A DNA stretch of 63,219 bases from Thiocystis minor (lineage in GTDB: Bacteria > Pseudomonadota > Gammaproteobacteria > Chromatiales > Chromatiaceae): the NCBI RefSeq assembly GCF_016653465.1, contig NZ_NHSQ01000079.1:1-63219 (forward strand). The letters are read 5' to 3'. Below the pieces are notes generated by a model. It did not search any database, was not told where the DNA came from, and worked only from the letters and a program-made list of their open reading frames with translations. Below, one piece after another: positions 1 to 63,219 of the stretch (its first letter is position 1; each line of letters starts with the position of its first letter). A program made the translations under genes and the position numbers.

Positions 1-214
1 TGGTCTCCAGCGACTGAATCGTCGGGTTCAGACCATAGCGGGTGTAGAGACTGCCGGCGACGCGACCTTCAACGACGTCGAGCACGGCCTGCGTCGAGGG
101 AAAGGCGAAGGTGGTGGTCGTATAGATTGGCGTGTGCGGGCTGCCGTGGGCATCGGTCAGCTCGCCGGCGTGGACGCAGCGGGTGGCCAGGGCGGTCGAA
201 GGAGGTGCGGTCAT
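1..214 (-). CDS. PLP-dependent Cys/Met-metabolism enzyme, N-terminal part (cut by window start)
   Basis: The minus strand from the ATG at 214-212 reads into the window edge and gives about 71 residues without a stop. The sequence has the N-terminal features of the cystathionine gamma-synthase / methionine gamma-lyase / O-acetylhomoserine sulfhydrylase family: TRCVHAG near residue 11, then TPIYTTTTFAF, then the YTRYGLNPT segment that contributes to PLP-phosphate binding across the dimer. A GAGGAG Shine-Dalgarno lies about 7 bases before the ATG. The catalytic lysine and the substrate-specific part are outside the window, so the reaction (transsulfuration, sulfhydrylation or lyase) cannot be decided. 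The N-terminus is intact and the rest is missing only because of the window boundary. Confidence 0.8.
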   Translation of the reverse strand, partial: MTAPPSTALATRCVHAGELTDAHGSPHTPIYTTTTFAFPSTQAVLDVVEGRVAGSLYTRYGLNPTIQSLET

Positions 215-241
215 GGCGGACTCCTCGCGGGACGTCTGGTT

Positions 242-452
242 GGTGATTCCATGCCTATCCGGTTAGCTCCCAAGATGGTCGATCTTGGGTAGCGTCACTC
301 GTGCCAAACACGGAAATGTGTTCACCCCGCCTCGCAACGCCTTGCATTGGATGTAAGCTCCCGCCCCGCACGGCGGTCCCAAACACATGTCGAGTTCTGG
401 CCATCCGCCAGAAACTTGGCTTGGGAGCTAACCGGATAGGCATGGGTGATTC
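242..452. mobile_element. MITE-like element with 25-bp perfect terminal inverted repeats and 8-bp target duplication
   Basis: Bases 250-274 and 420-444 are perfect reverse complements (25 bp, beginning CATGCCTATCC and ending CTCCCAAG), enclosing 145 bases. The element (250-444, 195 bp) is flanked by the direct repeat GGTGATTC at 242-249 and 445-452, which looks like an 8-bp target-site duplication. No transposase-sized reading frame lies inside; the short ORFs there have no recognisable features. The structure is that of a non-autonomous miniature inverted-repeat transposable element. The parent IS family cannot be named from the ends alone. Because both TIRs and both target copies are perfect, insertion looks recent. 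Confidence 0.75.
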
Positions 453-540
453 GATGATGGGAAGGCGCCGATTCGGGCTTGGACCCCTGTCCTGAATTCG
501 GTCACGATGACCGTTGATCAGGATACTGGCAGATCCGATC

Positions 541-571
541 AAAACCATCAACCAATCGGTTGATGGATTTT
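541..571. terminator. Stem-loop terminator, possibly bidirectional
   Basis: A perfect 9-bp stem, CCATCAACC (545-553) with GGTTGATGG (558-566), has a 4-base loop. It is preceded by AAAA (541-544) and followed by ATTTT (567-571), so either strand would give a hairpin followed by a short U tract. It sits in the otherwise gene-free stretch between the MITE and the MOSC gene. The remaining bases from 572 to 858 show no convincing gene or signal. Confidence 0.6.
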
Positions 572-858
572 GGCAACGAAGCCTGGCCGGTCTCTGGACG
601 GATCTCGGCCGTTGCCGCCCGGAACTGATCGCTTCAGGCCGGATCACGCATCGGCGACCTCGGCTGGGAGTGCATTCGGTGCGTGGTCACTCCCGCCTTT
701 GCCGTCGCGCGCCAGTCGTCATCGGTGCGACACCCGTTCGCTCGAGGGATCGGTCGCGCTAGGGCGCAGGTCCGGCAGATTTGCACACCCGATGACGTGC
801 AGCACGATCCCGCCGCCGATGACGTCGACGAGGTTGCTCCATTCCCTGGCGCGGAGAC

Positions 859-1419
859 CTAAACCGGCTCCAGCCACTGAAAGGGCTCGGCAGGCAAGGT
901 CACCCGGATCGCGTCTCCCGTCACGATGGTTCCCCCGCGCATCACCACGCCCATGACCCCGGCCTTGCGGATGAGATGGCCGTCCGGCGCGCGGTCGAGC
1001 ACGGCCGCCATGAGTCCGGGCCGGTAGGCATCCAGTTGGGAGCAGGGGCTGCGCAAACCCGTGAGCCGGATCACGGCGTCGGTCCCGATGGACAGCTCGG
1101 TGCCGCGCGGGTGCGACAGGAGGTCGATGCCCCGCGTGGTGATGTTCTCGCCCATGCCGCCCGAATCGATCAAGAATCCGCGCGCGGCAAGTTCCGCGAA
1201 GAGCTCGCTCTGGATCAGATGTACCTGCCGCAGATTCGGCCGGGCAGGATCGCGCCTGACATGGGAGCGGTGCCTGACGCTGGCCCCAGCGTGCGCGTCA
1301 CCCTCGACCCCGAGTCCCGACAGCACACGAATACTCGGCCGGGTCTGCTTGGAGAATCCATGGCTTGCGTTTACTGCGACGGCGATGACGATACCCTGAG
1401 GCGGCTGCTCGATACCCAT
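859..1419 (-). CDS. MOSC domain-containing protein
   Basis: A 186-residue protein that is almost entirely one MOSC domain, the sulfur-carrier fold shared with the C-terminus of molybdenum-cofactor sulfurases and with YiiM/YuaD-type proteins. Visible family features are the VEGDAHAG segment near residue 38, GGMGENITTRG near residue 88, and the conserved cysteine in RSPCSQLD (about Cys126), which would carry the sulfur. The frame stays open upstream to 1482, but that extension would run through the terminator at 1452-1478, so I start at the ATG at 1419. MOSC proteins are linked to Moco sulfuration or to handling N-hydroxylated or sulfur ligands; the substrate here is unknown. A molybdenum context is plausible because moaA, moaE, nap and nar are all in this window. 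Confidence 0.8.
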   Translation of the reverse strand: MGIEQPPQGIVIAVAVNASHGFSKQTRPSIRVLSGLGVEGDAHAGASVRHRSHVRRDPARPNLRQVHLIQSELFAELAARGFLIDSGGMGENITTRGIDLLSHPRGTELSIGTDAVIRLTGLRSPCSQLDAYRPGLMAAVLDRAPDGHLIRKAGVMGVVMRGGTIVTGDAIRVTLPAEPFQWLEPV

Positions 1420-1451
1420 TGCATTCTCTGACTCGGCGATCAAGCTGGAAT

Positions 1452-1478
1452 AAAAAAGAAGCCGGCAGGAGCCGGCTT
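1452..1478 (-). terminator. Rho-independent terminator after the DAB operon
   Basis: On the minus strand an 8-bp GC-rich stem (AAGCCGGC / GCCGGCTT, 1459-1466 with 1471-1478) with a 4-base loop is followed by TCTTTTTT. It lies about 125 bases beyond the stop of the PII-like gene and just before the MOSC start, so it should end the DAB transcript. Confidence 0.8.
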
Positions 1479-1603
1479 TCAAAACGTCTCACTCTAACAG
1501 AGACGAGGAGGACGAAAGGTAAAGAGTCGACACCGCGCATGACCGGGCAAGGCGTCTTTGATGGCCTGCATCCGTGGTCTTTGGTGGGCCTCATCGCGAC
1601 TGT

Positions 1604-1936
1604 CTAATCTTCTGGCTCCGGTTTGACCATCCGGCTGACCGCGATGTCCGAGGTGAAGACCACGCCCATGTGCCGGTCGAGGAAGGGCGCCAAGCCCTCC
1701 AGGATCGGGTCGACCAGACTCGGCGGGACGGCGCTGACGACCATCACCAGCACCGACTCGTCGTTGAACATCAGATGGCCCTTGTGCGCGCCGTGCGTCC
1801 CCTTGCCGGAGAGGTTGTGCAGGATGCTGTAGCCGCCCGCGCCGGCGCGTTCGAGCAGGTCGGTGATAAAGCCCTGGTGCTGGCCCTCGACGATGATCTC
1901 GATCTTCTTCATGGCGCTCATGGCGAGTGACTTCAT
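1604..1936 (-). CDS. PII-like signalling protein of the DAB operon
   Basis: A 110-residue protein with a PII (GlnB/SbtB-like) ferredoxin-like fold pattern: KKIEIIVEGQHQGFITDLLE, then GAGGYSILHNLSGKG, then VLVMVVSAVPP and a C-terminal strand ending in PEPED. PII-like proteins next to bicarbonate transporters bind nucleotides and adjust transport to carbon or energy status; that role is inferred here from position. The ATG at 1936 overlaps the dabA stop as ATGA, and a GGAG lies 8 bases upstream, so translation is probably coupled to dabA. The frame is open further upstream (to 2041), but that segment overlaps dabA and has no family features. It is the last gene of the operon, before the terminator at 1452-1478. 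Confidence 0.75.
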   Translation of the reverse strand: MKSLAMSAMKKIEIIVEGQHQGFITDLLERAGAGGYSILHNLSGKGTHGAHKGHLMFNDESVLVMVVSAVPPSLVDPILEGLAPFLDRHMGVVFTSDIAVSRMVKPEPED

Positions 1937-4698
1937 GAGGATGTCTCCACGGGAATCGGACGTTTCCGGACTCTCTGGGCCGGCTGAGCGACGATTGGGG
2001 GGCTGTCCTCGGGCCGCGTCGCCCAGGGCCGCGCGATCCACTGTCCTTGCTCGAAGAGGTGCGCGGCGCCCTCGGCGCGGTCAATCACCAGCAGGCGAAT
2101 CCAGCCGTTCTCGACCAGCTCGCGGACCTTGAAGACCCGGCTCAGGACGCTCTGGACGAAGGGCAGCGGGGCCTCGATGACGGTGATCAGGCGCATAGGC
2201 TGGTGGTAGGGCCGCTCGCCCTGGCGCACCGTCTGGGCCGGCAGCCCGGTGCGCAGGTCGCTGACGTTGCCGGTCATGACGCCGAAGCGCCCGACGACGT
2301 TGTGATAGACCTTGCTGCCGCTGCCGAAGACGGCGTTATCGACCACCGAGAAGTAGTGCTCCAGGTTGATCCACTGGGCGACGATCAAGGGGCCGGAGAG
2401 GATGGCTTCGAGCGCCGCGCCGCTCGCGTCCCGACGATGGTCATAGGAGTGCAGGAAGGCCCGCCCCGCGAGATCGACCGCGCGGGTGAGGTCGCGGTGG
2501 CCGACGATGAAACTGGCGTTGCCCGAGAGACCCCACTCCGGTCGGACCTGGGTCCAGTCGAGCGCGTTGCGCTTGACCCGGCGCGCGGCGGCCTCGGGTG
2601 AGTCGACTCCGGTCTCGCCCAGGGCCGTGCAGCGCTCGCGCGCGCAGAGTCGTCCGGCGGCGGCCAGATCCTCCTGGATGCGCGTCACCTGGGTCAGGCG
2701 GCCTGGCGGCAGTTGGTCGAGGTCGTGGAGCTGGGTCTCGTCGGTCGTGGTGTCGTGCAGGGCCGGGATGAACCAGGTGTCCTCCGGGATGCGGAGGCCC
2801 TGTCCGGCGAGCCGCTCGCGCACCTCGCGCCGGTTGGCCATGGCGGCGAAGAGGCGGGCGTTCACCAGGCCCTTGTCGCCCCCGCAGGCGCCGCAGTCGA
2901 GCGCCGACTCATAGGGGTTGTTCTGGGAGCGGCTGCCGTGGCCGACGACCAGGACGGTGCGGGCGAAGTCCTCGACCAGACCCATGGTGCTCAGTGTATT
3001 GCGCACCAGTTGCGCCTGATGCTCGATCCTAAAGCCGATCCGCGCCAGTTGTTCGAGCTGGAGGCGCGACTGGTCGGGGGTCAGCCGGTACTCCAGCCGC
3101 AGACGGGTGATGAAGACCGTTTCGGCGGCGCTGTCGAGGTCGAAGCGCCGGGCGAGCTGGCTCGGGGCCGCGGCCCTTCCCAGCGCGATCTCGCGCAGCT
3201 CCTGGATCATCCCGGTGGTGACGGCCTCGCGCTTGATCCCGAGCTGCCGATCAAGCGCCCGCACCACCAGCTCGTCCTGCAGGCTCGCGATCAGATCGCG
3301 CGCGTCCTCCTCGGAGAGCTTGTCGATCATCAGCCGCGTCGGTGGGCGGCCGTTGTCGAGCCGCTTGCGCCAGCGGTTGTAGAGGGTCGGCGCGAGGGTC
3401 TTGCCGACCATGTCGAAGCCGAACAGCAGACCCACCGCCTCGACCGTGATGTAGGGCGCCAGCACCGTGAACTTGAGGTCGTGGACGACCTCGGTGGCGA
3501 GATGGAAGAGCGACTGTCCGTGCGGCGCGTGCTCGTGCGGCATCTCCAGAACCACGTTGCGCGGCGTCACGATGGCCGGACAGAGCGCGGTCTCATGACC
3601 CTTTCCAAGCTCGATGAAGTTGACCGGAACGCCAAAGAATCCGGCGACGCCGAAGGTCTCGTAGTGGCCGAGTCCTTCGAGCTGGCGGCGCAGCCGCTCG
3701 GAGCGGACATCGATGCAGAAGAGCGCCTGGACCTTGGAGCCGGCGACCCCCGGAGCGGTCGCGCCGGTGCGCGCGAGCGCCTCGGCTGGGGTCTCGCGCG
3801 GGGCGGCGAGCCGGTCGAGCAACTGACGGATGTAGGTGCGTTCGAGCGCCTGCATCCAGAAGAAGCCCTCACACGCGCGCAGTCCATGGACCGCCTCGAT
3901 CATCTGGCGGAGCGCCCCCGAGCGTTGCGTGGCCAGCTCCGCGCGCGGGATGCCGGCCAGCTCGCACAGCTCCCGCAGACGCAGGGCGCGACTGCTGGCC
4001 TCGCGCGCGGTCTTCTCGTGCTCGTAGTCGAGACAGAGCGCCTCGATCCGCTTAGCGTCGCCGCCGTCGAGCGCGACCTCGACCTGGTGCGCGTAGTCGG
4101 GAAGGATAGCCCCGGAATGCAGCTCACGGCGCAGCAGACATTCGTGCGGACGCTCGGTCATGCAACGCACCCAGGCCGGGTAGCGAAAGTCGCGCCGATT
4201 GCGGCGCTCCGCCTCCTCGATCAGGGGCAGCGACAGGATGAGACGGATGGCGATGAAGTCGACCAGATCCGCCGGGTTGCGCTCCTGCCAGTAATAGTCC
4301 CTGGCCTGGGCGCGCCAGCGCACGAAGCCGGCCCAGCCGTGGAGCTTGGACAGCTCGACGGCGAAGGAGTCCATCCACAGCCGCTCGGGGATCGCAAGCC
4401 GGGTCATGACCAGATCGATCGCCGCCTCCGGCTGTTCCACCCGCTCCAGGGTCGGACCCAGATCCAGCCCGCGCAGACGCCAGCGGCGGTTGCGCCGGGC
4501 GATTTGACACCAGGACTGGAACAGCCCCTGCCGACGTCCCGGCATCCGCCAGGCGGACTGGCCTTCGTCGAGGAAGTCCAGGCAGCCCTTGATCAGCCAC
4601 TCGTTCAGGGTGGCGCCGATGCGCTCGCCATGGAGCTGGTCGATGAGGTCGTAGAGCGTCCAGCGCGTGCCGATCTCCTCTGCCGCGAGCCGTTTCAT
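1933..4698 (-). CDS. dabA: DabA (UPF0753/DUF2309) inorganic-carbon uptake subunit, main part
   Basis: A 921-residue protein containing the zinc-site core of DabA, the carbonic-anhydrase-like cytoplasmic subunit of the DAB energy-coupled inorganic-carbon accumulation complex. The first ligand pair is visible in CIDVRSE (about Cys326 and Asp328). The second is the His in VVGHGSRSQNN (about residue 584) and the Cys in LDCGACGG (about residue 602). In the characterised family these four residues bind zinc and are required for function. The usual DabA N-terminal region (HNPLHGLEHLPFEEA) is absent from this frame and lies in the separate upstream ORF at 4695-5201, overlapping by ATGA. DabA is normally one polypeptide, so the gene is either naturally split and translationally coupled or carries a frameshift. 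It works with DabB, the membrane cation-coupled subunit. Confidence 0.85.
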   Translation of the reverse strand: MKRLAAEEIGTRWTLYDLIDQLHGERIGATLNEWLIKGCLDFLDEGQSAWRMPGRRQGLFQSWCQIARRNRRWRLRGLDLGPTLERVEQPEAAIDLVMTRLAIPERLWMDSFAVELSKLHGWAGFVRWRAQARDYYWQERNPADLVDFIAIRLILSLPLIEEAERRNRRDFRYPAWVRCMTERPHECLLRRELHSGAILPDYAHQVEVALDGGDAKRIEALCLDYEHEKTAREASSRALRLRELCELAGIPRAELATQRSGALRQMIEAVHGLRACEGFFWMQALERTYIRQLLDRLAAPRETPAEALARTGATAPGVAGSKVQALFCIDVRSERLRRQLEGLGHYETFGVAGFFGVPVNFIELGKGHETALCPAIVTPRNVVLEMPHEHAPHGQSLFHLATEVVHDLKFTVLAPYITVEAVGLLFGFDMVGKTLAPTLYNRWRKRLDNGRPPTRLMIDKLSEEDARDLIASLQDELVVRALDRQLGIKREAVTTGMIQELREIALGRAAAPSQLARRFDLDSAAETVFITRLRLEYRLTPDQSRLQLEQLARIGFRIEHQAQLVRNTLSTMGLVEDFARTVLVVGHGSRSQNNPYESALDCGACGGDKGLVNARLFAAMANRREVRERLAGQGLRIPEDTWFIPALHDTTTDETQLHDLDQLPPGRLTQVTRIQEDLAAAGRLCARERCTALGETGVDSPEAAARRVKRNALDWTQVRPEWGLSGNASFIVGHRDLTRAVDLAGRAFLHSYDHRRDASGAALEAILSGPLIVAQWINLEHYFSVVDNAVFGSGSKVYHNVVGRFGVMTGNVSDLRTGLPAQTVRQGERPYHQPMRLITVIEAPLPFVQSVLSRVFKVRELVENGWIRLLVIDRAEGAAHLFEQGQWIARPWATRPEDSPPIVAQPAQRVRKRPIPVETSS

Positions 4699-5201
4699 GG
4701 GGCCTCCGCCAGCGGGCGCAACCGCGCCAGGATGGCGTCGGTGCTCGGGAAGGCGTTGCCGACGCTGGGCTGATCCATGCGGGTCATGAGGGTGACCAGG
4801 ATGCGGTGCAGGTCGAGCGCAACGCCGTCCTCGTCCTGGTGCTCCGGGGCGGAAAGGTCCGGGCCTTGGGCCAGCAGGAATTCGGCGACCAGCTCCTCGA
4901 TCGCCGCCGGATCGATGTGTCCCTCGCGCAGCAGCGCCTGATACTCGGTGCGGCGCAGATAGCCGCGCGCGTGAAAGAGCGCGCTGGCCCGCTCGACCGC
5001 CTCCTCGAACGGCAGATGTTCCAGCCCGTGCAGGGGGTTGTGGTGGATGAAATTACGCATGGGCCAGACGAAGGGCAGGAACTCGCCGGCCATCGTGACC
5101 ATGGAGCGGATCTTGAGTGCGCGCCCCAAGCCTGTCTCGCCCGGCCGCGTCCCAGACGGGTCGGAGGAGGGCGGATGCCGCTCGGGCGGGTTCCCGGTCA
5201 T
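4695..5201 (-). CDS. DabA N-terminal piece (split DUF2309)
   Basis: A 168-residue protein with the conserved DabA N-terminal signature: FLPFVWPMRNFIHHNPLHG near residue 42, then HLPFEEAVERAS and RGYLRRTEYQALL. In known DabA proteins this segment precedes the zinc-binding core in the same chain. Here it ends in a TGA that overlaps the ATG of the downstream 921-residue ORF (ATGA, 4695-4698), a -1 relation. Its own start overlaps the stop of the preceding membrane-protein gene the same way. The clean overlap and good coding on both sides suggest a functional two-piece DabA, but a recent frameshift or sequencing error cannot be excluded. The two pieces total 1089 residues, compatible with the longer DabA forms. 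Confidence 0.7.
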   Translation of the reverse strand: MTGNPPERHPPSSDPSGTRPGETGLGRALKIRSMVTMAGEFLPFVWPMRNFIHHNPLHGLEHLPFEEAVERASALFHARGYLRRTEYQALLREGHIDPAAIEELVAEFLLAQGPDLSAPEHQDEDGVALDLHRILVTLMTRMDQPSVGNAFPSTDAILARLRPLAEAP

Positions 5202-6007
5202 AGCGCCACCTCCACCAGCAGGATGCCGAAGAGTCCGAGGGCGATCATGCCCCCGCCGAGTCCGAGCGCCTGACGCGGTTCCAGGTCGCGGTAGGTCAGA
5301 TCCTCCCTGGGAACGCCCCAGACGATGCCGCTCAGGAGGTTGACGCCGGCCCAGGTCCAGAGCAGCCAGGACAGACAGATCGGCAGCAGGACCACGACCG
5401 CGTCCGCCGCGACGCCGCCGAAGGCGAGTGCGGCGAGGGCGAAGAAGGACGGCGAGAAGGGCACGGCGATGGCCGCCAGCACGGCCAGCACGAAGAGGTG
5501 CGCCAGCCAGGGCAGGCGGCAGCAGAGCCCCGGATAGAGCCCGCTACGCGCGATGCCGAAGCGCCGGGTCAAGTGGTCCAGCAGGAAGACCAGCGGTAGC
5601 AGCGAGATCGACAGACCGATGGCGGGCAGCAGCGAGCTCACCCCGGAGCCAACACCGATCCAGATCAGGGCCAGCGCGGAGGAATAGAGGTGCGAGATCC
5701 AGATTTCTCCATCCTTCGCGCTCAGGAGCCGAAAGGCGTAGAGCACCGAGGTCAGTCCGCCCCAGACCGCGAAGAGGGTCGGCCAGCCATCCCCCGCACT
5801 CGGCTGGTCCATCGCCAGCGCGAGCAGGCCGATGCCGATGAGCGGAAAGACCAGGATCAGGGTGGCCTTGAATGCCGGGCCGCGCCGCCAATCGCCGTTC
5901 GGGAGCGCGCCGTCTTTCACCTGGCCTTGCAGGAGCGCGTTCGGCAGGGCGCTCAGTGGATAGAGCGGCAGAAAGAACCCGGCCATGAGTAGCAGGATCG
6001 GCGCCAT
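5198..6007 (-). CDS. Integral membrane protein of the DAB operon, function unknown
   Basis: A 269-residue, very hydrophobic protein with roughly seven to eight predicted membrane segments, beginning MAPILLLMAGFFLPLYPLSALP. The ATG at 6007 is one base after the dabB stop; the frame is open upstream to 6091 but that part lies inside dabB. The stop overlaps the DabA N-terminal ORF as ATGA. I do not recognise a named family. It lacks the obvious charged and His motifs of complex-I antiporter subunits, although its pattern is loosely like a shortened membrane subunit. Its position between dabB and dabA with overlaps on both sides argues that it is part of the transport complex or its assembly. Two-gene DAB systems do not have it. 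Confidence 0.65.
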   Translation of the reverse strand: MAPILLLMAGFFLPLYPLSALPNALLQGQVKDGALPNGDWRRGPAFKATLILVFPLIGIGLLALAMDQPSAGDGWPTLFAVWGGLTSVLYAFRLLSAKDGEIWISHLYSSALALIWIGVGSGVSSLLPAIGLSISLLPLVFLLDHLTRRFGIARSGLYPGLCCRLPWLAHLFVLAVLAAIAVPFSPSFFALAALAFGGVAADAVVVLLPICLSWLLWTWAGVNLLSGIVWGVPREDLTYRDLEPRQALGLGGGMIALGLFGILLVEVAL

Positions 6008-6008
6008 C

Positions 6009-7691
6009 TCAGACCCACCGCAGCAGGGCGTTGAGCCGGCGTGAGCGCGCCAGCAGGGCGCTCGCCAGCCGGCCATGGAGGTCCGCGACATAGAACTCGC
6101 GCGACATCCAGGCGTAGAGCGAGAGATAGCCGTTACGGTAGCGGCGGGTGAGCGGCTCGCGCCGGGCGGCCGAGCGGAACACCAGCAGCCAGGCCCCCGC
6201 GATGGCGGCGACCAGGACCAGCATCAGTACCGTGAACAGCGGCGCCGGCAGGGAGGCCGCGTCGTAGATCGCTTCGCGGAAGGCCGGGTCGGGATAGAGC
6301 AGGGTGTCGATCATGTGTCCGGCGAGCACATAGCCCAGGATCACCAGGGCGAAGGAAAGGACCACGTAGCCCAGCAGCCTGAAAGGCCGCTCGCCGCCGA
6401 TCTTGTAGACGAAAAAGAGGGTCTGGGCGCCGGTGATCCAGCCGAACAGCAGCAGGATCATGGCCCCCTGGTGGCTAAGGAAGCCTTCGTCGATCATCTG
6501 GTGGGCGCTGACCACGATCGCCAGCGGCACCGCGATGGTGATCCCGGCGAAGACGATCCAGGACAGCGGCGGCCGGGGCGTCCGGCGCTCGACCATGAAC
6601 TGGTAGATTTCGCCCTCCGGGATGTTCGAATCCCGGCGCGCCCGGCCGATCAGGCTGCCTGAATCGAGAAACAGGGTCGCCTTGAAGATGCCATGGGCGA
6701 TCAGATGGAAGATCGCCAGCGAGAAGGCCCCCAGACCGCACTCCATCACCATGTACCCCATTTGTCCCATGGTCGAATAGCCGAGCGAGCGCTTGATGTC
6801 GCTCTGCATCAGCATCATCACCGAGCCCATGAGCGTGGTCGTCAGCCCGACCAGCAGGGCGATCTGGAGCACCGAGTCGGTGTGGGCGAAGACCGGCGCG
6901 AAGCGATTGATGAGGAATCCGCCCGCGTTGACGATGCCGGCATGCATCAGGGCCGAGACCGGCGTCGGTCCCTCCATGGTGTAGGGCAGCCAGGTGTGGA
7001 AGGGGAACTGGGCCGACTTGGCGAAGGCGGCCAGCAGGATCAGCAGCCCGACGGTCTCGCTGACCGGCAACCCCAGGGCACCGGCGCCGTCGGGATCGGC
7101 GGCGATGGCCTCGAAGAGGACTGGGATGCTCAGGGTGCCGTAGCTGGAATAGAGCAGGGCGGCGGCGGCCATCAGCGGCAGGTCGCCGATCCGGTGAGTG
7201 ATGAGGGTCCAGAAGGCGTAGCGGTTGGCGGCCTCGCGCCGGGTGTCATGGTTGAGCAGGAAGTAGAGGATGACGCCCATGGAATGCCAAGCCAGCAGCA
7301 GGGTCAGCAGATCTCCGGCCAGCACCATCAGCATGATCATGGCGTTGATGCCGTCGAGCAGCACGAAGAAGCGGGTATGCGCCGGATCCTCGCGCATGTA
7401 GCGCACCGAATAGAGATGCACCACCAGGCTGATGGCGCTCACGGCCAGGGCCATGAGGGCGGTGAGCGCGTCGAAATGAATGGTGAAGAGACTGATGCCA
7501 AGCGTCGCGAGCTGCCCCTGACCCAAAAAGATCTGTTGCGAGAAGAGACCCAGGGCCACGACGAAGATGACCAGGCTGAAGCCCACGCTCAGACGCGCCA
7601 CGCGCTCGCCGATCCGCGGGGCTAGGAGCAGCACGGTCAGCGCCGAGATCAACCCCAGCAGCGGCAGCAGATAGGCGATAGAGGCAAGCAA
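6009..7691 (-). CDS. dabB: DabB, complex I-like membrane subunit of the DAB inorganic-carbon transporter
   Basis: A protein of about 560 residues related to proton-conducting NADH-quinone oxidoreductase / Mrp antiporter subunits (NuoL/NdhF-like). Family features include the HLYSVRYMREDP segment, LLLAWHSMGVILYFLL, the lysine-containing helix FAKSAQFPFHTWLPYTMEGPT, SALMHAGIVNAGGFL, and MQSDIKRSLGYSTMGQMGYM. In DAB systems this subunit couples cation flow to DabA-mediated bicarbonate trapping. The start is uncertain: the frame is open to 8009, but the N-terminal stretch there is not membrane-like. I chose the TTG at 7691, preceded by GGGAG at a spacing of 10 and followed directly by the first hydrophobic helix. 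An ATG at 7832 is the main alternative. It is the first gene of the operon and diverges from moaA. Confidence 0.85.
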   Translation of the reverse strand: MLASIAYLLPLLGLISALTVLLLAPRIGERVARLSVGFSLVIFVVALGLFSQQIFLGQGQLATLGISLFTIHFDALTALMALAVSAISLVVHLYSVRYMREDPAHTRFFVLLDGINAMIMLMVLAGDLLTLLLAWHSMGVILYFLLNHDTRREAANRYAFWTLITHRIGDLPLMAAAALLYSSYGTLSIPVLFEAIAADPDGAGALGLPVSETVGLLILLAAFAKSAQFPFHTWLPYTMEGPTPVSALMHAGIVNAGGFLINRFAPVFAHTDSVLQIALLVGLTTTLMGSVMMLMQSDIKRSLGYSTMGQMGYMVMECGLGAFSLAIFHLIAHGIFKATLFLDSGSLIGRARRDSNIPEGEIYQFMVERRTPRPPLSWIVFAGITIAVPLAIVVSAHQMIDEGFLSHQGAMILLLFGWITGAQTLFFVYKIGGERPFRLLGYVVLSFALVILGYVLAGHMIDTLLYPDPAFREAIYDAASLPAPLFTVLMLVLVAAIAGAWLLVFRSAARREPLTRRYRNGYLSLYAWMSREFYVADLHGRLASALLARSRRLNALLRWV

Positions 7692-8106
7692 GGCGGCGTG
7701 GCTCCCGGTCCGTGTCTGGTCACGAGTCTGAGATGCCACAAGCACATCACGCGCCAGAACGAGGGATGTAGGATGGGCAAATCCCGTGACAAGAAGCCGA
7801 GTCTGGCTGCGAGGCTGGTCGGGCGTTCCCATCCTCACCGCTCGGCGTCTCAAAAGACACGGATGGGAAGCGCCTGCCAAACCGAGGATTGGGACAAAAC
7901 GCCCCGGTCGATGACCGGCGTCGAGACTCTTTGTCCCAGCACGGACGCCAGTTCCATGGGCCGACCTCGGTCGCGAATGGGGGCGCCTGCAACGGCACGG
8001 AGCCTGCAAGACGTCAGATGACCTGAGCGGCGCGGAGTCCTACGCGTGGCGCACCGGTCAGGGGTCGCGCGCCCTCCGCGCTCGTCAATCGCCATCAGGA
8101 GATCGC
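7692..8106. promoter_or_regulatory. Divergent intergenic region between dabB and moaA, with nested hairpin
   Basis: This gene-free stretch must hold the promoters for the DAB operon (minus) and moaA (plus). A stem-loop pairs CCCATCC (7828-7834) with GGATGGG (7860-7866) and encloses a smaller GTCT/AGAC hairpin, so it could form structure in the DAB leader. I see no convincing -35/-10 pair, FNR box or sigma-54 site here. Confidence 0.35.
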
Positions 8107-9144
8107 GTGAATCGACATCCAACCGCCACACCCGCCGACCCGATCGAACAGCCGGTCGCCAACCTGATCGATCGCTTCGGCCGCCGCATCACCTATGTCC
8201 GCTTGTCCGTCACGGACCGCTGCGATCTGCGCTGCGTCTACTGCATGTCGGAGAAGATGACCTTCCTGCCGCGCGCGCAGCTCCTCACCCTGGAGGAGAT
8301 GGCGCGACTCGGCCGGTTGTTCAGCGAACTGGGCGTGACCAAGCTGCGGGTGACCGGCGGCGAGCCGCTGGTGCGGCCCAATGTGCTCTGGCTGTTCGAG
8401 CAGTTGGGCGCGCTGCCGGGGGTGCGGGATCTCACCCTCACCACCAACGCGACCCAGCTCGGACGCTATGCCAGCGCGCTCAAGGATGCCGGCGTGACCC
8501 GGATCAACATTAGCCTCGACACCCTGAGTCCCGAGCGTTTTCGTGCCATCACCCGGATCGGCGAGATTGGCAAGACGTTGAGCGGATTGGAGGCGGCGCG
8601 TCGCGTCGGCTTCCAGCGCATCAAGCTCAACACCGTGGTGCTCAAGCACCGCAATCATGACGAAGTGGTCGACCTGGTGCGCTTCGCCATCGAGCGCGGG
8701 ATCGACATCAGCTTCATCGAGGAGATGCCGCTCGGGGTGATCGGCGATCACGATCGGGCCGAGGCTTACTATTCGAGCGACGAGATCCGGCGCGATCTCG
8801 CCGGGCACTTCGATCTGCTGCCGACCATCGACGGCACCGGCGGTCCGTCCAAATACTTCCAGATCGCCGGGGAGGAGACGCGCGTCGGCTTCATCTCGCC
8901 GCACAGCCACAACTTCTGCGGCGACTGCAATCGGGTGCGGGTCACGGCACTCGGGCGGCTACTGCTCTGTCTGGGTCAGGAGCATTCGACCGATCTGCGG
9001 CGTGTCCTGCACGCCAACCCCACGGACGACGAGCGGGTCAAGCGGGCCATCGTCGTCGCCATGGACCTCAAGCCCCGGGGTCATGAATTCGATCTCCAGG
9101 CCAAGCCGGTGATCTTTCGTCACATGAACATGACGGGCGGTTGA
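8107..9144 (+). CDS. moaA: GTP 3',8-cyclase MoaA (molybdenum cofactor step 1)
   Basis: A 345-residue radical-SAM enzyme that converts GTP to 3',8-cyclo-7,8-dihydro-GTP at the start of molybdopterin synthesis. The N-terminal cluster motif CDLRCVYC uses Cys39, Cys43 and Cys46. The second, substrate-binding cluster is in HNFCGDCNRVRV plus a later Cys (LLLC). The protein ends in the typical GG. The start is a GTG with AGGAG 6-7 bases upstream. It supplies cofactor for NapA, NarG and the orphan molybdoenzyme in this window. Its 3' end overlaps the convergent histidine-kinase frame by 77 bases. moaE lies about 49 kb away, so Moco genes are scattered here. Confidence 0.95.
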   Translation: MNRHPTATPADPIEQPVANLIDRFGRRITYVRLSVTDRCDLRCVYCMSEKMTFLPRAQLLTLEEMARLGRLFSELGVTKLRVTGGEPLVRPNVLWLFEQLGALPGVRDLTLTTNATQLGRYASALKDAGVTRINISLDTLSPERFRAITRIGEIGKTLSGLEAARRVGFQRIKLNTVVLKHRNHDEVVDLVRFAIERGIDISFIEEMPLGVIGDHDRAEAYYSSDEIRRDLAGHFDLLPTIDGTGGPSKYFQIAGEETRVGFISPHSHNFCGDCNRVRVTALGRLLLCLGQEHSTDLRRVLHANPTDDERVKRAIVVAMDLKPRGHEFDLQAKPVIFRHMNMTGG

Positions 9145-10198
9145 CTGGCATGAGGACCGGGTCCAGGCCGGGCCAAGTCCGCCAGGGGTCGTGCGCGAGC
9201 GTCTCGGGGCGCTGGCAAGGTGACGCCGGCGTCACCTCGCGCCAACGCCAGGGCGGCTGGCACGGCCGCGCCTCCAGGCTCGATACCAGGGTCTGGGCAA
9301 GCCAATTGTCGTTCTCGTCGAAGACCGGCTCGCGCCGCACCCAGACGCGGAATTCGGTGCCCTGCGCGGAGGTCGACTCCAGCGTCAGCGCGCCCCCGTA
9401 GCGGCGGATGAGACCCGTGCTGACCGAGAGTCCGAGCCCCGTCCCGCGCCCCGCGCCTTTGGTCGTGAAGAAAGGCCGGAAGATCCGGTCGACGACATCG
9501 GGCGGCACCCCGGGGCCGGTGTCCCGGACTTCGATGAGGATACCGCGCGCGTCCAGATCACGGGAACGGATCTCGATCGTCCCCCGGTTGGCCTCGACCG
9601 CATGCACAGCGTTCACCACCAGGTTGATGATGACCTGACGCAGGTCTTGAAGGCTGATCCGCACCCCCAGGGTCGCTTTCAGATCGGTGCGGATTTCGAC
9701 ATCCGTGCGGCGCGCCTCCTGGAGCACAAGCGTCAGGCATTCCTGGATCAGGACCGCGATCTCGACCGGCTCCAGGACACGGATGTCATCCATGGGACGG
9801 GCGATGCGCAGCAGGCTGTCGATGATCCCGCGCGAGCGCTCGATCTGCCGGAGGATGAGATCGACCTCCTGGCGCACCGACCAGGTCTCCGGTCCCAGCT
9901 CGCGGGTCAGCAGTTCCATGTGGCCGAGCATGATGGCGAGCGGGTTGTTGAGCTCATGAGCGATGCCGGCGATTAGCTCGCCGACGGCGGCGAGCTTTTC
10001 GGTCTGGACCAGGTGCTCGTGGCGGGTCTCGCGCAGCGCGGCGGAGAGGGCCTCGATGCGCTGTTCGAGGCAGGCGATCTCGCACGCGCGGCCGTCGGTC
10101 TCCGTGCCTGAGCGATGCTCGGACTCGCTCGGTGGCAAGGCCCCGCCGAGCCAGGCGCGTAGCCAGGCCATGAGCGGGCGGAAGCCCTGGCGCGTCAT
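9068..10198 (-). CDS. Soluble sensor histidine kinase (partner of the NtrC-class regulator)
   Basis: A 376-residue kinase without membrane segments. After a short N-terminus and a coiled coil come a HisKA domain with H-box HELNNPLAIM (phosphoacceptor about His81) and a HATPase_c domain with the N-box NLVVNAVHAVE, G1 DTGPGVPP, F-box FRPFFTTK and G2 GRGTGLGLS. This NtrB-like architecture lacks a PAS or other recognisable sensor domain. The recognisable fold ends near residue 290 (GTEFRVWVRRE). The last roughly 85 residues are low in family features and rich in Pro, Arg and Trp, and their codons run into the convergent moaA gene. The stop may therefore have been lost, or the tail may be dispensable. 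Its ATG is 13 bases after the response-regulator stop, so the two form an operon. Confidence 0.85.
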   Translation of the reverse strand: MTRQGFRPLMAWLRAWLGGALPPSESEHRSGTETDGRACEIACLEQRIEALSAALRETRHEHLVQTEKLAAVGELIAGIAHELNNPLAIMLGHMELLTRELGPETWSVRQEVDLILRQIERSRGIIDSLLRIARPMDDIRVLEPVEIAVLIQECLTLVLQEARRTDVEIRTDLKATLGVRISLQDLRQVIINLVVNAVHAVEANRGTIEIRSRDLDARGILIEVRDTGPGVPPDVVDRIFRPFFTTKGAGRGTGLGLSVSTGLIRRYGGALTLESTSAQGTEFRVWVRREPVFDENDNWLAQTLVSSLEARPCQPPWRWREVTPASPCQRPETLAHDPWRTWPGLDPVLMPVNRPSCSCDERSPAWPGDRIHDPGA

Positions 10199-10211
10199 CG
10201 GGGTGCCCGCG

Positions 10212-11642
10212 TCAGTCCGCCTCGCTCGGGTCGCCCGGCTGACCCCATTCCTTGAGCTTGCGCTCCACCGTCTTCCTCGACACTCCCAGCGCGCGCGCCG
10301 CGACCGTCTTGTTGCCGCCGGCGGCGGAGAGCGCGTTCAGGATATGCGAGCGCTGCACCCGCTCCAGCGAGGTCGGATTGGACACCAGGGCGCGCTCGCC
10401 CGCGTCCGGCTCCGAGGGCGGCGTGACGCAGAGCAGATGGGCGACCGGCTTGCCCAGAAGCAGGGATCGCTCGATGACATTGCGCAGCTCGCGGCAGTTG
10501 CCGGGCCAGTCGTAGCCCATGAGCTGCTCCAGATCCCAGGGGCTGAGTTCCGCGTTGGGCAGGCCCAGTTCGGTGGACAGGACGTTGAGGAAGTAGCCCG
10601 CGAGGAAGGGGATGTCGCCCTTGCGTTCGCGCAGGGGCGGCAGGCGCAGATCGACCACATTGATGCGGTAATAGAGATCCTTGCGGAAGCGCCCGGCGAG
10701 CACCTCGGCGGCCAGATCGCGGTTGGTCGCGGCGATCACCCGGGCGTTGACCGGGATCTCCTGGTTGCCGCCGACCGGGCGGTAACGCCGCTCCTCCAGT
10801 ACCCGCAGCAGTTTCGCCTGCAAGGGCAGCGGCATCTCGCCGATCTCGTCGAGGAAGAGGGTGCCGCCATCGGCATGGCTGAAAAGCCCGTTGCGCGCCT
10901 GATGTGCGCCGGTGAAGGAGCCGCGCAGGTGTCCGAACAGCTCCCCCTCGATGAGGTCGGCGGAGATGGCGCCGCAGTTGACCGGGACATAGCTGCCGCG
11001 CCGGCCGCTGAGGTCATGGAGTGCGCGCGCGACCAGCTCCTTGCCGGTTCCGGTCTCGCCCTTGATCAGCACCGTCGAGGGCATGGGGGCGAGTCGATGA
11101 ATGGTCCGCCAGATATCCTTGAGCGACTCGCTCTCCCCGACGATCCGCTTGGCGGCGGGCCGACGATCCTGCTCGCGCTGGATCAATGCCTGCTCGCGCG
11201 CGACCCGCCGCCGCTCCCGCGCGCGGTGGATCACGGCCAGCAGTTGGTCGCCGAGGAAGGGTTTTCTCAGGACATCGGCCGAGGCGTCCCGCAGTGCGTC
11301 GATTTCGTCATAGATGTCTGCGTAGCCAGTGATGAAGATCACGTCCAGATCGACCTGGTAACGGTCGCGAATCTCGCGCGCCAGCTCCAGTCCGCTTGCC
11401 GGACCGGGAAGACGGATATCGACGATCATGAGATCGAAATGGAGGTTCCGGGCCAGCGCACGCGCGGCACTGGCGTCGGCGGCCGACTCCACGCGCTCGA
11501 AATGGGGGGCGAGCGAGCGCTCAAGGAAACTCAGCATGCCGGGCTCGTCATCGACGACGAGAATGGAGTCGCCCGCGTCCGTCGCGGTCTTGGCATCGCG
11601 CGCGAGGTCGAGCCCTCGGCTTTCGAGTGGCTGGGATGTCAT
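10212..11642 (-). CDS. NtrC-class sigma-54-dependent response regulator
   Basis: A 476-residue regulator in three domains. The receiver has ILVVDDEPG and the phosphoacceptor Asp in [10 protein letters not shown]. The AAA+ domain has Walker A GETGTGKE, the sigma-54 loop GSFTGA (a Ser variant of GAFTGA) and Walker [13 protein letters not shown]. The C-terminus is a Fis-type helix-turn-helix ([20 protein letters not shown]). Such proteins bind upstream sites and activate -24/-12 promoters. A strong GGAGGAG lies before the ATG. It is co-transcribed with the soluble histidine kinase and followed upstream by a DUF59 gene whose paralog precedes narG; the strongest sigma-54 promoter I see (42542) drives that paralog. 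Control of nitrate genes is therefore plausible but not shown. Confidence 0.9.
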
Positions 11643-12192
11643 GGTCTCCTCCTCCGCGTTGGTCGGTGGTTGGCGCGTGTGCGCCAGTCGCCAACGGTCT
11701 TTTTTTGAATGGATGACGCGACGCGGCTTTGGCGAAACCTGATCGCGCTTTGGATGTTGGATAGGTCATTCCCTTGTCAAGACAGCGATCGAACGTCGTC
11801 AAACAGGGCTGCAAGAACTGACGACGATGACACTCGACAAGCGCGAACCAGCACCTATCGTGAAGAAGAATATCGGTTTTCTATACCGGCACAAACGGAA
11901 TTTATTGGATTTTTGTATCGGGTTTCTCGATAGATAAACCGCTTTGATCCGTTTGTATGAATGAGTAATTGGGCGATTAACGAAAAAGCAATGCTGCTTT
12001 GCGGACGCGGTTAGAGCAGGCGATTGGAGTGGGAATAGATTTACCAGAAAACCCGCGTACCCGACTTGATTGCGGTCAAGGCAGGGTTTGCGGTTGTGAT
12101 TAAGGACGTGGTGTAGCTGAGGTTCGATGGATCAACTGCGTTTTTCAGATGGAGGGTGCAGAGGCGGTTGCCCGCCTCCCGATACCCCGTCT
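11643..12192. other. Intergenic region upstream of the two-component operon, no confident gene
   Basis: The stretch from about 11860 to 12000 is markedly AT-rich compared with its surroundings and probably contains the promoter of the minus-strand regulator operon. A short plus-strand frame at 11709-11933 has no recognisable content. Near 12160-12180 the bases GAGGCGG-TTGC-CCGCCTC form a GC-rich hairpin just beyond the stop of the DUF59 gene on the minus strand; it lacks a U tract. Confidence 0.4.
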
Positions 12193-13044
12193 TCAGATGT
12201 GGTTCGCCTCCTCGGCCACCGCTGGCTCGGGCTCGCCGGCTTCCCCCTGGTAGGCGCGGCGGAAAGCGTCGACGAAGGGCCGGAAATCCTTCACGGTGCC
12301 GTAGATGGCGACCACGCCCGCGCGCTGGCGGTCGTAGACCACGTTGACGCCTTCGGTGCGGCCGGCGGGGTTCGGGCGCGCCTCGCCGTTGTAGTAGATC
12401 CAGTGCCGGGCATGCACGGAAGCATAGATCAGATCCTGCTCGGCGTGGGTCAGCCAGAGGACGACATAGTTCCAACTGCCGATGCTGAGCTTGACCTTGT
12501 GGGTGGTCGTCTCGGGGGACTCGGGATCGACCTGCCACTGAAAAACCGGGATCGGACCTTCATAGGTCGGGTCCGCGTTGCCCTGCGGCCCTTCGATGAG
12601 CGGCGGCTCGAAGTCGGCGGGCGGCTCGGTCGGCGGTCCCTTCGACTTCGCCGGCTTGCCCTCGCCGGCCGCGAGCAAATCCTTCAGGTGCGGCGCGCCG
12701 CCGTGCCCGGGGTCGGGGATGGGATCCAGACCGTATTCGCGCAAATCTACTTGCAGCGGGTTGACGGAGGCTCCGCCGAGCAGTAAGGAGTCATCGTCAT
12801 AGGGTGGCTCGGTGTGGATCTCGATCGTCTCGAAGCGCGCATTCCGCAGCAGTTCCTCGACTGCGCGCTCCATGGTCGCGACCTTCTCGGCGTTGATCGA
12901 GTCGGGTGTGATCTCGATTTCGATACTCGACCCCTCGACGGCGATGCTCTTGACGAATCCGAGCGAGACCAGGTCACGCGAGCGGCCGGGAAAGCGGATT
13001 TGGCGCAGGAGATCACGGACTTGTTCAGGCAGCATGGGCGACAT
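12193..13044 (-). CDS. Two-domain DUF59/MIP18-type protein, copy 1
   Basis: A 283-residue protein. Residues 1 to about 90 resemble the DUF59/MIP18 (SufT/PaaD-like) domain found in Fe-S cluster assembly factors: EQVRDLLRQIRFPG, DLVSLGFVKSI, then EKVATMERAVEELL. A Pro-rich linker leads to a C-terminal domain with IPVFQWQVDPESP, GRTEGVNVVYDRQRAGVV and AIYGTVKDFRPFVDAF. The same two-domain layout and the same C-terminal phrases recur in the gene at 42659-43525, immediately before narG, so the two are paralogs. I start at the ATG at 13044, with AGAGGA upstream; the longer frame to 13980 is antisense to the GNAT gene and rejected. A role in metallocluster insertion or in regulating nitrate reductase is inferred from the paralog position. 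Confidence 0.75.
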   Translation of the reverse strand: MSPMLPEQVRDLLRQIRFPGRSRDLVSLGFVKSIAVEGSSIEIEITPDSINAEKVATMERAVEELLRNARFETIEIHTEPPYDDDSLLLGGASVNPLQVDLREYGLDPIPDPGHGGAPHLKDLLAAGEGKPAKSKGPPTEPPADFEPPLIEGPQGNADPTYEGPIPVFQWQVDPESPETTTHKVKLSIGSWNYVVLWLTHAEQDLIYASVHARHWIYYNGEARPNPAGRTEGVNVVYDRQRAGVVAIYGTVKDFRPFVDAFRRAYQGEAGEPEPAVAEEANHI

Positions 13045-13290
13045 CTCGGTTTTCCTCTGGGTGTGGTGGACTCGTTGGGAGTAAGCGAGATTCGAGCCAG
13101 GATGGAAGGCGAGTGGGCTCGCGACTCCATCGCGCGAGGCCAAGGCCAGCTTCGGCGTGGGATTGCGGCATGAGCGTCGCCAGGATCGGCGTCGCCGAAT
13201 CCGCCCTTGGCGACTTGGCGGCCATCCAGGAGCGGTACACTGCGGAAGAGGTGCCGGAGGTCGGCGCATCGCCTCAACGGAGAAAACACC

Positions 13291-13830
13291 ATGAAGCTTT
13301 TGACAGAACCCCGAGGGCGAGAAGATGAGATCATCGACCTCTTCACCGCGACCTTCACCGCGTCCGAGGGTATGGAAGAAGGCGCGCTGATCGGAAGCCT
13401 GGTGCTCAGCCTGCTGCGTGACACGGCGGAGACCGATCGCTTCGTCTTCACGGCCGAGGAAGACGGCAGGATCATCGGCGGTATCCTCTTCTCGCGGTTG
13501 ACCTATGAGCAGGATGACCGGACGGTTTTCATTCTGGCCCCCGTCGCCGTCGCGACCGATCAACAAGGGAAGGGCATCGGGCAGCGGCTGCTGACCCATG
13601 GCCTGGCCGAGCTGCGCGGCGCCGGTGTCGACATCGCCATGACCTATGGCGATCCGAGCTTCTATGCCAAGGTCGGATTCCGGCCGATCAGCGAGGCGGA
13701 TGCGCCAGCGCCCTTGCCGCTGAGCCGTCCCGAAGGCTGGCTGGGTCAGTCCCTGACGGACCGGACGATGGCCCCGCTGAAAGGCCCGTCCCGCTGTTTC
13801 GAGGCACTCAACGATCCACTGTTCTGGTAG
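13291..13830 (+). CDS. GNAT-family N-acetyltransferase
   Basis: A 179-residue acetyltransferase with the GNAT acetyl-CoA loop region LAPVAVATDQQGKGIGQRLL (about residues 90-109) and a downstream YGDPSFYAKVGFRP stretch typical of the YhbS-like group (predicted N-acetyltransferases). The start is the ATG at 13291 with GGAG at good spacing; an upstream in-frame ATG at 13207 has no support. The substrate is unknown. It is followed 11 bases later by rsgA on the same strand and probably forms an operon with it. The roughly 246 bases upstream separate it from the divergent DUF59 gene. Confidence 0.85.
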   Translation: MKLLTEPRGREDEIIDLFTATFTASEGMEEGALIGSLVLSLLRDTAETDRFVFTAEEDGRIIGGILFSRLTYEQDDRTVFILAPVAVATDQQGKGIGQRLLTHGLAELRGAGVDIAMTYGDPSFYAKVGFRPISEADAPAPLPLSRPEGWLGQSLTDRTMAPLKGPSRCFEALNDPLFW

Positions 13831-13841
13831 GAGCCATTCCG

Positions 13842-14930
13842 ATGGACCCTGACGACTTCGCCCGCTCTCATGACAGCGCGAGCATCGGACCCGCCAACCG
13901 CGATCCGTCGGCGCTCGCCGCACTGGGCTGGGGGCCTTTCTTCGCGCGGCAGACCGGCCTGGAGACGCTGGACGACACACCGGCGGCGCGCGTCGTCGCC
14001 GTCCATCGCAGCGGCCTTCGGATCCTTGGCGCTGGCTTCGTGGAGATCATCCCGCCGCGCGCCGATGCAACCGTGGGCGACTGGCTGCTGCTGGATCGTG
14101 TCCAGCCTCGGGCCAGTCGCGTCCTGTCCCGCAAAAGCCTGATCAAGCGCCGCGCGCCAGGTACTGGTCGGCAGGTGCAACTGATCGCGGCGAATATCGA
14201 CCAGATCTTCGTCGTCACCTCCTGCAATCAGGATTTCAACCTGGCCCGGCTGGAGCGCTACGTCGCGCTGGCCCTCGAAGCGGAGATCGAGCCGGTCATC
14301 GTCCTGACCAAGGCGGACCTGGTGACGGATCTACTATCCTGGATCGAGGAAGCGCGCAGGGTCTCGGAAGGGATCCCGGTCGTCGGGCTCGACGCCCGCG
14401 GGGACGAGCCGCTTGAGGCGCTGTCGTCCTGGTGCAAGCCAGGCCGGACCGTCGCATTCCTTGGATCTTCGGGTGTTGGAAAATCCACCCTGACCAACGC
14501 GCTTGCCGGGACCGACGCGATCGCGACGCAGGCCATCCGCGAAGACGACGCCCGGGGCCGTCATACGACGACTCGCCGCGAGCTTCACTTGATCCCCGGA
14601 GGCTGCCTGGTGCTGGACACCCCGGGCATGCGGGAATTGCAGTTGGCGGACGCCGCGTCCGGCATTGCCGATATCTTCGAGGACATTCAGGCACGCTCGG
14701 CGCAATGCCGGTTTGGGAACTGCCGGCACGAAGGAGAGCCCGGCTGCGCCGTCCGGGAGGCGGTCGAGCATGGCGAGCTTGACGCCGCACGGCTTCTGCG
14801 CTGGCGCAAGCTGATGGCGGAGGACGCCTTCAACTCCGCGAGTCTCGCCGAGCGCCGGACAAAAGACCGGGCATTCGGGAAGATGGTCCGAAGGGTGATG
14901 AAGGAGTCCAAGTCGCGCCGAGACTCCTGA
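13842..14930 (+). CDS. rsgA: Ribosome small-subunit-dependent GTPase A
   Basis: A 362-residue circularly permuted GTPase that checks late maturation of the 30S subunit. The order is an OB-fold N-terminus, then G4 (VLTKADL), then G1 (GSSGVGKST), G2 region (RGRHTTTRRE) and G3 (DTPGMRE), followed by the zinc-binding C-terminal domain with CRFGNCRHEGEPGCAV. This permuted order is diagnostic of RsgA/YloQ. It converges with cysH with only 7 bases between stops. Nothing unusual in length or motifs. Confidence 0.93.
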   Translation: MDPDDFARSHDSASIGPANRDPSALAALGWGPFFARQTGLETLDDTPAARVVAVHRSGLRILGAGFVEIIPPRADATVGDWLLLDRVQPRASRVLSRKSLIKRRAPGTGRQVQLIAANIDQIFVVTSCNQDFNLARLERYVALALEAEIEPVIVLTKADLVTDLLSWIEEARRVSEGIPVVGLDARGDEPLEALSSWCKPGRTVAFLGSSGVGKSTLTNALAGTDAIATQAIREDDARGRHTTTRRELHLIPGGCLVLDTPGMRELQLADAASGIADIFEDIQARSAQCRFGNCRHEGEPGCAVREAVEHGELDAARLLRWRKLMAEDAFNSASLAERRTKDRAFGKMVRRVMKESKSRRDS

Positions 14931-14937
14931 TCGCTCC

Positions 14938-15657
14938 CTACCGATGCAGCCCGCATTCGCGCTTGAGGCCGAAGAAGCGGGTCTCTTCCTCCCGCATGCC
15001 GGGCAGGAGCCGCGCGGTGGTGTGGACGTCGCCGATGGAGACATAGCCCTGATGCCGTAGCGGGTGGTCCGGGAGGTCGTGGCGGCGCAGGTAGCGATGC
15101 ACGTCGGACTCCCGCCAGTCGATGATGGGGTGGACCTTGAGGCGGCCGTCCTGTACACGCAGCACCGGCAGCTCGGCCCGGCTGCGCGCCTGCTCGCGCC
15201 GCAGACCGGCGAACCAGGCGCGGGCTTCCAGCTCGCTCAGGGCGCGCTCCATCGGCTCGACCTTGTTCATCCAGTTGTACTGGTCGATACCGCCCGCGCC
15301 CTGCTCCCACAGCCGACCGAGCCGCGCCTCCTGCCAGGCGGGGGAGAGCGCCGGGCGATAGACCTGAAGGTTGAGCGCGAGCCGGTCGTTCAGCGCGTCG
15401 ATCAGACGGTAGGTCTCGGCGAACAGATAGCCGGTGTCGATCAGGATCACCGGGATGTCCGGTTTCAGAAGGGTCAGCATATGCAGCAGCACCGGCGACT
15501 GGGCGCCGAAGCTGGAGGTGAGGACATGCCGCTCCGGCAGTTCCTCCAGCGCCCAGAGCGCGCGATCCTCCGCCGGCAGGTTCTCCAAGCGCCGGTTGAG
15601 GGCGGCGAGCGCGGCCTGGTCGCCGGCCAGGATGGCGTCGAGAGGGGTGTCAGTCAT
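14938..15657 (-). CDS. cysH: Phosphoadenylyl-sulfate (PAPS) reductase
   Basis: A 239-residue PAPS reductase. Visible motifs are the P-loop-like [25 protein letters not shown], and the C-terminal ECGLHR with the catalytic cysteine. The paired-cysteine motifs of Fe-S-containing APS reductases are absent, so PAPS rather than APS should be the substrate, with thioredoxin as donor. The product is sulfite. The ATG overlaps the end of the cysJ-cysI fusion by 8 bases, giving the E. coli-like order cysJ-cysI-cysH. Since the fusion has lost the sulfite-reducing active site, the fate of the sulfite made here is unclear unless another sulfite reductase is encoded elsewhere. Confidence 0.92.
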
Positions 15658-17200
15658 GGAAGTCCTCCGCTGGATTCACCACCGCCCGGACGAGGCCGTC
15701 GCGGATCAGATAGTCGCCGAAGCGCTCGCCGGGCTGGCGGCTCTCGGCGAAGCGCCCGAACAGGCCGTCGATCTCGGCCAGGATGGCGGTCTCGTCGAGG
15801 TTCTCGCGATAGAGCCGGTTGAGCCGGGTGCCGATGCCGTCGCCGCCGAACATGAGGTTGTAACGGCCCGGCCCCTTGCCGACCAGGGCCAGCTCGGCGA
15901 TATAGACCCGCACCGAGTCCCGCTCGCCGACCCGCTCCCCCAGGAAGCCCGAGGCCCCGCCGAGATGGTCTCGGCCGTGGGCCTGGTAGCGCCGCACCGC
16001 GACCGTGAGATGAGCCTCGTCCTCGCACTCCGCCTGACTGGAGGCGATCGAGTAGAGCCGCGGCTGGAGCGGGCGCAGCAGACCGGCCAGCGCCTCGGCC
16101 TCGACGCGGGCGGGATGGTCCGCGATCAGGTCGATGAGCTGACGCTCGCTCGCATAGGCCCGCAGAGCGGCGGCATCCGTCGCCAGCTCGGTCAGATCCG
16201 GCGTCTGCGCCAGCTCGGCCCAGGCGCGGACGCTCGCCGGATGCAGCTGCGTCAGCTCCAGCCGCTCGATCAGGGTCTGGCGCAGACCCAGCTCCGCGTC
16301 GGCTAGGCGCACCGGCGCTTCGCCGTCGAGTCCGAGCGTCGTCAGCACCGCGTCGGCCAGCGCCGGATCGTTGTGGAACCAGATCCCCAAGGCATCGCCC
16401 GGCTGGTAGCTCAGGACGCTGGGGTCGATCGACAGGGCCAGGTGGCGCACGTCCGCGACGGCGTCCTGGGTCGTGATGCGGCGATTCTCCAGCAGGGTCG
16501 CGGGGTAGGGGGTGTCCTTGGCGACAGTGGGCGGCGGGCTCGGACGGGCGCCCGGCAGGGACACCACGTTGCTCGGCCGGGCGGGCGCGAGCTGGGTCAG
16601 TCGCTCCAGGACATCCGCCGACCAGCGCTCGGAGTCGGCCGCGTAGTCCAGATCGCAGCACTGCAGCGGCAGGATGCGCCGCGCGCCCAGCTCCGCGAGC
16701 CGGTGATCGAAGTCGACCGCCGTGCGGCAGAAGTGCTCGTAGCTCGAATCCCCCAGACCCATGACGGCGTAGCTCAGCTGCTCCAGGCGCGGCGCGCGTG
16801 GGTCATGGAGGAAGGCGTGCAGGGCCTGGGCGCTGTCGGGCGGCTCGCCCTCGCCGTGGGTGCTGACGAGGAAGAGCACCAGGCGCTCCTTGGTCAGCCG
16901 GCGCGGGCCGAAGTCGCCCATGGAGCGCACCCGGATCTCCATCCCCTGGCCGAGCGCCCGCGCGCCGAGCCGCTCCGCGACCGCCTTGGCATTACCGGTC
17001 TGCGAGCCGTAGAGCAGGCTGACGGTCGCGGCCGGAGCGTGCTCAACGGCGGCGGGAGCCGCTTGACCGCTCAGGCCGGCCAGATAACCGCTGACCCAGG
17101 CGATCTGGGTCGGCGACAGATCCTTGAGCGCGATCTGGAGCGCGCGCAGTTGCCGGTCGTCCACCGGACTGGTCAGGGCGTTCAGGTGTGTCAGCGCCAT
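15650..17200 (-). pseudogene. cysJ-cysI deletion fusion (sulfite reductase remnant)
   Basis: A 516-residue open frame. Residues 1 to about 434 match the CysJ flavoprotein: the LSPTQIAWVSGYLAGL start, flavodoxin loops SQTGNAKAVAE and STHGEGEPPD, and the FAD-domain motifs YQPGDALGIW and RLYSIASSQAE up to GGASGFLGERVGE. The sequence then passes directly into the last 82 residues of the CysI hemoprotein (LVGKGPGRYNLMFGGDGIGTR ... [17 protein letters not shown]). Missing are the whole CysJ NADPH-binding domain and nearly all of CysI, including the four cysteines that hold the siroheme-linked 4Fe-4S cluster. The join near 15898 is in frame, so this is an operon-internal deletion of about 1.9 kb. 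It cannot reduce sulfite. The start at 17200 matches the CysJ N-terminus; the frame is open further to 17449. Confidence 0.88.
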
Positions 17201-17306
17201 CGTTCGGAATCCCCTGGCACCGGTCATGCGTCGCACTGGACGCCATTCGGGCGATTGCCCCCGTGCGCCGAAGTCTAGGTCGGGGTGCGAGACGACATAA
17301 AATGAT

Positions 17307-17318
17307 GATTCATGAATC
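17307..17318. promoter_or_regulatory. Palindrome in the cysJ/cysB divergent promoter region
   Basis: GATTCATGAATC is a perfect 12-bp palindrome 19 bases before the cysB-like ATG, within an AT-rich patch in an otherwise GC-rich region. It could be an operator for the LysR-type protein on its own or the divergent promoter. CysB sites are degenerate, so this is suggestive only. Confidence 0.4.
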
Positions 17319-17336
17319 GTTATCGCGAGGATTGAT

Positions 17337-18284
17337 ATGGAGCTGCGGCAACTGCGATCCCTGATCACGCTGGTCGAGACCCACTTCAATGTCAGTCGCA
17401 CGGCCGAGCGGCTGCACCTGGTGCAGTCGGCCGTGACCCAGCATCTCAAGCACCTGGAGACGGAGATCGGCGCGTCCCTGTTCGAGCGTCAGGGCAAGCG
17501 TCTGGTCGGGCTGACCGAGGTCGGCGGACAGGTCGCGCGCTACGCGGAGGAGGCACTGCGACAGACCGGTAATATCCTCGCGGTGGGGCGCGATCACGTC
17601 GAGGAGGCGCGGGGCGTGCTGCGGGTGGGCGCGACCCACACCCAGGCGCGCTATGTGCTGCCGCCGGTGATCCGGCGCTTCGTCAGCGCCTATTCGGAGG
17701 TGGAGCTACAGATCCATCAGGGGACGCCGGGGCAACTGGTGGATCTGGTCCTGCGCGATCGCGTCGACCTGGCGATCTGCACCGAGGCGCTCGGTGACAA
17801 GATCGGTCTCCAGGCCATCCCCTGCTACCGTTGGAACCGGGGCCTGATCGCGCCGCGCGGGCATCCCCTGCTCGACCTGGAACCCCTGACCTTGGCCAGT
17901 CTGTGCGAGCACCCGATCGTCACCTACGTCTTCGGCTTCACCGGGCGGGGCGGCTTCAGCGACTCCTTCGCCAAGGCCGGATTGCGCCCCAGGGTGGTGT
18001 TGAGTGCCGCCGACACGGATGTGATCAAGACCTATGTCCGCGAAGGGCTTGGCGTCGGCATCATCGCCGCCATGGCCTATCAGGCAGAGGAAGATGCCGA
18101 TCTCGGCCTGCGGGATCTCAGCGCGCTCTTTCCGTGGGAGGTGACCAAGATCGCCCATGCGCGCGACAAGCACCTGCGCAACTACCATCGACACTTCATC
18201 GCGCTCTTCAAGGCCGAGACCAGTGGCCCTATCGATCGCGCAAAAACCGCCGCTCGACGGTTGGCGAACACACATCTTTCCTAA
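17337..18284 (+). CDS. cysB: CysB-family LysR-type transcriptional regulator
   Basis: A 315-residue LysR-type regulator. The N-terminal winged helix has VSRTAERLHLVQSAVTQHLKHLE, and the effector domain has the CysB hallmark ATHTQARYVLPPVI, the sulfate/thiosulfate-pocket segments HQGTPGQLVDL and CTEAL, and PCYRWNR. CysB proteins activate cys genes in response to N-acetylserine and sulfide or thiosulfate. The gene is divergent from cysJ with 136 bases between, a classical arrangement. GAGG lies 7 bases before the ATG. Since cysJI is deleted, the regulator may now mainly serve cysH or unlinked genes. Confidence 0.88.
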   Translation: MELRQLRSLITLVETHFNVSRTAERLHLVQSAVTQHLKHLETEIGASLFERQGKRLVGLTEVGGQVARYAEEALRQTGNILAVGRDHVEEARGVLRVGATHTQARYVLPPVIRRFVSAYSEVELQIHQGTPGQLVDLVLRDRVDLAICTEALGDKIGLQAIPCYRWNRGLIAPRGHPLLDLEPLTLASLCEHPIVTYVFGFTGRGGFSDSFAKAGLRPRVVLSAADTDVIKTYVREGLGVGIIAAMAYQAEEDADLGLRDLSALFPWEVTKIAHARDKHLRNYHRHFIALFKAETSGPIDRAKTAARRLANTHLS

Positions 18285-18314
18285 TCTCGCGATCAGGCTC
18301 GACCGCGAGCGGAT

Positions 18315-18329
18315 GCGACAAAGTGTCGC
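18315..18329. promoter_or_regulatory. Inverted-repeat site GCGACA-AAG-TGTCGC upstream of the NarK cluster
   Basis: A perfect 6-bp inverted repeat with a 3-base centre lies about 208 bases before the first gene of the NarK operon. A near copy, GGAACA-AAG-TGTCTC, occurs at 42463-42477 upstream of the DUF59-narGHJI sigma-54 promoter; the two share the core ACAAAGTGTC. A weak -24/-12-like sequence (TGGCCT-N5-GTGC, 18449-18463) lies about 120 bases downstream. This could be an activator site shared by the two nitrate operons. Confidence 0.5.
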
Positions 18330-18536
18330 GTCTACGGTCGATCGCCACGCCATTTTGTCCCCGCCAACAGACGCCGAACCCCTGCCTGTCGTCCCTGAAT
18401 CCTCCCGCCCGCCCGCACTGGCAATGCCGAAGGTATTTCCCTGTTCGATGGCCTGTTTTGTGCTGAATGCTGGAGCAGGCGGCGAGCGCGTCCTCGCCAT
18501 CCGCCGTCATCCACCGCCGCACATTAGGAGGTCACC

Positions 18537-19001
18537 ATGCCCGAGACTGCAATCCCGACGCACAGCGGGCGCGAGCCCTGGCGCCCGAACCTGATTCCGC
18601 TGTCGACCCTGATGGTCGCCACCTGCGCACTCAGCGTTTATTTTCTCGTCGATACCTACCTCCTCCGGGAGCCAAGCGCGAAATACACCAAGGACGGCAC
18701 CGCCTTCATCCTGCGTCTTAAGGAACCGCTCGACACGGGGCTCGCGATCAAGGCGGGCGGGGCACGGCTGATTCAGACGATCGCCGTGGTTAAGCAACAG
18801 TCGGATGACCTCAAGACCGAGCTCGCCGAGCGCCTGACCCAGGATCAGACCTACCGGACCGATCTCGCGGACTTCATGACGCAGTTGGAGGACGCCGAGC
18901 GGATGATCGCCGGTCTCAAACAGGAAATCTCGGCGCTCCAACGGGAGCAGGCGGGCGCGAGCGGCGCGTCGACGGATGTGCAACGGATCAGCGGCGACTA
19001 A
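18537..19001 (+). CDS. Small membrane-anchored coiled-coil protein upstream of narK, unknown function
   Basis: A 154-residue protein with one N-terminal membrane helix (about residues 20-40, LIPLSTLMVATCALSVYFLV). A periplasmic-type segment and a long charged heptad region follow from about residue 80 to 140 (QQSDDLKTELAERL ... LKQEISALQREQ), a probable coiled coil. A strong GGAGG lies 6 bases before the ATG. I do not recognise the family. It precedes the NarK-type transporter by about 90 bases on the same strand, so a role in assembly or regulation of nitrate transport is possible but only by association. Confidence 0.7.
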   Translation: MPETAIPTHSGREPWRPNLIPLSTLMVATCALSVYFLVDTYLLREPSAKYTKDGTAFILRLKEPLDTGLAIKAGGARLIQTIAVVKQQSDDLKTELAERLTQDQTYRTDLADFMTQLEDAERMIAGLKQEISALQREQAGASGASTDVQRISGD

Positions 19002-19091
19002 CGCCGCAGCCTCCCCTTCACCATGCGCAAGTCGCGACGTCCAGTCGGCCGTCACTTGCGATCCGCCCATCGCAGCCATGAGGAGAGACCT

Positions 19092-20456
19092 ATGTCCACG
19101 ACCGCCGATGCCCTGCCGCGCGGCGCCACCGCCGCCGATGCACATCTGGAGACCAAGCCTGGCCGCTGGATCACCAACTGGAACCCCGAGAAGACCGCTC
19201 AATGGGAGTCGGTCGGCAAGCGGATCGCGCGCCGCAATCTTATCTGGTCCATGTTCGCCGAGTTCCTCGGCTTCGCCATGATGGGCGTCTGGGGCATGGT
19301 CGTCCCGCGCCTGCCGGACGCGGGGTTCACCTTCACTGCCGACGAGCGTTTCTGGTTGATTGCCGCGCCGGGTCTGACCGGCGCCCTGATGCGCTTCCTC
19401 TATACCTTCACGGTCCCGGTGGTTGGCGGGCGCAACTGGACCATCGCCTCGGCCCTGCTGCTCATGATCCCCTCGGCGGGTCTTGCCTACGCCGTCAGCG
19501 ATCCCTCGACCCCCTTCTGGCTGCTCATCATCATCGCGAGCCTCGCAGGATTGGGTGCGGGTAACTTTACCTCCTCCATGGTGAATATCTCCTTCTTCTA
19601 TCCGGAACGCGTCAAGGGTGCCGCGCTGGGGCTGAACGCCTCAGGCGGCAATCTGGGGGTCGCCTGGGTACAGTTCACCGTGCCGATCGTCATCATCACC
19701 GCCGGCGGACTGGCGCTGGATCGCGCCGGCCTGATCTTCATCCCGCTGTGCCTCATCGCGGCGATGGGTGCATTCTTCTTCATGAACAACCTGACCTGCG
19801 CGCGGGCCGACATCAAGAGTTTCGGTTTGGCGCTGGCGGAGAAGAACACCTTCATCATCGCCTGGCTCTACATCGGCACCTTCGGCTCCTACATCGGCTA
19901 CGCCAATACCTTCGCGACGCTTCTGAAGTCGGAGTTCCCCGAGGTGTCGATGAAGGTCGTCTTCGTCGGCGCGCTGCTCGGCGCCCTAGTGCGCCCCATC
20001 GGCGGCTGGCTGGCGGACCGCTACGGCGGGGCGCGCATGACCATGATCGTGTTCACCCTCATGTGCATCGGCAGCCTGGGTCTGGTGCTGACGCTGGAGC
20101 AGTTGAATTTCCCGCTCTTCCTCGGACTCTTCCTACTGCTGTTCGTCGCCGCTGGTATGGGCAATGGGACCGTCTATCGCATGATCCCGGCCGCCTTCCG
20201 GGCGCGCGCCATGGATCCGGAGACCGGTCAGCTCGACCCCGCCAAACTGGTCTCCGCGCGCCGTCTCGCGGGTGGCTGTATCGGTGTTGCCGGGGCGATC
20301 GGCTCGCTCGGCGCTTTCTTCATCCCCCGCGTCTTTGCCGAAGCTGGCATCGTCGGCGGCTTCGGGGTCTTCCTCGGCTGCTATGCCTCGATGCTCTTTA
20401 TGACCTGGTATTTCTATCTGCGGCGAGGCTCGCCGATGTCGATCGCCAATGTCTAA
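19092..20456 (+). CDS. narK: NarK-type nitrate/nitrite major-facilitator transporter
   Basis: A 454-residue, 12-helix protein of the nitrate/nitrite porter family of the major facilitator superfamily. The family's glycine-rich nitrate signature is seen in helix 5 (SLAGLGAGNFTSSMVNISFFYP, about residues 160-180) and again in helix 11 (GGCIGVAGAIGSLGAFFIPR). RFLYTFTVPVVGGRNWT carries the conserved substrate-binding Arg region. It imports nitrate for Nar or exchanges nitrate for nitrite. The ATG at 19092 has AGGAG upstream; an ATG at 19023 is less likely. It follows the coiled-coil membrane protein and precedes a universal stress protein, probably as one operon. Confidence 0.9.
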   Translation: MSTTADALPRGATAADAHLETKPGRWITNWNPEKTAQWESVGKRIARRNLIWSMFAEFLGFAMMGVWGMVVPRLPDAGFTFTADERFWLIAAPGLTGALMRFLYTFTVPVVGGRNWTIASALLLMIPSAGLAYAVSDPSTPFWLLIIIASLAGLGAGNFTSSMVNISFFYPERVKGAALGLNASGGNLGVAWVQFTVPIVIITAGGLALDRAGLIFIPLCLIAAMGAFFFMNNLTCARADIKSFGLALAEKNTFIIAWLYIGTFGSYIGYANTFATLLKSEFPEVSMKVVFVGALLGALVRPIGGWLADRYGGARMTMIVFTLMCIGSLGLVLTLEQLNFPLFLGLFLLLFVAAGMGNGTVYRMIPAAFRARAMDPETGQLDPAKLVSARRLAGGCIGVAGAIGSLGAFFIPRVFAEAGIVGGFGVFLGCYASMLFMTWYFYLRRGSPMSIANV

Positions 20457-20481
20457 CCACCGATTCCGGAGGGATACGACC

Positions 20482-20952
20482 ATGTTCAAGCACATCCTGG
20501 TTCCGACCGACGGAACCGATCTTGCGAAAGAGACCTGCCGGGCGGCGGCCGCCCTGGCGAAAACGCTTGGCGCTCGGATCACCGCCTACCATGCCAGGGA
20601 GCAGATCGCCTCGACCACCTTCTCGGCGGCGATCTTCGACGGCGATCTCGTCGACGCGAAGACCCGCGGGCAATTCGAGAAGGCGGTTGACGCGGCGGCG
20701 CGCAGCAGTCTGGACTTCGCCGAGAACATCTGCCGCGAGGCCGGCGTGCCTTGCAAGACCATGACGACAGCGACCGATAGTCCGCACGAGGGCATCCTCG
20801 ATGCGGCCGATCAGTGTGGGGCTGATCTGATCTTCATGGCCTCGCATGGCCGCAAGGGCTTCAAGGCCAGACTGATCGGCAGCGAGGCGCAGCGGGTTTT
20901 GACGGAGACTCGGATCCCAGTGTTGATTTACCGATGGGGAGATGCGGTCTGA
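20482..20952 (+). CDS. Universal stress protein (UspA family)
   Basis: A 156-residue single Usp domain: FKHILVPTDGT at the N-terminus and the nucleotide-binding signature MASHGRKGFKARLIGSEAQRV followed by PVLIYR near the C-terminus. The GxxGxxxG-type loop is only partly conserved, so ATP binding is likely but not certain. GGAGGG lies 7 bases before the ATG. It follows narK by 25 bases and is probably co-transcribed with it; Usp genes are common in anaerobic nitrate-respiration operons. Confidence 0.88.
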   Translation: MFKHILVPTDGTDLAKETCRAAAALAKTLGARITAYHAREQIASTTFSAAIFDGDLVDAKTRGQFEKAVDAAARSSLDFAENICREAGVPCKTMTTATDSPHEGILDAADQCGADLIFMASHGRKGFKARLIGSEAQRVLTETRIPVLIYRWGDAV

Positions 20953-20974
20953 TCCGGTCCAGCGCTTCGCTATC

Positions 20975-21120
20975 GGAACCGCGAAGGCGCAAAGGACGCA
21001 AAGGACGCAAAACAGAACCGAAGATTACCCCAGGTGTGCCGCTCATCACTTGGCTGAATGCCATCGGGTGAACGATGCACTGAAATCCTTCGTGTTCTTC
21101 GTGCCCTTTGCGGTTCACCC
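20975..21120. repeat. Imperfect palindromic intergenic element with GCAAAGGAC repeats
   Basis: The left arm (20975-21011) contains AACCGCGAAGGCGCAAAGG followed by nearly three tandem GCAAAGGAC units. The right arm (21084-21117) is an imperfect reverse complement (TTCGTGTTCTTCGTGCCCTTTGCGGTTC). The whole 146 bp would fold into a long imperfect hairpin. Sequences of this style are common interspersed intergenic repeats in proteobacteria. It separates the usp gene from the next ORF. Confidence 0.55.
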
Positions 21121-21148
21121 CATCTTGCTTGGCTGAAACCAAGAGGCC

Positions 21149-21592
21149 ATGACGCCCATGACGCCCATGACGACCGGACTCGAGCTGACATCTTTCGACG
21201 ACTTCCTGAAATTGGCCCGGCAACAAGCCGAGCCGCAGCAATTGCTCTTCGTGTTTACGCGCAACGAACTGCCCGCCGACCACACCCCCGATCAGGCCGC
21301 GTGCTTCGCTGCCGGCCAGGGCGGACATCTGGCACCGATCATCTGCGTGGACAAGGCGTTGCACGAGATCCCCGGCTTTGCGGCATTCGCCAGCGAGGCC
21401 GATGCACACATCGACGACTGGGCGGTGATTTTCGCCGCCGCCCTGCCAGGCATCGGCAACCGACCGCCCACGCCGCTCGCCATCAACCAGGCGCTCGACC
21501 GCATGGTCGAGACCGTGCGCGGCGGTCAGGTCGCGAGCTACCTGGCGTTTGATCGCGAGGGGATACCGCTGCGACTGGCGACCAGCCATTGA
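21149..21592 (+). CDS. Hypothetical protein of the family often labelled 'ribonucleotide reductase subunit alpha'
   Basis: A 147-residue soluble protein. The segments FDDFLKLARQQAEPQQLLFVF, GGHLAPIICVDKALHE and a C-terminal ASYLAFDREGIPLRLA match a small family that databases sometimes call ribonucleotide reductase subunit alpha. It contains none of the catalytic features of that enzyme, so I treat the function as unknown. Three in-frame ATGs lie in a near-tandem 9-base repeat (ATGACGCCC) at 21149, 21158 and 21167; AAGAGG before the first best serves the second or third. Its last 116 bases are duplicated downstream at 21998-22113. Confidence 0.65.
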   Translation: MTPMTPMTTGLELTSFDDFLKLARQQAEPQQLLFVFTRNELPADHTPDQAACFAAGQGGHLAPIICVDKALHEIPGFAAFASEADAHIDDWAVIFAAALPGIGNRPPTPLAINQALDRMVETVRGGQVASYLAFDREGIPLRLATSH

Positions 21593-21691
21593 GGATCCGA
21601 GTCGGATCCGGCCCACCCACGCAACGCGATGGACCAGTCCGCGGCTGGATTCGACCGCTTCGCCCACCATGAGTCAGACTGAGATCCATTG

Positions 21692-21904
21692 ATGACGACA
21701 CCTATCGATTTGCTCGACGAACCACACAAGCCGCAATTCCCCGACGCGCCGAATCAGGCGCGCAAGGCGGCAACGGTCGAGGAAGCCCTGGCCGCCGCCA
21801 TTGAGCTCAAGCCCGGTGTTGGACAGGTGCGGAAGCTCGCCAAGGAGCGGCGCGCGCGTCTCGCCGCCATCGGTAAAATGGGATTGCCGCCGGAGGACTG
21901 GTGA
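21692..21904 (+). CDS. Small hypothetical protein (70 aa)
   Basis: A short hydrophilic protein, with an acidic N-terminus (IDLLDEPHKPQFPDAPNQAR) and a basic helical C-terminal half (QVRKLAKERRARLAAIGKMG) ending PPEDW. No family recognised. It lies about 100 bases after the previous gene on the same strand. A TTG directly before the chosen ATG could also serve. Coding potential is only moderate, but amino-acid composition looks protein-like and not like a shadow frame. Confidence 0.5.
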   Translation: MTTPIDLLDEPHKPQFPDAPNQARKAATVEEALAAAIELKPGVGQVRKLAKERRARLAAIGKMGLPPEDW

Positions 21905-21997
21905 GCCCCTTGGAAACGCATCGAAATGAGAACGACAAGCGTCCTATCGGTCATTTGTCCCGTGATCACGGCCGCTTATCCGCAAAGGGTGCATGCG

Positions 21998-22113
21998 ATC
22001 AACCAGGCGCTCGACCGCATGGTCGAAACCGTGCGCGGCGCGCAGGTCGCGAGCTGCCTGGCGTTTGATCGTGAGGGGATACCGCCGCGGCTGGCGACGA
22101 GCCACTGAGGATC
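21998..22113 (+). pseudogene. Duplicated 3' fragment of the 21149-21592 gene
   Basis: This 116-bp stretch repeats bases 21482-21597 at a constant offset of 516, with 9 mismatches by my count (about 92% identity). It carries the last 36 or so codons of the 21149 gene (INQALDRMVETVRG ... LATSH) and its stop. The upstream sequence is unrelated to the parent, so only the C-terminus is present. It is probably a decayed partial duplicate, since several changes alter the protein. Confidence 0.7.
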
Positions 22114-22181
22114 GGCGATGTGTCACCAGGGGTAAGCCAGGCTCCCTGTCCATGCGAGCTGGCCGGTCAGATGAGTTTGGG

Positions 22182-23477
22182 TCAGGTGAACATATCCGCC
22201 GTGATGTTGCGAAACCAGTCGTGGGCGAAGCGGGCCTCGACTGCTCGGATGCGGTCATCGGCGTCGCTCGGAGAAATTCCACCGGCCCCCTCGACCTCGA
22301 CGATCCGTCCGTCCGCGAGCGCGTAGACCCCCGCGACCGAGATCCCGTGCTCGGGCGCGATGAGGCTGTAGCAGGTATTGACGTAGGAGGGCTCCGGCGT
22401 TGGCGCGCCGGAGACGGCGGCGACGATGGCGGCCGCGCACACCTTGGCTTGGGAGTTCGCCGCATATCCGGATTTCGGCATGGTGCCGGCGATGCAGGCG
22501 TCGCCGATCACATGAATGTCCGGATGCAGGGTCGAGGCGAAGGTCCGCTGATCGACCGGACACCAGCCGCTGGCGTCGGTCAGCCCCGCTGATTCGGCCA
22601 GCGTGCCGGCCTTCTGGTGCGGAATCGGGTTGATGACCTGCCCTTGGAACTCCTCTACTTGTCCGATCAGGGTGCCGGTCTTGGGATCGATGCCTTCGAC
22701 GATTCCACCCGATGCCCCCGAGACCCATTCGATCATGTCGCCGTAGTGCTGTTTCCAGCCGGCCTGAAACAACCCTTGTTTGGAGAAGGCGTCCTTGGCG
22801 TCGAGGATGAGGATCTTGGATTTCGGCTTGTGCTTTGTGAAGTAGTGGGCGACCTGTGCGGCGCGTTCGTAGGGGCCTGGCGGACAGCGAAAGGGGTTCG
22901 GCGGGGCCGTGATGATGAAGACCCCACCATCCTCCATCGCCTCCAACTGCTGGCGGAGCTTCAGCGTCTGGGGACCGGCCTTCCAGGCGTGCGGGAAACG
23001 CTCCGCCACTTCCTGGGTCAGCCCCTCGATCCTGTCCCAGCGGAAGCTGACGCCCGGTGAGAGGATCAGCTTGTCATAGTTGTAGCGGCCGCCGCTGGCG
23101 CCGCGAATGAAGTGCGCAACGGGGTCGATCTCCAGGATCTCGTCCTGCACCACCGCGATGCCGCGCCGCGCCAGTCCGCGATAGCCGAAGGTCAGATCCT
23201 TGAGGTCACGCTCCCCGCTCAGCACCTCGTTGCTCATGGCGCAGGAGAGGAACACCGGATCCTTTTCGATGAGGGTGACGCGGATCGCCGGGTCGGCCAT
23301 GGTCAGATACTTGGCGGCGATGGTGCCGCCGAACCCGCCACCGACCACCAGCACCCGCGCCTTGGGCGCCGCCGCCGACACGCCGGGCGAGACACCGAGC
23401 ATGGCCGCGCCGAGCGCGACCGCCGAGGATTTGAGGAAGGCCCTGCGCTGCAAGTCAGTCATCTGGATCGCCCTCAT
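22182..23477 (-). CDS. fccB: Flavocytochrome c sulfide dehydrogenase, flavoprotein subunit
   Basis: A 431-residue periplasmic flavoprotein that oxidises sulfide and passes electrons to the cytochrome subunit. It has a Tat-type signal (QRRAFLKSSA, then a hydrophobic stretch to about residue 37) and the FAD-binding VLVVGGGFGGTIAAKYL. The Cys in FLSCAMSNEV (about residue 79) matches the position of the covalent 8-alpha-cysteinyl FAD link of the Allochromatium protein. Further cysteines in FRCPPGPYE and SGWCPVDQRT are candidates for the redox-active pair. The ATG overlaps the fccA stop as ATGA. Confidence 0.92.
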   Translation of the reverse strand: MRAIQMTDLQRRAFLKSSAVALGAAMLGVSPGVSAAAPKARVLVVGGGFGGTIAAKYLTMADPAIRVTLIEKDPVFLSCAMSNEVLSGERDLKDLTFGYRGLARRGIAVVQDEILEIDPVAHFIRGASGGRYNYDKLILSPGVSFRWDRIEGLTQEVAERFPHAWKAGPQTLKLRQQLEAMEDGGVFIITAPPNPFRCPPGPYERAAQVAHYFTKHKPKSKILILDAKDAFSKQGLFQAGWKQHYGDMIEWVSGASGGIVEGIDPKTGTLIGQVEEFQGQVINPIPHQKAGTLAESAGLTDASGWCPVDQRTFASTLHPDIHVIGDACIAGTMPKSGYAANSQAKVCAAAIVAAVSGAPTPEPSYVNTCYSLIAPEHGISVAGVYALADGRIVEVEGAGGISPSDADDRIRAVEARFAHDWFRNITADMFT

Positions 23478-24055
23478 TTCTCGCTCTCATAGAATCCGGC
23501 CAAGGCTTCGATCTCCTGGTCCGACAGGGCCATGACGCGCTCGCCCATCTTGTTGGGATGACAGCGTCGGCCGATGTCCCGACAGATCTCCAGCGCATAG
23601 CGCAGATAGCCGGACCACTGACCCGCCATGCGGGGCGACTCGTTGTGCTGCCCGCGCCCGCCGTCTTCGTGGCAGCTCTCGCATTGACGCTCATGGATCT
23701 CGCGGCCCGCGTGGATGCGGTCGGCGACCGCGACCTGATCCGTGGAGACCCAGGGTTGTTCGCCGAAAAAGGCCGCGATCGCCCAGATTTCCTGATCGGA
23801 ATAGCCCTTCATGATACGGCCCATGATGGTGGAAGGGCGCACGCCGAGCTTGTAGTCGCTGAGGACCGAAAACAGATAGCCGTTGTCCATGCCGCCGATG
23901 CTCGGCATCTGCGCTCCGGCGCTGGTGCCGTTGGTTCCGTGACAGCCGGCGCAGGTATTGGCGAGCATGCTCGGCGAACGCACGCCAGCGGCCTGAAGGT
24001 TCAGGCTGGTCAGCAGCCCGAGCGCGCACAAGGACAGCGAGGCGCGATGTCGCAT
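23474..24055 (-). CDS. fccA: Flavocytochrome c sulfide dehydrogenase, diheme cytochrome subunit
   Basis: A 193-residue secreted cytochrome with a signal peptide (MRHRASLSLCALGLLTSLNLQA) and two heme-binding motifs, CAGCH near residue 36 and CESCH near residue 130, each followed by a class I cytochrome pattern. It accepts electrons from FccB. AAGGAG lies 6 bases before the ATG. The frame is open upstream to 24184 but that part has no signal-peptide features. It heads the fccAB operon, divergent from the octaheme gene, with a perfect FNR-type box in the shared upstream region. Confidence 0.9.
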   Translation of the reverse strand: MRHRASLSLCALGLLTSLNLQAAGVRSPSMLANTCAGCHGTNGTSAGAQMPSIGGMDNGYLFSVLSDYKLGVRPSTIMGRIMKGYSDQEIWAIAAFFGEQPWVSTDQVAVADRIHAGREIHERQCESCHEDGGRGQHNESPRMAGQWSGYLRYALEICRDIGRRCHPNKMGERVMALSDQEIEALAGFYESEK

Positions 24056-24170
24056 GAGGAGTCTCCTTTGGTGGGGCGGGCGCCGAGCCGACGCAGCGCG
24101 TGGTTCCGCCGCGGTGCTGACGCTCTTTTTTTCGTTGTGCCGACTCTCTCCGAGCCGGGCGATCCTGGCC

Positions 24171-24184
24171 TTGATTTGGATCAA
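24171..24184. promoter_or_regulatory. FNR/ANR-type box between fccAB and the octaheme gene
   Basis: TTGATTTGGATCAA is a perfect match to the FNR consensus TTGAT-N4-ATCAA. It lies 116 bases upstream of the fccA ATG and 179 bases upstream of the octaheme-cytochrome ATG, so it could control either. The rest of the 307-base intergenic region has an AT-rich patch just before 24360 and no other signal I can support. Confidence 0.7.
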
Positions 24185-24362
24185 GGCCGAGCGGCCAATC
24201 GATGGGCACCTTCACGCAGGCGACAAAATTAAGGTCCGTCGCGCGGGCAGGCCATTCAGCCCGCCCGGCAGGGCCACGGACAGATCAGCCGTGACGCCGG
24301 AACCGACAGGCTCCCGTTCGCCTCCGCTGACCGATCATAAAAAAACCAAAGAGGAATGCACC

Positions 24363-25868
24363 ATGAAGCGACAGCCGCAAGGCTCCATCGCGGGCACGCT
24401 GATCAGGGTCGGTCTCGCCTCGGGTCTGTTGATCCTGGCGACCGCGGCCAATGCCGCGCGTCCAGGCGGCGAGTTGGGCGTCGACTGGGGCGATCCGCGC
24501 GGTCAGGAATGCGTGGACTGCCACATGATCGAGAGTCCCGGACTCTATCTGGAGTGGAACAGCAGCCAGCACGGTCAGGCCGGCGTGACCTGTCTGGATT
24601 GTCATCAGGCCAAGGAGGGCGAGATCGACGCCTTCAAGCACGAGGACGCGCTGATTTCCATCGTCGTCACGCCGAAGGACTGCTCGACCTGCCACAAGAC
24701 CGAGTTCGAGGAGATGGACGGCTCGCACCACGCCAAGGCCGGTCAGATTCTCGCCTCGCTCGACAATCTGCTCGGCGAGGTGGTCGGCGGTCCGGCCGCG
24801 GTCAATGCCGGCTGCAAGCAATGTCACGGCGGCGAACTGGAATTCATTACCGAGGGCAAGGACAAGGGCCGTCCCACGCCCGGCACCTGGCCCAACACCG
24901 GCATCGGCCGCGTCAATCCGGACGGCAGTCTCGGCTCCTGCACCGCCTGTCACGGACGCCATCGCTTCTCGCGCGCCCAGGCCCGCACGCCCGATACCTG
25001 CGGCAAGTGTCACGTCGGCCCCGACCATCCGCAGATCGAGATCTATAACGAATCCAAGCACGGCATCATCTACCGCGCCAAGGTCGACGAGATGAACCTG
25101 GAGTCGGATAAATGGGTCGCCGGCGTCGACTACAGCGCAGCCCCGACCTGCGCGACCTGCCACATGAGCGCCGGTCCAGGCATCGGTAAGACGCATAACG
25201 TCGGCGAACGGATCTCCTGGACCCTGCGCCCGCCCATCTCCACCAAGATCAATCTGGTCCGGCTGGAGAACGGCCAGGAATTCGACGTGCCCGAAGGCAA
25301 GGAGATCCCCAAGGTCGGCGACGCGGCCAAGGACTCCACCGTCATCGAGGTACTGACCTGGAAGGACCGCCGCGCCAAGATGGAGGCGGTCTGCTTCGGC
25401 TGTCATTCGACCAGCGTGATCGAGGGGCATTACAAACAGTTCGACGATGTCGTCGATCTCTATAACGAGAAATTCGCCAAGCCGATCGCCGCCGTCATGG
25501 ACGAATTGAAAACGGCCGGCTACATCACGCCCGCGCCCTTCGACGAGAAGATCGAATGGGTCTGGTGGGAGATCTGGCATCACGAGGGACGCCGCGCCCG
25601 TCATGGCGCCTCCATGAACGGCCCGGACTACACCTGGTGGCACGGCATCTACGATGTCAGCAAGAACACCTACTTCGAGTGGATCCCCGAGCTGAAGGAA
25701 GTCGTGCACAAGAAGGACGGCAACGAAGATTTCGCCGACGCCATGCTAAAGAAGCACTTCGCCTCCAACGAAGGGCATGACTGGTACTTCAACGGCATGA
25801 GCACGGAGCAGCTCGACAATGTACGCAAGGGCTTCGAGGCCCGGTATGGGAAGGGCTCCATGAAGTAA
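24363..25868 (+). CDS. Octaheme c-type cytochrome of the hydroxylamine oxidoreductase (HAO) family
   Basis: A 501-residue secreted protein with a signal peptide (to about residue 32) and eight CxxCH motifs: CVDCH, CLDCH, CSTCH, CKQCH, CTACH, CGKCH, CATCH and CFGCH. Their spacing matches the HAO family. Members oxidise hydroxylamine or hydrazine when the catalytic heme is cross-linked to a tyrosine, or reduce nitrite or hydroxylamine when it is not. I cannot tell from sequence alone which applies: a Tyr is present in GPDYTWWHG near residue 422, but its equivalence to the cross-linking residue needs an alignment. A good AGAGGA precedes the ATG. A perfect FNR box 179 bases upstream suggests anaerobic expression, which favours a reductive role beside nitrate reductases. 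Confidence 0.9.
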   Translation: MKRQPQGSIAGTLIRVGLASGLLILATAANAARPGGELGVDWGDPRGQECVDCHMIESPGLYLEWNSSQHGQAGVTCLDCHQAKEGEIDAFKHEDALISIVVTPKDCSTCHKTEFEEMDGSHHAKAGQILASLDNLLGEVVGGPAAVNAGCKQCHGGELEFITEGKDKGRPTPGTWPNTGIGRVNPDGSLGSCTACHGRHRFSRAQARTPDTCGKCHVGPDHPQIEIYNESKHGIIYRAKVDEMNLESDKWVAGVDYSAAPTCATCHMSAGPGIGKTHNVGERISWTLRPPISTKINLVRLENGQEFDVPEGKEIPKVGDAAKDSTVIEVLTWKDRRAKMEAVCFGCHSTSVIEGHYKQFDDVVDLYNEKFAKPIAAVMDELKTAGYITPAPFDEKIEWVWWEIWHHEGRRARHGASMNGPDYTWWHGIYDVSKNTYFEWIPELKEVVHKKDGNEDFADAMLKKHFASNEGHDWYFNGMSTEQLDNVRKGFEARYGKGSMK

Positions 25869-26006
25869 GCCCTGGGAGAGCCGAGTGGGACTCGACCCTC
25901 CGGCCCACGGTCCGAACTCAGTAAACCGCGTACAACTCGGCGATCCCAGGTGCTCGACCGCGCGTTCCTGGGATTGCCGCCGCTCGCTCTATCCCGAGGA
26001 ACCCTT

Positions 26007-26456
26007 ATGCGTTTCACTTTTTCAACGCTCATCGCGCTCGCGATCCTGTCCCAGATGGCCGCTGCCACCGATGTCGCCGGACTCATCCGCGAGGGCGAGT
26101 CCAAGCTCCAGACCGGCGAGATCGATACGGCGGTGCGGGTGCTGGAACAGGCCGTCGCCCAGGATGCCCGTTCTCCGCTGGCCCACACCCGACTCGGCGG
26201 CGCCCTGCTCCTGAAACAGGATCAGACCGCCGCGATCGGCCAGTTCCGCGAGGCGATCATGCTTGACCCCCGCAACGCCCAAGCCTTCATCGGCATGGCC
26301 GTCGCCGAGATCCATCTCGGTCGCTACGGGTTGGCCCGCGCCGCCCTGGTCGAAGCGAAAGGCATTGATCCCGCTAAAGGCAAGGAGATCGACCGCCTCG
26401 TCGTCTGGCTCGATGGGCGTGGCGGTGCTGGATCAGGTGGCGAGTCGACGCACTGA
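26007..26456 (+). CDS. Secreted TPR-repeat protein downstream of the octaheme cytochrome
   Basis: A 149-residue protein with a signal peptide (MRFTFSTLIALAILSQMAAAT) and about three tetratricopeptide-like repeats (EGESKLQTGEIDTAVRVLEQA, HTRLGGALLLKQDQTAAIGQF, GMAVAEIHLGRYGLARAAL). TPR proteins mediate protein contacts; a periplasmic one next to a multiheme cytochrome could help heme-protein assembly or docking. GAGGA lies 7 bases before the ATG at 26007; an upstream ATG at 25950 lacks a signal peptide. It follows the octaheme gene by 138 bases. Confidence 0.75.
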   Translation: MRFTFSTLIALAILSQMAAATDVAGLIREGESKLQTGEIDTAVRVLEQAVAQDARSPLAHTRLGGALLLKQDQTAAIGQFREAIMLDPRNAQAFIGMAVAEIHLGRYGLARAALVEAKGIDPAKGKEIDRLVVWLDGRGGAGSGGESTH

Positions 26457-26540
26457 GATTGGCTCATTTGATCTAGATCCAGGGAATGTGGTGCTCTGGC
26501 ATCATGCCTGTGCCGTCGCCGAATGATCGGTAGTGACTTT

Positions 26541-26572
26541 ACGCGGTTATGTGAAGCTTCACATAACCGCGT
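26541..26572. repeat. Perfect 32-bp palindrome with no spacer
   Basis: Bases 26541-26556 (ACGCGGTTATGTGAAG) and 26557-26572 are exact reverse complements with no loop between them. It sits in the 530-base gap between the convergent TPR and narL genes. There is no U tract on either side, so it is not a standard rho-independent terminator, though the cruciform or hairpin could stop both transcripts. The rest of 26457-26986 shows no gene I can support. Confidence 0.75.
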
Positions 26573-26986
26573 CCAACGGTCGCTCGGGTCAGCGGTGTGA
26601 GTGACGGCTCATGTCAAACTCCGTCCGATCCGCTTCCTGGGGCGAGTGATAGGTCATGGGTCATAGGACGAATCCACCTCTGAGTGCGAGGGGCGACTGT
26701 CGGTTCTGAGTCGTAAAAGGCCCCAGGTTCTGCCTGCGTTCGCCAGAAAAAAAGCGTGAATAAGTCGAGCGTGGCTGAAGTCTAGGCGGTTATCGGTAAC
26801 CAGGCGCCATCGGTCAGCGAATCTGTTTGCGGTGGGCTGAAGCAGTCTGCCGAGGCCCTTCGTTTGGAAGGACGTCGAATGGATAAGAGCGTTTCGCAAT
26901 GGATGTGGGAAATAGGTGGTTGGACGCCCGAGGTGCCATCAGCAGCGTCTTTTGTGGTGCTGGGGCACAACGAAACGCGGTAGACA

Positions 26987-27640
26987 TCATGCCTTGGGCG
27001 TCTTCGCCGCCCAGACCACCGCCTCCACCCGGCTTTTCAATCCCAGCTTCTTGAGGATGTGCTTGACGTGGACCTTGATGGTGCCGACCGCGAGGTCGAG
27101 CTCGCGGGCGATGAGCTTGTTGCTCCAGCCCTGGGCGAGCAGCTCCAGGATCTCGCGCTCCCTGGGGGTCAGGTCGGCCTGGTCCGGGGTCTTGGGCAGC
27201 GGGGCGTCGCGCAGCGCGCGGGCGAGCAGCTCGGTGAGCTGGGGGCTGATGACGAGCCGCCCGCGCATGGCCTCGCGCAGCAGGGCGAGGATGTCCTCGG
27301 GCTCCATGTCCTTGAGCAGATAGCCGTCCGCCCCGGCGCGCAGCGCGGCGACGACATCGCTCTCGGTGTCGGAGACGGTGAGCATGACGACGCGGGCGTC
27401 GAGTGCGTCGTCGGCGCGCAGCCGCTTGAGCGTCTCGATACCGTCCAGGCCCTTCATGTTGAGGTCGAGCAGGACGAGATCGGGCTGGAGCGCGCGGGCG
27501 AGCCGCAGTCCGCTTTCGCCGTCCGCCGCCTCGCCGACCAGGCGCAGCGAGGGCTCCATGGCGATCAGGTCCGCAACCCCCTTGCGGAAGAGCGGGTGGT
27601 CGTCGATGACCAGGACGCGGGTGTCAATGGCCTCGTGCAT
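26987..27640 (-). CDS. narL: Nitrate/nitrite response regulator NarL
   Basis: A 217-residue regulator. The receiver has RVLVIDDHPLFRKGV, the phosphoacceptor Asp in LVLLDLNMKG and the typical GADGYLLKDMEPEDIL. The C-terminal LuxR-type helix-turn-helix is LTPREREILELLAQG ... TIKVHVKHILKKLGLKSRVEA, very close to E. coli NarL. Phosphorylated NarL activates narG-type and represses or tunes nap-type operons. It is 74 bases after narX on the same strand. Its partner is the adjacent narX. Confidence 0.93.
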   Translation of the reverse strand: MHEAIDTRVLVIDDHPLFRKGVADLIAMEPSLRLVGEAADGESGLRLARALQPDLVLLDLNMKGLDGIETLKRLRADDALDARVVMLTVSDTESDVVAALRAGADGYLLKDMEPEDILALLREAMRGRLVISPQLTELLARALRDAPLPKTPDQADLTPREREILELLAQGWSNKLIARELDLAVGTIKVHVKHILKKLGLKSRVEAVVWAAKTPKA

Positions 27641-27714
27641 GCTTCTTTAGCCTCCGGCGCCGGTTGCGACGCGCTCGTCCAGGATGATCACGGATGGGAT
27701 GATCGCGGCTGTCT

Positions 27715-29625
27715 TCAGCCGCCCCCTTCAAGCCCGCGCGGGCGAAACGCCAGGCTGACGCGGGTACCTTCCGCCGGGCGGCTCGCGATCTGGAGTTTGC
27801 CGCCCAGCGTCTGGGCGCGCTCCCGCATGATGGTCAGGCCGTAATGCCCCCGCTCGGGGGGTGACTCGTCGAGGCCCTTGCCGTCGTCGGCGATAGTAAC
27901 CTGGATCTCGTTCCCGGCGGTGTCGAGCTGGATCTGGCAGTGTCTCGCCTCGGCATGACGCACCACGTTGGACAGCGCCTCGCGGATAATCTGCATGACA
28001 TGCACCTCTTCGTTCGGCGAGAGCAGCCCAGCGGGCAGGCTGTCGTCGAGCGCGATGGCAATGTCGCCGCGCCGGCGAAACTCCTCGGCCGTTTCGGCCA
28101 GTGCGTTGGCGAGCCCGCGCCCGTCGATGCGAAGCCGAAAGGTGGTCAGCAGCTCGCGGAGCTGGCGGTAGGCGCTGCCGAGGCCCTCGCGGATCTCGCT
28201 CAGGATCTCGGCGGGCGTGGGCAGGTTGCGATCGCTACCGCCGCCGGATTCGCGCAGTGCGGCCTCCAGGCGCGCGACCTGGATCTTGAGATAGGACAGC
28301 GACTGCGCCAGCGAGTCATGCAGCTCGCGCGCGAGGATGCCGCGCTCCTCGTGCAGGGCGAGCCGCCGGCTCTCATGCAGACGGCACATGAGGTGCAGGG
28401 CGTTGGCCAAGTGCCCGGCCAGCGCTTCGAGCAGCGGCTGCTGCCAGGGCTCCAGGGCGCCGCCGGGGGGAAGGGCGACGCGCAGGGTTCCGTAGACGCG
28501 GTCCGGGTCGCGAATCGCGAAACTAACGATCGGGGCGGCGTCGAAGTCGGGTGGCTCGGCCAGTGCCGGACCCGCGCAGAGACCGCAGTCGTCCACCGGA
28601 CAGGAGGCGCCTGGCCGTCGGATGGGCGCGGTGCCGATACAGTCGCGGCCATTCACCCGCAGATCGTCGCGCAGACAGATGGCGACCCCCGCGAGCCCGA
28701 GCTGCTGGCGCATGTCCGCGATCACCTGGCCCAGCGTGGCGTCCGAGAGCGGCGACTCGTCGAGCGCGCGGCTGGTCCGATAGAGCAGGGACAGGGAGCG
28801 GTTGGAGCGCTCCAGGTCGCGGGTCTTGTCCGCCACCCGCTCCTCCAGCTTGCCGTAGAGGCGCGAGAGCCCCTGGGTCATGAGGTTCATGGCCGCGCCG
28901 ACCCGTCCCAGCTCGTCGCTCCCGACGAAGCGGGTGTGGCCCGAGAAGTCGCCGCGACGGGCGCGGTCGGCGCCCTCCAGCAGCGCCCCGAGCGGTGCGA
29001 CCACGCGGCGCCTGACCACCACCAGGCTGACCAGCACGAGCGCGATGATGAGGACCAGCGCGCTGGCCTGAATCCAGCGCAGCAGGTCGATGTGATGCTC
29101 GGCGCGCTCTTCCAGCACCCGTACCAGGGTGTGGATGTCGTCGACGAAATCGTCCACCTGGTCCAGATAGGCGAGACGCTCGGCGCGGATCGCGGGGGTG
29201 GGCTCGGGGGTCTCGCTGAAGCGGCGCAGGGTGTGGCGCATCTCGTGGGTCCAGCGCCAGCGCACCCGCTCGTAGGCGAGCCGCACCGGATCGCTCGCAT
29301 CCAGCGGCAGCGCCGCCGTCAGCCGGGCGCTGATCAAACGCTGCTCGTATTCCGCCGCCAGTCGCTCGACCTCGGCGCGCCGCGCCGGCCAGGGGACGCG
29401 CTCGTCCGCCAGCGCCATGCCGATGCGGTAGGACTGCATGCGCAGGGTGCCGGACTGGTTCACCGCCGTCGCCATCCCCCGATTGATCTCCGCGATCACG
29501 AGCGAGCTGACCATGCCGGTCACGCCCAGGGCGACGACCCCGGCCAGCAAGAAGCCCAGGACGACCAGGATCGGCCGTCGCCGGGATGGATCGCGCGATC
29601 TGTTCATGTGGATGGCATCAGGCAC
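27715..29625 (-). CDS. narX: Nitrate/nitrite sensor histidine kinase NarX
   Basis: A 636-residue membrane kinase. Two membrane helices (about residues 19-45 and 190-212) flank a periplasmic four-helix sensor. Its P-box GMATAVNQSGTLRMQSYRI matches the nitrate-binding element of NarX/NarQ. HAMP follows, then a central module with a cysteine cluster (GASCPVDDCGLCAG, about residues 337-350), a HisKA_3 domain with RELHDSLAQSLSYLK, and a HATPase_c domain (NVVRHAEA, DDGKGLD, HYGLTIMRERA). The cysteine-rich central module occurs in NarX-like sensors and might bind a cofactor. Start at 29625, with an alternative ATG at 29607. Confidence 0.92.
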   Translation of the reverse strand: MPDAIHMNRSRDPSRRRPILVVLGFLLAGVVALGVTGMVSSLVIAEINRGMATAVNQSGTLRMQSYRIGMALADERVPWPARRAEVERLAAEYEQRLISARLTAALPLDASDPVRLAYERVRWRWTHEMRHTLRRFSETPEPTPAIRAERLAYLDQVDDFVDDIHTLVRVLEERAEHHIDLLRWIQASALVLIIALVLVSLVVVRRRVVAPLGALLEGADRARRGDFSGHTRFVGSDELGRVGAAMNLMTQGLSRLYGKLEERVADKTRDLERSNRSLSLLYRTSRALDESPLSDATLGQVIADMRQQLGLAGVAICLRDDLRVNGRDCIGTAPIRRPGASCPVDDCGLCAGPALAEPPDFDAAPIVSFAIRDPDRVYGTLRVALPPGGALEPWQQPLLEALAGHLANALHLMCRLHESRRLALHEERGILARELHDSLAQSLSYLKIQVARLEAALRESGGGSDRNLPTPAEILSEIREGLGSAYRQLRELLTTFRLRIDGRGLANALAETAEEFRRRGDIAIALDDSLPAGLLSPNEEVHVMQIIREALSNVVRHAEARHCQIQLDTAGNEIQVTIADDGKGLDESPPERGHYGLTIMRERAQTLGGKLQIASRPAEGTRVSLAFRPRGLEGGG

Positions 29626-29754
29626 CCTGGGATTGATGACTCGATTAGGTTATGCCTCAACTGGAGGCTTGAGAATCTGATATTTTTGGTTATAGTTATT
29701 ACTGTATGTTTTATATGTTACAAATATATCCCTTGCTTACATCGGAGTCCGGAT

Positions 29755-30702
29755 TTGAGCTTTCTCGCCCTTTTCATCAGCTTGCCCAGCAAGGCTTCGA
29801 CCGGCCGCATGCGTGTCTGGCGCGCGCTCAAGGCGCTGGGTTGCGCCACCCTGCGCGACGGTGTCTACCTGCTGCCTGAGTCATCCGAGCATGCAACGGC
29901 CCTGGAGGAAGTGGCCGGGGAGGCGCTGGACGCTCAGGGCAGCGGCGAGGTCTATCGCCTGTCGGGATGCGACGATGCTCAGGAGGCCAGGCTGCGGTCT
30001 CTGTTCGACCGTGGCGAGGACTATGCCGCCGTCGTCGAGGATGCGCGCCGCCTGCGGGCCGACCTGAAGGGCACCGACGGCGCCGCGGCCGTCGGGCGTA
30101 GGATGCAATCCCTGACGCGCCGGTTCGAGCAGGTGGTGCGGGTGGACTTCTTCCCTGGCGAGTCCCAGCGGCAGGCGCTGGCGGTCGTGGACGAGTCACG
30201 CGAGGTGCTCGCCCGGCATCTTTCCCCCGACGAGCCAACCGCTCGGCAGACGGCGATTGCGAGCCTGGATCGCACCACCTACCGCAATCGCACCTGGGCC
30301 ACGCGGGCGCGTCCCTGGGTCGACCGGCTCGCCTCGGCCTGGCTCATCCGGCGTTTCATCGATCCGGACGCGCACATCGTCTGGCTGGCCAGCCCCGCCG
30401 ACTGCCGGGCCGACTGGCTCGGCTTCGACTTCGACGGTGCCGCCTTCAGCCACGTGGGGACGAAGGTCACCTTCGAGACGCTGCTGGCGAGCTTCGGGCT
30501 GGAGTCCGACTCGGCGCTCGCGCGGTTGGGTGAACTGGTGCATTGCCTGGATGTGGGCGGGCTGCCGGTGCATGACGCTCCGGGCATCGAGTCGCTGCTT
30601 GCGGGATTGCGGGCATCCGAGTCCGACGACGACACACTGCTGGCGCGGGCGTCCGAGGTCTTCGACTGGCTGCTGCGAACTTACAAGGAGCAAACCCAAT
30701 GA
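29755..30702 (+). CDS. chrB: Chromate resistance protein ChrB
   Basis: A 315-residue protein with the ChrB N-terminal domain (SLPSKASTGRMRVWRALKALG, RDGVYLLPE) and the ChrB C-terminal domain (ATRARPWVDRLASAWLIRRFIDPDAHIVWL, GFDFDGAAFSH, VTFETLLASF). ChrB is usually the chromate-responsive regulator of chrA, and the C-terminal domain has also been linked to chromate reduction. The start appears to be a TTG at 29755 with GGAG 8 bases upstream; no ATG fits the conserved N-terminus. The upstream 130 bases are unusually AT-rich, perhaps a transfer boundary as well as the promoter. The stop overlaps chrA as ATGA. Confidence 0.88.
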   Translation: MSFLALFISLPSKASTGRMRVWRALKALGCATLRDGVYLLPESSEHATALEEVAGEALDAQGSGEVYRLSGCDDAQEARLRSLFDRGEDYAAVVEDARRLRADLKGTDGAAAVGRRMQSLTRRFEQVVRVDFFPGESQRQALAVVDESREVLARHLSPDEPTARQTAIASLDRTTYRNRTWATRARPWVDRLASAWLIRRFIDPDAHIVWLASPADCRADWLGFDFDGAAFSHVGTKVTFETLLASFGLESDSALARLGELVHCLDVGGLPVHDAPGIESLLAGLRASESDDDTLLARASEVFDWLLRTYKEQTQ

Positions 30703-32045
30703 ACGCCCCGCCCCCGTCACAATCGCGGCCCGCCTATCCCTCCTTTTCGGATGCCTTCGTCTACTGGCTGAAGCTCGGCTTCATCAGCTTCGGCGGCCCG
30801 GCCGGGCAGATTTCCATCATGCATCAGGAACTGGTGGAGAAACGCCGCTGGATCTCCGAGCGCCGCTTCCTGCACGCACTCAACTACTGCATGGTTCTGC
30901 CCGGTCCCGAGGCCCAGCAGCTCGCCATTTACATCGGCTGGCTGCTGCACCGCACCTGGGGCGGCATCGTCGCCGGAACACTGTTCGTGCTGCCATCCCT
31001 GTTCATCCTGGCGGCCTTGACTTACGTGTACATGGCCTTTGGCGACCTCACCTTCGTCCAGGGCGTGTTCAACGGCATCAAGCCCGCCGTGGTGGCCATC
31101 GTCGTATTCGCCGCCTGGCGCATCGGCTCGCGGGCCTTGAGGAACAGGGTGCTGTGGACCCTGGCGGCGGCTTCCTTCGTCGCCATCTTCGCCTTGCAGG
31201 TGCCCTTCCCCTACATCGTGCTGGGCGCCGGCATGCTGGGCGTCATCGGCGGCAGGCTCATGCCGGACAAGTTCAAGATCGGCGGCGGCCACGGGGCTTC
31301 CAGCCAGCAATACGGTCCGGCCGTGCTCGACGACGATACGCCCGCGCCGGCGCACGCCAGGTTCAGACACCTGTACCTGGCCCTGCTGCTGGCGGCGGCG
31401 CTGGTCATCTGGGGCGCGGCCATGCTGACCCTGAGCGACCCGGTGCTGAAGGATATGGGCGAGTTCTTCACCAAGGCCGCCCTGGTCACCTTCGGCGGTG
31501 CCTACGCCGTGCTGCCCTACGTCTACCAGGGCGGCGTGGAGACCCATGGCTGGCTCACCGCCACCCAGATGATCGACGGCCTGGCCTTGGGCGAGACCAC
31601 GCCGGGGCCGCTGATCATGGTGGTGTCTTTCGTCGGCTTCGTCGGTGCCTGGACGAAAGAGATCTTCGGCCCGGACGCCCGGCTCCTGGCCGGCCTCGCC
31701 GGTGCCTGCGTGGCGACCTTTTTCACCTTCCTGCCCAGCTTCGTCTTCATCCTGGCCGGCGCGCCGCTGGTGGAATCCACCCATGGCGATCTCAAGTTCA
31801 CCGCGCCACTGTCCGCCATCACCGCTGCCGTGGTCGGCGTCATCCTCAACCTGGCCCTGTTTTTTGGCTGGCACGTGATCTGGCCGCGCGCCAGCGAGGC
31901 GGCGCCGTTCTCCGGCGGCTTCGAGTGGTTCTACGCCCTGATCTCGGTGGCCGCCTTCATGGCCCTGTGGAAGTACAAGCAGGACGTCATGAAGGTCATC
32001 GGGGTCTGCGCGGTCATCGGCCTCGTTTACACCCACGTCGTTTGA
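30699..32045 (+). CDS. chrA: Chromate transporter ChrA (CHR family)
   Basis: A 448-residue membrane protein of the long-chain CHR family made of two homologous halves. Half one has GFISFGGPAGQISIMHQELVEKRRW and LPGPEAQQLAIYIGW; half two has LVTFGGAYAVLPYVYQGGVE and DGLALGETTPGPLIMVVSFVGF. It exports chromate and possibly sulfate-like oxyanions from the cytoplasm. The ATGA overlap with chrB shows translational coupling. Both halves are intact. Confidence 0.93.
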   Translation: MNAPPPSQSRPAYPSFSDAFVYWLKLGFISFGGPAGQISIMHQELVEKRRWISERRFLHALNYCMVLPGPEAQQLAIYIGWLLHRTWGGIVAGTLFVLPSLFILAALTYVYMAFGDLTFVQGVFNGIKPAVVAIVVFAAWRIGSRALRNRVLWTLAAASFVAIFALQVPFPYIVLGAGMLGVIGGRLMPDKFKIGGGHGASSQQYGPAVLDDDTPAPAHARFRHLYLALLLAAALVIWGAAMLTLSDPVLKDMGEFFTKAALVTFGGAYAVLPYVYQGGVETHGWLTATQMIDGLALGETTPGPLIMVVSFVGFVGAWTKEIFGPDARLLAGLAGACVATFFTFLPSFVFILAGAPLVESTHGDLKFTAPLSAITAAVVGVILNLALFFGWHVIWPRASEAAPFSGGFEWFYALISVAAFMALWKYKQDVMKVIGVCAVIGLVYTHVV

Positions 32046-32079
32046 TGCGCGAGACAACGCCGGCCGCAAGGAGAGACCC

Positions 32080-32174
32080 ATGAAAACCCGCGATGCTTTC
32101 ACCACGCTTGCCGCGCCCAGGGCCAGTAAAGCGAAGCTCAAGGCCGATCCGTTCACGGGCAAGGTGAGCCTGAC

Positions 32175-32178
<4 letters not shown>
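32080..32178 (+). CDS. Tiny ORF between chrA and the ABC exporter (32 aa), uncertain
   Basis: An ATG with AAGGAG upstream opens a 32-codon frame (MKTRDAFTTLAAPRASKAKL...) whose TGA overlaps the ATG of the ABC ATPase as ATGA. No family recognised. It could be a leader peptide that couples translation of the ABC genes, or the truncated start of a lost gene. The signal and overlap are real; the product may not matter. Confidence 0.4.
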
Positions 32179-32874
<696 letters not shown>

Positions 32875-32891
<17 letters not shown>

Positions 32892-34257
32892 GTCCGTCGC
32901 CGTGGTACGCCCGCTGGCCGCGCTATTCCGCCACGAGCTGCGCCGGCTGCTCGCCGGCCGCGCCTTCTGGGCGCTGCTGCTGATCCTGGCGCCGCTGGCC
33001 GGTTACGGCTACGTCGAGGCGGCGCGTCTGTTCGGCGAGGCCAGCCGCACCGCGCTGCAATTTCCGGAAATGGCGCGCGCCATGACACCGCTGGACGGCA
33101 TCCTGGTGCCTACCCTCGGCGCCTTTTATCTGGGCACGACGCTGCTGTTTCCCTTCGTCGCCATCCGCGCCCTCGGCCAGGACCGGGAAAGTGGCGCCCT
33201 CAAGCTGGCGCTGCAATGGCCGCTGCCCCTTGCCTTGCAGGTTGCGGCGAAGCTCGCGGCGGTGGGGACCGCCTGGTTCATGAGCCTCGTCGTGCCGCTC
33301 TCGGCACTGGCTTTCTGGCGGTTGTCCGGCGGTCATCTGGCTTTTGCCGAGACCGCCAACCTTTTCCTCGGTCACGCCCTCTACGCGCTGGCGGTGGCCG
33401 GCATCGCCTTCTTCGCGGCGGCGCTCGCCGAATCGGCGGCCACCGCCGCCATCGTGACGCTAGCCTTCACCCTCGGCTTCTGGGTGCTCGATTTCGCCGC
33501 CGCCACCGGCCCGGAATGGCTGAAGGCGCTGGGCGATCTCTCGCCCACCCAGGCGCTCAAGTCCTTCGAGCGCGGGCTGTTCCCGGTGGGCCAGGCCGCC
33601 GCTCTGGCGGTGATGGGGCTGGGTCTGGCGGCGCTCTGCACGCTGATCCTGCCACCCGGCTTGTCCGCGCGCGCGCGATGGATGCGTGGCAGTGCCGGAG
33701 TTGGCGCGCTGCTGACGCTTCTGGCGGCGGCGTTGACGCCGCAGTCGGTCGATCTGGCCGAGGACCGCCGCAACAGCTTCAACCCGGCCGACGAGGCGGA
33801 GCTCGCCCGCATGGACCGGGGGTTGACGATCACGCTGCATCTTGCACCGGAAGATAGCCGTGCCCGCGAATACGCGAGCAACCTGCTGGGCAAGCTCAAG
33901 CGCCTGGTGCCGGGTCTGACCGTGCGCTGGGCGGAAACTGGCAAGACGGGCATCTTCGGTGCCGCCCAGGACGACCGCTACGGGCTGATCGTCTACCAGT
34001 ACGGCGAGCAGCGCGCGGAAAGCCGCTCCAACAGTCCGCGCGAGATCCTGCCGCTGCTGCACGAACTGGCCGGCGTCCAGGTGACGCCGGTGGCGCTTGA
34101 GCCCTATCCGGGCCACCCGCTGGTGGCCGATGCGCGGATGGCTGAAATCTGGTTCTACGCACTGCTGCCGATCCTGATCCTGCTGGCCGCCGGGCTTCTC
34201 GCCCGACCCGGCCGGCTTCCGTCCCATCTTCGAGCGATCCAAGGAGCGCCGCCATGA
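32875..34257 (+). CDS. ABC-2-type permease with a GldG-like extracytoplasmic domain
   Basis: A protein of about 460 residues. The N-terminal half has roughly six membrane helices (AFWALLLILAPLAGYGYV, LLFPFVAIRALGQDRESGAL, and so on). A soluble domain of about 120 residues follows (DLAEDRRNSFNPADEAE, LTITLHLAPEDSR, YGLIVYQYGEQRAESRS) resembling the ABC_transp_aux/GldG fold, then a final helix. The start is probably the TTG at 32875 with a strong GAGGAGG 6 bases upstream, inside the end of the ATPase gene. Its stop overlaps the next gene as ATGA. Function is unknown; related fused permeases occur in gliding-motility and NosY-like exporters. Confidence 0.75.
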
Positions 34258-34958
34258 AACGACACGTTCTTCCCCTACTGCTCGCCGCCCTGGCGTCCCC
34301 CGTCCTCGCCGCGCCATCGGTGCAGGGTTTCGACAGCGAGACCGTCGGCGCCGAGCCCAAGTCCTTCGCCGCCGCCGTGGGCAACTGGATCGTCGTCGAC
34401 GACGGCGGCAACAAGCGCCTGTCGGTCAACGGCACCAAATGGGCGCGCGGCCAGACCTCGGCCGGGCTCGCCGACAAGGCCCGCGCCCTCTACGGCGAGC
34501 GCTACGCCGAATTCCTCGACAACGTTCAGTCCTATGCCTACTACCCCATCGCGGTGATGAACGACGTGGCGGATTTCAAGGAAGGTACGATCACGCTGCG
34601 CTTCAAGGGCGTGGCCGGACGCATCGACCAGGCGGCGGGCATTCTCTTCGACGTTCAGCCCAACGGCGACTATCTGACCCTGCGTGCCAACTGCCTCGAA
34701 GACAATCTGGTGCTGTTCAGAACTCAGAAAGGCAAACGCTCCTCGGTCGAATGGGTGCGCAACACGCCGACCCCCAACGACCAGTGGCACGAACTGAAAC
34801 TGACCGTCACGGGCAACAGGGTCGAGGGCTGGCTGAATGGCAAGCGCTATCTGGAGCACAAGCTGTCCGGGCCGGTCTCGGGCCGCGTCGGACTATGGTC
34901 CAAGGCCGACAGCCTGGTGTATTTCGACGACTTCCGAGTCGAGCCGTCGGGCCGGTAG
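34254..34958 (+). CDS. Secreted concanavalin/LamG-like domain protein
   Basis: A 234-residue protein with a clear signal peptide (MKRHVLPLLLAALASPVLA) and a beta-sandwich of the DUF1080/LamG-like type (FDSETVGAEPKSF, DFKEGTITLRFKGVAG, AGILFDVQPNGDYLTLRAN, WHELKLTVTGNRVEGWLNGK, GRVGLWSKADSLVYFDDFRV). Such domains bind carbohydrates or act as stand-alone beta-sandwiches. It ends the four-gene module that starts at the tiny ORF, with ATGA coupling to the permease, so it may be the substrate-binding or extracellular part of the exporter system. Confidence 0.75.
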   Translation: MKRHVLPLLLAALASPVLAAPSVQGFDSETVGAEPKSFAAAVGNWIVVDDGGNKRLSVNGTKWARGQTSAGLADKARALYGERYAEFLDNVQSYAYYPIAVMNDVADFKEGTITLRFKGVAGRIDQAAGILFDVQPNGDYLTLRANCLEDNLVLFRTQKGKRSSVEWVRNTPTPNDQWHELKLTVTGNRVEGWLNGKRYLEHKLSGPVSGRVGLWSKADSLVYFDDFRVEPSGR

Positions 34959-35224
34959 CGGGACAGCACGGCCACTACCTGGCGCTACCTGCCAACGGCC
35001 CCAGGCACGCCTTGAAGGTGGGTGTCGCGGATCGGCGACGGGCCAAAGGGAGTACCACCAAATCGCCAAAGCGAGAATCCCGGCGCGCCGCGCGCTGGAT
35101 GTTTGGATGAAAGAGCCATGATTTCAGTCGCTTGGGTTCAATGGGCGACTACCACCAAGGAGGTATCTAGGAGTCTTTCGCTTGGTCTTTCAACGGCTTG
35201 CGCTACTTCAGGGAAAGCCTAGTC

Positions 35225-35238
35225 TTGCGCTAAATCAA
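35225..35238 (+). promoter_or_regulatory. FNR/DNR-type box upstream of the Crp/Fnr gene
   Basis: TTGCGCTAAATCAA matches TTGAT-N4-ATCAA with two changes in the left half-site. It is centred about 57 bases before the start of the Crp/Fnr-family gene that heads the nap locus, so autoregulation or control by another FNR protein is likely. The rest of 34959-35287 (329 bases) shows no gene. Confidence 0.55.
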
Positions 35239-35287
35239 GAATTTTGGCGGACCGTGACCGCCATGCCACCGAGAGGACCGCGCCGAC

Positions 35288-36058
35288 GTGAATCGCCCAG
35301 ACCTCGAGAATGCCTCTCTTCCGCTGCTTGAGACGGTTCCCGGTTTCCGGTCTCTGCCGCGCGAGGCGTTGCGCGCGATCGCGGGCGGCTGTCGCGAGCG
35401 CTCGGCGACGCGCGATCAGGTGCTGTGCGAGAAGGGCCAGCGGCTCGATGGGTTCTACGTGCTGCTTGAGGGGCGGGTCAAGCTTGCCGTGCTCTCGTCC
35501 GATGGCGCGGAGAGGGTGCTGGATATCGTGCTGCCGGGTCAGACCTTCGCGGAGGCGGCGGCCTTTCTCGGCGAGCCTTATCCGCTCCATGCGCAGGCGT
35601 TGACCGACGCGCGTCTGCTGCATGTGCGGCTGCCTCGGGTGCGCCGTGCCATGGAGCGCTGGCCGGAGGTCGCCTTCCGGATGCTGACGCTCATGGCCCA
35701 GTGCACCCAGCGGCTCACCGCCGATCTGGAGGCTTGCTGTCTGCATTCGGCGGGGCAGCGGGTCGCGGGATTCCTGCTGCGCGAGGCCCAAACCAGCCGG
35801 GCGGCGGCGGATCAGGCCAGCCTCACCCTGCCGGCCGCCAAGTTGGTCGTCGCTTCCTGTCTCAACGTATCGCCCGAGACCTTCTCGCGCGAGCTGCACG
35901 GACTGGCGCGGCGGGGGCTGATCGAGGTCGAGCGACGTCAGATCCGCATTCCCTCCCTGACGCGGCTGCGCGCCCTGGCCGGGATCGACGGATCCCAGTG
36001 GAGCGCAACGGCGCGCTGGGAGAGGAGACCCCTTGCCATGGGAGTCCAGTCAGCATGA
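35288..36058 (+). CDS. Crp/Fnr-family transcriptional regulator (DNR-like) heading the nap operon
   Basis: A 256-residue regulator: a cyclic-nucleotide-binding-type beta-roll (VLCEKGQRLDGFYVLLEGRVKLAV, PGQTFAEAAAFLGEPYPLHA), a dimerisation helix, and a C-terminal winged helix with VVASCLNVSPETFSRELHGLARRG. The recognition helix E-SR pattern fits FNR-type boxes. There is no N-terminal cysteine cluster, so it is not an oxygen-sensing FNR and resembles DNR/NnrR nitrogen-oxide sensors. GTG start with GAGAGGA upstream. The last codons overlap napD as ATGA, so regulator and nap genes are one transcript. Confidence 0.85.
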   Translation: MNRPDLENASLPLLETVPGFRSLPREALRAIAGGCRERSATRDQVLCEKGQRLDGFYVLLEGRVKLAVLSSDGAERVLDIVLPGQTFAEAAAFLGEPYPLHAQALTDARLLHVRLPRVRRAMERWPEVAFRMLTLMAQCTQRLTADLEACCLHSAGQRVAGFLLREAQTSRAAADQASLTLPAAKLVVASCLNVSPETFSRELHGLARRGLIEVERRQIRIPSLTRLRALAGIDGSQWSATARWERRPLAMGVQSA

Positions 36059-36387
36059 ATCCGATGCCAGAGGCCAGTCCGGTCGAGCCGGTCGATGAGC
36101 CGACCGATGGGGACATCCTGAGCTGCGTGGTGCAGGTCAAGCCTGGCCGTGGACAGGCGGTCGCCGCCTACCTGGAGGCGCTGCCCGGCGTCGAGGTCCA
36201 TGGCGGGATGGATGTCGACAGGCTGGTGGTCAGCATCGAAGACCAGGCCGGACACCTGGCGGCCGATCGGCTCGGGGCGCTCAACCTGATCGAGGGGGTG
36301 ATCAACGCCATCCTCATCTATCACTGCGACGGACGCGCCCTGCGCGCGGACCCGTATGCCTCCCCAGTCCACGCGAACGCACATTGA
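36055..36387 (+). CDS. napD: NapD, chaperone for periplasmic nitrate reductase
   Basis: A 110-residue small ferredoxin-fold protein: ILSCVVQVKPGRGQAVAAYL, the conserved PGVEVHG and VVSIEDQ, and GVINAILIYHC. NapD binds the twin-arginine signal of NapA and supports cofactor insertion before export. The ATG overlaps the stop of the upstream regulator. napA follows 21 bases later. The N-terminus is about 20 residues longer than in E. coli. Confidence 0.9.
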   Translation: MNPMPEASPVEPVDEPTDGDILSCVVQVKPGRGQAVAAYLEALPGVEVHGGMDVDRLVVSIEDQAGHLAADRLGALNLIEGVINAILIYHCDGRALRADPYASPVHANAH

Positions 36388-36408
36388 ACACCCCAGGAGG
36401 AACCGCCC

Positions 36409-38985
36409 GTGACCATGACCCGGCGTGAATTCATCAAGTCCCAGGCGGTGCTGGCCGCCGCCGCCGCAGCTGGCGTGGTACTGCCCGGCGGGGCGTCGGC
36501 CCAGGCCCCGGACCCGGCGGCGGATCTGGGTATTCGCTGGGACAAGGCGCCCTGCCGCTTCTGCGGCACCGGCTGCTCGGTGCTGGTCGGCGTCAAGGAC
36601 GGCCATGTGGTCGCCAGCCAGGGCGATCCGGACGCGCCGGTCAACCGGGGGCTGAACTGCATCAAGGGCTACTTCCTGCCCAAGATCCTCTATGGACAGG
36701 ACCGCCTGACCCAGCCGCTGCTGCGCAAGAAAGACGGCCAGTTCCACAAGGACGGCGAGTTTGAGGCGGTGAGCTGGGACGAAGCCTTCGACGTCATGGC
36801 GGAGCAGTGGAAGAAATCCATTCGCCGCTCCATGGCGGAGAACCAGGACAAGACGGTCGACGAGATGACCTCGCGGGTCGGCATGTTCGGCTCCGGTCAG
36901 TGGACGGTCTGGGAAGGCTACGCCGCCTCCAAGCTGCTCAAGGCCGGGCTGCGCTCCAACAACCTGGACCCCAACGCCCGGCACTGCATGGCCACCGCCG
37001 TGGTCGGCTTCATGCGCGCCTTCGGCATCGACGAGCCCATGGGCTGTTACGACGATCTGGAGCATGCCGATGTTTTCGTGCTCTGGGGCGCCAACATGGC
37101 CGAGATGCACCCCATCCTCTGGTCGCGTCTGACCGATACGCGCCTGTCGCGGCCGGGCTGCGAGGTGCATGTGCTCTCGACCTACGAGCACCGCTGCTTC
37201 GAGCTGGCCGACAACCCCATCGTCTTCACGCCTCAGACCGATCTGGCGATCCTCAACTACATCGCCAACTACATCATCGAGACCAAGTCCTATGACCAGG
37301 CATTTATCGACAAACACGTCCAGTTCGAGACCGCGACCACCGATATCGGCTACGGACTGCGGCCCGAGCATCCGCTAGAGAAGCGGGCCGCCAACGCGGG
37401 CGTCGACAAGAAACTCCCGTCGAGCTTCGAGGAATTCGCCAAACAGGTCGCGCCCTATACCCTGGAATACACCTCGGAGCTATCCGGCGTGCCCCAGGAG
37501 AACCTGCTGCGCCTGGCACGGGCCTATGCCGACCCCAACAAGAAAGTCAGTTCCTTCTGGACCATGGGCTTCAACCAGCACACCCGGGGCGTTTGGGCCA
37601 ACAACGGCTGCTACAACATCCATCTGCTGATGGGCAAGATCTCCGAGCCCGGCAACAGCCCCTTCTCGCTCACCGGCCAGCCATCGGCCTGCGGGACCGC
37701 GCGCGAGGTCGGCACCTTCGCCCACCGGTTGCCGGCGGATCTCGTCGTCACCAAGCCTGAGCATCGCGCCTTCGCGGAGAAGATCTGGAAGCTGCCGAGC
37801 GGAACGGTCCCCGGCAAGGTCGGTTATCACGCCGTGCTCATGCACCGCATGATGAAAGACGGCAAGCTCAACTGCTACTGGCAGATGTGCAACAACAACA
37901 TGCAGGCCGCCGCCAATCTCAACGAGGAATCCTATCCCGGCTGGCGCAACCCGGAGGTCTTCGTCACCGTCTCCGATCCCTATCCGACCGTCTCCGCCCA
38001 GGCCGCCGATCTGGTGCTACCCACCGCCATGTGGGTCGAGAAGGAAGGCGCTTACGGCAATGCCGAGCGGCGCACCCAGTTCTGGCGCGAGCAGGTGTCG
38101 GGTCCGGGTCAGTCCAAGTCAGACCTCTGGCAGATCATGGAGTTCGCCAAGCGCTTCAAGGTGGAGGAGGTCTGGCCGCCAGAGTTGATCGAAACGATGC
38201 CCAAGTACGCCGGCAAGACCCTCTATCAGGTGCTCTACACCAACGGTCAGGTCGACAGGTTCCCCTTCGATGGCAAGGTCGTCGACGACCGGGGCAACGA
38301 GTACGACAACCACGAGAGCAAGGACTTCGGCTACTACGTCCAAAAGGGTCTGTTCGAGGAGTACCGGATGTTCAACACGGGTCCGGACATCCTCAAGCGG
38401 GGCCATGAGATGGCCGAGTTCGGCGCCTACCACCAGGCGCGCGGTCTGCGCTGGCCGGTGATCGACGGCAAGGAGACCCTGTGGCGCTTCCGCGAGGGTT
38501 ATGACCCCCATGTGCGGCATTACAACCCCGAGGTCACCAAGGGTGACGTCTATTTCTACGGCAACGCCAACGGGCGCGCGAACATCATCTTCGCGCCCTA
38601 CGAGCCGGCCGCCGAAAGCCCGGACGCCGAGTTCGACCTCTGGCTCTGCACCGGCCGGGTGCTGGAGCACTGGCACTCCGGCTCCATGACTCGCCGCGTG
38701 CCGGAGCTGTATCGCGCGGTGCCCGACGCGGTCATCTACATGAGCAAAGAGGACGCCAAGGAGCGCCGGCTGCGCGACGGCCAAGTCGCGGTCATCTCCA
38801 CCCGGCGCGGCGAGATCAAGGCCCGCGTCGAGACCCGAGGCCGCAACCGCCCGCCCAATGGTCTGGTCTTCGTCCCTTGGTTCGACGCCAACCGCCTGGT
38901 GAACAAGCTGACCCTGGACGCCACGGACCCGCTATCGAAGGAGACGGATTACAAGAAATGCGCCTGCAAGGTGGTGCGGGCCTGA
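36409..38985 (+). CDS. napA: Periplasmic nitrate reductase catalytic subunit
   Basis: An 858-residue molybdoenzyme reducing nitrate to nitrite in the periplasm. Twin-arginine signal [10 protein letters not shown]; 4Fe-4S cysteines 49, 52, 56 and 84 (CRFCGTGC ... NCIKG); Mo-ligating cysteine at about residue 193 in [14 protein letters not shown]; strong conservation through [25 protein letters not shown] and [11 protein letters not shown] to the C-terminal CACKV. It is about 30 residues longer than the E. coli protein, mostly near residues 138-155 (an insertion after WKKSI). Electrons come through NapC or NapGH via NapB. Confidence 0.97.
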
Positions 38986-38996
38986 TCGCGCTTTCT

Positions 38997-39109
38997 GGTC
39001 ACGAAGCTCCAGCTTCGTGACCCGAGCGATGAAGCTCTGCTTCACGTCTGCGCGGGCTAGGTGAAGCAGAGCTTCGTCTCGCGGGTGACGCAGCTAGAGC
39101 TGCGTCACC
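38997..39109. repeat. Palindrome cluster between napA and napG
   Basis: Two 26-base hairpins with 12-bp perfect arms and 2-base loops lie at 38997-39022 and 39084-39109. They share one template (GGT-ACG-AGCT nn AGCT-CGT-ACC) and differ at two arm positions, both with the compensating change on the other arm. Between them, GAAGC-TCT-GCTTC (39031-39043) and GAAGC-AGA-GCTTC (39063-39075) form smaller hairpins, which are also near reverse complements of each other. These look like REP-type units that would fold in the nap mRNA. Confidence 0.75.
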
Positions 39110-39150
39110 AGAGGCGTGGTTGGCTGGGCGTAAGCCGATCCACCCGCAGT

Positions 39151-39185
39151 CTGCCAACTGCCAACTGCCAACTGCCAACTGCCAA
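39151..39185. repeat. Heptanucleotide tandem repeat (CTGCCAA)x5 before napG
   Basis: Five exact copies of CTGCCAA run from 39151 to 39185, ending 14 bases before the napG ATG. No strong Shine-Dalgarno lies between the array and the ATG. A repeat of this kind can change length by slippage and so alter the spacing or structure of the napG ribosome-binding region. Confidence 0.85.
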
Positions 39186-39199
39186 CTGAAACCATCCCT

Positions 39200-40066
39200 A
39201 TGAGCACCGAACGCCAAAAGTCCGGCAAGACCTTGGACCGCCGCCAGTTCATCGCAAGCGTGATGAAAACGGCCTGCGGCGTCGGTCTGCTCGGGCTCGG
39301 GCTGGGCCTCTACAGCCAGGGCGCGACCAGCCTGCCGGCCTGGGCAATCCGCCCACCGGGCGCGCTGCCGGAGGACGATTTCAACGGGGCCTGTATCCGC
39401 TGTGGTCTCTGTGTGCGCGACTGTCCGTTCGACATGCTGCACCTCGCCAAGCTGGGCGAGGAAGTCCCGACCGGGACGCCTTATTTCATCGCCCGCGAGG
39501 CCGGCTGTGAGATGTGCGAGGACATCCCTTGCGTCTCGGCCTGTCCGACCAACGCGCTCGATCACGCCCTGACCGACATCCGCGAGGCCGACATGGGGCT
39601 GGCGGTGCTCATCGATCAGGAGAGCTGCATCGCCTTCCAGGGGCTGCGCTGCGAGGTCTGTTTCAACGTCTGTCCGGTCCGGGGCGAGGCGATCACGCTC
39701 GACATGCAGCACAACGCGCGCTCCGGCAAGCACGCGCGGTTCGTCCCTGTGGTCCACTCGGAGCATTGCACCGGCTGCGGTAAGTGCGAGGAGGCGTGCA
39801 TCCTGGACGTGGCGGCGATCAAGGTGCTGCCGCGCCATCTGGCCAAGGGACAGCTCGGGGCGCATTACCGTTTGGGCTGGGAGCAGAAGCGCGAGGCCGG
39901 CGGGGCACTGGTCACGCCGGACGCCGAGCATCGCTACAACCTGCCCGAGGGCATGGAGTACGAGCATGGCGGTCGCGGATTGATCCCGGAGGTCGTGCCC
40001 GGGCAACCGGCGAGCCCGGTCCCGGACAACCCGCTGGACGTGCTCAACCGCAAGGGGGCGCTTTAG
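39200..40066 (+). CDS. napG: NapG, ferredoxin-type protein of the periplasmic nitrate reductase
   Basis: A 288-residue Tat-exported iron-sulfur protein (signal LDRRQFIASVMKT, then a hydrophobic stretch) with four 4Fe-4S motifs: CIRCGLCVRDCP, CEMCEDIPCVSACP, CEVCFNVCP and CTGCGKCEEAC. With NapH it moves electrons from ubiquinol to NapAB, independent of NapC. The gene follows the palindrome cluster and heptamer array, so its translation may be set separately from napA. napH starts directly after the stop. Confidence 0.93.
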   Translation: MSTERQKSGKTLDRRQFIASVMKTACGVGLLGLGLGLYSQGATSLPAWAIRPPGALPEDDFNGACIRCGLCVRDCPFDMLHLAKLGEEVPTGTPYFIAREAGCEMCEDIPCVSACPTNALDHALTDIREADMGLAVLIDQESCIAFQGLRCEVCFNVCPVRGEAITLDMQHNARSGKHARFVPVVHSEHCTGCGKCEEACILDVAAIKVLPRHLAKGQLGAHYRLGWEQKREAGGALVTPDAEHRYNLPEGMEYEHGGRGLIPEVVPGQPASPVPDNPLDVLNRKGAL

Positions 40067-41002
40067 ATGAACGCCTTTCCCGGTCGGACCGCGCGCGCGG
40101 AGCAGGGCTGGTTCAAGGCGCACAAGTGGCTGTTGCTGCGGCGCGCGAGCCAGCTCGGTATCCTGGTGCTCTTTCTGGCCGGTCCGCTGGCCGGGATCTG
40201 GATCGTGACCGGCAACCTGTCCGCCAGTATGACTCTGGAGGTTCTGCCGCTTACCGATCCGCTGCTGTTGGCGCAGTCGATGCTCTCGGGCGCCTGGCCG
40301 GTCATGAGCGGTCTGATCGGCGCGCTCATCGTGCTCGTCTTCTACGCCCTGGTCGGCGGACGGGTCTTCTGCGCCTGGGTCTGCCCGGTCAACCTGGTGA
40401 CCGACCTGGCCGCCTGGCTGGGTCGCCGCCTCGATATCCGCGCCAGCGGGCGGATTCCACGCGATGCGCGTTATTGGCTGCTCGGTCTGGTGCTGCTGTT
40501 TCCGCTGGCGACCGGCGTCATTGCCTGGGAATACCTCAACCCGGTCTCCATCGCCCATCGCGGTCTCATCTTCGGCATGGGTTGGGGCTGGACGCTGCTG
40601 CTGGCGGTGCTTCTCTACGATCTCTTCGTGGTGCGCCGCGGCTGGTGCGGCCACCTCTGTCCGGTCGGCGCCTTCTACGGGCTGATCGGCGTGAAGCCCG
40701 CCGTGCGGGTCGCGGCGGCCGGGCGGGAGCGCTGCGACGACTGCATGGACTGCTTCGCCATCTGCCCGGAGCCGCAGGTCATCAAGCCGGCCCTGAAGGG
40801 CGCCGCCCAGGGTATCGGCCCGCTCATCGCGGACATGCACTGCACTAACTGCGGACGTTGCATCGACGTCTGCGGCAAGAACGTCTTTGGCTTCACGCTC
40901 GCGTACCGGCGCGCTGGCCTCGGCCTGAGCGAGCCAGTCGGCGACGGAGCGAGCGCGGTGGCCGCGACGCGACACCCCGTATCCAGTCAACCGGGAGGAT
41001 AG
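40067..41002 (+). CDS. napH: NapH, membrane ferredoxin-type quinol-oxidising subunit
   Basis: A 311-residue protein with four membrane helices, the CxxxCP motifs FCAWVCPVN and WCGHLCPVG, and two cytoplasmic 4Fe-4S motifs (CDDCMDCFAICPEP and CTNCGRCIDVC). It oxidises quinol and passes electrons to NapG. The ATG follows the napG stop without a gap. Length and motifs are standard; the C-terminal tail after about residue 285 is variable. Confidence 0.93.
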   Translation: MNAFPGRTARAEQGWFKAHKWLLLRRASQLGILVLFLAGPLAGIWIVTGNLSASMTLEVLPLTDPLLLAQSMLSGAWPVMSGLIGALIVLVFYALVGGRVFCAWVCPVNLVTDLAAWLGRRLDIRASGRIPRDARYWLLGLVLLFPLATGVIAWEYLNPVSIAHRGLIFGMGWGWTLLLAVLLYDLFVVRRGWCGHLCPVGAFYGLIGVKPAVRVAAAGRERCDDCMDCFAICPEPQVIKPALKGAAQGIGPLIADMHCTNCGRCIDVCGKNVFGFTLAYRRAGLGLSEPVGDGASAVAATRHPVSSQPGG

Positions 41003-41010
41003 AGAAAGCG

Positions 41011-41436
41011 ATGAATACAGCGACGGCAGCCATGCGATTGGGGTTGGCCGCGGCCTGCCTGGCGAGCGCCATCTGTGCCGCGGACGAGGCGTTGCTGCCG
41101 GGCGACGCCCTGCGCGACGCCTCGGGTCCGACGCCAAGCAAGCCCACCCTGGCCGTGCCTGGCGGGTTCGAGCGCGGCTGGGAAAAGCAGCCGCCGATGA
41201 TCCCGCACCCGATCGACAAATACAACATCGACCTGCGCCAGAACGGCTGCCTCAAGTGCCACAGCCCGGCGACCTTCGAGGTCGCCAAGGCCCCGAAGGT
41301 GGGCGACAGCCACTTCCTGGATCGCGACGGCGTCAAGCTCGACCATCTGGCGCCGAGGCGCTACTTCTGCACCCAGTGCCACGCCGCGCAGACCGGGGCA
41401 ATTCCGCTGGTCGACAACGTTTTCGAGGGAGGCTGA
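41011..41436 (+). CDS. napB: NapB, diheme cytochrome c subunit of periplasmic nitrate reductase
   Basis: A 141-residue protein with a signal peptide (to about residue 23) and two heme sites, CLKCH (about residue 80) and CTQCH (about residue 119), plus the conserved PPMIPHPIDKYNI and the axial-ligand-bearing GDSHF. It delivers electrons to NapA. GGGAGG lies upstream of the ATG at 41011; the longer open frame starts inside napH and is rejected. Confidence 0.93.
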   Translation: MNTATAAMRLGLAAACLASAICAADEALLPGDALRDASGPTPSKPTLAVPGGFERGWEKQPPMIPHPIDKYNIDLRQNGCLKCHSPATFEVAKAPKVGDSHFLDRDGVKLDHLAPRRYFCTQCHAAQTGAIPLVDNVFEGG

Positions 41437-41485
41437 CCCTCTAAGGTTAGCGCAGCGCACCCATCAGCGATTCGGGAAGGCCATC

Positions 41486-42097
41486 ATGTCCGAGCACAGC
41501 AAGACCCCAGCACCCAAGTCCCCAGTCCGTCGCGCGACCTGGCTCATCCTGTCGGTGGGCATCGTCATCGGCATCCTCTTCTGGGGCGGCTTCAATACCG
41601 CCATGGAGGCGACCAATACCGAGCAATTCTGCATCTCCTGTCACGAGATGAAGGTCAACGTCTATCAGGAATACACCGACACCATCCACTACACCAACCG
41701 CACTGGGGTGCGGGCGATCTGCCCGGATTGCCATGTACCAAAGGATTGGGTGCACAAGATCGTGCGTAAGATTCAGGCGAGCAATGAGCTTTACCATCAC
41801 TTCAAGGGCGATCTGGACACGCCCGAGCAGTTCGAGGCGAACCGGTTTCGCCTGGCACAGAACGTGTGGCGAACCATGAAACGCACCGACTCACGCGAAT
41901 GCCGCAACTGCCACGAGTTCGACTCCATGGACTACAACAAGCAGGAATCCCGCAGCTCGCAGGGACACCAGGATGCCGAGGAAGCCGGACTGACCTGCAT
42001 CGACTGCCACAAGGGCATTGCCCACAGTCTGCCGACGGAGTACGACCCTGAGCAGGATGTTCCGGGGAAGAGCATTTTCTATACGCGGAGCGAGTGA
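41486..42097 (+). CDS. napC: NapC/NirT-family tetraheme cytochrome c
   Basis: A 203-residue membrane-anchored quinol dehydrogenase: one N-terminal helix (TWLILSVGIVIGILFWGGF) and four heme motifs, CISCH, CPDCH, CRNCH and CIDCH. The MKVNVYQEY segment and CHEFDSMDY are typical of NapC rather than NrfH. It gives this nap operon two quinol routes, NapC and NapGH. It could also feed the HAO-family octaheme protein, which often works with a NapC-like partner elsewhere. Confidence 0.93.
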   Translation: MSEHSKTPAPKSPVRRATWLILSVGIVIGILFWGGFNTAMEATNTEQFCISCHEMKVNVYQEYTDTIHYTNRTGVRAICPDCHVPKDWVHKIVRKIQASNELYHHFKGDLDTPEQFEANRFRLAQNVWRTMKRTDSRECRNCHEFDSMDYNKQESRSSQGHQDAEEAGLTCIDCHKGIAHSLPTEYDPEQDVPGKSIFYTRSE

Positions 42098-42181
42098 GGC
42101 GGGTCGGATTCAGGCCACCCTCGAACTGGTTGGCGGCTCCAGGCGCGAGTCTGTGTCCCGCAGGCACCGCGCGTGAAGGAT

Positions 42182-42503
42182 TCAGGAATCGAGCGCGGCG
42201 GGTTCGAGGATGCGCTGGGTCCAGGTGCTGTGCGCCGTCAGTTCGCATCTCAAACCCTCAAACTTGAAAACGGCGCGGTCCTCGACCCATGATGCGGCGA
42301 GCCGTGCTGGCATGAGCGTGTAACAAGTCGCCGATGTACGAGCCGTCAGGCTCGCCGATGAATTGATTCCAGCCAGAAAGCCACTCCAGAAGGGGACGTA
42401 CCGACACGAATTCGCGTCCTTCAAGGACATGGACAGATTCGCCCACCCCTACCCGCATCGCGGGAACAAAGTGTCTCAGTCGCCATTCCCTCGCTCCCCG
42501 CAA
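42182..42503 (-). pseudogene. Frameshifted hypothetical gene remnant between nap and nar
   Basis: Two minus-strand frames join into one plausible protein. One (42503 down to 42258) reads MRVGVGESVHVLEGREFV and HAHASTARRIM; the other (ending 42182) continues VEDRAVFKFEGLRCELTA and ends EPAALDS. The switch is near the GGG at about 42285, where one extra base breaks the frame. No family recognised. If the start is the ATG at 42458, the upstream end lies just below the candidate activator site at 42463-42477. The remaining bases of the 42098-42658 gap hold the sigma-54 promoter and leader of the nar operon. Confidence 0.4.
42463..42477. promoter_or_regulatory. Candidate activator site upstream of the nar sigma-54 promoter
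   Basis: GGAACA-AAG-TGTCTC has the same 6-3-6 layout and the same ACAAAGTGTC core as the perfect inverted repeat at 18315-18329 upstream of the NarK operon. Its end is 64 bases before the -24 element at 42542, about 90 bases from the expected transcription start, a normal distance for an NtrC-class activator. Confidence 0.5.
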
Positions 42504-42541
42504 CGCCTCTAACTACGCGGCTTCAGCCCCTCTCCGCCCCT

Positions 42542-42556
42542 TGGCATAGCCATTGC
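42542..42556 (+). promoter_or_regulatory. Sigma-54 (-24/-12) promoter of the DUF59-narGHJI operon
   Basis: TGGCATAGCCATTGC matches TGGCAY-N5-TTGC exactly, with the invariant GG and GC ten bases apart. Transcription would start near 42568 and give a leader of about 90 bases before the DUF59 ATG at 42659, which has GAGGAG upstream. A sigma-54 promoter on narG is unlike the sigma-70/FNR/NarL arrangement of enterobacteria. Confidence 0.75.
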
Positions 42557-42658
42557 GAAAGGTTCTCTGTCGAGATCATCTCTCCAGGACGGCGCTGCGG
42601 ATCTCATCCGCGCCGCCGCCCCTGGGCCTGATAACGGAGACTGAGGAGTGAAGACACG

Positions 42659-43525
42659 ATGATGAATGCGCAGTCGCAACAGGTGCGCGAGTTGCTTCGG
42701 GAGGTCCATTACCCTGGCTTCTCGCGCGACATCGTTGCTTCGGGGTTCGTGGGGGAGATCCTCGCGATCGGTCCCATGGTGGAGGTCGAGTTTAAGCCCG
42801 ATACGCGCGATCAGGAGAAGGTCGCGACCATGGAGCGTGAGATGCGCGCGGTGTTGCAGCGCGCCAATTTCGCGGACGTGCAGATCCGTCGTATCGCCCC
42901 CTACGTCCATGAGGTGCCCCTGCGCACCGCCGAGGATCTCGCCAAAGAGCTGAAGCGGGTCGCCGGGGGCGGGACCACGGAGCCCAACCGGCTCATGACC
43001 CCCTTGCAGGCGGAGTATTTGGAGGATGGCGAGCTGCCGGAGCCGGATCTGCTCGCGATCGCGCTCGGGCGTCCGGACATGGCGCCCGCGGCCGGCTATG
43101 GACCTGGGGGGCCAAAGCCGCTCAGCGGTCCGCGCGAGGCGATCAGTTACGACATCGGTGTTTCGGTCCTGCAATGGGACATCGACCCGCACGATCCCCA
43201 GGCCCGCACCGTTCAGCGCGAGATCGAGCTGGACGGCTGGGATTACCGCGTCTGGTGGCAGGCCCACCCGAGCGGCGATCTCCTTTACGTCTCGATGCAG
43301 GCGATGAAGGAGGACTGGGTCGACCACGACAACAACGCCGTGCCCCATCCGATCGGCCGCTCCGAGGCGGTGAATCTCGTCTATGACGAGCGGCGCGCGG
43401 CGGTGGTGGCGATCTACGGCACGGTGCGGGATTTCCGCCCCTTCGTGAAGGCGTTCTCACTGGCGCATGCCAGCGAGACCGGCGCGCAAGACCAACCGGA
43501 CACCCAAGAGGCAGCACGGCCATGA
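42659..43525 (+). CDS. Two-domain DUF59/MIP18-type protein, copy 2, first gene of the nar operon
   Basis: A 288-residue protein with the same architecture as the copy at 12193-13044. Its N-terminal DUF59-like domain reads QQVRELLREVHYPG, DIVASGFVGEI and EKVATMEREMRAVL. A linker leads to a C-terminal domain with VSVLQWDIDPHDP, WDYRVWWQAHPSGDLLYVSMQAM, GRSEAVNLVYDERRAAVV and AIYGTVRDFRPFVKAF. The C-terminal phrases are the best conserved part, which suggests that domain carries the specific function. The stop overlaps the narG ATG as ATGA. DUF59 proteins help insert Fe-S clusters, so an assembly role for the cluster-rich NarGH is a reasonable guess; it could instead signal to the NtrC-class pair. 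Confidence 0.8.
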   Translation: MMNAQSQQVRELLREVHYPGFSRDIVASGFVGEILAIGPMVEVEFKPDTRDQEKVATMEREMRAVLQRANFADVQIRRIAPYVHEVPLRTAEDLAKELKRVAGGGTTEPNRLMTPLQAEYLEDGELPEPDLLAIALGRPDMAPAAGYGPGGPKPLSGPREAISYDIGVSVLQWDIDPHDPQARTVQREIELDGWDYRVWWQAHPSGDLLYVSMQAMKEDWVDHDNNAVPHPIGRSEAVNLVYDERRAAVVAIYGTVRDFRPFVKAFSLAHASETGAQDQPDTQEAARP

Positions 43526-46500
43526 GCAAGACCAAAGACGACAGCACAGAGAACGCCGGCTCCCGCTGGTTCCGTGAGCTGGACGAGCCGCGCAAGTGGG
43601 AGGACTTCTACCGGCGCCGCTGGCAGTACGACAAGTCGGTGCGCACCAGCCATAGCGTCAATTGCTCCGGCTCCTGCTCCTGGGAGGTCTTCGTCAAGAA
43701 CGGCATGATCACCTGGGAGCTGCAGAAGACCGACTGGCCCCAGATCAACGATCACACGCCGAACTACGAGCCGCGCGGCTGTCAGCGCGGAATCTCGGCC
43801 TCCTGGTATCCCTACAGCCCGGTGCGTCCCAAATATCCCTACGTTCGTGGCGTGCTGCTCGATTTCTGGCGCGCCGAGCGCGAGGCGGGCAAGGACCCGG
43901 TCGCGGCCTGGGGCGCGATCGTCGAAAACCCGGAGCGCACCACGGCCTATCGCAACGCGCGCGGCAAGGCCGGCTGGCGTCGCACCAGTTGGGACGAGGC
44001 GACCGAGATCATCGCCGCCGCCAAGGTCTACACCATCAAGGAATACGGGGCGGACCATCTGGCGTCTTTCTCGCCGATTCCGGCGATGAGCATGGTGAGT
44101 TTTCTCTCCGGGCACCGCCTGTCCAATCTGCTCGGCGGCACCATGCTCAGCTTCTACGAGTGGTATCACGACCTGCCGCACGTCATGCCCATGATCTGGG
44201 GCGATCAGACCGACGTGCACGAGTCCGCCGACTGGTACCAGAGCGCCTACTGGATCGTCATGGGCTCCAACCTGCCGATGACGCGCACGGCGGACGCGCA
44301 CTTCGCCTCCGAGCACAAGTACAACGGCGGCAAGCTGGTTAATCTCTCGCCGGACTACTCGGACGTCACCAAGTTCGCGGACCTCTGGGTGCCGGTACGT
44401 CCGGGCACGGACACCGCCTTCATCCTCTCCTGCATCCACGTCATCCTGCAGGAGTTCCACGTCAATCGCCGCTCCCAGTACTTCCACGACTACGTGGGGC
44501 AGTACACCAATCTGCCCTTCCTGGTGATCCTGGACGAGGAGGGCGACCACTATGCGAGCGGCCGGTTCCTGCGCGCCAGCGACCTGGAGGCTTACCAGGA
44601 CGAGGAGCTGGGCGACTGGAAGATTCCCTGTCTCGGCAAGGACGGCGAGCTGCACCTGCCGGGCGGCTCGCTCGGCTTCCGCTGGGAGGAGCAGAACACC
44701 GGACGCTGGAACCTCAAGAACGAGGACGCGGTGACGGCCCAGCCGTTCGAGCCCATGCTGACCCTGATGGACGGCGAGTACGAGGAGGTCATCGTCGAGT
44801 ACGCCGACTTCACGCACACCTTCAACGTCGAGTTCGGCACCACCGCGCTGCGGGGTGAGAAGGCGCAGAAGAGCCTGCGCGGCGTACCGAGCCGGATGAT
44901 GACGAAGAAGGACGGCACCAAGGTCCGGGTCTCCACGGCCTATGACCTGCTGCTCGCCAGTTTCGGCGTGAACCGGGGGCTCTCGGGCGCGGGCTATCCC
45001 AAGGACTATGACGACGCCTCCCAAGCCTATACCCCGGCCTGGCAGGAGCAGGAGACCGGCGTCGACCGCAACCTGGCGATCCGGGTGGCGCGCGAATGGG
45101 CGGACACCGCCGAAAAGACTCAGGGCAAGTGTCTCTTCATCACCGGCTCGGGCATCCTGCACTGGTACCACGGCGGCTCCCTGACTTATCGCTCCGAGGC
45201 GGTCATGGGGATTCTGACCGGCTGTCAGGGGCGCAACGGCGGCGGCTTCGCGCACTACGTGGGCACCGAGAAGATCCGCAACATGGCCGCCATCGGCACC
45301 ATCGGCAACGCGGCCGACTGGGGCAACGTCGGGCGGCAGATGAACTCCACCTCCTACTTCTACTTCCACACGGATCAGTGGCGCTACGACGGCATGAGCC
45401 TGGACCCGCTCTGGGCGCCGCGTGCCAAGGAGATGCCGGCCAAGGCCAATCATGCCGCCGATATGAACGCGGTCGCGGTGCGCAACGGCTGGCTGCCCTT
45501 CTTCCCGCAGTTCGACGAGCGCAATCCCACGGATGTGATGCAGGACGCGCGCAAGGCCGGCTGCGAGAGCCTGGACGAGGTCAAGACCTGGGTCGCGAAG
45601 CAGTTCAAGGAGCGCAAGCTCAAGTTCGCGCTGCCCAACGTGGACTCGCCCAGGAACCACCCGAAGGTGCTCTGGATCTATCGCGGCAATCTCATCGGCA
45701 CCAGCATGCGCGGGCACGAGCTGAACCTGAAGCACATGCTCGGCACCCACAACAATGTGCTGGGCGGCGAGACCCGCGCCAAGGACATGGTCAACGAGAT
45801 CGACTGGACCGAGAACGCGCCGCTCGGGAAGCTGGATCTCATCTACAACGTCAATCTGCGGATGGACTCCTCCGCCAACTACTCCGACATCGTGCTCCCC
45901 ACGGCGCACTGGTACGAGAAGTTCGACCTCACCTGCACGGATCTGCATTCCTTCCTGCATCCCTTCACGCCGGCGCATGACCCGGCCTACGAGTCCAAGC
46001 ACGACTGGGAGGCCTTCCGGATCATCGCCGAGAAGGTCAGCGCGCTGGCCAAGACCCATCTGCCGGACCCGATCGAGGATCTGGTGATGACGGCGCTGAG
46101 CACGGACACGCCCGACGAGATGGCGCAACCCATGGGCGAGCTGCGCGACTGGTGGACCGGGGAGAGCGAGCCGATTCCGGGCAAGACCTTCCCGAACGTC
46201 AGCGTTGTGACACGGGACTACACCAAGATTCACGACATGTACACCACCCTGGGTCCGGCGGTCACCAAGCCCTACGGCTATGGCGCCAAGGGGATCAAGG
46301 GCGATCTCGCCGAGGCTTACGAGCAGATGAAGGAGAGCTATCTGGTCGGCGAGAAGCAGGGCCGGCCGAACATGGAAACGGCGGCAAAGGTGTGCGAGGT
46401 CATCCTGCGCATCTCACCGGAGAGCGACGGCGAGCTGTCCTACCAGATCTTCAAGAACCTGGAGAAGCGCTGCGGGGTGCCGCTCGCGCACATCGTCGAG

Positions 46501-47301
46501 CCGGAGCGCGAGACCGCCTATCACTACCCGGATCTCATCTCCCAGCCCCGGCGCGCCCTGACCTCGCCCCATTGGTCCGCGATCGAGACCAAGGGCCGGA
46601 CCTACTCGCCCTGGACGCTCAACATCGAGGCCCTGAAACCCTTCCACACCCTGACCGGACGGCAGGAGATCTATTACGACCACCGCATGTTCCGCGACCT
46701 CGGCGAGGACTTCCCGGTCTACAAGCCGCCCGTGGACATGGTGTCGATCGGCGATGTGGCCCAGAAGGACATCCAGATGAAAGGGGCCAAGCTGTTCCGC
46801 TTCATCACCCCGCATCAGAAGTGGGGCATCCACAGCATGTTCGGCGACTCCTGGCAGATGCAGAACATGTTCCGCGGCGGGCCGACGGTTTGGATCAACG
46901 ACGACGACGCCCGCGACATCGACGTCAAGGACAACGACTGGGTGGAGATCTTCAACGAGAACGGCATCCAGGTCGCCCGCGCCGTGGTCAGCCACACGGT
47001 CCCGCGCGACATGTCGATCGTCTATCACCAGACCGAGCGGCATGTGAACGTGCCCTTCTCCTCGCTCGCCAGGGAACGGGGCGTCAGCGATCTGCGCGGC
47101 GGCAATAACAACGCCACCACCCGGATCATGATGAACCCGGCCACCATGGTCGGCGGCTATGCCAACTGGACCTATTGGCTCAACTACCAGGGCACCAGTC
47201 CATCGGAGCGCGACTGCGTGGTGCTGATCCGCAAGAAGCCGATGGAGACGCGCGGGCGGAAGGTCATCTATCAAGAGTCGCAGCTCAACGTCGGGGCATA
47301 A
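43522..47301 (+). CDS. narG: Respiratory nitrate reductase alpha subunit
   Basis: A 1259-residue molybdoenzyme. The FS0 cluster ligands are His44, Cys48, Cys52 and Cys87 (HSVNCSGSC ... RGCQRG), and the Mo-ligating Asp is about residue 231 in WGDQTDVHESADW. Conservation with E. coli NarG runs to the C-terminus (HQKWGIHS, GGYANWTYWLNYQGT). No twin-arginine export signal is visible at the N-terminus, so this is the cytoplasm-facing type. It reduces nitrate at the bis-MGD site using electrons from NarH. ATGA overlap with the DUF59 gene; narH follows 4 bases after the stop. Confidence 0.97.
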   Translation: MSKTKDDSTENAGSRWFRELDEPRKWEDFYRRRWQYDKSVRTSHSVNCSGSCSWEVFVKNGMITWELQKTDWPQINDHTPNYEPRGCQRGISASWYPYSPVRPKYPYVRGVLLDFWRAEREAGKDPVAAWGAIVENPERTTAYRNARGKAGWRRTSWDEATEIIAAAKVYTIKEYGADHLASFSPIPAMSMVSFLSGHRLSNLLGGTMLSFYEWYHDLPHVMPMIWGDQTDVHESADWYQSAYWIVMGSNLPMTRTADAHFASEHKYNGGKLVNLSPDYSDVTKFADLWVPVRPGTDTAFILSCIHVILQEFHVNRRSQYFHDYVGQYTNLPFLVILDEEGDHYASGRFLRASDLEAYQDEELGDWKIPCLGKDGELHLPGGSLGFRWEEQNTGRWNLKNEDAVTAQPFEPMLTLMDGEYEEVIVEYADFTHTFNVEFGTTALRGEKAQKSLRGVPSRMMTKKDGTKVRVSTAYDLLLASFGVNRGLSGAGYPKDYDDASQAYTPAWQEQETGVDRNLAIRVAREWADTAEKTQGKCLFITGSGILHWYHGGSLTYRSEAVMGILTGCQGRNGGGFAHYVGTEKIRNMAAIGTIGNAADWGNVGRQMNSTSYFYFHTDQWRYDGMSLDPLWAPRAKEMPAKANHAADMNAVAVRNGWLPFFPQFDERNPTDVMQDARKAGCESLDEVKTWVAKQFKERKLKFALPNVDSPRNHPKVLWIYRGNLIGTSMRGHELNLKHMLGTHNNVLGGETRAKDMVNEIDWTENAPLGKLDLIYNVNLRMDSSANYSDIVLPTAHWYEKFDLTCTDLHSFLHPFTPAHDPAYESKHDWEAFRIIAEKVSALAKTHLPDPIEDLVMTALSTDTPDEMAQPMGELRDWWTGESEPIPGKTFPNVSVVTRDYTKIHDMYTTLGPAVTKPYGYGAKGIKGDLAEAYEQMKESYLVGEKQGRPNMETAAKVCEVILRISPESDGELSYQIFKNLEKRCGVPLAHIVEPERETAYHYPDLISQPRRALTSPHWSAIETKGRTYSPWTLNIEALKPFHTLTGRQEIYYDHRMFRDLGEDFPVYKPPVDMVSIGDVAQKDIQMKGAKLFRFITPHQKWGIHSMFGDSWQMQNMFRGGPTVWINDDDARDIDVKDNDWVEIFNENGIQVARAVVSHTVPRDMSIVYHQTERHVNVPFSSLARERGVSDLRGGNNNATTRIMMNPATMVGGYANWTYWLNYQGTSPSERDCVVLIRKKPMETRGRKVIYQESQLNVGA

Positions 47302-47305
47302 CCTC

Positions 47306-48856
47306 ATGCGCATCAAGCAACAGATGGGAATCGTCTTCAACCTGGATAAGTGTCTGGGTTGTCAAACCTGCACCATTGCGTGCAAGAACGTCTGGACCAA
47401 CCGCGAAGGCGCGGAATACATGTTCTGGAACAACGTCGAGACCAAACCCGGCGCGGGTTATCCCAAGCAGTGGGAGAACCAGGTGAAGTACCGGGGCGGC
47501 TGGAAGCAGGACCCGGAGGGCGATGTTCCCAAGCTCAATCAGGCGTCGCGTTTCTGGGAGATGATCAGTCTCTTCTACAACCCCGTGCTGCCGCAGATGA
47601 ATGATTACTACGGCAAGGGGCCTTTCACCTTCACCTACGAGGATCTGCATTCGGAGCAGCCGACCAAGTATTCGCAGCCGGTCGCGCGTCCCAAGTCGCA
47701 GATCACGGGCGAGGAGGACATTGAGCTGACCTATGGGGTCAACTGGGAGGACAACGGCGCCGGCACGCACGAGGAGGGGACCGGCTCGCTCGACTACAAC
47801 TTCAGCGACATGACACCGGAGGCCCGCAAGGCACTGCTGAAGTTCGAGCAGTCCTTCATGATGTACCTGCCCCGGATCTGCAACCACTGCCTCAATCCGG
47901 CGTGCGTCGGCTCCTGTCCCTCGGGGGCCAACTACAAGCGCGAGGAGGATGGCATCGTCCTGATCGACCAGGATCGCTGCCGGGGCTGGCGCTATTGCGT
48001 TTCGGGCTGTCCCTACAAGAAGACCTACTACAACTGGCGCACCGGCAAGTCGGAGAAGTGCATCCTCTGCTTCCCGCGCTTGGAGACCGGCCAGCCGCCG
48101 ATGTGCTTCCAGGCCTGCGTCGGGCGCATCCGCTATCTGGGGCCGCTGCTTTACGACCTGGATCGGGTCGCCGAGGTGGCCAACACCAAGGACGAGAAGG
48201 ATCTGGTGGCGCGCCATCGCGAGATCATCCTCGACCCCTTCGATCCGGAGGTCATCGCCGAGGCCAAGCGCCAGGGGATCTCGGACAACTGGCTGGACGC
48301 TTGCCGCCGCTCGCCGGTCTTCAAGATGGTCAAGGAGTGGGAGATCGCGCTGCCGCTGCATCCGGAGTTCCGCACCCTGCCCAGTCTCTTCTACATCCCG
48401 CCGGAGAGTCCGGTGCAGACGGCCAAGCCGAACGAGCGGGGCACGCTCGACATGGTCGATGGCGGAACGGTGCTGCCGGACCTCAAGGAGTTCCGCATCC
48501 CGATCGAGTATCTGGCGCGTCTGCTGGCGGCCGGCAATACCGAGCTGGTCGAGACGGCGCTGCTGCGTCAGCTCGCGCTGCGCGAGTTCCGGCGGCAGGA
48601 GCGGGTCGAGGGCCGCACCGACGACAGCATCCTCAAGGCCGTCGGGCTGACCGTCGAGCAGGCGCGGCACATGCACCGGCTGCTGTCGCTGGCGCATTTC
48701 CACGAGCGCTTCGTCATCGCCACCTCGCGCACCGAGGACACCGACAACGCGCCCTATCTGGAGCGCGGCTTCACCGGGTACGACCTCTTGGCTCCGGAAC
48801 AGAGTCCCAAGCGGCGCACCTCCTTCCACGGCAACAAGATGGGTGTGGGGAGCTGA
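47306..48856 (+). CDS. narH: Respiratory nitrate reductase beta subunit
   Basis: A 516-residue electron-transfer subunit with cysteine groups for three 4Fe-4S clusters and one 3Fe-4S cluster: CLGCQTCTIACKNVW, CNHCLNPACVGSCPSG, CRGWRYCVSGCPYKK (the Trp replaces a Cys and marks the 3Fe-4S site), and CILCFPRLETGQPPMCFQACVGRIRYLG. It passes electrons from NarI to NarG. The ATG lies 4 bases after narG. Standard length. Confidence 0.97.
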   Translation: MRIKQQMGIVFNLDKCLGCQTCTIACKNVWTNREGAEYMFWNNVETKPGAGYPKQWENQVKYRGGWKQDPEGDVPKLNQASRFWEMISLFYNPVLPQMNDYYGKGPFTFTYEDLHSEQPTKYSQPVARPKSQITGEEDIELTYGVNWEDNGAGTHEEGTGSLDYNFSDMTPEARKALLKFEQSFMMYLPRICNHCLNPACVGSCPSGANYKREEDGIVLIDQDRCRGWRYCVSGCPYKKTYYNWRTGKSEKCILCFPRLETGQPPMCFQACVGRIRYLGPLLYDLDRVAEVANTKDEKDLVARHREIILDPFDPEVIAEAKRQGISDNWLDACRRSPVFKMVKEWEIALPLHPEFRTLPSLFYIPPESPVQTAKPNERGTLDMVDGGTVLPDLKEFRIPIEYLARLLAAGNTELVETALLRQLALREFRRQERVEGRTDDSILKAVGLTVEQARHMHRLLSLAHFHERFVIATSRTEDTDNAPYLERGFTGYDLLAPEQSPKRRTSFHGNKMGVGS

Positions 48857-48858
48857 CC

Positions 48859-49584
48859 ATGAGCGCCGTCCGACTGACTGAATCCTTCGCGCAGGAATTG
48901 GGATCGACGGGGTCGGCGGGCTGGGATCTCGGGGCCATGTACGGGGTGATCGCGGAGCTGTTGCTCAATCCAGCCGTCCGGGATGCCGGACGGCTGGAGC
49001 GCTACCTCGAAGCCCTGCCACGGACGCCGATGCGTGACAGCATCGAGCGTTTCCTGGACTCCCCAACCGCGCACGACGTCGATGAATACACCCAGACCCT
49101 GGAGCTGACGCCGCCCTGTCCGCTCTATCTGGGGGCGCATCTCTATGACGAGCCCAACTCCTGCCGGGGCGCGGGGGCCTGCGGGCGCAACCAGTACATG
49201 ATCGAACTCAAGGCCATGTACGAGCACTTCGGGTTCGACCTGGCGGGGGCGGAACTGCCGGATTTCCTACCGGTGATGATCGAGTTCCTGGCGATCAGCG
49301 CCGACCACCCGGAGCGCGACGGTATCGGTCTGCGACGACGCTTCGTCGACCAGTATCTCCTGCCGGGCATTCCACCGATGCGCAAGGCGCTGCAGAAATA
49401 CGAGAGCGTCTATGACCTGTTGATGGAGGCGCTGGAGTCGGTTGCGGAGGAAGACCAGGAGCGTCTCGCCGACGACCCGGTCTGGCTCGATCCGGAGGTC
49501 AAGGCGACCATCCCGGTGCGCATGGGTAGCCCGGCCGAAGTGCCGTCTTCTCAAGGTCTGTCAATGACAGGGTGGGAACGCTGA
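48859..49584 (+). CDS. narJ: NarJ, nitrate reductase assembly chaperone
   Basis: A 241-residue helical TorD-family chaperone needed to load the Mo cofactor and assemble NarGHI. Features include the N-terminal AMYGVIAELLLNPA, the conserved YLGAHLYDEPNSCRG region and DFLPVMIEFLAI. It starts 2 bases after narH ends. The stop TGA overlaps the narI ATG (TGATG). The C-terminal 40 residues are variable. Confidence 0.92.
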   Translation: MSAVRLTESFAQELGSTGSAGWDLGAMYGVIAELLLNPAVRDAGRLERYLEALPRTPMRDSIERFLDSPTAHDVDEYTQTLELTPPCPLYLGAHLYDEPNSCRGAGACGRNQYMIELKAMYEHFGFDLAGAELPDFLPVMIEFLAISADHPERDGIGLRRRFVDQYLLPGIPPMRKALQKYESVYDLLMEALESVAEEDQERLADDPVWLDPEVKATIPVRMGSPAEVPSSQGLSMTGWER

Positions 49585-51125
49585 TGAACGACTATCTTGG
49601 TTCGAGTTATCTGATCTGGGGCGTCTTTCCCTATGTGGCGCTCACGCTCTTCTTCGTGGTGCCCTTCATCCGCATGGTCTACCGGCCCTTTGGCATGAGC
49701 ACCCGCGCCAGCGGGATCTTTCTCGGCCGCGACATCCTGGGCCTGGCGGCGCACCTGCTGCACTGGGGCATCTTCCTGGTCTTCTTCGGCCATCTCGCCG
49801 GGCTGATCGGCGGCATCCTGGGCTGGGGCGCCTGGGTCGGGGCCTTCTTCTGGATGGCGACGCTCGGCGGCCTGGCCGCCATCGCCGGCTCCATCATCGC
49901 CCTGGCGCGTCGAATCCAGGTGCCGGAGATGCGCGCCATGAGCCAGCCGGACGACTATGCCGTGCATCTCTTCCTGATCGCGATCCTCGGCATCGCCATC
50001 TATCAGGCGCTGGTCCATCGCATCTGGGGCGTCTCCTTCACCGCCGGACCCTGGTTCGCAAGCCTCTGGCGCTTCTCGCCGCAACCGGAGCTGATGGCCT
50101 CCGCGCCATTACTCACCAAGCTCCATGTGCTGCTGGCCTTCGCCTTCGCGGCCTATTTCCCCTTCACCAAGCTGATCCACGCCTGGACGCTGCCGGTCAA
50201 CTATTTTGTCCGGCCCTATCAGGTGCTGCGCACGGCCGCCAAGAAGTTCCAGAACGGCTGGGTGCTGGGGTGCTGGGAGTTCAAAGGAGTCACGGATAAG
50301 TCCTATATGACCTATCTGGCGGTCGGCGTCATCCTGGTGCTGGGCCTGATCGGTCTCACCCTGCCCGGACCCAACCTGGATGGACTGGTTCAGGAGGCGC
50401 AGGCCAAGACGACCACAGCGGAGCCATCGGAGGCGACGCCTGGTCGGACGGTGCTCGACGGCTATCCGCTCTATGTGAGTCAGTGCGCCCGCTGCCACGG
50501 CCTGAAGGGTCACGGCGATGGCCCAGGGGCCAAGTCGCCGACCTTCAGCGCCGTGCCACGCGACCTCACCGCCGGACACTTCCAGTTCATCTCCACGAGC
50601 AATGGGGTCGCTTCCAACATCGATCTGCGCCATGTGATCGTCAATGGACTGCACGGCTCAGGCATGCCGAATTTTGGCCGGCTCTCCGAACGACAAGTGG
50701 CTTCACTGATCGAGACGGTCAACTTCCTCTGGAAGGATCGCCCCGAGCCTGGCGAGCGGATCGCCATCCCGGAGCGTCCGGCCACGACGGCGGCCATGAT
50801 CGCCCAGGGCAAGCAGGACTATGCCAGTCTCTGCACCGTTTGCCACGGCGACACCGGCGCGGGCGACGGGGTCTTGACCAAGCTCCGAACGGATGCCGTC
50901 GGTCACGTCATTCCACCACGCAATCTGCGGACCGAACCGCTGAAGGGCGGCGCCAGCCCGACGCAGTTGTATTACCGCATCGCCGCCGGGATGCCGAGAG
51001 CGAAAGGCGAATGGCTCATGCCGCATTACGCCAGTATCGGGCCGGAGCGGATTTGGGCATTGATCGCCTATCTGGAGCACGACATCCTGCCGAAAGGGCA
51101 GGTCGCAAGTGCTCAACGGCCGTAG
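49584..51125 (+). CDS. narI: NarI gamma subunit fused to two cytochrome c domains
   Basis: A 513-residue protein. The N-terminal part (to about residue 235) is NarI: five membrane helices with the heme-b histidines in HLLHWGIFLVFFGH and LTKLHVLLAFAFAAYFPFTKLIHAW. An extra helix (about residues 238-258) and a linker (TTAEPSEATPGR) lead to two class I cytochrome c domains, CARCH (about residue 300, axial Met in GSGMPNFG) and CTVCH (about residue 413). In E. coli NarI is only the diheme b subunit that oxidises quinol. The fusion adds periplasmic c hemes, so the complex might also exchange electrons with soluble cytochromes. TGATG overlap with narJ. Confidence 0.93.
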   Translation: MNDYLGSSYLIWGVFPYVALTLFFVVPFIRMVYRPFGMSTRASGIFLGRDILGLAAHLLHWGIFLVFFGHLAGLIGGILGWGAWVGAFFWMATLGGLAAIAGSIIALARRIQVPEMRAMSQPDDYAVHLFLIAILGIAIYQALVHRIWGVSFTAGPWFASLWRFSPQPELMASAPLLTKLHVLLAFAFAAYFPFTKLIHAWTLPVNYFVRPYQVLRTAAKKFQNGWVLGCWEFKGVTDKSYMTYLAVGVILVLGLIGLTLPGPNLDGLVQEAQAKTTTAEPSEATPGRTVLDGYPLYVSQCARCHGLKGHGDGPGAKSPTFSAVPRDLTAGHFQFISTSNGVASNIDLRHVIVNGLHGSGMPNFGRLSERQVASLIETVNFLWKDRPEPGERIAIPERPATTAAMIAQGKQDYASLCTVCHGDTGAGDGVLTKLRTDAVGHVIPPRNLRTEPLKGGASPTQLYYRIAAGMPRAKGEWLMPHYASIGPERIWALIAYLEHDILPKGQVASAQRP

Positions 51126-51206
51126 ATGGGTAGAGCGAAGCGAAACCCATCTTCCCAACGCCGAACCTCAAGCGTGAGTAGGGTGCGGTCAGGGACGAAC
51201 CGCACC
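51124..51206. repeat. Two intergenic hairpin repeats after narI
   Basis: A stem pairs AGATGGGT (51124-51131) with ACCCATCT (51145-51152) around a GAGCGAAGCGA loop. A second pairs GGTGCGGT (51182-51189) with ACCGCACC (51199-51206). They lie between the narI stop and the next gene. They resemble common interspersed repeats of gammaproteobacteria and may weaken read-through. Confidence 0.6.
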
Positions 51207-51291
51207 AGCCGGTTGAGGAACGTACCGGGGCCTTTGACATCTTTACGGGTCCGCGTCCCTTGGCATTCCAACTCCTGGCGGAACAAGAGTC

Positions 51292-52386
51292 ATGCGCTAC
51301 CCAACCGCTGCGTGGGCCATGCCGAGTCTGTTTGGGAATTGGATCGCGAACCTCCCTCCAGCCTCGTTCGCGCTCGTGATGGCCACGGGCATCGTGTCCA
51401 TTGCGAGCGAGACGGTGGGGCTGTATTGGGTCGCGATCCCCTTGTTTCTCATCAACCTCATCGCTTTCGCTGTTCTGTGGGTCATGACCCTGCTGCGCCT
51501 GTTCCTCTACCCGGTCCGCCTGATGGGCGATCTGCGGGCGCACGCCCTGGGGCCGGGCTACTTCACCATGGTTGCGGGAACCAGCGTGATCGGGGTCCAG
51601 ATCCTCACGTTCACCGGCCAAACGGACCTGGCGGCGGGGTTGTGGGTTCTGGCGCTGGCGCTCTGGCTGCTGATCACCTACGCCTTTTTCACCAGCATCA
51701 TCGTTCAGCCGGAAAAGCCTTCGTTGGTGACGGGCTTGAGCGGCGTCTGGCTGATCGCGTCGGTCGCGACCCAGTCCATCGCGGTGCTCGGGACACTGGT
51801 CGCCGAGCGCCTCCCGGATCGACAGGAGAGCATCCTTTTTCTCTGTCTGCTCTTCTATCTGATGGGCTGCATGCTCTACATCAACATCATGAGCCTGGTC
51901 TTCTACCGGCTGACCTTCAAGCCCGTCGAGCCCGTCAACATCACCCCCCCGTACTGGATCAACATGGGCGCGACCGCGATCGCGACCCAGGCCGGCGCCA
52001 TTCTGATCCTGCACGCCGGGGCCTCGCCGCTGCTGCTCGATCTGAGCCCTTTCGTGAAAGGCTTCACGCTCTTCTTCTGGGCTGCCGGCACCTGGTGGAT
52101 TCCACTGCTCATCGGTCTCGGAATCTGGACCCATGGTGTTCGGCGTGTCCCCATCGTCTACACACCCATGCTCTGGGGCGCGGTCTTTCCGCTCGGGATG
52201 TATACGGCTAGCACCTATCAGTTGGCGCTGGCCCTGGACCTGGAGGGACTGACGCGGCTCCCCGCGATCACGCTCCCGATCGCGCTTGCCGCCTGGGGGC
52301 TGACCTTTTTCGGCCTGCTGCGGCGTCTGATCCGAAACCTCCGCGCGCTGGCCCAAGGCTTCGCGGACTGTTCGCGGACTGAATGA
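51292..52386 (+). CDS. TDT/TehA/SLAC1-family anion transporter
   Basis: A 364-residue protein with about ten membrane helices: PPASFALVMATGIVSIAS at the start (the family's first helix), LGPGYFTMVAGTSVIG, and a C-terminal half with TPMLWGAVFPLGMYTASTYQLA. The family includes TehA, Mae1 and the plant SLAC1 anion channel and moves small anions such as dicarboxylates, chloride, sulfite or nitrate. Next to narGHJI and a molybdoenzyme, an inorganic anion such as nitrite is an attractive but unproven substrate. No tellurite-specific evidence. Confidence 0.8.
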   Translation: MRYPTAAWAMPSLFGNWIANLPPASFALVMATGIVSIASETVGLYWVAIPLFLINLIAFAVLWVMTLLRLFLYPVRLMGDLRAHALGPGYFTMVAGTSVIGVQILTFTGQTDLAAGLWVLALALWLLITYAFFTSIIVQPEKPSLVTGLSGVWLIASVATQSIAVLGTLVAERLPDRQESILFLCLLFYLMGCMLYINIMSLVFYRLTFKPVEPVNITPPYWINMGATAIATQAGAILILHAGASPLLLDLSPFVKGFTLFFWAAGTWWIPLLIGLGIWTHGVRRVPIVYTPMLWGAVFPLGMYTASTYQLALALDLEGLTRLPAITLPIALAAWGLTFFGLLRRLIRNLRALAQGFADCSRTE

Positions 52387-52430
52387 CCCTCGGAGTGACG
52401 CGCCCTTTCGGTTCACAGGAGCCATCGCCC

Positions 52431-54773
52431 ATGCATGAGATCCGTGGTTATTGCCCGCTCTGCATTTCACGCTGCGGAGCCATTTCCAGCGTCGAGGACG
52501 GGCGCTTGATCGGGGTGCGTCCCGATCCCGAGCACCCGACCGGCGGTAGCTTCTGCATCAAGGGGCGGGCGGCCCCGGAGCTGGTGCATAGCGAGCGGCG
52601 ACTGCTGCATCCGCTGATGCGCACGCGTCCGAAAGGGGAGGGCGACCCCGGCTGGCGGCGCGTCTCCTGGGAAGAGGCACTGAGCTTCACGGCGGAGCGG
52701 ATGCGCGCGAGCGCGGATCGGCATGGCGCGGAATCGGTCGTTTTCGGGGTCACCACACCGAGCGGAACCGCCGTCGCGGACGCCTTCGGCTGGATCCATC
52801 GTCTGGCCCATGCCTTCGGCAGCCCGAACGTCCTCTTCGCGACCGAGAACTGTAACTGGCATAAGGACTTCGGCAGCGCCCTGACGTTCGGATCGAACAT
52901 CGGCGTCCCGGACTTCGAGCACACCGGCTGTATGCTCTTCTGGGGATTCAATCCGTCCACCTCTTGGCCCGCCTTTGCGCGGGAGGCGGCGCAGGCCCGG
53001 CGTCGCGGCGCACGGCTGATCGTGGTCGATCCCCGTCGGGTCGGGCTCGCGGCATCCGCCGACCAGTGGCTCGCGGTGCGCCCCGGAACCGACGGCATCC
53101 TGGCGCTCTCGATCGCCGGGGAACTGATCGAGCACGGCTGGTACGACGCGCAGTTCATCGCGCGCTGGTCGAATGGCCCTCTGCTGGTGCGCGCCGATAA
53201 CGGTCGCTTCGTGCGCACCGATGGCGATGCCCTGATGGTCTGGGATTCCGGCCGGCAACGGCCGCTGGCCTATGATCCGACCAGCGGTCGCTATCCGGAC
53301 GGACCGCCGGCGCGCGCGGCGCTCTTCGGGGACCGGGTGGTGCGGGAGCGCGGCCATCCGGTGCAATGCCGGCCGGCCTTTCAGTGTCTGGCCGAGCGCT
53401 GCGCCGAGTATCCGCCAGCGCGCGCGGCGGCCCTCTGCGGCCTTCCCGAGGACCAGATTCGCGAGACCGCGCGTCTCCTGCAGACGTCCGGACCCGTCAG
53501 CTTCTTCCATTGGGCCGGGATCTGCCAGCAGGCGGACGCCACCCAGACCGGCCGCGCGATCGGGCTGCTCCATGCGCTGACCGGCGACTTCGGGGCTTCC
53601 GGCGGCAACCGGCGCTTCGCCGCGCCGCCGCTCAATGACATCATGGGCCTGGATCTGCTGCCGCCAGACCAGATCGGCAAGACCCTTGGGCGTGCGGAGC
53701 GGCCCCTCGGTCCACCCGCCAGGGGCTGGGTCACGAGCCGGGATTTCGCCCGCGCGGTGCTCGACGTCGAGCCCTACCCGGTGCGGGGTCTGCTGAGCTT
53801 CGGCGCCAATCCGCTGCTCACCAAACCCAACACGCCAACCCTCGTGCCGGCCTTGCGTACCCTCGATTTCCATGTCCACGCGGATCTGTTCCTCAACCCC
53901 ACGGCGGATGAGGCCGATCTGGTGCTTCCGGTGGCATCGCCCTGGGAGCGCGATGGCCTGGCGGCCGGATTCCAGCTCGGCGAGCGAGGCTCGGCCTGGC
54001 TGCAGTACCGTCAAGCGGTGCTCCCCCCGATGGGCGAGAGCCGGTCGGATACCGCCATCGTCTTCGCGCTCGCGGAGCGGCTTGGTCTGGGAGACCGCTT
54101 CTTCGACGGCGACCAACGGGCGGGGATGCGCCATCAGATCGCCCCGACCGGAATTTCGCTTGAGGAGTTGGAGCGCCATCCTGAGGGGGTGCTGCTGCCG
54201 CTCGCGACGGAAGATCGCTCCTATCGGCGCCATGGCTTCGCAACGCCCACCCGGCGACTCGAACTCTATTCCGAAGCCCTGCTGGACGTGGGGCAATCCC
54301 CGCTTCCGGCGTTCGAGATCGACAGGCTACCCGTGAGCGATCCCTATCCACTGCGGCTCACCACGGGGAAATCGCCCTATTACTGTCACAGTCAACACCA
54401 TGCCTTGCCGGCGCTGCGCGGCAAGCTACCCGAGCCGCTGGTCGAGCTGGATCCGGAGCTGGCCGAACGCGCGGGGATCTCGGAAGGGGATTGGGTCCGG
54501 ATCCAGTCAGCGGTCGGCTCGATGCGCGCGCGCGCCCGCATCACCGCCGGGATCGCGGCCAACACCCTGTGCGCGCAATACGGATGGTGGGAGTCCTGTC
54601 CGGAACTCGGTTTGCCGGACTACGCCATCGACCGCTTCAACTACAACGCGCTGATCGACGACGCACGTTTCGATCCGGCCAGCGGCTCCAACGCGATGCG
54701 CGGTTATCCCTGCTCGATCGCGCTCGACGGCCCGTCCCCAACTGCTGTCACCACACTTGGAGGTTCGTCATGA
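52431..54773 (+). CDS. Orphan cytoplasmic molybdopterin oxidoreductase, substrate unknown
   Basis: A 780-residue bis-MGD-type enzyme of the DMSO-reductase superfamily. N-terminal 4Fe-4S motif CPLCISRC ... SFCIKGRA; a probable Mo-ligating Cys in ATENCNWHKDFG (about residue 142); mid-region GICQQADATQTGRAIGLLHALTGDFGASGGN; C-terminal MoCo-binding RLTTGKSPYYCHSQHH and QYGWWESCPELGLPDY. No Tat signal, so it stays in the cytoplasm. No iron-sulfur or membrane partner is adjacent. The ATG at 52431 has CAGGAG upstream; an ATG at 52383 overlaps the transporter stop and is an alternative. Substrate unknown; oxyanion reduction, formate or an alcohol-type reaction are all possible. Confidence 0.85.
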   Translation: MHEIRGYCPLCISRCGAISSVEDGRLIGVRPDPEHPTGGSFCIKGRAAPELVHSERRLLHPLMRTRPKGEGDPGWRRVSWEEALSFTAERMRASADRHGAESVVFGVTTPSGTAVADAFGWIHRLAHAFGSPNVLFATENCNWHKDFGSALTFGSNIGVPDFEHTGCMLFWGFNPSTSWPAFAREAAQARRRGARLIVVDPRRVGLAASADQWLAVRPGTDGILALSIAGELIEHGWYDAQFIARWSNGPLLVRADNGRFVRTDGDALMVWDSGRQRPLAYDPTSGRYPDGPPARAALFGDRVVRERGHPVQCRPAFQCLAERCAEYPPARAAALCGLPEDQIRETARLLQTSGPVSFFHWAGICQQADATQTGRAIGLLHALTGDFGASGGNRRFAAPPLNDIMGLDLLPPDQIGKTLGRAERPLGPPARGWVTSRDFARAVLDVEPYPVRGLLSFGANPLLTKPNTPTLVPALRTLDFHVHADLFLNPTADEADLVLPVASPWERDGLAAGFQLGERGSAWLQYRQAVLPPMGESRSDTAIVFALAERLGLGDRFFDGDQRAGMRHQIAPTGISLEELERHPEGVLLPLATEDRSYRRHGFATPTRRLELYSEALLDVGQSPLPAFEIDRLPVSDPYPLRLTTGKSPYYCHSQHHALPALRGKLPEPLVELDPELAERAGISEGDWVRIQSAVGSMRARARITAGIAANTLCAQYGWWESCPELGLPDYAIDRFNYNALIDDARFDPASGSNAMRGYPCSIALDGPSPTAVTTLGGSS

Positions 54774-55393
54774 ATCCATTGCATTCGATCAAAGGGGTCT
54801 GGATTGCAGGGCTGCTCATCTCCCTGCTGCTCGCCATGATCGTCCATCTTATCAGCGGCGATGGGCTGCTGGATTTCGATGAGCTGGCCTTCGTGCGCTG
54901 GGCGCACATCGTCGCCGGCATCCTTTGGGTCGGGCTGCTCTATTACTTCAACTTCGTCCAGATGCCCGCGATCGCGGCGGCCACCGCCGATCCGAGCGGA
55001 CCGGGACCCGCCGCGATCGGCAAGTACATCTTGCCCAGGGCGCTGCTCTGGTTCCGCTGGGCGGCACTGGCGACCTGGTTGAGCGGCGCCTGGTATCTGG
55101 CCCGCACCGACCAGTTGCTGGCCGCCTTCACTTTGGGTCTGAGTCGCGGCGGCGATACCGCCTACGGACTGCCCATGGGGATCGGCGTCTGGCTGGGGAC
55201 GATTCTGCTGATCAACGTCTGGCTCGTGCTCTGGCCGAATCAGAAGAAGGTCATGGGGCTCGCGAAATCGGAAGGCGAGGCGGATCTCGCCCGGGCCAGG
55301 AAGACCATCGCCACCGTCGCGCGGATCAATGCCGTGCTCTCGATTCCCATGCTGATGTTCATGGTCGCCGGCGGTCACGGGGTCGCCTTGTGA
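54770..55393 (+). CDS. Urate-oxidase-N/PuuD-like membrane protein
   Basis: A 207-residue protein with about five membrane helices. The segment RWAHIVAGILWVGLLYYFNFVQMP, followed by PRALLWFRWAALATWLSG, is typical of the Urate_ox_N/DUF989 family, where it is the membrane part of PuuD urate hydroxylase and also occurs alone. The partner cytochrome c domain of PuuD is absent. Conserved histidines (H in WAHIVAG and in VHLISGDG) could bind heme b. The ATG overlaps the molybdoenzyme stop as ATGA, so it may be that enzyme's electron carrier. Confidence 0.7.
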   Translation: MNPLHSIKGVWIAGLLISLLLAMIVHLISGDGLLDFDELAFVRWAHIVAGILWVGLLYYFNFVQMPAIAAATADPSGPGPAAIGKYILPRALLWFRWAALATWLSGAWYLARTDQLLAAFTLGLSRGGDTAYGLPMGIGVWLGTILLINVWLVLWPNQKKVMGLAKSEGEADLARARKTIATVARINAVLSIPMLMFMVAGGHGVAL

Positions 55394-55477
55394 CCAGCCC
55401 GCGACACTGAGCGGGGGCGATGCGGATCCGCGCGCCCATCGAGCGGATCGCGACGGCGCGGGGTGCCCGGAGACGGC

Positions 55478-55491
55478 ATGACCTAAGTCAA
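55478..55491 (+). promoter_or_regulatory. FNR/DNR-type box before the hemerythrin operon
   Basis: ATGACCTAAGTCAA is close to the TTGAC-N4-GTCAA form of Crp/Fnr-family boxes and has a perfect inverted TGAC-CTAA-GTCA core. It lies about 131 bases upstream of the hemerythrin ATG. It supports anaerobic or nitric-oxide control of the downstream group. Confidence 0.55.
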
Positions 55492-55622
55492 GGAAAGCGT
55501 CCCTGGGGCGGACCGAGAATCCACGACAGCCGCGTCCGGTCGGCGCCGTTCGCGTCGCCGCCCATCCCGACCGCCAATCCTGACCCGCTCCTGACCGCCG
55601 ATCCAGACCAAGAGGAACTCCC

Positions 55623-56063
55623 ATGTCCGCGTCCTCCGCCATCACCGATACCCTGACCGCAGATCATCGCCGCTGTGACCGGTTGCTCGCCGCCGTGGAG
55701 GTCTCCGGGCGCGCGGTCGACTGGTCCCAGGTCGCGCGCGAGACCGACGCCTTCCGCGCGGCGATGGAACGCCATTTCGTCTTCGAGGAAGAGGTGCTGT
55801 TCCCGCCGTTGGAAAACGTCTCGCCGCTGTCGGCGGGTCCCACTGAGATGATGCGCCAGCAGCACACGCAGATCCGCCAACTGCTCGCCGACCTGGGCGA
55901 GGCCGCGAGCGCCGGGGACGCCGCCGAGTACGCGGGCCTCGGCGAGACGCTCCATTTCATGATCCAGCAGCACAATGCCCAAGAAGAGGGCATGCTCTAT
56001 CCGCTTGCGGATCGCGCCCTGGGCGAAGAGGGCGCGCGCCTGGCCGCGCGGCTCGGGATCTGA
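55623..56063 (+). CDS. Hemerythrin HHE-domain protein
   Basis: A 146-residue four-helix protein with the di-iron histidine and carboxylate pattern: TADHRRCDRLL, ERHFVFEEEVLFPP, RQQHTQIRQLL and QQHNAQEEGMLYPL. HHE proteins bind oxygen or nitric oxide or help repair Fe-S clusters (YtfE-like). Next to DUF2249 and YgbA-type genes, a nitric-oxide-stress role is likely. It follows an FNR-type box. Confidence 0.88.
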   Translation: MSASSAITDTLTADHRRCDRLLAAVEVSGRAVDWSQVARETDAFRAAMERHFVFEEEVLFPPLENVSPLSAGPTEMMRQQHTQIRQLLADLGEAASAGDAAEYAGLGETLHFMIQQHNAQEEGMLYPLADRALGEEGARLAARLGI

Positions 56064-56071
56064 GTCCCGCC

Positions 56072-56308
56072 ATGGACCAGCGTCTCGACGTCTCCGACCT
56101 GCCAGCGCCCGAGCCGCTGGAGCGCGCGCTGGACGCGCTGGCGGCGCTCCCCGCGGGCGATCGGCTGCTCCTGCGCCATCGCCGTCAGCCCTATCCGCTC
56201 TATGACCTGCTCGGGCGCATGGGTTATCGCTGGGAGGTGACGGGGACCGAGGGGGACTGGCGCATCCTGATCGAGCCGGCCGACGCGGACCCGAGTCCCG
56301 CCCGATGA
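56072..56308 (+). CDS. DUF2249 domain protein
   Basis: A 78-residue TusA-like small protein: DVSDLPAPEPLERALDALAALPAGDRLLLRHRRQPYPLYDLL, then GYRWEVTGTEGDWRILI. This is the DUF2249 pattern, often found with hemerythrins and denitrification genes; the biochemical role is unknown. Starts 8 bases after the hemerythrin stop. The stop overlaps the next ATG as ATGA. Confidence 0.85.
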   Translation: MDQRLDVSDLPAPEPLERALDALAALPAGDRLLLRHRRQPYPLYDLLGRMGYRWEVTGTEGDWRILIEPADADPSPAR

Positions 56309-57744
56309 TCGCGACCGCCGGACTCAGCCTGGAGCAGGCGCCGCCGCTCAATCTGCCGCTGCGGCTGTTCCTGACCGCGCCGCTGTTCGCGATCGCGGCC
56401 GGCGTGCTGTTGATGCTCGACGCCGACGCGGTGCTGGCGACGCGCTGGAGCCCGACCGCGCTGGCCGCGACGCACCTGATCACGGTGGGATTCCTCGGTC
56501 CCGTCATGATCGGCGCGCTGCTGCAGATGCTGCCGGTGCTCGGCGGGGTGCCGTTGCCGGTGGTGCGGCCCGTCGCCATCAGCGTGCACTTGCTGCTCGG
56601 GCTCGGAGCGGGGCTGCTCGCCGCAGGCTTCCTCGGTGGCGGCGCGACGGCGCTGGCCAGCGGCGCGATGGCGGCGGGGCTCGGCTTCGCGCTCTTCGCC
56701 ATCGTGATGCTGGTGGCGCTCGGGCGCGCCTGTGGCGGTTCCGCCAACCTACACGGCTTTCCCCTGGCCGGACTCGCGCTCCTGATCACCAGCGGGCTCG
56801 GCCTGCTGCTGACCCTGGCGTTGCTCGGCCGGGTCGCCGTGCCTCGCCTGCTGGACTGGGTGCAGGTCCACGTCGCCTGGGGGCTATTCGGCTGGGTCGG
56901 TCTGCTGATCCTGACCGTGAGCGTCCAAGTGGTGCCGCTGTTCCATGTCACCCCGGCCTATCCACGCTGGCTGACGCGGGCGCTGGCACCGAACCTCTTT
57001 CTGGTGCTGTGCGCTCTCACGACCCTGCCCTTCCTGGCGCCCGCGGTGGCAACCCTGGCGGGCCGCGTGGCGCAGGACGCGCTCGCGCTGGGCTTCGCGC
57101 TCTTCGCCCTGATCACGCTGAGCCTGCAGGTCCGGCGCGTGCGTGCTCAGATCGATGCGACCCTGCTGCACTGGTGGATCGCGATGGGCGCCCTGCTGGC
57201 GGCGGTGCTCGGCTGGCTGCTCGGGACCACGACCGAGCGCATCGGTGTCTGGCTGCTGATCGGGGTCGGCGTCGGGTTGCCAAGCGGCATGCTGCTCAAG
57301 ATCGTGCCCTTCCTCTGCTGGCTGCATCTGCAGTCGCATCAAATCGTCTTGGGCAAGCTCCGGGTGCGGATCCCGCATATGCAACGCTTGCTGCCGAATG
57401 ATCCGGCGCGTGTCCAAGTGGCGCTGCATGGCGCTGGGCTGCTGTTATTGAGCACTGGATTTGTCTATCCGCCGGCCGCGCACGCGGGCGGGGCCTTGCT
57501 GGCGCTCGCGGCACTCTGGCTGCTGGGGCTGCTGACGCTGACGACACTGCGCTACCGCAGGGCGTTGCGCGCCCTGATCGACGGCGCCCCAGCCACCAAC
57601 CCCGACACTGGGAGCCGCCAGGATGCGGCGCGCGCTGATACCGTGCCTTGGCGTGGGCGCGGTGAGACCCCCGAGGACAAGTGCGCTAACGATGCCCTGT
57701 CAATCGCATCCTCGACTTTGCCTCGGCAGAGAGAGTCACGGTGA
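56305..57744 (+). CDS. Multi-helix heme-copper-oxidase-I/NnrS-like membrane protein
   Basis: A 479-residue protein with about twelve membrane helices. Histidine-bearing helices include ATHLITVGFLGPVMIGALLQ, QVHVAWGLFGWVGLLIL, VVPLFHVTPAYP, LLHWWIAMGALL and FLCWLHLQSHQI, reminiscent of cytochrome oxidase subunit I-related and NnrS-type heme-copper membrane proteins of nitrogen-oxide metabolism. It lacks the full ligand set for a canonical oxidase as far as I can see. The C-terminal 55 residues are hydrophilic and variable. It overlaps DUF2249 upstream (ATGA) and the YgbA-like gene downstream (GTGA), so the operon is tightly coupled. Confidence 0.65.
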   Translation: MIATAGLSLEQAPPLNLPLRLFLTAPLFAIAAGVLLMLDADAVLATRWSPTALAATHLITVGFLGPVMIGALLQMLPVLGGVPLPVVRPVAISVHLLLGLGAGLLAAGFLGGGATALASGAMAAGLGFALFAIVMLVALGRACGGSANLHGFPLAGLALLITSGLGLLLTLALLGRVAVPRLLDWVQVHVAWGLFGWVGLLILTVSVQVVPLFHVTPAYPRWLTRALAPNLFLVLCALTTLPFLAPAVATLAGRVAQDALALGFALFALITLSLQVRRVRAQIDATLLHWWIAMGALLAAVLGWLLGTTTERIGVWLLIGVGVGLPSGMLLKIVPFLCWLHLQSHQIVLGKLRVRIPHMQRLLPNDPARVQVALHGAGLLLLSTGFVYPPAAHAGGALLALAALWLLGLLTLTTLRYRRALRALIDGAPATNPDTGSRQDAARADTVPWRGRGETPEDKCANDALSIASSTLPRQRESR

Positions 57745-58163
57745 ACAATCCCTCGAAAACCAAGCGTGTGGAACCCCGGATCAGGCAGGAGCAGCGCACC
57801 ATCGACGCCATGCTCGGCATCTACTGCCAGGATCATCACGGTGGCGGTCGCGGACTCTGCGATGACTGTGAGCCGCTGCGTCTCTATGCGCACCAGCGCC
57901 TCGTCGCCTGTCCGTTTCAGGTGCAGAAGCCGGTCTGCAACCGCTGCGAGGTCCATTGCTACAGTGCGCTGAGGCGCGAGCAGGTACGGCAGGTCATGCG
58001 CTACGCCGGGCCGCGCATGCCGCTGCGTCACCCCTGGCTCGCCTTCCTCCATATGCTCGACAAGCTCAGGCGGGTGCCGAGCCTAGCTCAGTTGCGCGCC
58101 CGCGCCAAACGCGGGGCAGCGACGGGCCATGGAGCACGTGCAGAGAAGCAATCAAAGCCTTGA
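57741..58163 (+). CDS. YgbA-like 'nitrous oxide-stimulated promoter' family protein
   Basis: A 140-residue protein with the family's cysteine layout: IDAMLGIYCQDHHGG, LCDDCEPLRLYAHQRL, CPFQ...KPVCNRCEVHCY and the RQVMRYAGPRMPLRHP segment. In enterobacteria the homolog YgbA is induced by nitric oxide and helps recovery from nitrosative stress. GTG start overlapping the upstream TGA. The cysteine set suggests metal binding. The basic C-terminal 35 residues are not conserved. Confidence 0.85.
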   Translation: MNNPSKTKRVEPRIRQEQRTIDAMLGIYCQDHHGGGRGLCDDCEPLRLYAHQRLVACPFQVQKPVCNRCEVHCYSALRREQVRQVMRYAGPRMPLRHPWLAFLHMLDKLRRVPSLAQLRARAKRGAATGHGARAEKQSKP

Positions 58164-58196
58164 CAGACCTGACTCGAAACCTAGTGGAGGCCAACC

Positions 58197-58673
58197 ATGC
58201 GCTCGATCCTGATCCAAACCGAGCCGTTCGACATCGCCCGTGAGCAAGCCGCGCTCTACGGCGAAAACCCCAGGGTCGGCGCCCTGGTGACCTTCGTCGG
58301 CCTGATGCGCGACCTCAATGAGGGGATCGCGGTCGCGCGGATGAGGCTGGAGCACTATCCCGGTATGACCGAGAAGGCCCTTGGCGCCATCGCCGATGAG
58401 GCTGCCGCGCGCTGGGCGCTGGAGGGCATCCGTCTCGTGCATCGGGTCGGTATCTTGGATCCGTGCGACCCGATCGTCTTCGTCGGGGTCACCAGCCAGC
58501 ACCGTGGCGACGCCTTTCGCACCTGCGAATTCCTGATCGACTCTCTCAAGACCCGTGCACCCTTCTGGAAGAAGGAGAGCACGGCCGCGGGCGAGCGCTG
58601 GGTCGATGCGCGCGAGGCCGATAAGGCGGCGGCGGGGCGTTGGGCGGACCCCGGTGCAAACCGCAAATGCTGA
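58197..58673 (+). CDS. moaE: Molybdopterin synthase catalytic subunit MoaE
   Basis: A 158-residue protein that with MoaD converts cyclic pyranopterin monophosphate to molybdopterin. Motifs: GALVTFVGLMRD, LEHYPGMTEKAL, HRVGILDPCDPIVFVGVTSQHRGDAF and the catalytic-lysine-bearing LKTRAPFWKKE. GGAGG lies just before the ATG. No moaD is adjacent, unlike the usual moaDE pairs; the MoaD partner must be elsewhere. About 155 bases of non-coding or decayed sequence follow it. Confidence 0.93.
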   Translation: MRSILIQTEPFDIAREQAALYGENPRVGALVTFVGLMRDLNEGIAVARMRLEHYPGMTEKALGAIADEAAARWALEGIRLVHRVGILDPCDPIVFVGVTSQHRGDAFRTCEFLIDSLKTRAPFWKKESTAAGERWVDAREADKAAAGRWADPGANRKC

Positions 58674-58828
58674 TCCATTATCTGCCGCATCTGTTCGGCG
58701 CGGGCGGCTAGGTGATGATCCGTCGCCCGACCGAACTTCCATCCCGGCTGACCCTGGTCTACGCGCGCCTGACCGCGAGCCGTCCCTGAGGCAGTGCCGC
58801 GCCGCGACCCCAAAGGAGAATTCTGATC

Positions 58829-59458
58829 ATGACCCTGAACCCCTGCGCCTCCGAGGATCCGCTCTCGCCCGAGGAGGATCTCGCCGAACTCGAGCTCACG
58901 GACGCCGACATCCTGGAGGCGATGCGCGAGATCCCCGGCTATCTCGACATCACCACGATGGATTTCCGCGCCGTCTATCATCTGGCGCATCGTCACGCGC
59001 TCGACCGGCTGTTCAGCGGCATCACCGCCGGACGGCTGATGCGCCGCGAGGTCCGCCCGCTGACGCCGGACATCCCGCTGGCCGAGGCCATCCCCAGCTT
59101 CGTGCGTCAGGGGCTGAAATCGCTGCCGGTGGTGGACGGACAACGGCGCCCGCTCGGCATCCTGACCGAGACCGATGTGCTGCGCGGGCTGGGGGCGGAG
59201 ACCTTCCTTGCCCTGATGGCGCGGGTCATCGCGGACGAAAAGTGCATCAAGTCGGAGCAGCACCATCGCCCGGTCGGCGAGCTGATGACCGCGCCCGTGG
59301 TCTGCGTGCCGCTGGACGCCGGTCTGCGCGCGCTGCTGGCCGCCTTCGCCAGTCATCCCGGCCGCGCCATGCCGGTGCTCGCCGCCGATGGGCGTCTGGC
59401 GGGCCTGCTCCCGCGCAAGGTTTTCCTCAACGCCTGCCACCCGGATCGCCGGCCATGA
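58829..59458 (+). CDS. CBS-domain-pair protein coupled to the HPP transporter
   Basis: A 209-residue cytoplasmic protein with an N-terminal helical region and two CBS motifs (PDIPLAEAIPSFVRQGLKSLPVVDGQ...GILTETDVLRGL and TAPVVCVPLDAGLRALLAAFASHPGRAMPVLAADGRLAGLLPRKVF). CBS pairs sense adenine nucleotides and gate partner proteins. The stop overlaps the HPP ATG as ATGA, so it is probably the regulatory subunit of that transporter. Confidence 0.85.
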   Translation: MTLNPCASEDPLSPEEDLAELELTDADILEAMREIPGYLDITTMDFRAVYHLAHRHALDRLFSGITAGRLMRREVRPLTPDIPLAEAIPSFVRQGLKSLPVVDGQRRPLGILTETDVLRGLGAETFLALMARVIADEKCIKSEQHHRPVGELMTAPVVCVPLDAGLRALLAAFASHPGRAMPVLAADGRLAGLLPRKVFLNACHPDRRP

Positions 59459-60003
59459 GGCTGAAGGGCTATCTGAGCAAGATGCGCGGCAGCGTCCATG
59501 GCAGCCCGCCTCGGGTCAGCCTGTCCGAGGTGCTCTGGTCGTGGACAGGCGCGTTTTTAGGGATCGCCGCCGTCGCCTGGCTCAATCAGTGGTTCTTCGC
59601 CGGGACCGATCTGACGCTCGCCATCGGCTCGCTCGGCGCCTCGGCGGTGCTGGTCTTCGGCGCGGTGCGCAGCCCGCTGGCGCAGCCGCGCAATCTGGTC
59701 GGCGGGCATGTCCTCTCGGCGCTGGTGGGTGTAACTTGCTGGCAGTGGCTGGGCGGCGAGCCCTGGCTGGCGCAGTCGGTCGCGGTCGCCACCGCCATCG
59801 CCCTCATGCACCTGACCCGCACCCTGCACCCGCCGGGCGGCGCGACCGCGCTCATCGCCGTCATCGGCTCCGATCAGGTGCATGCCATGGGCTATCTCTT
59901 CGTGCTGCTCCCGGCCACGCTGGGACCGCTGGTGTTGCTCGCCGTGGCCCTGTTGTTTAACAACCTCCCCGCCGCCCGGCGCTATCCCGAGTTCTGGCTC
60001 TAG
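59455..60003 (+). CDS. HPP-family integral membrane protein (possible nitrite transporter)
   Basis: A 182-residue protein with four membrane helices and the family signature TLHPPGGATAL (about residue 121), plus GSLGASAVLVFGAVRSPLAQPRNLVGGH. HPP proteins of plants and cyanobacteria transport nitrite into plastids or cells. Here it is coupled to a CBS protein and lies near nitrate-respiration genes, which fits nitrite movement. The ATG at 59455 is chosen over a long upstream frame that is antisense-like. Confidence 0.85.
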   Translation: MRLKGYLSKMRGSVHGSPPRVSLSEVLWSWTGAFLGIAAVAWLNQWFFAGTDLTLAIGSLGASAVLVFGAVRSPLAQPRNLVGGHVLSALVGVTCWQWLGGEPWLAQSVAVATAIALMHLTRTLHPPGGATALIAVIGSDQVHAMGYLFVLLPATLGPLVLLAVALLFNNLPAARRYPEFWL

Positions 60004-60065
60004 CCGGCTCGACCCGGTTGCACGGACCACCTTTTTTTCAATCGCTGGATGCTGTGAGTTTTCTG

Positions 60066-61274
60066 ATGAATGTACCCAAACCCAATTGGCGCGCGCTATC
60101 CCTGCTCGCCGTGCTTCTTCCGCTGCTCGGTGCCTTTCTGTGGCTGGCGCTGACCTCGGGGCCGCTGGCCCCGGTGCTGGTGACCCTGGTCAGCGTGGAG
60201 GAACGCGCGATCGCCCCGGCCCTGTTCGGGGTCGGGACGGTCGAGGCGCGTTATACCTACCGCATCGGCCCGACCATCGCCGGACGAGTGAGCCAGGTCG
60301 CGGTCCAGGTCGGCGAGCGGGTCGAGGCCGGGCAACGGCTCGGCGAGATGGACCCGGTCGATCTCGACGAGCGCCTCGCCGCCCAGGACGCCGCCCTGCG
60401 CCGCGCCGAGTCCGGCGTGGTCGCCGCCCGCGCCCAGGTGCGCGACGCCCAGGCGCGGCGCGACTTCGCCAGCGCCCAGGTCAAACGCTATGAGCAACTG
60501 CTGCTGGCGCGCACCGCCAGCGAGGACACGGCGGAGGCCAAGCGTCAAGAGGCCCAAATCGCGGAGGCCGGCGTGGCGCTGGGGTTGGCCAACCTGGAAT
60601 CCGCCGAGCAGGATCTCGGACGGGTGCGCGCGGAGCGCGCGGCACTGGTGCGTCAGCGCGACACGCTGCGCCTGGTCGCCCCGGCCGATGGTCTGCCGTT
60701 GGGCGGTCTGGTGGTGTCGCGCGACGCCGAACCCGGCAGCACGGTGGTGGCGGGCCAGTCGGTGGTGGAGGTGGTCGATCCCGCCAGCCTCTGGGTCGAT
60801 GTCCGCTTCGATCAGCTCGGCGCGGGGGCGTTGCGCGCCGGTCTCGCAGCTCAGATCGCGCTGCGCTCCCAGCCGCTTGGCGCGCTGGAGGGACGGGTCG
60901 AGCGGGTCGAGCCGCGCGCCGATGCCATCACCGAGGAGCTGCTGGCCAAGGTGGTCTTCGCCGATCTCCCCGATCCCTTGCCCCGGCTCGGCGAGCTGGC
61001 GGAGGTGACGGTGGCGCTGGCGCCCCGGCCCGCCGCGCCCGCCGTGCCGAATGCCGCGCTGCACCGCCGCGCGGACGCGCTCGGGGTCTGGGTGCTGGAT
61101 GACGGGGAACCGTCCTTCGTGCCCCTGACCATCGGCGCGCGCGATCTCGACGGCTGGGTGGAGATCCGCTCCGGTCTGACGCCCGGCGCGACCGTGATCT
61201 GGCACAGCCAGGCCCCGCTGTCGCCCGGACGCCGGGTCAAGGTGGTCGAGCAGCTCCCAGGGGTCGCCCCATGA
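60066..61274 (+). CDS. DevB/HlyD-type periplasmic adaptor of an ABC exporter
   Basis: A 402-residue membrane-fusion protein: an N-terminal signal-anchor helix (LSLLAVLLPLLGAFLWLALT), a biotinyl-lipoyl half (GPTIAGRVSQVAVQVGERVEAGQRLGEMD), a long coiled-coil hairpin (about residues 100-200), the second lipoyl half (LRLVAPADGLPLGGLVV) and beta-barrel domains. With the following permease and ATPase it forms a DevBCA/MacAB-like exporter. The ATG at 60066 is preferred over 60018. Substrate unknown. Confidence 0.85.
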   Translation: MNVPKPNWRALSLLAVLLPLLGAFLWLALTSGPLAPVLVTLVSVEERAIAPALFGVGTVEARYTYRIGPTIAGRVSQVAVQVGERVEAGQRLGEMDPVDLDERLAAQDAALRRAESGVVAARAQVRDAQARRDFASAQVKRYEQLLLARTASEDTAEAKRQEAQIAEAGVALGLANLESAEQDLGRVRAERAALVRQRDTLRLVAPADGLPLGGLVVSRDAEPGSTVVAGQSVVEVVDPASLWVDVRFDQLGAGALRAGLAAQIALRSQPLGALEGRVERVEPRADAITEELLAKVVFADLPDPLPRLGELAEVTVALAPRPAAPAVPNAALHRRADALGVWVLDDGEPSFVPLTIGARDLDGWVEIRSGLTPGATVIWHSQAPLSPGRRVKVVEQLPGVAP

Positions 61275-62503
61275 TCAGTCTCGCCGGACGCGACATCCTC
61301 CACGGCTGGGGCAAGTTCGTCTTCACCGGCATTGGGCTGGGGCTGCTGATCGGCGTCACGCTCTCCATGGCCGGCATCTATCGCGGTATGGTCGACGATG
61401 CCGAGGTGCTGCTGGACAACAGCGGGGCGGACCTCTGGGCGGTGCAGAAGGACACCCTCGGCCCCTATGCCGAGCCGTCCAATCTCGCCGACGATCTCTA
61501 TCGCAGTCTCCAGACCCTGCCGGGGGTCGCGCGCGCCGCCAACGTCACCTATCTCACCATGCAGGTGCGCCCGCTGACGGACGCTGCGTCCGTCGGCGAT
61601 GCGGCCGCGCGCGAGCGTCGCGCCATGGTGGTCGGCGTGGTGCCGGGCGGCTTCGGCGAGCCGGGTCAGCCGGAATCCCTGGTCGCCGGACGGCATCTGA
61701 CCCGGGGTCACTACGAGGCGGTGGCGGACGTCTCGACCGGTTTTCGGCTCGGCGAACGACTGCGCATCCGCCGTCACGCCTACCGGGTGGTGGGTCTGAC
61801 CCGGCGCACCGTGTCCTCGGGCGGCGACCCCATGATCTTCATCCCGCTCAAGGACGCGCAGGATGCCCAGTTCCTCAAGGACAACGACGCCATCGTCGCC
61901 CAGCGCCGGCGCAGCGCCGCCAATCCGGCCTTCAATCGCCCCGGCCAGCCGCAGGTGCTGGACGCCGTGCTCGCCGCCCAGACCCAGAGCAATTCGGTCA
62001 ATGCCATCCTGGTGAGCCTGACGCCCGACGCGGACCCCGACCGGGTGGCGGCGGACATCCGGCGCTGGAAGCATCTGAGCGTCTATACCCGCGCCGAGAT
62101 GAACGAGATCCTCCAGGCCAAGCTGATCGCCACCTCGGCGCGGCAGATCTTCATGTTCCTGGTGATCCTCTCGGTGGTGAGCGCGGCCATCGTCGCCTTC
62201 ATCATCTACACCCTCACCCTCGGCAAGATCCGCGAGATCGCGGTGCTCAAGCTGATCGGTACGCGCAACCGCACCATCGCCGGGATGATCCTGCAACAGG
62301 CGATCGGGCTCGGCCTCATCGGCTTCATCGTCGGCAAGACGGTCGCGACCCTCTGGGCGCCGGTGTTTCCCAAATACGTCCTGCTGCTGCCAGGCGACGC
62401 GGCGCGCGGCTTTCTGATCGTGGTCATCATCTGCGTGCTGGCGAGCCTGGTCGCCATCCGCGCCGCGCTCCGGGTCGACCCGGCGGAGGCCATCGGTGGC
62501 TGA
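61271..62503 (+). CDS. DevC/FtsX-type ABC permease
   Basis: A 410-residue permease with an N-terminal helix (FVFTGIGLGLLIGVTLSMAGIYRG), a large periplasmic MacB-type domain (about residues 45-275, SGADLWAVQKDTLGPYAEPS), and three C-terminal FtsX helices (FMFLVILSVVSAAIVAFIIYTLTLGKIREIAVLKLIGT, then AGMILQQAIGLGLIGFIVG, and a last helix ending RAALRVDPAEAI). It overlaps the adaptor gene as ATGA. Such permeases act as mechanotransmitters rather than classic channels. Confidence 0.88.
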   Translation: MISLAGRDILHGWGKFVFTGIGLGLLIGVTLSMAGIYRGMVDDAEVLLDNSGADLWAVQKDTLGPYAEPSNLADDLYRSLQTLPGVARAANVTYLTMQVRPLTDAASVGDAAARERRAMVVGVVPGGFGEPGQPESLVAGRHLTRGHYEAVADVSTGFRLGERLRIRRHAYRVVGLTRRTVSSGGDPMIFIPLKDAQDAQFLKDNDAIVAQRRRSAANPAFNRPGQPQVLDAVLAAQTQSNSVNAILVSLTPDADPDRVAADIRRWKHLSVYTRAEMNEILQAKLIATSARQIFMFLVILSVVSAAIVAFIIYTLTLGKIREIAVLKLIGTRNRTIAGMILQQAIGLGLIGFIVGKTVATLWAPVFPKYVLLLPGDAARGFLIVVIICVLASLVAIRAALRVDPAEAIGG

Positions 62504-63219
62504 GTCAATGACCGGGCCATTGGGCGCCCATCCGGCCCAGGGGATTCGCATCGAGGGGCTGCGCAAACGCTACGGCCGTGGCGATACGGCGGTGGACGCG
62601 CTGCGCGGGGTGGACATGGCGGTCGCACCCGGCGAGGTGGTGGGACTGGTCGGTCCCTCGGGCTCGGGCAAGAGCACCCTGCTCAAGTGTCTGGGCGCGG
62701 TGATCGAGCCCAGCGGCGGGCGCATGACCCTGGGGGACACGTCCATCTATGACGAGGGCTGGCGCATCCCGGACCTGCGGGCGCTGCGCCGCGACAAGAT
62801 CGGCTTCGTCTTCCAGGCGCCCTATCTCATCCCCTTCCTGGATGTCACCGACAACGTCGCCCTGCTGCCGATGCTGGCCGGGCGCCCCAACGGCGAATCA
62901 CGGGAGCGGGCGCGCGAGTTGCTGGCGGCCCTGGACGTGGCGCACCGTGCCAGGGCGATGCCCTCCCAGCTCTCCGGCGGGGAGCAGCAGCGCGTCGCCA
63001 TCGCCCGCGCCCTGGTGAACCGTCCCCCGGTGATCCTGGCCGACGAGCCCACCGCGCCGCTCGACAGCGAACGCGCCCTGGCGGTGATGCGCATCCTCAA
63101 CCGCATGGCACGTCAGTACCAGACCGCCGTCATCGTGGTGACCCACGACGAGAAGATCATCCCGACCTTCGAGCGCATCTATCACATCCGCGATGGGCGC
63201 ACGTACGAGGAGGCGGGGG
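62496..63219 (+). CDS. DevA/LolD-type ABC ATPase (cut by window end)
   Basis: At least 241 residues of an ABC ATPase partnered with the upstream permease. Walker [11 protein letters not shown]-loop [11 protein letters not shown], signature [16 protein letters not shown], Walker [15 protein letters not shown], and H-loop VVTHDE are all intact. The GTG at 62496 has GGAGG at good spacing and overlaps the permease stop; an ATG at 62508 is too far from that site. Only the last few residues appear to be missing at the window edge. Confidence 0.88.

Follow-up and report, generated by a model that had tools for sequence, protein, structure and literature searches.

A cysJ–cysI fusion in Thiocystis minor, very probably left over from a redundant second cysJIH operon, and repeated loss of cysJI beside cysH in Chromatiaceae

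The purple sulfur bacterium Thiocystis minor carries an open reading frame in which the front of cysJ is joined to the end of cysI. This fusion is very probably what is left of a second, redundant cysJIH operon after one 1,910-bp deletion between chance 8-bp repeats. The window, that is, the whole stretch of DNA analysed (63,219 nucleotides), comes from contig NZ_NHSQ01000079.1 (C79). The assembly, GCF_016653465.1 (G000), has 5.3 Mb in 198 contigs and is rated 100% complete. The locus in the window contains the following features.

15653..17200, minus strand: fused frame cysJ'::'cysI, 516 aa, stop at 15650–15652, with domain, profile and PDB matches
15893..17200, minus strand: CysJ-derived part, residues 1–436; flavodoxin domain at 16646–17017, FAD-binding domain at 15944–16522
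15653..15898, minus strand: CysI-derived tail, the last 82 codons of cysI
15893..15900, minus strand: junction, the 8-bp word TCGCCGAG, which T. violacea DSM 207 has in both its intact cysJ and its intact cysI
14938..15657, minus strand: cysH, phosphoadenylyl-sulfate reductase, 239 aa, intact, overlapping the end of the fused frame by 8 bp
17337..18284, plus strand: divergent CysB-type LysR regulator, 315 aa, intact

The fused frame and its junction

Residues 10–435 and 430–516 of the fusion derive from CysJ and CysI, respectively, of the NADPH-dependent assimilatory sulfite reductase (6efv, 9c91, 1aop). The frame starts with an ATG at 17200, and its 516 codons contain no internal stop. Pfam searches detected Flavodoxin_1 (PF00258) at residues 62–185 and FAD_binding_1 (PF00667) at residues 227–419, both over cut-off. 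No NAD-binding domain was present among the Pfam matches of the fusion, and the CysJ alignment ended at residue 435. With NCBIfam, residues 10–435 aligned with positions 3–438 of 597 in the cysJ model TIGR01931; the score was 431.6 bits, below the equivalog cut-off of 668.15, and the fusion is not a full-length CysJ. Residues 430–504 aligned with positions 467–541 of 541 in the CysI model TIGR02041, at 95.7 bits, far below the cut-off of 756.55. PDB chains of the sulfite reductase flavoprotein matched up to residue 435, and residues 485–570 of a 570-residue sulfite reductase hemoprotein matched residues 431–516. We take this hemoprotein (CysI) and the other matched chains to be from E. coli.

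Compared with intact loci, the operon order and the flanking cysB and cysH are the same, whereas the fusion lacks about 158 C-terminal residues of CysJ (the NADPH domain) and 477 N-terminal residues of CysI. We assume that CysI has four ligand cysteines (E. coli numbering), all of which lie before the part kept in the fusion. The same genome's intact CysI has its last CxxxC just ahead of the segment retained in the fusion; the kept CysI residues all come after it, and the siroheme/4Fe–4S cysteines are not in the fusion. Because both the NADPH site and the siroheme site are absent, we infer that the fusion is unable to reduce sulfite. It is probably useless.

The neighbouring genes were full length. 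The cysH product scored 263.6 bits, above the cut-off of 254.2 for the PAPS reductase model TIGR02057. The regulator was 95% identical to its T. violacea DSM 207 counterpart and scored below the curated CysB cut-offs. A NarK/NarU-like transporter, also under the curated cut-offs, is located at window 19023–20456.

The locus was compared with the orthologous and colinear cysB–cysJIH locus of T. violacea DSM 207 (NZ_NRRG01000009.1), with which it shares 94–95% DNA identity; the match takes in cysB, cysH and the NarK-like gene nearby. Window 14901–18400 aligned with the DSM 207 sequence (L040) in two blocks, one of 2,508 bp with 94.1% identity and one of 967 bp with 95.2% identity. The DSM 207 locus is intact, whereas 1,910 bp between the two blocks are absent from the window. 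At the protein level, residues 1–434 of the CysJ part were 95% identical to DSM 207 CysJ. The skipped length was also 1,910 bp against Thiorhodococcus mannitoliphagus, and 1,916 bp against the relative listed with it as T. minor, a genome other than that of the window. Thus, relatives carry an intact orthologue that differs from the window copy by one missing segment.

In T. violacea DSM 207, both edges of this segment carry TCGCCGAG, and the repeat extends to 12 bp with one mismatch (TATnTCGCCGAG). Among 200,000 random pairs of cysJ and cysI breakpoints in the DSM 207 genes, 0.07% had an exact shared word of at least 8 bp. Loss between short direct repeats usually leaves such a shared word at the junction. 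The cysJ and cysI genes each carry one copy of this chance 8-bp direct repeat, and a single 1,910-bp deletion between the copies would produce the arrangement observed here. A length of 1,910 bp is not a whole number of codons; the fused frame is open because cysJ and cysI overlap by 4 bases and occupy different frames.

The initial annotation had described an intact frame in which the CysJ flavodoxin and FAD domains run into the final 82 residues of CysI, and from which the NADPH domain and every siroheme/4Fe–4S ligand are missing. The Pfam, NCBIfam and PDB alignments, which end at CysJ residue 435 and resume after the last CxxxC, and the uninterrupted 516-aa frame bear this out. Its 1.9 kb of missing DNA corresponds to the 1,910 bp by which the intact, colinear DSM 207 locus is longer, and its reading of the region as a decaying sulfite reductase locus is likewise supported. 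What it called an in-frame deletion is an in-frame fusion; the deletion itself is not a multiple of three. Its joint near 15898 was close, as the 82 CysI codons begin at 15898 and the junction spans 15893–15900. It had also called cysH and cysB intact, which agrees with their length and with the cysH score.

The junction is known from one draft assembly in 198 contigs, and it could in principle be an assembly artefact, with cysJI intact at the C79 locus in the cell. This is very improbable. The word shared by the two edges is 8 bp (12 bp with one mismatch), which is far below assembly word lengths and should not have misled an assembler. The NIR_SIR and NIR_SIR_ferr searches found no second CysI core elsewhere in the assembly, whose completeness is rated at 100%. 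Furthermore, other assemblies contain independent deletions at the corresponding locus (see below).

A second, complete cluster and the age of the deletion

A complete cysB–cysJ–cysI–cysH cluster is present on another contig (C70, locus L005) of the same genome.

C70 6074–7045, minus strand: cysB
C70 7142–8965: cysJ, 607 aa
C70 8965–10647: cysI, 560 aa
C70 from 10640: cysH

Both subunits scored over the NCBIfam equivalog cut-offs (CysJ, 685 vs. 668 bits; CysI, 864 vs. 757 bits). The only NIR_SIR or NIR_SIR_ferr matches in the genome were the C70 CysI and two adjacent genes on contig C57 (frames of 451 and 381 codons), which are presumably of the DsrA/DsrB type. Because C70 carries the complete cluster, assimilatory sulfite reductase is retained in the genome. 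To judge from the sequences, the damaged C79 copy was redundant: another copy, predicted to be functional, exists elsewhere in the genome, and loss of cysJI on C79 would have been tolerated owing to it.

This result contradicts, at sequence level, the proposal in the initial annotation that the deletion removed sulfite reductase activity, since the search it had suggested for another assimilatory sulfite reductase found a complete one. That the organism gave up assimilatory sulfite reduction, like specialised sulfide-oxidisers, is scarcely credible. Absence of the pathway is known in the family: the cited parts of the sources describe Thiocapsa bogorovii BBS as having neither PAPS reductase nor sulfite reductase (PMC10892978) and 'Tsp. 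jenense' DSM 216 as lacking assimilatory sulfate reduction (PMC10609205). In the window's organism, however, the complete cysJIH on C70, with CysJ and CysI over curated cut-offs, contradicts an organism-wide loss at sequence level. A sulfide-based lifestyle that made sulfite reduction dispensable is superfluous as an explanation because the C79 copy was redundant.

The C79 and C70 clusters differ in descent, as judged from the sequence tree. Their CysJ proteins were 56% identical. In the tree, the C79 copy grouped with that of T. violacea DSM 207 as its sister (support 99/99), and the sister of the C70 copy was that of G005, a genome of the window's genus (100/99). The C79 copy may have been either transferred or retained; window 11000–21600 was colinear with both T. 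violacea DSM 207 and DSM 208. G005 matched window 22182–24000 at a separate place and, besides that, only through its own cys cluster and short repeats. The fusion protein found matches in two of the seven genus genomes, G000 (included in the count) and G005.

Codon models were applied to three sequences, the window, T. violacea DSM 207 and Thiorhodococcus mannitoliphagus. For CysJ codons 1–434, the window branch had an omega of 0.161 and the other branches one of 0.116 (equality not rejected, p = 0.47), and omega = 1 was rejected on the window branch (p = 8e-4). The 82 CysI codons alone gave an omega of 0.204, with omega = 1 not rejected (p = 0.29). When T. minor was used as the third sequence, the best grid omega for the CysJ part was about 0.10. 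If the old constraint is assumed before the deletion and none after it, the neutral share of the window branch is best estimated at about 5%, with a 2-log-unit limit of about a third. As no relaxed selection on the CysJ part was detectable in these three-sequence models, the deletion is probably recent. The low omega fits either a recent deletion or, equally, continued constraint on the fused protein.

The second option leads to the proposal, also raised in the initial annotation, that the fusion is a working new flavoprotein, with FMN and FAD, no NADPH site, another electron donor and the CysI tail as a docking piece. The open frame and the rejection of omega = 1 on the window branch speak for it. 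Nevertheless, an omega indistinguishable from that of the intact gene is also what a recent deletion predicts, and the fusion is present in only 1 of 210 genomes of the order. It was absent outside G000 in sets of 7 genus, 194 family and 210 order genomes, which overlap and each include G000; its architecture is therefore not conserved across lineages.

The AlphaFold2 model of the fusion bears on the same question. The alignment had 47 rows (the fusion, 23 CysJ parts and 23 CysI tails), and the model had a mean pLDDT of 68.6 and a pTM of 0.38. The flavodoxin domain was modelled at 88–98, which favours a working flavoprotein, and the helical connecting domain (281–380) at 75–93. The FAD barrel (blocks 211–270 and 381–440) reached only 28–45 and the CysI tail 31–66. 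The intact DSM 207 CysJ, used as a control with fewer sequences (20 rows), had a pLDDT of 82.3 and a pTM of 0.70; its barrel (blocks 221–270 and 381–440) was at 65–94 and its linker block 211–220 at 35. The models are suggestive of FAD binding having been lost together with the NADPH domain, the fusion and control alignments differing in make-up. Among the best 50 rows of a fold search with the fusion were cytochrome P450 reductases, a nitric oxide synthase reductase and sulfite reductase flavoprotein, with TM values of about 0.3; they add nothing beyond the sequence. Overall, a new flavoprotein is unlikely, and positive support for it was not found in its distribution, its omega or its FAD barrel.

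Other parts of the window contain genes of different kinds. Window 43522–54773 encodes two subunits resembling those of nitrate reductase, alpha (molybdopterin) and beta (Nitr_red_bet_C), followed at some distance by another molybdopterin oxidoreductase. At 24054–25868 lies a gene for a multihaem protein of cytochrome c-like type, and at 30699–32045 one for a chromate-transporter family protein. At 1933–8009, a 921-aa frame with no NCBIfam match at E 1e-20 lies near an NADH dehydrogenase subunit 5-like frame; we take this gene pair to resemble a DAB inorganic-carbon system.

Reduced cysJI loci across Chromatiaceae

Among 194 Chromatiaceae genomes, 48 had a CysH match at E ≤ 1e-30. Two of them (G120 and G134, 37% identity) were set aside, leaving 46. 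Near-full CysI was present in 40 of the 46, counting G174, in which a contig edge truncates CysI. One genome (G069) had its locus cut by a contig end and was placed in neither class. In the remaining five (G021, G092, G105, G144 and G192), the CysI core was wholly or partly lost and cysH was intact. Reduced loci could be reached in this survey only through genomes positive for cysH or cysJI. The five belong to five genera, none of them that of the window; G105 is T. violacea DSM 208. With the window, six genera have cysJI lost or broken beside an intact cysH, the window's genus in one of two copies only.

The remnants were composed as follows. In T. violacea DSM 208 (G105, L121/L056), CysJ 1–218 is followed by the last 16 CysI codons; this deletion is at the locus orthologous to the window's, with different breakpoints. 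In G021, CysJ runs to about residue 96 with a frame change and is followed by about 22 CysI codons. G192 has no CysJ, and CysI 62–93 is joined in frame to about 475–558. In G092, the last 40–52 CysI codons remain. In G144, CysJ 1–550 is joined in frame to CysI 129–343, and after a second gap CysI continues from 493 on.

L128 (G144:C136:36000-48000) 4978–7660: CysJ::CysI join of G144, open frame of 851 aa, cysB and cysH intact

As in the window, cysJI is broken or removed, cysH is intact and the cysI end is kept in all five loci, and in G144 CysJ is likewise joined in frame to CysI. The G144 frame is composed differently from the fusion and is further truncated. The five loci differ from the window in their breakpoints, which indicates independent events. 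A Pfam NIR_SIR search was run on 10 chosen genomes. It detected only two Dsr-like genes in G021, G105 and G192, and the same plus the remnant in G144; unlike the window's genome, these four of the five thus showed no other assimilatory sulfite reductase by NIR_SIR. G092 contained a further sulfite/nitrite-reductase-like gene (frame of 578 codons). A CysB-type regulator adjoins four of the five reduced loci; for G092, none lies within the 8 kb taken.

The converse case is Thiobaca trueperi (G039), which has cysJI without a cysH of this kind. At L148 1748–6512, intact cysJI is followed, in place of cysH, by a frame resembling a cysteine synthase.

Other irregular loci were also seen. T. violacea DSM 207 has a second cysJIH copy with cysJ split over two contig ends (L119 1–917 and L120 6655–7869; contigs C48 and C97). 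As both ends resemble mobile-element sequence, cysJ was likely interrupted by an insertion. G188 has an extra cysH (L141, G188:C1:5183000-5193000, 5028–5828) with no cysI tail found ahead of it, in addition to an intact cysJIH. At G204:C4:15207-18629, CysJ is present and the CysI tail lies in a 152-aa frame, possibly through a cysI frameshift.

In the literature, none of the matches listed described a cysJ::cysI fusion or repeated loss of cysJI beside cysH. In Allochromatium vinosum, sulfate assimilation is assigned to cysDN, cysH and cysI in the cited part of the study (PMC3368242). A similar case is an isolated cysH in two Thiorhodovibrio strains, which, in the part of the account cited here, have no other cys gene; its authors infer a recent acquisition beside transposases and consider that CysA likely serves transport (PMC10609205).

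The cysI end and the persistence of cysH

In all six reduced loci, the window included, the last 16–84 cysI codons are kept, and a purine-rich stretch precedes the start of cysH.

15658..15670, minus strand: purine-rich stretch GCGGAGGACTTCC within the last cysI codons, just upstream of the cysH ATG; probable cysH ribosome-binding site

Intact loci, T. violacea, Thiorhodococcus and Thiocapsa among them, have the cysH ATG inside the last cysI codons or immediately next to them, preceded by GCGGA(A/G)GACTTCC. The cysH ribosome-binding site is likely written in CysI codons in those loci. Other upstream contexts were found in G085, G111, G041 and G052, whose starts were picked automatically; the cysH starts of several genes, including those of G021, G092 and C70, were read from the upstream letters.

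The right-hand deletion edges were closer to cysH than random ends would be. For this post hoc test (n = 6, Fisher p = 0.0013), a left edge was assumed for G092, and G105 was entered with 15 CysI codons, compared with 16 in the alignment. The surviving cysI end would persist as the translation-initiation region of cysH, and deletions that spare cysH would therefore stop short of it, here and in the five other genera. The six loci and this post hoc test suggest that the cysI tail is kept as a translation leader for cysH, and we infer that cysH expression may limit how far these deletions reach.

The cysH genes themselves appeared constrained. Omega = 1 was rejected for cysH in each of the five reduced genomes (p at most 0.034, in G092), with long branches to G021 and G192 in these tests. 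The CysJ remnants of G105 and G144, on short branches, were under constraint equal to that of cysH, so in these two genomes cysH may simply have lacked the time to decay. For G021 cysH, omega was 0.178 compared with 0.049 in its relatives when G152 and T. violacea were used (p = 0.024); the comparison based on G152 and G174 gave p = 0.16.

A broader reading is possible, though doubtful. Chromatiaceae might lose cysJI repeatedly and keep cysH, and mostly the regulator, as CysH has a use free of sulfite reductase; truncated CysI frames, including the window fusion, would then be kept as translated leaders ending in the cysH ribosome-binding site. Candidates for a second use of CysH would be PAPS turnover or the delivery of sulfite to another pathway.

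The locus warns against inferring a lost activity from one locus. The fusion is a snapshot of gene loss under redundancy, with both the repeats and the intact relatives to hand. What matters more than the fusion itself is that cysJI has been lost repeatedly next to a cysH that survives. The four genomes with no other assimilatory sulfite reductase by Pfam NIR_SIR raise the question of the role of CysH; in them, the product of PAPS reductase could only be oxidised or pass to dissimilatory enzymes.
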